Notes under the pieces: generated by a model | What the model saw: the letters and a program-made list of their open reading frames with translations, nothing else | What the model was told of the DNA's origin: nothing | Database searches by the model: none | Program-made: the position numbers and the translations under genes | Origin: a virus | Virus record (IMG/VR): IMGVR_UViG_3300046007_010166 | Location: 1 to 25,237 of that record | Length of the DNA stretch: 25,237 nucleotides | Direction: 5' to 3' (one strand) | Shown: positions 1-25,237 of the stretch, one piece after another | Position numbering within the stretch: position 1 is the first letter of the stretch | Layout of the letters: every line of letters begins with the position of its first letter

Positions 1-394
1 ATGGTTCCTCTCCTAAAAAGAAGTAATAAGTTCCCGGTATACCTTTAGCAATCATGTATAATAAAATAGACATTCCTAATTTATTATCACCACCTAAAAT
101 AGTAGTACCATCGGTTTTAATAATATCACCTTCAATAACATGGTTAACTTTCTCATATTTAGTACAATAAGTATCTAAGTGAGTTGTAAATAATGTTTCT
201 GAATTACCTACTTCGATATAATAGTTTCCAGTGGAATCTTTTTTATATCCTTTAGGTAAATATCCTTCTAGTTTTTGTTCATCCCCATAAGGAATCGTAT
301 ATTCAGTTAATTTCAAAAAAGTATCCTTTATTTCTAAAGGATTTATACTTTTTTCTTCTTTCCTAGAGAAAGAAAATCTTTTGTTTTTTGCCAT
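1..394 (-). CDS. M20-type metallopeptidase, partial (3' end beyond left edge)
   Basis: An open frame starts at the ATG read from 394 and runs off the left edge, so about 131 N-terminal residues are visible. They contain the M20/PepT-type metal motifs: TTHLDT (His and Asp ligands), then TDGTTILGGDNKLG (the bridging-Asp loop), then YYFFLGEE at the very edge, where the catalytic Glu pair belongs. The same succession, with close sequence (YYFFIGEE, GADDKAG), is in the complete gene at 1029-2417, so the two are paralogues. The start follows an A/T leader without Shine-Dalgarno and lies 42 bases after the preceding gene of the operon. The C-terminal His ligand and dimerisation domain are not visible. 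The substrate is unknown; a di- or tripeptidase activity is only a family expectation. Confidence 0.8.
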   Translation of the reverse strand, partial: MAKNKRFSFSRKEEKSINPLEIKDTFLKLTEYTIPYGDEQKLEGYLPKGYKKDSTGNYYIEVGNSETLFTTHLDTYCTKYEKVNHVIEGDIIKTDGTTILGGDNKLGMSILLYMIAKGIPGTYYFFLGEEP

Positions 395-436
395 ATTATC
401 TATTTTTTTACAAATATACAAAATTATTTTTAAATA

Positions 437-1027
437 TTAAAATGGTGCATCATCATCTTCACCATAATCTTCATCAGTATCGTCATTTAATCCTTCATCA
501 TAATAAAAACCAAACTCCATTACTTGACCTTTCTGACTTTCCCAGGTATCATAGTCAGAATCATATTGTGGTAATATATCAGTTTTTAATTTATTTACTA
601 AGTCAAATAAACTAATTAAATCACTTAATCTTTCTCTGTGTGACAAATTACATCTAATTGTTAAATCTAAGTGATCATTAGTAATAGAAACATTATGAAA
701 TCCTTTATTCTTAAACATACCTCTTAATAAGTATTTTAACTGTGCCATATCATCATCTTCTATATCTTCATCAGATAAATCAGGATCTCTATCTAAGTTA
801 CCATCTTTATTATCATAATGATCAAAATTATGACCAATACCACCATAATATTCACTATCATAAAAGTCTTCATCATCATCTGGTATTTCACCAGACATAT
901 CAAAACGTGAAGGTAAAGGTGTACTTTTTCTACTACCACCTGCCCAATCATCATTAAAATCTTGGTCAGTGCCTTCCCAAGCATCATCATCAACTCTTTC
1001 TGTAAATCTTTTATATTTCTGTATCAT
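437..1027 (-). CDS. Acidic protein of unknown function between two M20 peptidases
   Basis: 196 residues; I do not recognise the family. The first half (about residues 12-95) is very rich in Asp, Glu and Gly and probably disordered. The second half, from about MAQLKYLLRGMF, looks folded, with alternating hydrophobic residues, followed by an acidic tail ending EDDDAPF. The N-terminus MIQKYKRFTERV resembles loosely the short KYxKxF tag found on several other proteins of this window, but it is the weakest match. The ATG is one base after the stop of the upstream peptidase gene, so it is translated within the same operon. It may be a partner or regulator of the peptidases; that is inference from position only. 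Confidence 0.7.
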   Translation of the reverse strand: MIQKYKRFTERVDDDAWEGTDQDFNDDWAGGSRKSTPLPSRFDMSGEIPDDDEDFYDSEYYGGIGHNFDHYDNKDGNLDRDPDLSDEDIEDDDMAQLKYLLRGMFKNKGFHNVSITNDHLDLTIRCNLSHRERLSDLISLFDLVNKLKTDILPQYDSDYDTWESQKGQVMEFGFYYDEGLNDDTDEDYGEDDDAPF

Positions 1028-1028
1028 A

Positions 1029-2417
1029 TTATCTTAGTTCTATTTTAATAAATGCATCATCAAATGTAACGTATGAGTCTGTATTTTTATATTTATACAT
1101 TAATCCCTGTACTTGCGATAGTGTATCAAAGATCGATTTAACATCTGCAGTATCAGTATCTATTTTAACGAAAATTTTATCTTGATATCCAACTGTTTTA
1201 ACATCTAGTCCAAAAACATACTTTTTAAGATCATTAATTAAAGGTCTGTGTTTTCTCAAAATCTCTTCATTTAATCCAACTTTTCTAACTGTTGGTAAAC
1301 CAGACCAATTAACTTTTAAAGAAGCTTCTGCCAATTTAATTAAGTAAGTCATATTTTGAATTTCTCTACCAGTATGTTCATTATTATATCCAACAGATAC
1401 ATTAGTACATTCTGGAATATCATCCATAAATGATGCAGAATCTGTAAATACTCCAGTTGGATCAATAGATAGGTTTAAACCACTCTTATTATATTCTTTA
1501 CATAAAGCACCACCGAACTCATTAGAACAACAAACTCTACCATATTGTGATGTAATAACTGATCCTGTTTTTCTTCTATCAAAAGATACACATCTTTTGA
1601 TATTTTTAAGATAATCAAATGTATCAAATTCACTTGCTAAATCTCTTGAACCAATACCACCTCTTTCTTCTCCTATAAAAAAGTAATATATTCCAGGTAT
1701 ATTATTAGTCATCATATATAACATAACCGCAACACCTGCTTTGTCATCAGCACCTAATATACTCATACCATCCGTATAAATATATTCATCTCCATCCTCC
1801 ATTTTAGAGAATAAAACGGTATCAACTTGTTTTCTATCTGCAGTATCTAAGTGAGAAGTAAACATTGTTGTATTATCACCAGCAATAACTTTATAATAGT
1901 TACCAAATTTATCAGTCTCTAACTGAGGTAAAAACTTCAATACTTCTTTTTCATGAGGAGCCCCGTTAAAGTGTGGATAAGTTTTTGTAACCAAAGATAA
2001 GAAAGTTGAACGTACATCTTTAGGATTGTATTTGAAAGGTTTGTGTTCTAATTTTGTTCCTACTGGAGCAACAGTTACTTTTACTCCTTTCTTTAATTGT
2101 GTTATCGTAGTAGAGAATTTTCTAATACTTTCTTCATCATAAACACCAGGAAAATAACTTCTTAAAAAAGTACCTATTTTTATATACTGTTTTTTATTAC
2201 CAATAATAGCATCAAAAAAGTAAGCAGAATCTGATATATCTAAACTCGATATATTCATATCATTTGCATATTTAGATCTAGTATCTGCCATCCAATTCAT
2301 TTCATATGCGATATAATCATCATAATCATCTTCCATCTTAGTTAAAAGTTTCTTTAACCTTTCTGAGAAGATAATTTTTAGCTCATCATCATATCTCATT
2401 CTATAATCATTTGTCAT
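1029..2417 (-). CDS. M20 family (PepT-like) metallopeptidase with N-terminal extension
   Basis: 462 residues. The C-terminal two thirds carry the full di-zinc peptidase set: H189 and D191 in TSHLDT, D224 in GADDKAG, the Glu pair E250/E251 in FFIGEERGG, D280 in VSFDRR, and H348 in NNEHTGRE. This matches aminotripeptidase-like M20 enzymes, and all ligands look intact. Residues 1-135 precede the family core; around 77-90 they contain an IKIGTFLRSYFP segment of the kind seen on other phage proteins as an accessory domain. It is the first gene of a minus-strand operon with the acidic protein and a second M20-like gene. A TTAATATATA box (2440-2449) lies 22 bases upstream. M20 enzymes usually act on short peptides in the cytoplasm; here a role in recycling or maturation of peptides during head assembly is speculative. 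Confidence 0.88.
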   Translation of the reverse strand: MTNDYRMRYDDELKIIFSERLKKLLTKMEDDYDDYIAYEMNWMADTRSKYANDMNISSLDISDSAYFFDAIIGNKKQYIKIGTFLRSYFPGVYDEESIRKFSTTITQLKKGVKVTVAPVGTKLEHKPFKYNPKDVRSTFLSLVTKTYPHFNGAPHEKEVLKFLPQLETDKFGNYYKVIAGDNTTMFTSHLDTADRKQVDTVLFSKMEDGDEYIYTDGMSILGADDKAGVAVMLYMMTNNIPGIYYFFIGEERGGIGSRDLASEFDTFDYLKNIKRCVSFDRRKTGSVITSQYGRVCCSNEFGGALCKEYNKSGLNLSIDPTGVFTDSASFMDDIPECTNVSVGYNNEHTGREIQNMTYLIKLAEASLKVNWSGLPTVRKVGLNEEILRKHRPLINDLKKYVFGLDVKTVGYQDKIFVKIDTDTADVKSIFDTLSQVQGLMYKYKNTDSYVTFDDAFIKIELR

Positions 2418-2439
2418 TTAAAAATGTTTTTATTTTTAT

Positions 2440-2449
2440 TATATATTAA
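2440..2449 (-). promoter_or_regulatory. TTAATATATA promoter-like box upstream of peptidase operon
   Basis: On the minus strand this reads TTAATATATA, 22 bases before the ATG at 2417. The same decamer precedes several other operon-leading genes here. I read it as the -10-like element of a phage (probably late) promoter; no -35 element is evident. Confidence 0.5.
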
Positions 2450-2451
2450 AA

Positions 2452-2841
2452 TTAAATTGTGATTTCATGTGAATTTATCTTATCACGTGAAACTTCTCCT
2501 ACTTTATGATGATTTTCTTTTTTGACAAATTTTGCTTTACAGTAAACAACTTTAATATTATCGAGATCCTTTGCATCACTATTATCTTTAGCAATTTGTG
2601 CAACTTTTTTAATAACATCAAGTGTAGGTATTTTATCTTTTACTTTAATAAGCATATGACATCCCTTATAACCAATTACATGTAGCCAAATATCATCAGA
2701 ATCTGCAATATGAAGAACTAAGTGGTCATTAGATTTTGCATCTCTACCACGGTAAACTAAAAATCCTTCAATTTCCATTCTTTGGAAGTTAAATTCTTTT
2801 TTCTTACTCTCATTAAACTGTGAATATTTCTTTAATCTCAT
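2452..2841 (-). CDS. Stand-alone NFACT-R (RqcH C-terminal-type) domain protein
   Basis: 129 residues from the ATG at 2841. Residues 27-66 fit the NFACT-R (DUF814) domain: GRDAKSND (32-39), an HIADSDDIWLHV segment, then GCHMLIKVK. Later VVYCKAKFVKK and HHKVGEV match the domain's second half. In bacterial RqcH and eukaryotic NEMF/Rqc2 this domain is the C-terminal part of a protein that binds peptidyl-tRNA on split large ribosomal subunits; here no NFACT-N or coiled coil is present. I chose the ATG at 2841 over an upstream in-frame ATG at 2868. The shorter form begins MRLKKYSQFNES, which fits loosely the N-terminal tag of the window, and has the ATAATATATA box 4 bases upstream, whereas the longer form starts inside the terminator stem. 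The function could be ribosome or tRNA binding; untested. Confidence 0.8.
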   Translation of the reverse strand: MRLKKYSQFNESKKKEFNFQRMEIEGFLVYRGRDAKSNDHLVLHIADSDDIWLHVIGYKGCHMLIKVKDKIPTLDVIKKVAQIAKDNSDAKDLDNIKVVYCKAKFVKKENHHKVGEVSRDKINSHEITI

Positions 2842-2845
2842 AATG

Positions 2846-2855
2846 TATATATTAT
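2846..2855 (-). promoter_or_regulatory. ATAATATATA box 4 bases before the NFACT-R gene
   Basis: Minus-strand variant of the TTAATATATA box, ending four bases before the ATG at 2841. If it is a -10 element the transcript would be leaderless or nearly so. Confidence 0.45.
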
Positions 2856-2866
2856 TTATATAAAAC

Positions 2867-2893
2867 AAAAAAGACCCAATTGGGTCTTTTTTT
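2867..2893 (-). terminator. Rho-independent terminator after the capsid gene
   Basis: Perfect inverted repeat AAAAAAGACCCAA/TTGGGTCTTTTTT. It has a GACCC/GGGTC core and flanking A and T runs, and lies 20 bases past the capsid stop codon. It would end the capsid transcript before the NFACT-R gene. Being symmetric it could also act in the other direction. Confidence 0.85.
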
Positions 2894-2912
2894 GAAATAT
2901 TTCAACTAATGA

Positions 2913-4622
2913 TTAGTTAAGTAATCCAGCAGCATCATTAACTACAATAGTCATGAACTGTTTTTGTGGATACCATCCAACTTCAGTTACTGCATATCTT
3001 GATCTAAGTAACATTCTTGGTGCGAATGTAGCCTCAGAGATGATGCTAATTGACTGAGCCATTAAGTAAGGTACGAAAATAATACCTGGTTGATCAGGGT
3101 TATTTTTTCTTCCTAAAACGATTCTGTTATCGTTATATCTCATGTATGGATCAACATAGATAGAGATGTCTCCGATTGAACCTACTGGGTACAATTGACC
3201 TTGAGAGTTCATTTTAGATTTCAATGGGTTGATAGTGTATCCTGCAATATCTTGTAATGCTGCAGCTAAACCTCCATTTGTGATTAAGTATTGAGCTGGC
3301 CCAACACGTCCTTCTGTTGCGATGTAGTTAGAAGCATGAGCAATTTTCGTGATCAATTTTCTTTGTACAGCGTGAGTAGTCTCACCACCAACAGTACTTA
3401 CATATGCAGTGTTTAAGTCGAAGATTGTTGAAGCAGTTGTACCCAATGTTGTAATATTAGCTGCCAAAGGAGCTAAACTTCTATTTAAAGTACCCATTTC
3501 AAAGATTTTGTTAACAATTTGTTTAGAGATTGTTTGAGACAATTCATTAACAAGGATTGATTCCATTTTTTGAACGATATCCATACCTGTGTTAGCTTTA
3601 ATATCTTCAATCTCAGTTCTTCTAAGTGCAGAAGATACTTCAATAGTACCAACAGCAACTGTTTTAGAAGAGATTTTTGGTCCGATAACACCTGAGTAAC
3701 TATCATCATCATAACCTCTTTCCATTGGATAAGAACCAGCCGCAGCAGAAGCTGTAGCACCATACCAGTTTGCAGAGAAACCAGGAATATGATCTTCTAA
3801 AGCAGAAACTAATTCAATAACTGGAGTTCCAGTTACAGCAGTATTACCTACGAATGCAATTTGACTTGTCATAGATGCAGTAGCAGTAAATGTATTTCTT
3901 TGTAGATCAAATCCCCAAGTACTTGTAGCAGCAAATCCAACTGCAGTATGTGCAGTATTAGCTTGTCTGTAAGCTCTAAACATTGGGAATCCATCGATAC
4001 GAGAGAAACCTAAGAACTCTACAATTCCAGCTTTTGAACCAGTTGGTTCAGTATAAACAATTGAAGCAGAAGTACCAATATTAACCCATACTCTACCACC
4101 TGATAAACCACCTGATGTTTGAGTGATAACACCACCATTTGTAGCAGCTGCTAATAAACCATTAAGTGTAGATTGGTTAGTACAACCACTTACTTTGAAA
4201 ACTTGTGGTCTTTCGTCAGAATTACCTAAACGTGTATCGTCATATTGAAAGTCAATATAAAGTAAATCGATTTTCGGACCTGGAGTTGGTTTAACAGCAA
4301 CTAAGTCTAAACCGATTGTTTGAGCAGCAATTTTCATTGCAACTGGTAATAAGTTTTGACCAACGTCTCCTGATCCAACTGAACCACCGTTACCAGACCA
4401 GTTAGTACCAATTGTACTACCAGCCAATGCTGATGGTTGTGCAGAAACTACAGAACCCATACCTGCTACGTTTGATGCGTTTACATACGCATTTTCGTTG
4501 ATTGAGTGAAATTCAGCATATTCTGACATCCATTCTACTCTATCACCTGTTACTCCCATGTTTTCCAACACTGGAGACCATTTTTTCATGGCTTTTTGAT
4601 TATCTATTCTAATGTGTGACAT
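2913..4622 (-). CDS. 23: Major capsid protein, T4 gp23-like
   Basis: 569 residues (T4 gp23 has 521). N-terminal MKKWSPVLENMG corresponds to gp23 NKWKPLLEGEG. A central RRTEIEDIKANTGMD followed by NELSQTISKQIVNKI matches gp23's ELAQDLRAVHGMD and following helix. The C-terminal part, with YVDPYMRYNDN, PGIIFVPYLMAQ and RSRYAVTEVGWYP, matches YIDQYAKQDY, AGIYYAPYVAL and KTRYGIGINPF. These are HK97-fold capsid landmarks. By analogy with T4, the N-terminal arm should be removed by the prohead protease; a candidate site is after E43 in SINE-N, which shares the I-x-E pattern with sites in the scaffold repeats. The gene has its own upstream elements (ATATATA near 4660 and CTATAAAAAATCCA at 4696-4709) and terminator, consistent with high late expression. 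Confidence 0.93.
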   Translation of the reverse strand: MSHIRIDNQKAMKKWSPVLENMGVTGDRVEWMSEYAEFHSINENAYVNASNVAGMGSVVSAQPSALAGSTIGTNWSGNGGSVGSGDVGQNLLPVAMKIAAQTIGLDLVAVKPTPGPKIDLLYIDFQYDDTRLGNSDERPQVFKVSGCTNQSTLNGLLAAATNGGVITQTSGGLSGGRVWVNIGTSASIVYTEPTGSKAGIVEFLGFSRIDGFPMFRAYRQANTAHTAVGFAATSTWGFDLQRNTFTATASMTSQIAFVGNTAVTGTPVIELVSALEDHIPGFSANWYGATASAAAGSYPMERGYDDDSYSGVIGPKISSKTVAVGTIEVSSALRRTEIEDIKANTGMDIVQKMESILVNELSQTISKQIVNKIFEMGTLNRSLAPLAANITTLGTTASTIFDLNTAYVSTVGGETTHAVQRKLITKIAHASNYIATEGRVGPAQYLITNGGLAAALQDIAGYTINPLKSKMNSQGQLYPVGSIGDISIYVDPYMRYNDNRIVLGRKNNPDQPGIIFVPYLMAQSISIISEATFAPRMLLRSRYAVTEVGWYPQKQFMTIVVNDAAGLLN

Positions 4623-4695
4623 AAAAATTTTATTTTTTTTTTAGTTTTTTTATAATACTATATATATCCTTGTTTTTACTCGTTTTTCACAAGTA

Positions 4696-4709
4696 TGGAT
4701 TTTTTATAG
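4696..4709 (-). promoter_or_regulatory. CTATAAAAAATCCA element upstream of capsid gene
   Basis: Reads CTATAAAAAATCCA on the minus strand, with its near end 74 bases before the capsid ATG. An identical 14-mer lies at the same distance (72 bases) before the protease-scaffold gene. An ATATATA stretch lies about 28 bases closer to each gene. It is likely an activator, upstream or second promoter element for the two head genes; the exact role is inferred. Confidence 0.5.
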
Positions 4710-4710
4710 A

Positions 4711-6876
4711 TTATAAGCTTTTGAATCTTTCCATTATTGCATTCATTTCATTACTTGACAATTTGTCTTCTTGAATTAACGCTTCGTGAGATACTAATTT
4801 CTTAGTTACAGACTCATTCTTTTTAAGATTTCTAGTTGCCCAGAAATGCTCGATTTGATTTTCAGTTTTTAATACGTCTTCTGGATATAATCTAGCTTGT
4901 GATAAAACTGATTTTTTAGAAGATTCGTTTAACTGACCCCAGATTGGCTTCATGTTTTCAGGCATTAATCTGATTACTCTTTCTTCAAGAGATTCGTTTT
5001 TTGTTGATAATGACTCAGCAATCAAAGTAAGAACTTCTTTTTGTGTAAAATAACTACTTTCGTTTATGTGTAGTTTCACGCTTTCTTGTTCTTCGTCTGA
5101 TAGTGCATAAAAGCTATCAACTTGTGATTTGTTTAAGAACTTTAAAAAGTTCAAATCACTGCTTTCAGAAACTTTACGTTTTTTAGCTTCTTCAATTAAT
5201 TTATTTATTGATTCAGAAAGTTCTGAGTCTTCTTCACCTTTAAATTCTGGTAATTCTTGACCGTCTCCTTCGAATTCTTCTTCGTCATGTTCTTCATCTT
5301 CGTGATCTTCGTGACCTTTGTGACCTGCAAATTCAGCAGCATCTCTTGCAAATTCCTCTGCATCAGCAGCAAATTTCTCAGCTTCTTCAGCAAAATCTCC
5401 GTGATCTTCATCACCTTCTAATTCTTCTTCATTTTCTTCAAAACCAGCATCTTGTAATGTAGGGAATTGAGCCTCATCACCTTCTTCAGTAGATTCGTTT
5501 AATTTAAAACCACCATTTAATCTTTCAACGATCATTCCTTGATAAGAGATAGATTTATCTAAACTTTCCGCAACATATTCCGAGTAAGCGATATTATCAT
5601 CTAAATGTTCAGCAATGTATTCAGAGTAAGCGATGTTACCTTCTACGTGTTCTGCTAAGTATTCAGAGTAAGCAATTGAGTTATCTACATTCTCAGCAAT
5701 ATATTCTGAGTAAGCGATGTTTTTGTCTAAGTTTTCAGCGATATATTCAGAGTAAGCGATATTTTTATCCAAGTTCTCTGCTAAGTATTCTGAATACTCA
5801 ATGTTTTTGTCTAAGTTTTCAGCTAAGTATTCTGAGTAAGTGATATTTTTATCTAAATTCTCAGCAATATATTCTGAATAGTTAATGTTTTTGTCTAAGT
5901 TTTCAGCTAAGTACTCAGAGTATTCAATGTTTTTGTCTAAGTTTTCAGCTAAGTACTCAGAATAGTTAATTGCTTTTTCTAAGTTTTCAGCCAAATAGTC
6001 ATTGTGTTTAGCCAATTTAGTAGTAGTGTCTTTTAATGATTTATTTTCATTAACCACCACTTGTATTTTATCAGCTAAATAATCTAAATATTTAGCAACT
6101 TGTGTGTTAGTATTATTTAATTCCTCATAATACTCTAATAGTTGTTCTAATTTCTTAGCAGGCATATTACCTTTAGAAATAGCACTTTTTACTTCGTTCT
6201 TTGTTGAAGCAATCTCTTTAACCAAATACTGTGAATAATCACTTAGTTGTTTCTTGGTTACAAATTCATCTTTGTTCATACCGAATAATTCATTTATTTT
6301 TGACTCGTCGGATAATTCATATATCCTAAAGTTATTTTTTTCAATTTGTCCTTCTGGGCAAAAACCTAATGACTCATTCAAAACTCTAACACTCATTTTC
6401 GCTGAAGCAAATCCTGGATCTGCAACAATGTCATAAGTAAAAAGTTTTTTCAATGATACTGAACCATCTGATTCTGTTATACCAGCAGCTCTTGATGATA
6501 CAAAAACTGGACATCCATCGTCAACTAATGCTTTCGCTTCTTTACCCCAGTAAGTACTTAGTAATTTTATTTCTCCAGCAACGATGTTCTTTTCAGAAAC
6601 AAACTCTGCCTTTGTAATAATGTGTGATGCTCTTGATAACGAAGTATCAAAAACATCCGGGTGATCGAATTCACCATAGACAGCACCTAGGCTGTTCATT
6701 CTTTCATTCATTTCTTGTAATGCTGGTAAAAATTTCTCAGATTGATATATCCTCTCATTACGATTCTTTACACCAAACTCAGTAAAAGTACCACCCAATA
6801 CATAGTCTTTCTGATTAGAGGAACTTTCCTTAATCAATGAACTTGTTGAATTTTCTACTATTAAAACCGGTTTCAT
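4711..6876 (-). CDS. 21: Prohead protease (gp21-like) fused to a repeat-containing scaffold
   Basis: 721 residues; T4 gp21 has about 212. Residues 1-170 are the serine protease: NRNERIY (38-44), GEFDHP with probable catalytic H72, and VFVSSRA with probable catalytic Ser at 127/128, matching gp21 NRNKRLYP, GELNHP and VSSRG. From about 205 the protein is helical. Residues 305-444 are ten perfect-length 14-residue repeats (YSEY[LI]AENLDKNI type). Residues 455-555 are strongly acidic with His, and a further helical domain follows. T4 has separate protease (gp21) and scaffold (gp22) genes; here they appear fused. Possible self-processing sites of [LI]-x-E type occur after E8 (LIVE-N), after E168 (VLNE-S) and in most repeats. 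The protein would form the inner core of the prohead and digest it after assembly. Confidence 0.88.
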   Translation of the reverse strand: MKPVLIVENSTSSLIKESSSNQKDYVLGGTFTEFGVKNRNERIYQSEKFLPALQEMNERMNSLGAVYGEFDHPDVFDTSLSRASHIITKAEFVSEKNIVAGEIKLLSTYWGKEAKALVDDGCPVFVSSRAAGITESDGSVSLKKLFTYDIVADPGFASAKMSVRVLNESLGFCPEGQIEKNNFRIYELSDESKINELFGMNKDEFVTKKQLSDYSQYLVKEIASTKNEVKSAISKGNMPAKKLEQLLEYYEELNNTNTQVAKYLDYLADKIQVVVNENKSLKDTTTKLAKHNDYLAENLEKAINYSEYLAENLDKNIEYSEYLAENLDKNINYSEYIAENLDKNITYSEYLAENLDKNIEYSEYLAENLDKNIAYSEYIAENLDKNIAYSEYIAENVDNSIAYSEYLAEHVEGNIAYSEYIAEHLDDNIAYSEYVAESLDKSISYQGMIVERLNGGFKLNESTEEGDEAQFPTLQDAGFEENEEELEGDEDHGDFAEEAEKFAADAEEFARDAAEFAGHKGHEDHEDEEHDEEEFEGDGQELPEFKGEEDSELSESINKLIEEAKKRKVSESSDLNFLKFLNKSQVDSFYALSDEEQESVKLHINESSYFTQKEVLTLIAESLSTKNESLEERVIRLMPENMKPIWGQLNESSKKSVLSQARLYPEDVLKTENQIEHFWATRNLKKNESVTKKLVSHEALIQEDKLSSNEMNAIMERFKSL
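5545..5964 (-). repeat. Ten tandem 42-bp (14-residue) coding repeats
   Basis: Ten in-frame units encode YSEYLAENLDKNIE and variants, followed by a degenerate unit (YQGMIVERLNG) and preceded by another (HNDYLAENLEKAIN). Codons vary synonymously between units, so the protein sequence is what is conserved. Seven units have [LI]AEN, two have [LI]AEH and one has VAES. Fourteen residues equal two heptads, so a continuous helix or coiled coil is likely. Confidence 0.95.
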
Positions 6877-6947
6877 TTAAAATAATTATTTTTTGTAGTT
6901 ATTACGATGGTATATATTTAACCTCAAAATCGATAAAATTTTAAAGG

Positions 6948-6961
6948 TGGATTTTTTATAG
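6948..6961 (-). promoter_or_regulatory. CTATAAAAAATCCA element upstream of protease-scaffold gene
   Basis: The same 14-mer as upstream of the capsid gene, 72 bases before the ATG at 6876. A TTAAATATATA stretch lies between it and the gene (about 6906-6917). A further 13-base copy (TATAAAAAATCCA) is at 6999-7011. The 186-base gap between 6876 and 7063 holds these elements and nothing else I can identify. Confidence 0.5.
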
Positions 6962-6998
6962 TGAAAAAATTTGTTCATTTTTTTGCAGGTATATCAAA

Positions 6999-7011
6999 TG
7001 GATTTTTTATA
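6999..7011 (-). repeat. Third copy of the TATAAAAAATCCA element
   Basis: Thirteen bases identical to the elements at 4696 and 6948, in the same orientation, 123 bases before the protease-scaffold start. It may be a duplicate control site. Confidence 0.45.
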
Positions 7012-7062
7012 TTTATAAAAATCTTGGAGGAAAAAGAGTATATTTAATAAATACTTAAAAAA

Positions 7063-7470
7063 ATGCGGTTTTTTATGATCCTATCAAGAGAGATAAATGT
7101 AAAAATCACTGAGTCAAATTACAACTATTATGATGATTTAGGATATGATGTATATATAAGTGAAGAAATTATAATTCCAGTTGAATTACTACCGAAGGGA
7201 TCACATTACAAAATTAAGTGTAGATGTGACAGTTGTGGAATTGAAAAAGAAGTAATTTATAAGAACTATTTAAAATATGGTAATAATTGGGGTGACTATT
7301 ATTGTAGAAAATGTTCTGAAACAAAAAGAAAAGAAACATTAAGAAAAAATTTCGGAGTAGATTATCCGATACAGAATGAAAAAGTTTTGCAGAAAATGAA
7401 GAAAACACTGGTGGAGAAGTATGGAGTAGATAACATTTCTAAAAACAAAAAAAAATTAAATAATGAATAA
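7063..7470 (+). CDS. Zinc-finger DNA-binding protein, probable remnant of a homing endonuclease
   Basis: 135 residues. Cysteines C55/C58 and C81/C84 form a CxxC...CxxC zinc-binding pair (KCRCDSCG, YYCRKCSE). Behind them come two repeats of the kind K[RK]-x-T-L-x-[KE]-[NK]-[FY]-GVD-x-x-[IS] (about 88-108 and 111-130). Such zinc-finger plus KYGV-repeat modules are common in phage-encoded homing-type endonucleases, where they are followed by a nuclease domain. No nuclease domain follows: the frame stops at 7470, eight bases into the RNase R-like gene. The protein is therefore probably a truncated mobile gene, or a DNA-binding protein derived from one. The start could instead be the ATG five codons in (MILSREINV). 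Confidence 0.6.
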   Translation: MRFFMILSREINVKITESNYNYYDDLGYDVYISEEIIIPVELLPKGSHYKIKCRCDSCGIEKEVIYKNYLKYGNNWGDYYCRKCSETKRKETLRKNFGVDYPIQNEKVLQKMKKTLVEKYGVDNISKNKKKLNNE

Positions 7471-9346
7471 AATTAAAGAAGATAGTATCTACGAAGGTTC
7501 TATCGATTTCGCAAACAGCGGAAATGCCTCAATAAATATCTTAGATAAAAATATCTTTATATTTAAAAGAAACACCCTCAACTCACTTAACGGTGATAAA
7601 GTAAAAGTGAAAATAATCGCTAAGAACAATAAGCTAGAAGCGGAAGTTCTTGAAGTTCTTGAAAGATTTAGAACTCAATTTGTAGGTAAAGTACAAATAA
7701 ACAAAGAAAATAAAAGACTTACCTTTGTAGTACCAGACAGTCAAAAAATTGCAGTCGACTTTTATATAAAAGGAGAACACGATGCATTACAAGACCAAAA
7801 AGTTCTTGTCGAACTAATCGACTGGGAACCAGGAACAAAATCACCTAAAGCAAAAATAGTAGAGATACTTGGTAGTTCAGGTGAAAATAATGCAGAAATG
7901 AACTCAATTATGTATGAGTACGGCTTACCAAACAACTTTCCTTTAATGGTAGAAGCCGAAGCGGAATTGATAGACTTCACAATTCCAGAATCAGAAATCG
8001 AAAAAAGACGAGATTTAAGAAATATCACAACATTTACAATTGATCCAGTCGACGCCAAAGATTTTGACGACGCACTTTCGGTTAATATACTCGATGATAA
8101 TACAGTTGAAGTAGGTATTCATATCGCAGACGTTTCACACTATATTAAAGAAGGTGGAATAATCGATGAAGAAGCTATTAAAAGAGCAACATCCGTTTAC
8201 TTAGTTGATAGATGTGTACCAATGTTACCAGAAAGATTAAGTAATGGAGTATGTTCATTAAGACCTAATGAAGATAAACTTTGTTTCTCTGTTATTGTTA
8301 AACTAAATAATGACGGACAAATACTTAATAAATGGTTTGGAAAAACTATTATACATTCAGATAGAAGATACTCTTATGAAGAAGCTCAAGAAATAATCGA
8401 AGGTAAAGACGGTGATTTCAAAACTGAAATACTTTTATTAGATTCGATTGCTAAGAAAATGAGAAAACAAAGAATAAATGATGGTTCTATCGAAATGGGT
8501 GGAATTGAAGTAAGATTTCAATTAGATCCAACTACTAAGAAACCAACAGGTGTTTATTTTAAAACTCAAAAAGATGCAAATAAACTAATTGAAGAGTATA
8601 TGTTACTTGCAAATAAATTAGTTGCGAAACTTCTTTATGATGCTAAGTATCACAATGTTTATAGAGTACACAATAGTCCTAATCTTGAAAAGTTGGAAGC
8701 ACTTTCTCTAATATGTAAAAACTTTGGTTATAGTTTAGACTTAACATCAGATACTACTAATTTGAAAAAATCTATAAACCAATTAGTTGCTGATATAAAA
8801 GATCAACCAGAAGAAAATATGATTGAAACTTTAATCACAAGATGTATGTCTAAGGCCACCTATACAATAGTAAATTCCGGACACTATGGATTAGGATTTA
8901 CTCACTATTCTCACTTTACTTCACCAATTAGAAGATATCCGGATTTAATAACTCATAGAGTTTTAATGGATTTCTTAAATAAGAAATCAAATGGTAGTCC
9001 TCAAAAAATTGAAGGTATGGCAAAATGGTGTTCAGAGAGAGAAATCTTAGCAGCAAAAGCTCAAAGAGATTCTATTAAATATAAACAGATTGAATTCTTA
9101 GAAGATAAAGTCGGACAAGTATTTGATGGAATTATATCAGGAGTAACTGATTGGGGAATGTATGTTGAACTTATCGAAAGTAAATGTGAAGGTATGGTTA
9201 GATATAATGGCAATCATAGTGTTGACACAGAAAACTATACAGTTAATTTAAAATCCGGTGGATCAATAAGATTAGGTGATGAAGTAAAAGTAACCGTTAA
9301 ATCAGTTGATCTAGACAGAAAACAAATAGACTTTGAATTATTTTAA
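7463..9346 (+). CDS. rnr: RNase R/RNase II family 3'-5' exoribonuclease
   Basis: 627 residues (E. coli RNase R 813, RNase II 644). The N-terminal 150 residues resemble OB/cold-shock domains. The RNB catalytic domain follows, with TIDPVDAKDFDDALSV near residue 190-206 (the Asp cluster that binds Mg), GIHIADVSHYI, VYLVDRCVPMLPERLSNG and, near 476-493, FTHYSHFTSPIRRYPD, the signature of active RNB enzymes. A C-terminal S1 domain begins near 549 (GQVFDGIISGVTDWGMYVEL). All expected acidic residues appear intact. The enzyme should degrade RNA processively in the cytoplasm. It overlaps the previous gene by 8 bases and the next by 1 base (TAATG), forming an operon. RNB enzymes are unusual in phages, so a role in host or phage mRNA turnover during infection is plausible. 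Confidence 0.93.
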   Translation: MNKIKEDSIYEGSIDFANSGNASINILDKNIFIFKRNTLNSLNGDKVKVKIIAKNNKLEAEVLEVLERFRTQFVGKVQINKENKRLTFVVPDSQKIAVDFYIKGEHDALQDQKVLVELIDWEPGTKSPKAKIVEILGSSGENNAEMNSIMYEYGLPNNFPLMVEAEAELIDFTIPESEIEKRRDLRNITTFTIDPVDAKDFDDALSVNILDDNTVEVGIHIADVSHYIKEGGIIDEEAIKRATSVYLVDRCVPMLPERLSNGVCSLRPNEDKLCFSVIVKLNNDGQILNKWFGKTIIHSDRRYSYEEAQEIIEGKDGDFKTEILLLDSIAKKMRKQRINDGSIEMGGIEVRFQLDPTTKKPTGVYFKTQKDANKLIEEYMLLANKLVAKLLYDAKYHNVYRVHNSPNLEKLEALSLICKNFGYSLDLTSDTTNLKKSINQLVADIKDQPEENMIETLITRCMSKATYTIVNSGHYGLGFTHYSHFTSPIRRYPDLITHRVLMDFLNKKSNGSPQKIEGMAKWCSEREILAAKAQRDSIKYKQIEFLEDKVGQVFDGIISGVTDWGMYVELIESKCEGMVRYNGNHSVDTENYTVNLKSGGSIRLGDEVKVTVKSVDLDRKQIDFELF

Positions 9347-9765
9347 TGGACTATATATTTGATGTTATATTAGCAGATGATTTAGAATTTGATGATTATA
9401 ATTTAGCACTTTCTAGTTATCCAACTTGGAAATCTGTATATCGTGAGATAAAATTAAATCTTCTACTAGAACAAGGTAAAAAAATAGAGTTTGATATTGA
9501 TGATATTCAGAAATATATTACGCTAGATGATCAACATAGTCATCAAGTATCTTTGCAAAAAGTATGTTGTTCTATAACCGGGATGACATTTATACTAAAT
9601 AATAATAGTATTGAAAAACTTATCTTAAAATCTAAAATACTTGATACAAAATGTGGTAAAATAATTAAATCAATTATTGATACTGGTATAGAAATTAAAG
9701 TAAGTCAATTTCTATACGAAAAGACTTTAAACTTTATAATAGAAGCACCAAAAAATGCTGCATAA
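9346..9765 (+). CDS. Unknown protein, translationally coupled to RNase R-like gene
   Basis: 139 residues. Its ATG overlaps the stop of the exoribonuclease gene (TAATG), so the two are co-translated. No family is certain. The region 62-130 has the layout of gp21/S78-like prohead proteases: DDQHSHQVSLQKVCCSIT, then KILDTKCGKIIKSIIDTG, then IKVSQF where proteases have VSSRG. The serine is not at the expected place, so if it is related it is not an active protease. This resemblance is a pattern seen by eye and may be coincidence. A hairpin terminator directly follows the stop codon. Confidence 0.72.
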   Translation: MDYIFDVILADDLEFDDYNLALSSYPTWKSVYREIKLNLLLEQGKKIEFDIDDIQKYITLDDQHSHQVSLQKVCCSITGMTFILNNNSIEKLILKSKILDTKCGKIIKSIIDTGIEIKVSQFLYEKTLNFIIEAPKNAA

Positions 9766-9794
9766 AAAAATCCTTTCAAATGAAAGGATTTTTT
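9765..9794. terminator. Bidirectional terminator between convergent operons
   Basis: Stem AAAAAATCCTTTCA / TGAAAGGATTTTTT with a two-base AA loop. It lies immediately after the stop of the 9346 gene on the plus strand and 4 bases past the portal stop on the minus strand, so it can serve both. Confidence 0.88.
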
Positions 9795-9798
9795 ATTA

Positions 9799-11553
9799 TT
9801 AAAACTCAAACTCTGAACCACCAGGTGCTTCTGGAGCAGGAGGTTCAGGTGCCGCTTGAGGAGCGGCTTGACCACCACCTTCCGGAGCAGCTTGACCACC
9901 ACCTTCCGGAGCAGCTTGACCACCACCTTCTGGAGGTGCACCACCTTCTGCAGGCATTCCAGCACCACCTTCTGATGGAGCACCTGGCTCACCAGTAGCA
10001 CCGGCCGCAGCGTTCATTGCATCTTTATCCCAGTATTTTTGATTTTCTGCTTTTTCTTCAGGAGTTAATTTGAAAATGTTATCCATAATCCATTCAATAT
10101 GGAAGTAAGGCTTCTCACCGTTCATTACACCAAGTAAAGTACCTACAATACCAGATTTCTTTTCTAAGTTATTTAATTTTTTCCATTCTTCAAATACTTG
10201 ATTTGAGAAGAATGTTATATCGACACCATTTGTAAAGAACTCATCCTCTATTAATTCAGGGAACTCAATCAACATTTGCAATCTCAATGGTTTAACAATC
10301 AATTCTTTAAAGTTTGCTCTTAATCTACTAATAAAATTATGAAACTTAATCTCATCTCTTGTCATCTCTCCTGCATCAGTAATCAAGTTACCACCACCAT
10401 TCTCACCTTCAAATCTTGACATTGGAATTTTAGAAGCTCTTTTTAAAGCCTTAAAAAACCAATCTAACATTGAATCATCATTTAAGTTATGTCCTTGTGG
10501 AGAAACTAATTCCATATTTGGTGTTCCACCATCACCATCAGGGAACCAAACTTGTTTGTTGTAAGGCAAGTGTTTAGAACCATTGATCGTCATTGTACCC
10601 AATGATTCATCCCATTCTACTTCTTCAGAATAATCATGTATCAATTGCCCTATTTGTTCCTCTGCTCTTTGTCTTGACATACCTTTAATTGGAATAGTAA
10701 ACTTTTGATAAACAGTTGCATTGATAATGTTAAACATTATTCTTGTTTGTTGTAAGATTTTTAATTGGTTATATGGTTTAATTAAACCCTCTATATATGA
10801 TGTTTCTGAAAACTCATTTTGAGTTGAATAAGAAATATAAACCAATTGAGAATCTAAGAAGATTCTTCTTAGTTGTGGATCTTCAGGGAACTGAATCCAT
10901 AAGTGACCAATTGCTGGCTCATAAGCAGGAACTACAGTTTCAGGTCTAATTCTATTAAATCCAATAATATTTTTCTTTTTATCATCATAAATAATCTCTA
11001 ATGCCAAATATCCGTCAATTAGGAAATCTTTCATCATATTCCAAGCAGTGATGTTATCCGCAAATCCAAACTTATTATAAAGTTTCTCAAAATACTCTTG
11101 ATACTTCTCTTGTACTTCTTGTGAATAAGACGTTGGAAGTGCTGTAGGAGAACAGAAGTCTTTCTCATCGTTATACACTATACATTCATCTGCAATCGTG
11201 CTTATAAAGTCTCTAATTTCATCCTTTACAGAATACTCTCTTAAAATTCTTCTTTTATCTGCGTAAGCTTTATCTAAATAAGGAATTGATTTTCTGTTTA
11301 ATACTGATGCAACGGCCCTTTGGGAGAAGAAGTCGTACATCGAATTTCCTTTAGCCGCGTATGGATCTTCATTGATTCCAATACCTACTTGATTCCTCAC
11401 AATCATGTCATCAAAATTCATTCCGTACGATGATAAGTTTCTTAAAATCCTACTAAACAAACCTTTATTCTCAACTCCAGATGAATTTACCATCGCAAAG
11501 TTTGATCCAACGTTATTTTGATTTTCTTGAGAGAAGTTATTATATGATGCCAT
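9799..11553 (-). CDS. 20: Portal vertex protein, T4 gp20-like
   Basis: 584 residues (T4 gp20 has 524). The central part matches the T4-type portal: YQKFTIPIKGMSRQRAEEQI, then PDGDGGTPNMELVSPQGHNLN, then WFFKALKRASKIPMSRF and DAGEMTRDEIKFHNFI. These parallel gp20's MPRAKAEQHM, ADNTGNMEDIRWF, ALYMALRVPLSRI and SITRDELTFAKFI. The protein forms the dodecameric DNA entry channel at one capsid vertex and nucleates prohead assembly. The C-terminal 65 residues are unusual: Gly-Pro-Ala-Gln-Glu rich with three PEGGGQAA units, presumably flexible. The start is 14 bases inside the end of the HNH gene, so the portal appears to be transcribed with that gene and the small HTH gene from the box at 12374-12383. 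Confidence 0.92.
   Translation of the reverse strand: MASYNNFSQENQNNVGSNFAMVNSSGVENKGLFSRILRNLSSYGMNFDDMIVRNQVGIGINEDPYAAKGNSMYDFFSQRAVASVLNRKSIPYLDKAYADKRRILREYSVKDEIRDFISTIADECIVYNDEKDFCSPTALPTSYSQEVQEKYQEYFEKLYNKFGFADNITAWNMMKDFLIDGYLALEIIYDDKKKNIIGFNRIRPETVVPAYEPAIGHLWIQFPEDPQLRRIFLDSQLVYISYSTQNEFSETSYIEGLIKPYNQLKILQQTRIMFNIINATVYQKFTIPIKGMSRQRAEEQIGQLIHDYSEEVEWDESLGTMTINGSKHLPYNKQVWFPDGDGGTPNMELVSPQGHNLNDDSMLDWFFKALKRASKIPMSRFEGENGGGNLITDAGEMTRDEIKFHNFISRLRANFKELIVKPLRLQMLIEFPELIEDEFFTNGVDITFFSNQVFEEWKKLNNLEKKSGIVGTLLGVMNGEKPYFHIEWIMDNIFKLTPEEKAENQKYWDKDAMNAAAGATGEPGAPSEGGAGMPAEGGAPPEGGGQAAPEGGGQAAPEGGGQAAPQAAPEPPAPEAPGGSEFEF
9867..9938 (-). repeat. Three 24-bp coding repeats in the portal C-terminus
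   Basis: Two identical 24-base units (cttgaccaccaccttccggagcag on the plus strand) and a third diverged copy encode the PEGGGQAA repeats. The stretch is visibly more G+C rich than the surrounding sequence. Confidence 0.9.
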
Positions 11554-12232
11554 ATTCTAAATTATCTTTCTTTATATCTCTGTTTATTTTACTACAGAGT
11601 GGTTGTAAATTAGTATAATGATTTAATTTTATTATTTCATCTTCTTTATTTACACTTGATAATGGTATAACATGATCTATATCCCAACCATAGTTAAACT
11701 CACCACTATACAATCCTCTATTATCCCAGTTCATCCAAGGTTCAAACTTAGATTCTAAATACGTTTTTAATTCTTCAAAAGAACATCCTAATAGTTCTTC
11801 TGTCTTTGAATTTTTTGAATATCCATTATAATAGAATGAATTATATATTAAATTCCTAACATTTGTTATTAGTCTAAATAAGGGATCATTCAGTCTTCTT
11901 TCACTTAGATAAGTATTTCTCTTATCTTTATTATTTTTTTGATACTCTTTTTGATACTCTATCTTAGATTCTTTATTATTTTCATAATATTCCTTACTTT
12001 TTGATATAATTTTTTCCTTATTTATCAAATAATACTTAGATGCCTTTTCCTTTAACTCGTGCTTTTTTGAATCTCTTCTATTTTTTGAATATTCTTTATA
12101 TCTATCTTTATTGACCTCTTTATACTCTTTTTCACAAGAAATACAATTTGACCTATAACCACATTTATTCCTTGAACTTTTATGAAAAGAAATAAACTCT
12201 TTATCTAACTTACATTTAGTACACTTTTTCAT
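11540..12232 (-). CDS. HNH endonuclease with N-terminal zinc finger (homing type)
   Basis: 230 residues. The N-terminus has CTKCKLDKEF and, after a gap, CISCEKEYKE (C4, C7, C30, C33), a zinc finger typical of phage HNH proteins. Residues 36-115 are lysine-rich and helical. From about 182 the HNH nuclease reads WDIDHVIPLSS, LNHYTNLQPLCSKIN and RDIKKDN, giving the ββα-metal fold with its DH and N residues present. Such free-standing nucleases commonly act as homing endonucleases next to conserved phage genes. The start overlaps the stop of the small HTH gene upstream (ATGA), and its end overlaps the portal start by 14 bases. The gene looks intact. Confidence 0.88.
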   Translation of the reverse strand: MKKCTKCKLDKEFISFHKSSRNKCGYRSNCISCEKEYKEVNKDRYKEYSKNRRDSKKHELKEKASKYYLINKEKIISKSKEYYENNKESKIEYQKEYQKNNKDKRNTYLSERRLNDPLFRLITNVRNLIYNSFYYNGYSKNSKTEELLGCSFEELKTYLESKFEPWMNWDNRGLYSGEFNYGWDIDHVIPLSSVNKEDEIIKLNHYTNLQPLCSKINRDIKKDNLEYGII

Positions 12233-12369
12233 TTTGAAGTACTATCTTTATCAATATAAATATATCTACCAGTTGGAGTAAGTTCCACTTCGATAACACC
12301 TTTCTTAACCCAATTACTTAACGTTCTTCGGGTTATATTATATTTTTCCATTACATCTTTTGCTTTCAT
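12229..12369 (-). CDS. Small helix-turn-helix protein (MerR/excisionase-like)
   Basis: 46 residues, starting at the ATG read from 12369. The sequence KAKDVMEKYNITRRTLSNWV followed by KKGVIEVELTPTGRYIYI has the shape of the MerR/excisionase (HTH_17) winged helix: a helix-turn-helix with TRRTLSNWVKKG and a short β-wing. It overlaps the HNH gene by 4 bases (ATGA) and has a TTAATATATA box 4 bases before its ATG. It is probably a DNA-binding regulator, or the targeting companion of the HNH nuclease. It is the first gene of the HTH-HNH-portal operon. Confidence 0.72.
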   Translation of the reverse strand: MKAKDVMEKYNITRRTLSNWVKKGVIEVELTPTGRYIYIDKDSTSK

Positions 12370-12373
12370 ATAG

Positions 12374-12383
12374 TATATATTAA
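12374..12383 (-). promoter_or_regulatory. TTAATATATA box before the HTH-HNH-portal operon
   Basis: The minus strand reads TTAATATATA, four bases before the ATG at 12369. It would drive the HTH, HNH and portal genes. Confidence 0.5.
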
Positions 12384-12397
12384 AAAAGTAGTTCCTC

Positions 12398-12432
12398 TTT
12401 TTCTATATTTTACATATTTTTCTATATTTTAC
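12398..12432. repeat. Two 16-bp direct repeats next to the HTH-HNH cassette
   Basis: TTTTTCTATATTTTAC occurs at 12398-12413 and again at 12417-12432; the second copy includes the stop codon of the gene ending at 12429. It could be a local duplication at the edge of the inserted HTH-HNH cassette, but the low sequence complexity makes chance possible. Confidence 0.5.
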
Positions 12433-13124
12433 CTCTTCCCATACTTATTCAGACTGGTTTGTAAACGTTTTATATGATCTCTCATTACGTTATATTTATC
12501 CGATATTTCGTTATTTACGTCATAAAATTCACTTATAATAGATGAAATTATTTCCTTATGTCTTTGACTTCGTCCTCCAAGTTTAGCTTGCCACATCATT
12601 GCAAGTTTTTTTGGATCGTATTTATTGATAGGGTGTTGTGAATAAAGGAATCTAGGTAGTAGTTCTAAATGTATTCTATGAACCAAGACTAGTTGAGCAG
12701 CATTAAACTCCATCAAAGCATATTCAAATCCAGAATTTAACAATTCTTTATACATTCCTTCATAATTTACTTTTAAGAAATTATTCTTTTCAAAGTCTGT
12801 TGGTAATATATACTTATCAAATATCTGAGCTCTTATCTCTATTGGAATAAAATTAAAGTTTACTGCAAAGAAAATTACTTTATCTTCAAAATTTTTAAAA
12901 TCCGCTATGAATACTGGAGCATATTTCATCCAATTAGAATCATCTTTATAGTGAAAAAAATAAAATCCCCCAGGATAAACATCTTTAATATTAATAGACT
13001 CTACATATTTATCAGATTTTTGATACTTTTCGTAAAAAAAATCTGAATTATTTTTAAAATTCTCAACTATTCCATTCCCATTGTAAAGTAAACTTAATTT
13101 TATACGTTCTAACAATTCTGCCAT
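12429..13124 (-). CDS. Unrecognised protein, possibly a conserved T4-like virion protein
   Basis: 231 residues. The central part, DVYPGGFYFFHYKDDSNWMK followed by PVFIADF, FFAVNFNFIPIEIRAQIFDKY and a later YEGMYKELLNSGFEYAL, reminds me of a family widely conserved in marine T4-like phages (PG-x-x-YxFxY ... P ... GxNxHYLPPxxR). I cannot name its function with confidence. The C-terminus is basic and helical. It is transcribed divergently from the gp4-like gene, sharing the 30-base gap that holds the palindrome TTTATATATAAA. The position among head genes suggests a structural or DNA-packaging role (inference). Confidence 0.72.
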   Translation of the reverse strand: MAELLERIKLSLLYNGNGIVENFKNNSDFFYEKYQKSDKYVESINIKDVYPGGFYFFHYKDDSNWMKYAPVFIADFKNFEDKVIFFAVNFNFIPIEIRAQIFDKYILPTDFEKNNFLKVNYEGMYKELLNSGFEYALMEFNAAQLVLVHRIHLELLPRFLYSQHPINKYDPKKLAMMWQAKLGGRSQRHKEIISSIISEFYDVNNEISDKYNVMRDHIKRLQTSLNKYGKR

Positions 13125-13140
13125 AAGAGAAATATTTTTA

Positions 13141-13152
13141 TTTATATATAAA
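13141..13152. promoter_or_regulatory. Palindromic TTTATATATAAA between divergent genes
   Basis: A 12-base perfect palindrome lies in the 30-base gap between the genes starting at 13124 (minus) and 13155 (plus), two bases before the plus-strand ATG. It could give a -10-like sequence in both directions. Confidence 0.4.
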
Positions 13153-13154
13153 AT

Positions 13155-13685
13155 ATGATAAATTCAAAACCAAATAACAAGAACTATAATCAAGGAAATT
13201 TTATCCCTACAAATAAGGATAAAGTAATGAAACTAAATACTAACGGTGGAGTTTACTTTAGAAGCTCTTGGGAAAAAAGAATAATGACTTGGTTAGATAA
13301 TAACTCAAGTATTTTAATGTGGGGTGCAGAGTGTCTTAAAATACCTTATCAAATGACACATTTTGATGGTGGTGATATGAGAGTTAAAGAACATTGTTAC
13401 TATCCAGATTTCTATTATGAAATGCAACTTGCGGACGGAAGTAGAAAAAGAGTTGTAGTTGAGGTAAAGCCAATGAAAGAATATCAAATGGTAATCGATT
13501 TAAACGAGGGAAAAATGAATGTTCCTAAAGATGGAACATTGAAAAAACTTAAATCCTTTGAATACGATTTAAAACAAGCTCAAAAGAATCGAGAAAAATG
13601 GAAGACAATGATCTCATGGTGTGATAAAAAAGGTTATGAATTTATAATAATAACAGAAATTCATTTAAAAAAGTTTGGAATATAG
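13155..13685 (+). CDS. 4: Head completion nuclease, T4 gp4-like
   Basis: 176 residues (T4 gp4 about 150). FRSSWEKRIMTWLDNNSSIL and then AECLKIPYQM, followed by CYYPDFYYEM and RVVVEVKPMKEYQ, follow the pattern of gp4 (YRSxWEK..., IPY, YFPDFYV, IEVKP). YPDF and VEVK supply the D and ExK of a PD-(D/E)XK nuclease core. T4 gp4 is needed to finish filled heads before tail joining. The C-terminal part has a helical segment and KGYEFIIITE, the usual last β-strand of the fold. The gene is single and plus-strand; its end overlaps the end of the convergent membrane-protein gene by 21 bases. Confidence 0.82.
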   Translation: MINSKPNNKNYNQGNFIPTNKDKVMKLNTNGGVYFRSSWEKRIMTWLDNNSSILMWGAECLKIPYQMTHFDGGDMRVKEHCYYPDFYYEMQLADGSRKRVVVEVKPMKEYQMVIDLNEGKMNVPKDGTLKKLKSFEYDLKQAQKNREKWKTMISWCDKKGYEFIIITEIHLKKFGI

Positions 13686-14000
13686 TAAGTAAAGTAAGAA
13701 TAATATACTTAGATAAGGATAAACATAAGAGTATATTTTATAGAATCTTTTATTTATATGATAAATTGGAAATTTAATAAAATAAGCCAAAAGTAATACC
13801 CAATAAGTATTATCTATTAGTACTCCAAAAAGTATAAAGAAATAATAAACTAGGTTTACATAATAATATACTAACTCACTAACTCTAATCTTCGAAGAAT
13901 ATTTTTCAGAATAACTTTTTTGTAGATAATCTCTATTTTTGATAAAATAAATAATATTTAAAATAAATAGAATTGGTAGTAAGTTGTAAATTGTAATCAT
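13665..14000 (-). CDS. Small multi-pass membrane protein
   Basis: 111 residues, very hydrophobic and Tyr/Leu/Ile-rich, with about three to four candidate membrane segments (near 3-20, 45-63, 66-75 and 90-109) separated by basic loops such as KNRDYLQKSYSEKYSSKIR. No family recognised. It overlaps the upstream gene by 4 bases (ATGA), a sign of a real operon partner, and overlaps the convergent gp4-like gene by 21 bases. It could act on the host envelope, but nothing in the sequence shows a holin or antiholin role specifically. Confidence 0.6.
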   Translation of the reverse strand: MITIYNLLPILFILNIIYFIKNRDYLQKSYSEKYSSKIRVSELVYYYVNLVYYFFILFGVLIDNTYWVLLLAYFIKFPIYHINKRFYKIYSYVYPYLSILFLLYLLYSKLF

Positions 14001-14290
14001 TCCACTAATATATCTTTTAATTGTATTAGATTATTAAACTCATTTTGTAATAATCTAATTGTTTTTTCAATTTTAATCAATTCAAATACATTATCATTAA
14101 CTAAAACTTGAATTGGTTCTCCAACTGCAGAGTCATATTCATTTGGTATTTTCAAATTTTCTCTAAATTCATAGATTGATTTTAAATATTTTTGATTTGA
14201 TTCTAGGTCTATATGTAGTGAACACCCATCAGGTCTTGTTCCTTCATTACTAATTGACTCTTCCCAGATTTGAAGATAAACTTTATTCAT
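13997..14290 (-). CDS. Unknown small protein upstream of the membrane protein
   Basis: 97 residues, no recognised family. The first half is likely β-rich (MNKVYLQIWEESI, GCSLHIDL); the C-terminal half is a long amphipathic helix (NDNVFELIKIEKTIRLLQNE). It is coupled to the membrane-protein gene by an ATGA overlap. There is no tag and no box at the start; the leader of 26 bases to the next gene is A/T only. Confidence 0.6.
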   Translation of the reverse strand: MNKVYLQIWEESISNEGTRPDGCSLHIDLESNQKYLKSIYEFRENLKIPNEYDSAVGEPIQVLVNDNVFELIKIEKTIRLLQNEFNNLIQLKDILVE

Positions 14291-14316
14291 AAAAATTGTT
14301 TTAAAAGTATTCTATA

Positions 14317-14448
14317 CTAAAAATTAAATAAGTTTTTTATCCTTTTCTTTCTTATATAATTCCTAGGAACAAAATTTGCAGTTTTGAATCCAGGATCTGA
14401 TACCAAATCAAATGTTGGTATATTAAATTGAGTGTAATCCATTTCCAT
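14317..14448 (-). CDS. Possible 43-residue ORF overlapping the sigma factor gene end
   Basis: The ATG at 14448 opens a frame ending in TAG at 14317, overlapping the last 26 bases of the sigma-factor gene in another frame. The product begins MEMDYTQFNIPTFDLVSDPG and ends in a basic, hydrophobic tail (RKKRIKNLFNF). It fills an otherwise empty stretch and ends 26 bases before the next gene. In T4, gp55 and gp33 both end in short hydrophobic clamp-binding peptides, and this tail is reminiscent of one. Low-complexity composition leaves real doubt that it is translated. Confidence 0.35.
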   Translation of the reverse strand: MEMDYTQFNIPTFDLVSDPGFKTANFVPRNYIRKKRIKNLFNF

Positions 14449-14797
14449 CGTTGGCACTATTTATTGAGATAAGTTTAATCTGATGTTCATTATCACCTTT
14501 CTTTTTATAAAGGTCATTCCAACCTTTGGCCAAACCTCTTTTAAAAATTTCTGTGAAGTAAGCAAACGCATTAATTGACTTATCTTCGTTGAAGTTGAAC
14601 CAGTTTTGAAACATGTCTAATAAACCACTTTGGTAGCAATCTAACTTGTCATCATTAGACCAGTATCTCATTTTTTTTATTGTTTTTTTCGCTAGTAACT
14701 CTAGCATTTTCTCTGCATTTCTTGTTAATCGACCTTGAGCCTTTGAGACAATGATCTCGATATATAATTCTTTATTATTTAGGTACATATATAGCAT
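14423..14797 (-). CDS. 55: Late transcription sigma factor, T4 gp55-like
   Basis: 124 residues (T4 gp55 has 185). MYLNNKELYIEIIVSKA matches gp55 YVNNKELLQAIIDWK. DKLDCYQSGLLDMFQNWFNF with NEDKSINAFAYFTEIFKRGL matches gp55 [20 protein letters not shown] and [20 protein letters not shown], the sigma region 2-like helices that bind RNA polymerase and the -10 element. The C-terminal clamp-binding tail of gp55 is not visible; the frame stops soon after. It should direct host RNA polymerase to late promoters. The start could also be the ATG three codons later (MYLNNKEL). The first ATG lies in the right arm of a predicted RNA hairpin (14791-14831), which may limit its translation. Confidence 0.8.
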   Translation of the reverse strand: MLYMYLNNKELYIEIIVSKAQGRLTRNAEKMLELLAKKTIKKMRYWSNDDKLDCYQSGLLDMFQNWFNFNEDKSINAFAYFTEIFKRGLAKGWNDLYKKKGDNEHQIKLISINSANDGNGLHSI

Positions 14798-14831
14798 TTA
14801 TTTTTTTCAGAGATAAACTCTGTAATGCTAT
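14791..14831 (-). promoter_or_regulatory. RNA hairpin overlapping the sigma factor start codon
   Basis: In the minus-strand RNA, AUAGCAUU (14824-14831) can pair with AAUGCUAU (14791-14798), which includes the first AUG of the sigma gene. Between them CAGAG (14818-14822) and CUCUG (14808-14812) form an inner stem. A ATATATATAA stretch (about 14841-14850) lies just upstream and could be the promoter. Confidence 0.45.
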
Positions 14832-14866
14832 TCATTCATGTTATATATATTCGTTGAAAAAAGTTT

Positions 14867-14906
14867 AAAAAAAAAATACTCAAACTTTCGTTTGAGTATT
14901 TTTTTT
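14867..14906 (-). terminator. Rho-independent terminator after the 14919 gene
   Basis: A stem of ATACTCAAAC / GTTTGAGTAT with a four-base loop (TTTC), flanked by an A run and a T run, begins 12 bases past the stop codon at 14919. It separates this unit from the sigma factor gene. Confidence 0.9.
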
Positions 14907-14918
14907 AAGTTTAAAAGA

Positions 14919-16202
14919 TTATCCTCTAATTCTTTCTTTATATTGTAATTCTTTAACTGCACTTAATTCAGCATTAAGATTAAGCTGTCTTTTCTCTAAG
15001 TTTTTAAGTGCGGTTGTTAAAACTTCAGACTCACCAACCATTTTTAAAGAACCTTTAACTTTGTCAATGTTAAATTCAACATCTTCTAATTTAAGAGAAA
15101 TTTCTCTTTCTTTATCTTCAAGTTTTCTTTTAACAATTAGTTCTTTATCTAGTTTGTTTTCGTAGAAATAAGTTAGATCATAGTTTAATTCATTTCTTAC
15201 TTCATTTACTAATTCTAAGGCTGATTCATATTTAAAGAATGAATTACCATATCTTTCATCACATCTGTAAACAAATGTATTGTTTTTGTAATTAAAAGCA
15301 AATACCTCTAAATAAGGATTTACTAAGTTATTAACTCTTTTTACAACGTCTAATTCAACAAATTTATCTAAGTTTTTAGAAGTTTCTAATAAAACTGGAT
15401 AAAAGTTTTTGTTAACGATAGGAATAATTGGAGAGTTAAATAAACTTTCTAATGTAGTTTCTTCATTTAATTCATCATCATTGATATATAAACCACTTTT
15501 TTTACCAACCGCTAAACCAATTGTCAAATATTCAGAAACTCTAAAGTTAATTCTACTTTCTGTAACTGTTGAATATTTCATAGCAGTTTCTAAAGTTCTT
15601 AAACTTTTCAAAGATTCAACATCTTTAACATGATTTTCTAATAATGTTTTCTCAATAGTATTTTCAGTTAATAAGAACCAAGAATCTCTAACTAAAGCAA
15701 TGTGTCCTTCTTCAACTTGTTCAACAATTGTAAAAATTGATTCTGCATTACCACCACTTAAAAGATTAGATCTTTTTTCTGGAGATTTTGTTAAGTTATG
15801 AACAAATACTTTAATTTCTGGAACCCAGTCATAAATAGCCAATTCATTAAGAATTTTTGACATTCTATCCTGATCTGTTTCAAGATTAATAGTTTGTAAT
15901 AACACATTTATAGGTTGTCTGTAAAGTTCTCCTTGATTTCTAGTATTAAGAACTCCATATAAATTTTTCAATTCATATAATAATTCAAAAGCGGCCATAT
16001 CATCATTAAGACCTTCTAACAACAGCTTTACACTTTTATCATAAGTATAAGGTTTCAATCTTTCATTAAGAGAAGTAATTATAGTTTTCTCTGAATGTTG
16101 ATTACAAGCATTCATATGTCCTTCTACAATTGTAGATATTTCTTCTTGTTCAAGAGAAAGATCTTTTTTGAAGTTAAACAATTCAAGTTTAAGATTCTTC
16201 AT
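14919..16202 (-). CDS. Unknown 427-residue protein with C-terminal coiled coil, probably virion-related
   Basis: 427 residues, not recognised. The body is mixed helical. About 355-425 is a charged helical stretch (KRKLEDKEREISLKLEDVEF onward, then ALKNLEKRQLNLNAELSAVK) that should form a coiled coil. The N-terminus MKNLKLELFNFKKD is K/L/F-rich but does not match the tag of the neighbouring set well. It has its own TTAATATATA box (16233-16242, 30 bases upstream) and strong terminator, so it is a single-gene late unit like the capsid gene. Abundant expression and location next to a tail protein suggest a structural or assembly role; this is inference. Confidence 0.75.
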   Translation of the reverse strand: MKNLKLELFNFKKDLSLEQEEISTIVEGHMNACNQHSEKTIITSLNERLKPYTYDKSVKLLLEGLNDDMAAFELLYELKNLYGVLNTRNQGELYRQPINVLLQTINLETDQDRMSKILNELAIYDWVPEIKVFVHNLTKSPEKRSNLLSGGNAESIFTIVEQVEEGHIALVRDSWFLLTENTIEKTLLENHVKDVESLKSLRTLETAMKYSTVTESRINFRVSEYLTIGLAVGKKSGLYINDDELNEETTLESLFNSPIIPIVNKNFYPVLLETSKNLDKFVELDVVKRVNNLVNPYLEVFAFNYKNNTFVYRCDERYGNSFFKYESALELVNEVRNELNYDLTYFYENKLDKELIVKRKLEDKEREISLKLEDVEFNIDKVKGSLKMVGESEVLTTALKNLEKRQLNLNAELSAVKELQYKERIRG

Positions 16203-16232
16203 ATTTCTAATTTATTATTTTTTTGTATAAAC

Positions 16233-16242
16233 TATATATTAA
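16233..16242 (-). promoter_or_regulatory. TTAATATATA box of the 16202 gene
   Basis: The minus strand reads TTAATATATA, 30 bases before the ATG at 16202. It abuts the terminator hairpin of the preceding unit. Confidence 0.5.
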
Positions 16243-16266
16243 GGAAAAAAAGCCATTTTTTTCCTT
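16241..16266 (-). terminator. Terminator hairpin after the gp15-like gene, touching the next promoter box
   Basis: AAGGAAAAAAA / TTTTTTTCCTT form a perfect 11-base stem with loop GCCA, eight bases past the stop at 16274. It is mostly A-T paired, so weaker than the others in the window. Confidence 0.55.
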
Positions 16267-16273
16267 TTCTATT

Positions 16274-17164
16274 TTATTCCTTATTATTTCCTAAATCTCC
16301 ATTAGGGTTATCATACCTCTTAGAACTTCTTTCTCTAGCACGTAGAATGTTATTAAACCAACGTGTTCTCTTAGGAGTAACAAAAAATCCATCATTTCGT
16401 TCTCCAGCTGTAGAACCACCACGAACATTATTAAAAAAGTCAGAATAACCACCCTCTATTTCATATCCATTTAGATCTGACATTCCATTTTCTTTTGTAT
16501 AACCAGGAAAATCTACTCTATCTCTTCTAAAAGCAGGATAATATGTTTGTACGTCAAATGATACTGTCATTTTTATTGAATTATCAGCAGTCAAATTCTT
16601 TTCCCTAGTCATCTCAATAGTATTTGTGTCTGGCATTAAGATAACTGCATCAATATTCATAAAATTATGTTCAAAATACATAAATTTATATATCCATAAC
16701 GTATCCATAATAGCCTGACTACACTTAAAACTATCTATCTCACTTGATAAAGTGATTACCAAATCATAACTAACAGTCACCGGAACCGCTCTAATTCGAC
16801 CTAAAACTTTTCTTATTTCAACTTCATTCTCAACAACTGTTCTTAACCAAACATTTGGATTTGCAAATTCATCTGAACGAATTGCAAATGATTTAAGTGT
16901 TAAATGTCCTCTTGGTATAATGTCAGTATTTAGTTCAATATATCTACCATTACCCGAAGAATCACCAGAAACTATATCATCAGTAAACGAATCCAATAAA
17001 AATCTTTCATCTCCTGTCATCGAGTAATAAAAAGGTACTTCTACAAATCTATCACCTGAGGTAAATCTATTTATCCACTTTACTTGTCCTTCTAGTGTAT
17101 CTAAAACGCAGATGGTTAGATCACGAAAGAAGACATCATCCATATTATACCTATCTCCTATCAT
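16274..17164 (-). CDS. 15: Tail sheath stabiliser/completion protein, T4 gp15-like
   Basis: 296 residues (T4 gp15 has 272). Matches in order: SGDRFVEVPFYYSMTGDERF with SGDKFIRVPITYASKEHF; IIPRGHLTLKSFAIRSDEF with ILPRINLHLVDFSYNAPF; VPVTVSYDLVITLSSEIDSF with SPIKMIYELSIFTRYEDDMF; IKMTVSFDVQTYYPAF with IEWSLTFEVNGWMYP. In T4, gp15 forms the terminator ring at the top of the tail that joins it to the neck. The C-terminal 70 residues are Gly/Asn/Arg-rich and diverged. The ATG overlaps the stop of the endonuclease-like gene upstream (ATGA), so the two share a transcript. Confidence 0.78.
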   Translation of the reverse strand: MIGDRYNMDDVFFRDLTICVLDTLEGQVKWINRFTSGDRFVEVPFYYSMTGDERFLLDSFTDDIVSGDSSGNGRYIELNTDIIPRGHLTLKSFAIRSDEFANPNVWLRTVVENEVEIRKVLGRIRAVPVTVSYDLVITLSSEIDSFKCSQAIMDTLWIYKFMYFEHNFMNIDAVILMPDTNTIEMTREKNLTADNSIKMTVSFDVQTYYPAFRRDRVDFPGYTKENGMSDLNGYEIEGGYSDFFNNVRGGSTAGERNDGFFVTPKRTRWFNNILRARERSSKRYDNPNGDLGNNKE

Positions 17165-17448
17165 AATGAATAATTTAATATTTTTTCTATGTTATCAAAT
17201 TCATAATATGGAATTCTTATCAATTTAATATTATTATTTTTGCAAAAATTATCTTTAATTTTATCCTTAATTCTTTGTTTCTCTAATGAATAAAAACCAC
17301 CGAAATATTCAATTGGTTCAAAATGTTGTCTACCATCATACTCTATACAAGTATTAAATTCTGGAATAAAAAAATCAAAATTATACTTATCAGTAAATAA
17401 TTCAATTGACATTTTTATAAAATCTTCTGTTGTTATCTTTTTTGACAT
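17161..17448 (-). CDS. Short Vsr/PD-(D/E)XK-like endonuclease, probably internally deleted homing nuclease
   Basis: 95 residues. The segment FDFFIPEFNTCIEYDGRQHF (24-43), then LEKQRIKDKIKDNFCKNNNI and KLIRIPYYEF, is the catalytic core of phage Vsr-like endonucleases: E36, D38 and H42, with a C-terminal IRIPY strand. The first 23 residues (KITTEDFIKMSIELFTDKYN) resemble the N-terminal repeat that full-length members carry well before the nuclease. The middle zinc-finger and repeat region seems to be missing, as if deleted in frame. The protein may still be active, since the core is complete. It is the first gene of the operon with the gp15-like protein, with a TTAATATATA box 5 bases before the ATG. 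Confidence 0.7.
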   Translation of the reverse strand: MSKKITTEDFIKMSIELFTDKYNFDFFIPEFNTCIEYDGRQHFEPIEYFGGFYSLEKQRIKDKIKDNFCKNNNIKLIRIPYYEFDNIEKILNYSL

Positions 17449-17453
17449 ACAAG

Positions 17454-17463
17454 TATATATTAA
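17454..17463 (-). promoter_or_regulatory. TTAATATATA box, minus strand, 5 bases before the endonuclease gene
   Basis: The minus strand reads TTAATATATA; its near end is 5 bases from the ATG at 17448. With the box at 17482-17491 it forms a divergent pair in a 48-base intergenic region. Confidence 0.5.
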
Positions 17464-17481
17464 AAAATATAAGTCTCTAAA

Positions 17482-17491
17482 TTAATATATA
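17482..17491 (+). promoter_or_regulatory. TTAATATATA box, plus strand, 5 bases before the 17497 gene
   Basis: Exact decamer ending 5 bases before the ATG at 17497. It leads the plus-strand unit of two tagged proteins and possibly the clamp loader. Confidence 0.5.
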
Positions 17492-17496
17492 GATAT

Positions 17497-18288
17497 ATGA
17501 AGTACTTAAAAATATTTGAAGATTTTAACAATGATTTTCCTGATGTATTTAATGGAACATTAGTAAGAGGAGTTAAAATTGATAAAGATGAATATATCGA
17601 TGATCCTAAACTACGTACAGTAAGTTCTGGTAACTCAATTGATGAAGATTACATTGAATTTATAAATAATTATACTAACTTGGGAATTCCACATCCTTTA
17701 AAATCAGTACATATGTATTTTAGACCCAATCCGGATAGTTCGATTGCTTGGTATGGAACAGCATTTGATATTATTCCTAAAGAAGGTGCTATTTTTGGAT
17801 TTAATAGAGAGTTAAGAAATGGTGGATTGGGAAGTACTTGGTTCTCTCCAGAAAGAACAGCAAAAGATTTTTTAGGTAAAAAAGTTGAAAAATTTCCAGA
17901 TTACTATGAAGATAAAGATAGATTCATGGAAGAAATTACTAAATACCAACAAATGTTGATTGATGGTGGTGTAATCGGAACACTAACTTATGATGAACTA
18001 CTTAAAATGTCTAAAGAAGAAGGAGAAACATTACAAGTTTGGACAGAATCTCCTTGTCATCATAAAAAACATATAAAAGTAAAAGATCCTAAAGAGTCAT
18101 ATAAAAGTGAACCTATACTAACTGATGATGATTTTATAGAATTAGGTATTGATAATAATGGTAGAAGTGAATTTTACAAACAATACGGGAAAGAAATAAA
18201 TAGAACCGATCTTATTATACCACTTGGACGTAGAAGAAGATTGGCATTAGACTTATTAAAAAAATGGAAAGAGAATGAATTACATTAA
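17497..18288 (+). CDS. Tagged protein, possibly ADP-ribosyltransferase-like
   Basis: 263 residues. It starts with the shared tag MKYLKIFEDF. Beyond it, TLVRGV (R24 in the LxRG position of ADP-ribosyltransferases) and, much later, GSTWFSPERTAKDF (112-125), placed like the S-T-S/T-W-S strand of that fold, hint at an ART-type enzyme; a candidate catalytic Glu is E184 in VWTESP. This is motif-level inference only and the Glu is uncertain. T4's Alt is also a capsid-packaged ART with an N-terminal targeting peptide, which makes the comparison attractive. The C-terminus is basic (GRRRRLALDLLKKWK). The end overlaps the next tagged gene by 14 bases. Alternative: a phage-specific family of unknown function. 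Confidence 0.8.
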   Translation: MKYLKIFEDFNNDFPDVFNGTLVRGVKIDKDEYIDDPKLRTVSSGNSIDEDYIEFINNYTNLGIPHPLKSVHMYFRPNPDSSIAWYGTAFDIIPKEGAIFGFNRELRNGGLGSTWFSPERTAKDFLGKKVEKFPDYYEDKDRFMEEITKYQQMLIDGGVIGTLTYDELLKMSKEEGETLQVWTESPCHHKKHIKVKDPKESYKSEPILTDDDFIELGIDNNGRSEFYKQYGKEINRTDLIIPLGRRRRLALDLLKKWKENELH

Positions 18289-18829
18289 ATTATTTGAAGA
18301 CTTTACATTCTCTGATTTATACGATAAGAATAAATGGGTTGAACTTTCTATGGAAGATAGAAAAAAACTTAAAAAAGAGATATGGGAGATTGTTGATCTA
18401 GCATATAAACCACTTGGTGGTCATGTTAGAATATCAAGTCCTGATGCAGTAGTAAATGATCCAGACTTAACTTTTTGGACTGCGGTTGATATAGATAAAG
18501 ATCCTAATGCAGATGTTGTTATATTTTCAAGAGAATCTCACGGACATAAAATTTCTGGTTGGGGACATGATGGAACAAAAGAAGCTAGAAAAGAATTAAT
18601 GAAACAATTGATTATCCTATTACATAAAGAAGGATTTTGGATTGAAGTTTCAGGAAGACCAGCCGAGATACTTATAGGTGCAGATTGTAAATATTGTGAT
18701 AAACAAAAAGTAAGTAAAATTTTTCCACAATCTAAAATAAATTGGATTGGTGATGGTCTTTATACAAGAACATTACCGGATGGTAATGAAACAGAAGAAG
18801 AATACTTAGTTGGTCGTCCAAAAGTATAA
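18275..18829 (+). CDS. Tagged protein of a conserved phage family, perhaps GNAT-like
   Basis: 184 residues. It begins MNYIKLFEDF, the shared tag. The body has AYKPLGGHVRI, WTAVDIDKDPNADVVIF, GWGHDGTKEARKELMKQLI and IEVSGRPAEIL, followed by INWIGDGLYTRTL and a final VGRPK. I recall proteins with this succession (GxDGS, EVSG, IxW.GDGxYxR, GxPK) in other T4-like phages, some with similar tags. The first half looks like an acetyltransferase-type α/β fold, but I cannot confirm activity. Overlap with the upstream gene indicates co-translation. There is a 47-base gap to the clamp loader. Confidence 0.8.
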   Translation: MNYIKLFEDFTFSDLYDKNKWVELSMEDRKKLKKEIWEIVDLAYKPLGGHVRISSPDAVVNDPDLTFWTAVDIDKDPNADVVIFSRESHGHKISGWGHDGTKEARKELMKQLIILLHKEGFWIEVSGRPAEILIGADCKYCDKQKVSKIFPQSKINWIGDGLYTRTLPDGNETEEEYLVGRPKV

Positions 18830-18876
18830 ACTTTTTTTATAATTTTTGATATACTCATGAGAAAATGAGATAAAAT

Positions 18877-19848
18877 ATGTCAGTAAATAAATTATTATTA
18901 TGGGAAAAGTGGCGTCCGAAAACTATCGACGACATTATATTACTTCCAAGAATTAGAAAAGAATTAGAAAGTGGTGTAAACCAACACTATATCTTCCACG
19001 GTCACTACGGAACCGGTAAAACTAGTTTAGCTAGAATACTAATCGGTAGATACTCAAAAGAAACTCCTTACTTAGAATTGAATTGTTCAATGGATACCTC
19101 AATTGATGTTCTTAGAACAGAAATTGATAACTTTTGTAAGTTTACTCCAATGATGGATACTAATTCTGATATTAAGTATGTGTTCTTAGATGAGTTTGAG
19201 AGAGTTTCTGGGAACTTCCAAGACGCATTTAAAGCTTTTATAGAAAGATATAACAGAAATGTTCGTTTTATCATTACAACGAACCATATAAACAAAATAT
19301 CTGATGGACTAAAATCAAGAATTAAACAAATCGGATTTGATTGTCAAGGAGTAGAAGAAGAAAAATATCTTAAACAAGAAATTTATAAAAAGATTATCAA
19401 TGAGATTCTTCCTAAAGAAGAAGCTGAAATACCAAAAGAAGATTTAATAAACATTATTACTAAAAAGTTTCCAGACTTTCGATCAGTATTAGTTGAAGTA
19501 CAAAGTTATTTAGAAACAGGTTCTATAAGTGATGGAACAGGTAATGTTTCTGCTAAAGTAAAGTTAGAACTTTATAATACTTTATATGAAGATTTAGACT
19601 TTGAGAAAACTTATCACTTTCTAATGTCAAACTTCGGAGCGGAGAAAATTGATGTTATGATTAAATTATTAGGGAAACCTTTTATTGATTGGTGTATTGT
19701 AGATAAAAAAGAAAGTGTCAATAAATTATTTGAAACTGCTTATGTAATTGCAGATTATAGTTCTAAGTTAGAAACTGCAACTGATCCACTTATATTAGGA
19801 ATTACAATTATAGGAAAATTTAGAGATATATTAAAAAACCCAGTTTAA
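18877..19848 (+). CDS. 44: Sliding clamp loader large subunit, T4 gp44-like AAA+ ATPase
   Basis: 323 residues (T4 gp44 319). WEKWRPKTIDDII is the usual start of RFC/gp44 proteins. Walker A is GHYGTGKTS (about 43-51), Walker B is YVFLDEFER (about 105-113), sensor 1 is ITTNH, and the arginine-finger segment is LKSRIKQI. The remaining C-terminal helices make the collar domain. The protein would load the phage sliding clamp onto DNA for replication and, as in T4, for late transcription with the gp55-type sigma. The small subunit (gp62) is not in the window. A hairpin terminator overlaps the stop codon. Confidence 0.92.
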   Translation: MSVNKLLLWEKWRPKTIDDIILLPRIRKELESGVNQHYIFHGHYGTGKTSLARILIGRYSKETPYLELNCSMDTSIDVLRTEIDNFCKFTPMMDTNSDIKYVFLDEFERVSGNFQDAFKAFIERYNRNVRFIITTNHINKISDGLKSRIKQIGFDCQGVEEEKYLKQEIYKKIINEILPKEEAEIPKEDLINIITKKFPDFRSVLVEVQSYLETGSISDGTGNVSAKVKLELYNTLYEDLDFEKTYHFLMSNFGAEKIDVMIKLLGKPFIDWCIVDKKESVNKLFETAYVIADYSSKLETATDPLILGITIIGKFRDILKNPV

Positions 19849-19859
19849 AACTGGGTTTT
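19835..19859. terminator. Bidirectional terminator overlapping the clamp loader stop codon
   Basis: AAAACCCAGTTT / AAACTGGGTTTT form a stem with a one-base centre (realistically a small loop). The TAA stop is inside the stem. It lies between convergent genes ending at 19848 and 19865 and has a T run on each strand. Confidence 0.88.
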
Positions 19860-19864
19860 ATTTT

Positions 19865-20635
19865 TTATATTTTATTTTGAATCTCTTTGGCTTTGGCATA
19901 TGTCTTTTTTAGAAGTTCTGAACCATCTTCATCCTTTAAATACTCTTGAAATATTTTATCAAACTCTACTTTATGGTCTGGATATTTTGATGCAGTATTT
20001 ACCATTATATCCAACATCAACATTTGACCAAATAATTTTGATCCATTATTTCCTTTTGAATCTTTCTGATAACTATTTGCTAACTTCATATATAGGTCTT
20101 TCCAAAGTTTTCCCTTTTCTCTGGATGAAGAAAAACGTGCTTGATCAAGTAATAGACTTTTAATCATTATTGAACTATCATCATAGTCATCTACGTCTTT
20201 GTCATGAAATTGATCTATGATGGAATCTAATGATTTTCTATACTCAGGATCTTGAGATTTACTTTTATAAAGTTCTATTGTTCCTATCAACATAGATTTT
20301 TTTTGTAACTTAATTGCTTTCTTATAAGATTCATCGAATCCATATTTCTTTTGATATTCATCTATAATATCAATTGCCTTTTTATCTAGATCCGTATGTT
20401 GGATAAGGTCCCCTTCATAAGTTGAGATTATAAGACTAATCTTTTCTTTTAAATCTATTTTAGTATCATTTAACTTGACAAGTACAGATTTCTCATCATC
20501 AGACTTTGGTCTGTTCGTCATACTTTGTTTTACTCCACACTTAGTACAAAATTTTGATTTTAAATCTAATTTGGTACCACACTTAGTACAAAACTTTTGA
20601 TTCTCAAAAACTTGAAAATGTTTAATATATTTCAT
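19865..20635 (-). CDS. Tagged zinc-ribbon protein of unknown function
   Basis: 256 residues. It begins MKYIKHFQVFENQ (shared tag), immediately followed by a zinc ribbon, FCTKCGTKLDLKSKFCTKCG (C16, C19, C30, C33), then a Ser/Asp-rich linker and a helical body of about 200 residues (e.g. KAIDIIDEYQKKYGFDESYK, KLFGQMLMLDIMVNTASKYP). No family is recognised for the body. Zinc ribbons of this type usually bind nucleic acid or protein partners. It is downstream of the 20650 gene on the same strand with 14 bases between, so likely the second gene of a two-gene unit. Confidence 0.78.
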   Translation of the reverse strand: MKYIKHFQVFENQKFCTKCGTKLDLKSKFCTKCGVKQSMTNRPKSDDEKSVLVKLNDTKIDLKEKISLIISTYEGDLIQHTDLDKKAIDIIDEYQKKYGFDESYKKAIKLQKKSMLIGTIELYKSKSQDPEYRKSLDSIIDQFHDKDVDDYDDSSIMIKSLLLDQARFSSSREKGKLWKDLYMKLANSYQKDSKGNNGSKLFGQMLMLDIMVNTASKYPDHKVEFDKIFQEYLKDEDGSELLKKTYAKAKEIQNKI

Positions 20636-20649
20636 CGTATTATTATTTT

Positions 20650-21009
20650 TTATTGAATTTCATTTACTCTTATTGGATTCATAAAGGATGGTCTCTCACC
20701 ATTTTTGGTAGTTCCTTTTATAGTAACTTCTTGTCCGTCAAATTCAGTCAAATCCCAAACCATTAAATCACCAGATAATACTGAAGTACCATCTATAGTT
20801 TTATTCATACTTCTAATTTTAATAACTGGGGTTTTTGATGAACCATCTTGTATTTCTAACTTACCACTTACTTCAAAACTATCATCATTGAATTGGTCTT
20901 CTACTTCAGTACCACGGCCAAACTTAGAACTAATACTAGAACGAGTTTTATCTACTTCAGATCTAACATCATCTAAAATACCTTCATTAAATCTTTTTAA
21001 ATATTTCAT
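20650..21009 (-). CDS. Small tagged protein of unknown function
   Basis: 119 residues. It starts MKYLKRFNEGILDD (shared tag; E9 followed by G would fit a prohead protease-type site). Residues 12-40 are polar and helical; the rest has alternating β-type segments (FEVSGKLEIQDG, PVIKIRSMN, LSGDLMVWDL, QEVTIKGT), suggesting a small β-barrel. Family unknown. It leads a minus-strand unit with the zinc-ribbon gene; an ATAATATATA box is at 21037-21046. Confidence 0.75.
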   Translation of the reverse strand: MKYLKRFNEGILDDVRSEVDKTRSSISSKFGRGTEVEDQFNDDSFEVSGKLEIQDGSSKTPVIKIRSMNKTIDGTSVLSGDLMVWDLTEFDGQEVTIKGTTKNGERPSFMNPIRVNEIQ

Positions 21010-21036
21010 TTTAAATTTTTATTTTTTAATACTATA

Positions 21037-21046
21037 TATATATTAT
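21037..21046 (-). promoter_or_regulatory. ATAATATATA box upstream of the 21009 gene
   Basis: Minus-strand variant of the TTAATATATA box, inside a longer ATATATATA run, 27 bases before the ATG. It is paired divergently with the box at 21082-21091. Confidence 0.4.
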
Positions 21047-21081
21047 TTATTAAAAATGATATTCTATGGGAATATAAAATT

Positions 21082-21091
21082 TTAATATATA
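21082..21091 (+). promoter_or_regulatory. TTAATATATA box 4 bases before the gp25-like gene
   Basis: Exact decamer ending four bases before the ATG at 21096. Confidence 0.5.
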
Positions 21092-21095
21092 GTTA

Positions 21096-21473
21096 ATGGC
21101 AAATTTCAACTTCATAGATTTCTATATCTGTTACCCAGGACATCCAATGTTTAGAAATGCTGAACTTATTGAAGACGATGTAGTAAAGGTTATCGTTCAA
21201 AAATATGAAATGATTATTTTTACCAACAAAGGTGAAGTTTTAGGAGAACCAAACTTTGGTGCAGATTTAACTTTATTACTACATGAAACAAGATTATCGG
21301 CAGAATCTATTGAAGGTGACATAAGAGCACAGATAGCAGATTATATACCAGAAATTGATCAAATAGGATATGAATTATCTGTAGAATTTTTTGATGATCC
21401 AGAAAGACACCAAGAGTATATGGTCATTAATTTCACAATTGCAGACTATCAAGTTTATGCAACTGTTAGCTAA
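21096..21473 (+). CDS. 25: Baseplate wedge protein, T4 gp25-like (GPW/gp25 family)
   Basis: 125 residues, close to T4 gp25 (132). DVVKVIVQKYEMIIFTNKGE followed by VLGEPNFGADLTLLL matches the family core, in which a conserved loop (here GEPNFG) precedes the LxxLLxE helix. The second half, IRAQIADYIPEIDQIGYELS and a final β-hairpin, also fits. In contractile tails this protein joins the sheath's first ring to the baseplate wedge and helps trigger contraction. It is a single plus-strand gene; its last 8 bases overlap the end of the SET-domain gene on the other strand. Confidence 0.85.
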   Translation: MANFNFIDFYICYPGHPMFRNAELIEDDVVKVIVQKYEMIIFTNKGEVLGEPNFGADLTLLLHETRLSAESIEGDIRAQIADYIPEIDQIGYELSVEFFDDPERHQEYMVINFTIADYQVYATVS

Positions 21474-21915
21474 TTCTGTAAGAATTATTTTGCCAATAGT
21501 TTTCACCATACTCAACAAATATTTCCTCACCAGCTTCTATATCTCTAGTTGCAACAAGTACAACATCATCATCTTCCATTGAAATGATACAATTATTTTT
21601 AAATCCAGTATCAGATCCTTCCGCATCATTTGCATACTTAGCAAAACAATCAGTTTGTTTACAATCTAATATATCACCATTTGGTAAATTCATAAAGTAA
21701 TCATCATCGCCTGATTCAGTTCTTGATTTTACTTCTTCATCTGAAAGTATTTCTCCTTTAAATACCGAAATAACTTCATCTTTCTCAATATCAATAGCAG
21801 TGAATAAACCTCTTCCAGAATTAGGTATCTGTGAAGTTTCTACATATAAATAATCGGATTCATCAGAATCAATTCTATCAAAATCAAAATTTTCAAAAGT
21901 TTTTAAGTATCTCAT
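21466..21915 (-). CDS. Tagged SET-domain protein (putative lysine methyltransferase)
   Basis: 149 residues. The N-terminal tag MRYLKTFENF is followed by a compact SET domain: SGRGLFTAIDIEKDEVISVF (33-52) is the N-SET strand and AdoMet-side loop, KYANDAEG with KNNC (93-109) stands in the place of the N-H-[SA]-C-x-P-N motif, and VLVATRDIEAGEEIFVEYGE with NYW (119-141) is the classic C-terminal segment with the catalytic Tyr region. There is no pre-SET or post-SET zinc cluster, so this is a minimal SET protein. SET enzymes methylate protein lysines, usually histones; some bacteria carry them too. The target here is unknown. Because of the tag I infer that it may travel in the capsid. A TTAATATATA box lies 4 bases upstream. 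Confidence 0.88.
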   Translation of the reverse strand: MRYLKTFENFDFDRIDSDESDYLYVETSQIPNSGRGLFTAIDIEKDEVISVFKGEILSDEEVKSRTESGDDDYFMNLPNGDILDCKQTDCFAKYANDAEGSDTGFKNNCIISMEDDDVVLVATRDIEAGEEIFVEYGENYWQNNSYRIS

Positions 21916-21919
21916 ATAT

Positions 21920-21929
21920 TATATATTAA
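21920..21929 (-). promoter_or_regulatory. TTAATATATA box 4 bases before the SET-domain gene
   Basis: The minus strand reads TTAATATATA, ending four bases before the ATG at 21915. Confidence 0.5.
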
Positions 21930-21977
21930 AAACAAAAAATATATAATTGTTCTAAAGGTAACAGATATATAGGATAA

Positions 21978-22595
21978 TTATTTTATAGGACAGAATGACG
22001 CAGAGTATATGTAATCTTTATTCCTTTTAACATTAACACCCATTGACAATCCACATACCTCAACATCAAGGAGACATTCATCTGAACTACCTCCACAAAT
22101 AGTAACATCTTTACCTTTAAGTTTAAGAAAAATATCATAAAGCTTTTTACTCATATGGTGCCACTGATGATTGTTGGCTATATAAACAATTATAGTTCCC
22201 TCTGTGGTAGTGAAGTAATCACCTCTCTTTAAAGATTTATCTTTCTCTTTTTGTTTAATATCATTATAAACTTTATCATCTAATATATTCTTATAAAAAT
22301 CTGCATCAACATCATAATTATATCGTTTTTCTATTAAATCAACTTGATTATTAAATTTATATAAATCATCTTTATTCTCAATATCTGGATTATCATCATA
22401 TAAATAGTCTTTATCTGGATTTTTACCATCAACATGATTATCAAAAATTTGATAAACCTTATCAAATTTTAGACAATACTTATTTAATTCTTTCAAATAA
22501 TTATCAGTAAAAAATTTCTTAAAAGACTTTTGAACATCAACGATTATCAATGTTTGTTTATCTTGAAAATTATCAAATATTTTTAAATATCTCAT
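21978..22595 (-). CDS. Tagged isochorismatase/nicotinamidase-fold cysteine hydrolase
   Basis: 205 residues. After the tag MRYLKIFDNF comes TLIIVDVQKSF, the first strand of isochorismatase-fold hydrolases with catalytic D20. K90 (LIEKRYNYDVDADF) matches the conserved Lys, and C174 in ICGGSSDECLLDVEVCGLSM matches the nucleophilic Cys. GVNVKRNKDYIYSA follows as in the family. The D-K-C triad appears complete. Members hydrolyse nicotinamide, isochorismate or other amides; the substrate cannot be told from sequence alone. The start overlaps the stop of the 22595 gene by one base (TAATG), so it is co-translated. If the 17497 protein is an ADP-ribosyltransferase, removal of released nicotinamide would be a logical pairing, but that is speculation. 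Confidence 0.82.
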   Translation of the reverse strand: MRYLKIFDNFQDKQTLIIVDVQKSFKKFFTDNYLKELNKYCLKFDKVYQIFDNHVDGKNPDKDYLYDDNPDIENKDDLYKFNNQVDLIEKRYNYDVDADFYKNILDDKVYNDIKQKEKDKSLKRGDYFTTTEGTIIVYIANNHQWHHMSKKLYDIFLKLKGKDVTICGGSSDECLLDVEVCGLSMGVNVKRNKDYIYSASFCPIK

Positions 22596-24385
22596 TATTC
22601 TTCAGTATCAGCTTCCGCTAATTGTCCTTGTTTTCTTTTAATAACGTTTATCATAACTGTGATACCATTATTTATATTTCCAAAGTAATTTCTTTTATCT
22701 ACAAGAGCTCTATATAAATAACTCGCATCATTATAATAACTAGTTGGTCTCATTCTATCAAAGAAATTACTTAAACTACTTAAACCAGTTCTCTCTGACC
22801 TAAATAAGTTTCTTAATGAATTTATTTCCTGTTGTAAGAACTCAACATCTGCCAGTGTTTCAACAGAAATAGAAGAGATATAACGATTTATTTCCAAAGA
22901 TAATCTATCTAGATTAATTAAAACTTTAAGTTCCTGTTCTTTCCACTCTTCTGGAGACTCATCTTCAATTTTATTTCTAATCCCTTTAAGAATTTTATTG
23001 GTGTGTTCGTTTGTTTTAATAGACCAATCTAAAGTATCTTTATACTTTTCATTAATAAACCGAACATCACCTTTGAAATCACTATTACTTTTTAAATCTA
23101 CCAAAGCAGTAGGAGTAATTCCTTCTTCTAACGATTTAGCATCTTCTCTTTCTGCACTTTTAATCTTTTTAATTACTTTAAAAATAGTATTTGCAATGTT
23201 TGCTAAACCACCACTAATTGTATCACTTGCTGATTGATTTAAGAAATAAACGGCATTTCTACCCAATAATCTTGCAGCCATTCTATTAAATTTAGAAATA
23301 TCATCTAATTCTCCTTTTAATTTAAAAGCTTGTGCAATTTTATCAAAATATCTTTTAATATTTGCTTTCTTAATTTCATCATTAGATAAAAGTGCAGTAG
23401 CACCCGACTTCATCTCACCTCTGTTTGAAATAATTTCAGATTTTTTTCTTTCAGGAGAAAAATTCATTAATTTATTAAAATCTAATATGATTGCAAAGTT
23501 TGCGTCTTTTACACTAGAATTTATTTGAACTGGTCTAATACGGAAATTACCCACATCAAATGAGGTATTATATCCATAAGGATCTAAACCACCTGCATTT
23601 GTCCTTGGTTTTAATAAACTGATATTATTAACTCTGGATTGACCCATTTGCCAAAATTTACCTGCTATTTGATTCCAACCAGTAGTTTCTCTAGGATAGT
23701 TATTATAATAACCCGCAGTATTTTGTAATGCAAACGTTTTACTTCCTGCCCAAGTTTGAGCTTTCATAACATAACTAACAACTTGTGGATATAACTCATT
23801 TCTCCAACCAGTATTATTGACTAAGTCTAACGCAATAATATCACCTGTTTCAAGCTCATTTATACGAGACTTTGGAACTCTTCTAACAACATCATAATCA
23901 TCAATATTTGGTGAAAATGTGGCAGTATTTGCAGCAGAGGTTTCTCTATAAACACCATCCACTGCAGTAGTAGTAATAAATTTACCTTCTGAGTCAAACC
24001 AAAACTTAATCATCGATAAATTAGATTTCTTAGGTTTGATTCCAGTACCTTCACAAGTACCACAATCAACAACTCTAAATCCTCTACCCCAAGGTCTTCT
24101 TACCTTACCTTTATCACATCTTTCACCAGCAATAAACTCACCAACTGAATCACAAGGCTCGTCTTCAACAACAACATTGTTAAATCTTAACGCTCTGTTA
24201 AAAGGGAGATATGTAAATAAATCATCACCCAATTTAGATTCAGGTATGTCAAATCGTTTACATATTAATTTTAGTGTATCTAAAAATGTTTTTTTATCAG
24301 CTTTTGATTTAATATGTTTTAAAGTTGCATTTAATGTTCTTGAATCAAATGCTTCAAATAATTTTATATATTTTAAATTTTTCAT
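22595..24385 (-). CDS. Large tagged protein of unknown function with Cys cluster
   Basis: 596 residues. The tag is slightly internal: MKNLKYIKLFEAFDSRTL. Residues 15-65 (KHIKSKADKKTFLDTLKLIC, then DDLFTYLPFNRAL) look like a helical domain I associate with a conserved T4-like phage family of unknown function. A cysteine cluster follows (C78, C90, C108, C111), including CGTCEGTG, like half of a DnaJ zinc centre. Residues 125-330 look β-rich, with WFDSEGKFITTTAVDG and GDIIALDLVN. The C-terminal 250 residues are helical. It overlaps the upstream gene by 4 bases (ATGA) and the downstream by 1. It could be a virion-internal protein; function unknown. Confidence 0.82.
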   Translation of the reverse strand: MKNLKYIKLFEAFDSRTLNATLKHIKSKADKKTFLDTLKLICKRFDIPESKLGDDLFTYLPFNRALRFNNVVVEDEPCDSVGEFIAGERCDKGKVRRPWGRGFRVVDCGTCEGTGIKPKKSNLSMIKFWFDSEGKFITTTAVDGVYRETSAANTATFSPNIDDYDVVRRVPKSRINELETGDIIALDLVNNTGWRNELYPQVVSYVMKAQTWAGSKTFALQNTAGYYNNYPRETTGWNQIAGKFWQMGQSRVNNISLLKPRTNAGGLDPYGYNTSFDVGNFRIRPVQINSSVKDANFAIILDFNKLMNFSPERKKSEIISNRGEMKSGATALLSNDEIKKANIKRYFDKIAQAFKLKGELDDISKFNRMAARLLGRNAVYFLNQSASDTISGGLANIANTIFKVIKKIKSAEREDAKSLEEGITPTALVDLKSNSDFKGDVRFINEKYKDTLDWSIKTNEHTNKILKGIRNKIEDESPEEWKEQELKVLINLDRLSLEINRYISSISVETLADVEFLQQEINSLRNLFRSERTGLSSLSNFFDRMRPTSYYNDASYLYRALVDKRNYFGNINNGITVMINVIKRKQGQLAEADTEE

Positions 24386-25237
24386 ATTATTGGACCTACA
24401 ATTTCTATTTTTACTCCTTTAGATCTTAAAGATCCTAAAATTGACTTAGATTCTTTTGTTGCTAGATCACCAGAAATTACTAATTTCTTTAAATTTTCTG
24501 GTACAATTGTTTTTAAATCTTCTACCGAATCTAAAGTATATATTACCTGTAATTCTTCCAATGCTTTAAATTCAGAGAAGTCAAATGAACCAACATTATC
24601 ACAACTGATAATTTGTAATTTCGTAATATTTGGATTTGATTGATTAATATCTTGTAAAACACCATTAGATAATTTACACTTATCAAATGCAATACTTGTT
24701 GTTTTGATTCTATCAAAGTCTTTTAAAGTATGTATTTCAATGAATTTAAACTTAATCCAATCTAATGTGATATTTAAAGTTAGTAAACTATCTGGTATTT
24801 CAGTAGTTTCAATAATCAATTCTTTAATTCTTGCATTTGGATCAACTCTAACATTTTTCCAATTACCAATTTGACTTAAATATAATGTCTTAATGTTTTT
24901 ACCAATCATTCTTCCGGTAGTTGTACTTAATCTATCTTGATATGGTGCTGTTAAATTATCATCAGTGTCAAGATCTGGAGTATATAAATATCTATCATTT
25001 CTATCCGCATTCATAATGTTACCACTATACTTTGTGACAATTTCTTCAAATTTATCCTGCATTCTATCTGGATAAGCTCTATCAAAATATAATTTTGTGG
25101 CTTTATGAATAGCATAAGGTTTATTTGTTTCTTTAAAAATATTTCCACTTAGAGTAAGTTGAACCTCACTGTCTACAGATACTACAGTCGTAGAAGTCTT
25201 GTCTATATTATTATAAACAATATCACCTGTTTTTTCT
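24382..25237 (-). CDS. Partial protein with β-rich N-terminal part and leucine-rich-repeat-like C-terminus
   Basis: The frame is open from the right edge to the stop at 24382, giving at least 284 residues; the true start is outside the window, so the internal ATG at 25062 should not be taken as the start. The visible N-terminal part (GDIVYNNIDKTSTTVVSVDS, then EVQLTLSGNIFKETNKPYAI) resembles phage structural β-domains. The C-terminal 180 residues have regularly spaced Leu/Ile strands (IKTLYLSQIGNWKNV, IKELIIETTEIPDSL, ITKLQIISCDNV, LEELQVIYTLDSVEDL, LKKLVISGDL), the pattern of a leucine-rich-repeat solenoid. That would suit a protein-binding role, for instance in the virion. It overlaps the 22595 gene by four bases. 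Confidence 0.75.
   Translation of the reverse strand, partial: EKTGDIVYNNIDKTSTTVVSVDSEVQLTLSGNIFKETNKPYAIHKATKLYFDRAYPDRMQDKFEEIVTKYSGNIMNADRNDRYLYTPDLDTDDNLTAPYQDRLSTTTGRMIGKNIKTLYLSQIGNWKNVRVDPNARIKELIIETTEIPDSLLTLNITLDWIKFKFIEIHTLKDFDRIKTTSIAFDKCKLSNGVLQDINQSNPNITKLQIISCDNVGSFDFSEFKALEELQVIYTLDSVEDLKTIVPENLKKLVISGDLATKESKSILGSLRSKGVKIEIVGPII

Follow-up and report, generated by a model that had tools for sequence, protein, structure and literature searches.

A SET-domain protein of a Mahaphage-type genome carries a candidate capsid-targeting peptide, suggesting a lysine methyltransferase as packaged cargo

In bacteriophage T4, ten N-terminal residues, the capsid-targeting sequence (CTS), suffice for targeting to the head, and the prohead protease gp21 cuts after L/I-x-E (PMC9026906, PMC10229621). 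The internal proteins of the T-even phages are anti-restriction agents (PMC3012670), and T4 Alt is an ADP-ribosyltransferase that is packaged and injected (PMC9026906). In the T4 genome the pattern MKx[YF][KQ]xF is found four times, each time where a gene begins: ipI, ipII, ipIII and the hypothetical 61.1. The start of gp61.1 (MKTFKEF, 19110-19130) is identical to that of ipI, and gp61.1 may thus be targeted to the capsid as well. Phage SET proteins are nothing new: the one of Stenotrophomonas phage Moby is already annotated and other huge phages possess them as well. In the literature collection searched, nothing was found on SET enzymes that phages inject as cargo or on the tag described here in Bacteroidetes phages.

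The window, i.e., the whole stretch of DNA that was analyzed, comprises the 25,237 bases of a virus record. Its DNA matches the uncultured phages LR745206 (634,780 bp), LR756502 (642,428 bp) and LR756504 (636,363 bp), and it is a piece of a roughly 640-kb Mahaphage-type genome; for genomes of the Mahaphage clade larger than 634 kb Bacteroidetes are the predicted hosts (PMC7162821). The SET gene is the last in an apparent minus-strand operon, in which start and stop codons overlap among the first three genes, followed by a gap of 62 bases and the SET gene, and in which the last three genes are all tagged. In the following list, as below, a slash within a sequence marks the end of a tag or a candidate cleavage point.

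24382-25062, minus strand: first gene of the apparent operon, untagged; its stop overlaps the start of 22595-24385
22595-24385, minus strand: tagged 596-aa protein (MKNLKYIKLFEAF..., a looser form of the tag); start and stop codons overlap those of its neighbors
21978-22595, minus strand: predicted tagged isochorismatase/nicotinamidase-like cysteine hydrolase, MRYLKIFDNF... (structure, synteny)
21466-21915, minus strand: predicted SET-domain protein-lysine methyltransferase gene, 149 aa (Pfam, structure, dN/dS)
21880-21915, minus strand: N-terminal tag MRYLKTFENFDF, residues 1-12, candidate capsid-targeting sequence (21/21 phage, 0/81 cellular; residues 1-9 disordered)
21505-21816, minus strand: SET domain, residues 34-137 (full-length PF00856 match)
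21808-21816, minus strand: GxG motif Gly34-Arg-Gly36, AdoMet side (G36 in 90/90, G34 in 89/90)
21616-21639, minus strand: KYANDAEG with the AdoMet-motif Asn96 (N96 and D97 in 90/90; aligned with RFANHS of EZH2)
21505-21522, minus strand: IFVEYG with the predicted catalytic Tyr136 (90/90; invariant in 22 diverse viral SETs)

An earlier note on this DNA had claimed a SET domain, complete in outline, in a phage, and the profile search bears this out. The product of 21466-21915, which begins MRYLKTFENFDFDRIDSDESDYLYV, matches Pfam SET PF00856 with an E-value of 3.1e-14 and 53.7 bits, above the cut-off of 22.4 bits, and as positions 1-105 of the 105 in the profile are aligned, the domain is complete. 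The motifs quoted in that note, GRGLF, KYAND...NNC, RDIEAGEEIFVEYG and NYW, are found in the ORF. The structure prediction that it proposed returned a SET fold: the AlphaFold2 model (pLDDT 80.8, residues 1-9 disordered) superimposes on MLL3 with Z 13.5 and an rmsd of 2.0 over 119 residues, and reaches Z 13.4 with SETD8 and Z 13.1 with SETD7. In the alignment to EZH2, N96 falls on the NH-motif Asn and Y136 on the tyrosine of FFDY. The AdoMet-binding and catalytic Tyr residues, the loss of which would have spoken against the assignment, are retained, Asn96 and Tyr136 in 90 of 90 phage and Bacteroidota family members, as are G36, D97, Y140 and W141; G36, N96, E131, Y136 and G137 are among the columns that do not vary across 22 diverse viral SETs. 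Phage copies with 62-97% identity are present in IMG/VR and in LR756502, and close pairs of copies have dN/dS values of 0.05-0.12, distant pairs values of 0.12-0.26. Given these IMG/VR relatives and the dN/dS range of 0.05-0.26, the ORF is not a chance one; the gene is real, constrained by strong purifying selection and has the catalytic residues present. From these motifs, the protein is predicted to act as an AdoMet-dependent protein-lysine methyltransferase. Searches of PHROGs and NCBIfam with the protein returned no informative model, and no NCBIfam model reached its cut-off for the family.

To place the family, bacterial and archaeal genomes were scanned with the conserved C-terminal half of the SET protein (a 59-residue query), resulting in 163 confirmed matches; 80 of these were retained, and Bacteroidota account for nearly all of them. 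Among cellular sequences, the closest ones known are SET genes on Bacteroidota chromosomes, with identities of up to about 60%, or up to 65% over the 59-residue query, and many of the matches sit on large chromosomal contigs. Close members were found in 4/199 Flavobacteriaceae species (~2%) and in 3/296 sampled species of Bacteroidota; eight further species have more distant matches. This shows that the Bacteroidota SET genes are patchy and rare and do not belong to a core. In the tree a branch with support 100/99 parts 11 phage rows from 79 cellular rows, and the tree does not tell whether phage or bacterium was the donor. The gene neighborhoods of the cellular SETs hold no conserved partner that would point to a substrate, the best being a MenD-like gene on the opposite strand in 13/79. 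The earlier note had described SET proteins as chiefly eukaryotic chromatin enzymes, with a few bacterial and giant-virus ones; its SET assignment in a phage stands, and an origin from eukaryotes or giant viruses was rejected, the closest sequences being Bacteroidota chromosomal genes and the eukaryotic SETs in the PDB being 20-29% identical.

The comparison with the cellular proteins also delimits the tag. Cellular proteins read ...IDAPESD/YLYI... and phage proteins MRYLKTFENFDFDRIDSDESD/YLYV...; the alignment of the two groups reaches back to about nine residues before YLY, and the bacterial starts lie a few residues before IDAPESD-YLYI. As the alignment stops there, the tag is an extra in the phage proteins. 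A tag of the MRYLKTFENF type, defined by one fixed pattern, is present in 21/21 phage copies of the family (several of them near-identical) and in 0/81 cellular sequences; L222 and L223, the only other phage sequences, form a distant branch with a different N-terminus. The claim of the earlier note that the SET protein carries a candidate packaging tag also holds: close forms of the peptide start five other ORFs of the window, and 119 ORFs of the 642-kb relative carry it. In the window, two more ORFs, the NFACT-R protein and the 22595-24385 protein, show looser forms. In addition to the operon genes given above, the tagged ORFs of the window comprise:

17497-18288, plus strand: tagged ORF MKYLKIFEDFNND
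18275-18829, plus strand: tagged ORF MNYIKLFEDFTF, loose form
19865-20635, minus strand: tagged zinc-ribbon ORF MKYIKHFQVFENQ
20650-21009, minus strand: tagged ORF MKYLKRFNEG

The NFACT-R domain protein is encoded at 2452-2868 of the window, and its second Met gives the tag-like start MRLKKYSQFNE/SKKKEF; NFACT-R is a domain of the ribosome rescue factors RqcH/NEMF.

For a genome-wide count, 638 of the 642 kb of LR756502 were read as non-overlapping ORFs and the pattern M[KR][HYFN][LIVM][K..]x[FY] was sought near their starts. It was found in 119/997 ORFs (~12%) compared to 1.9 expected from internal Met residues, and the first 100 kb hold 62 of these 119. The DNA form of the tag gave 69, 58 and 33 hits in LR756502, LR745206 and LR756504, compared to 1, 0 and 2 for a reversed-pattern control, and zero hits in the 735-kb LR756501 and in phage Moby. 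The tag is thus N-terminal and common to otherwise unrelated proteins; a scan of 94 tagged proteins revealed few known domains (SET, GNAT acetyltransferases, HNH, lysozyme, PQ-loop). The tagged set of LR756502 comprises a T4-type lysozyme (Phage_lysozyme, E 4e-23) and a GNAT acetyltransferase, and a D-I-L-x-D-L-x-D motif marks a large paralogous family in it (21 tagged vs 3/878 untagged ORFs). The tag is conserved as amino acids and not as bases. A nucleotide-level signal for translation start or recombination is disfavored by the comparison of the window with L007 (pS 0.80, pN 0) and by the mixed codons at fixed residues across the 119 tags.

Moreover, the tags tend to end like a prohead-protease site. 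Hydrophobic-x-Glu at positions 9-14 is found in 87/119 tags compared to 141/715 untagged ORFs of LR756502, and shuffling of the tags yields a mean of 54 and a maximum of 71; the Glu is mostly followed by Ser or Asn. The tag of the SET copy itself reads TFE/N, and most SET copies read TFE/N or TFE/S, and since this is no clean hydrophobic-x-E, cleavage may not occur in them. The tag follows the register M-K-x-hydrophobic-K/Q-x-F, matching T4 ipI, ipII and ipIII. Head genes are encoded in the window itself:

2913-4622, minus strand: major head protein, MCP (PHROG 138, E 8e-28)
4494-4520, minus strand: putative prohead-protease site YAEFHSINE/N in the MCP
4711-6876, minus strand: head maturation protease with C-terminal 14-residue YSEYLAENLDKNI repeats (PHROG 207, E 8e-29)

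In full, the putative MCP cleavage site reads YAEFHSINE/NAYVNASNVAGMG. LR756502 ORF 80294-80539 reads MKHLKNYKSFNE/DATANASTAGMGG, i.e., the tag is fused to the MCP arm exactly at INE/N. It is one of two small LR756502 ORFs with fragments of the MCP N-arm, the other being 542908-543423, and in the first the tag replaces the propeptide. The MCP, the protease and the portal of the window are all untagged, and the head proteases of the relatives give weak Peptidase_S77 matches. It is supported that the tag of the SET protein behaves like a capsid-targeting sequence.

Tags and SET proteins also occur apart from each other. LR756501 (735 kb) has no tag system and encodes an untagged SET of another type at 692231-692524; LR756504 has the tag system, yet its own unrelated SET (605185-605493) is untagged. 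This shows that phage SETs are not always cargo. LR745206 has no SET, and together with the untagged, different SET of LR756504 this indicates that the tagged enzyme is dispensable. Other N-terminal peptides were observed in other viral contigs. The SET N-terminus MEKLIKNILNE of G001/G002 and MDFKSFEEILES of the G006 SET resemble other tags by look. The 136-kb viral contig L114 (G006) encodes two SET genes, one of which lies two genes from the MCP and starts MDFKSFEEILES after an internal Met; the same contig shows at 1524-3517 and 6022-6543 the tags MKTVKTFEQFINE/A and MKKIKTFETFLNE/S, which are close to the T4 form. In L118 (G005), a run of ORFs at 7016-9806 starting MKKIIKLNENDIENLVKKIIKED near the head protease represents a different repeated N-terminal tag.

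On the basis of this analysis, we consider it probable that a host-type lysine methyltransferase is packaged as cargo in the way of the T4 internal proteins and then injected into the next Bacteroidota cell. The phage enzyme belongs to a small SET family whose other members are scattered over the chromosomes of Bacteroidota, and its N-terminus would be the phage's own capsid-targeting peptide. As in the T4 internal-protein pathway, the tag would bring the methyltransferase to the core of the prohead, and it may be cut off by the prohead protease, trimming being the least certain step as the SET tags mostly end with TFE followed by N or S. The methyltransferase would remain inside the head together with the DNA, pass with it into the next Bacteroidota cell and methylate lysines there early in infection, most likely those of host proteins, since the enzyme is of a host-type family. 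Against packaging as cargo it has to be held that some tagged ORFs, namely those for the T4-type lysozyme, the HNH nuclease and the PQ-loop protein, are not obvious injected cargo, and that the tagged enzyme is dispensable, as the relatives without it show. In a wider form, some Mahaphages might load about 100 tagged proteins into their heads and inject them with the DNA, including a host-type lysine methyltransferase that marks host proteins in the first minutes and would be the first to be injected by a phage; this wider proposal is tentative and we judge it somewhat short of probable. If right, protein-lysine methylation, to which phage biology has paid little attention, serves phages as an injected weapon that is made by adding a packaging tag to an enzyme of the kind hosts carry. 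Furthermore, in a 642-kb phage the tag marks about 12% of the genes, almost none of them with a known function, as candidates for injected proteins, and the list of tagged proteins bears directly on why such phages have very large genomes.

Alternatively, the tag might be an N-terminal address or assembly peptide for another place, such as a replication compartment, a membrane or a condensate, and the SET protein might act only once it is made during infection. The share of about 12% of genes is indeed high for a set of internal proteins, and lysozyme and HNH proteins are among the tagged ones. However, the enrichment of hydrophobic-x-E at the tag ends, the fusion of the tag at the MCP site in LR756502 ORF 80294, the register shared with the CTSs of the T4 internal proteins and the presence of a T4-type head protease in the same genome all speak for the head as the destination, making another address rather unlikely.

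The protein might also be packaged to modify virion or core proteins, e.g., the lysine-bearing repeats of the protease or scaffold, and thereby serve head assembly instead of host takeover. The protease at 4711-6876 carries about a dozen repeats of 14 residues each, most of them with a lysine; these repeats may constitute the core or scaffold and the receptor of the tag, the receptor role being a conjecture. Targeting to the core would place the SET protein beside core proteins. However, the same head genes are present without this SET in LR745206, which has none, and in LR756504, which has only an unrelated and untagged one, and the enzyme is of host-type origin, and a virion target therefore appears quite improbable.

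Another possibility concerns the gene next to the SET gene, as the SET protein and the adjoining tagged nicotinamidase-like hydrolase might form a counter-defense pair against host metabolites or defense proteins. In VIA-align the product of 21978-22595 matches PncA with Z 10.8, the top 36 rows being all isochorismatase-like and the next standing at 6.1; plain Foldseek returned weak matches only. Asp20 of DVQ and Cys174 are invariant in eight sequences. The hydrolase adjoins the SET gene in the family relatives that were fetched, with the order reversed in the L020-L024 clade, and this retention of the pair, along with the known anti-restriction activity of T-even internal proteins (PMC3012670), fits a joint function. 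However, LR745206 has the tagged hydrolase and no SET, and no link to defense was found for the pair, leaving this explanation highly doubtful. As a further observation on the neighborhood, the relatives L038 (37828-38109), L120 (3921-4205), L020 (3288-3569) and L221 (1074-1352) share a conserved small protein that resembles the ClpS adaptor by eye and is encoded at a distance of a few genes from SET.

Finally, a catalytically dead SET fold that serves as a binding module is barely credible: the His of the NH motif is replaced by Asp in 90/90 family members, the cellular ones included, but none of 90 sequences departs from Tyr136, Asn96, G36 and the YW end, and LegAS4, in which this position also varies and which was crystallized with a histone H3 peptide (8swi), likewise lacks the His (N-F), so that the Asp is not regarded as disqualifying.

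Among the described systems, packaged cargo as proposed here resembles the T4 internal proteins IPI, IPII and IPIII, which share the seven-residue register, the hydrophobic-x-Glu end seen in most tags of LR756502, a T4-type head protease and varied cargo behind one tag. The T4 internal proteins, however, are a handful of genes, whereas here more than 100 ORFs are tagged, the core of the tag reads M[KR][HY][LI]Kx[FY] and a SET enzyme is among the predicted cargo. T4 Alt shows that a phage head can deliver an enzyme that modifies proteins; its chemistry and fold are unlike those of SET. On the side of the enzyme, Legionella LegAS4/AnkI, SETD7, MLL and EZH2 resemble the phage protein in fold and catalytic motifs but differ in having only 20-29% identity to it, extra domains and eukaryotic targets. 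A minimal viral SET domain is also present in chlorovirus vSET, which belongs to a different SET subfamily. The SETs of Moby, LR756501 and LR756504 likewise consist of a minimal viral SET domain as seen here but belong to different subfamilies, and those of LR756501 and LR756504, unlike the family described here, carry no such tag. The SET proteins of Bacteroidota (Flavobacterium, Winogradskyella, Chitinophaga etc.) belong to the same family and share all active-site residues with the phage protein; they differ in lacking the tag (0/81) and in being cellular enzymes rather than phage cargo.
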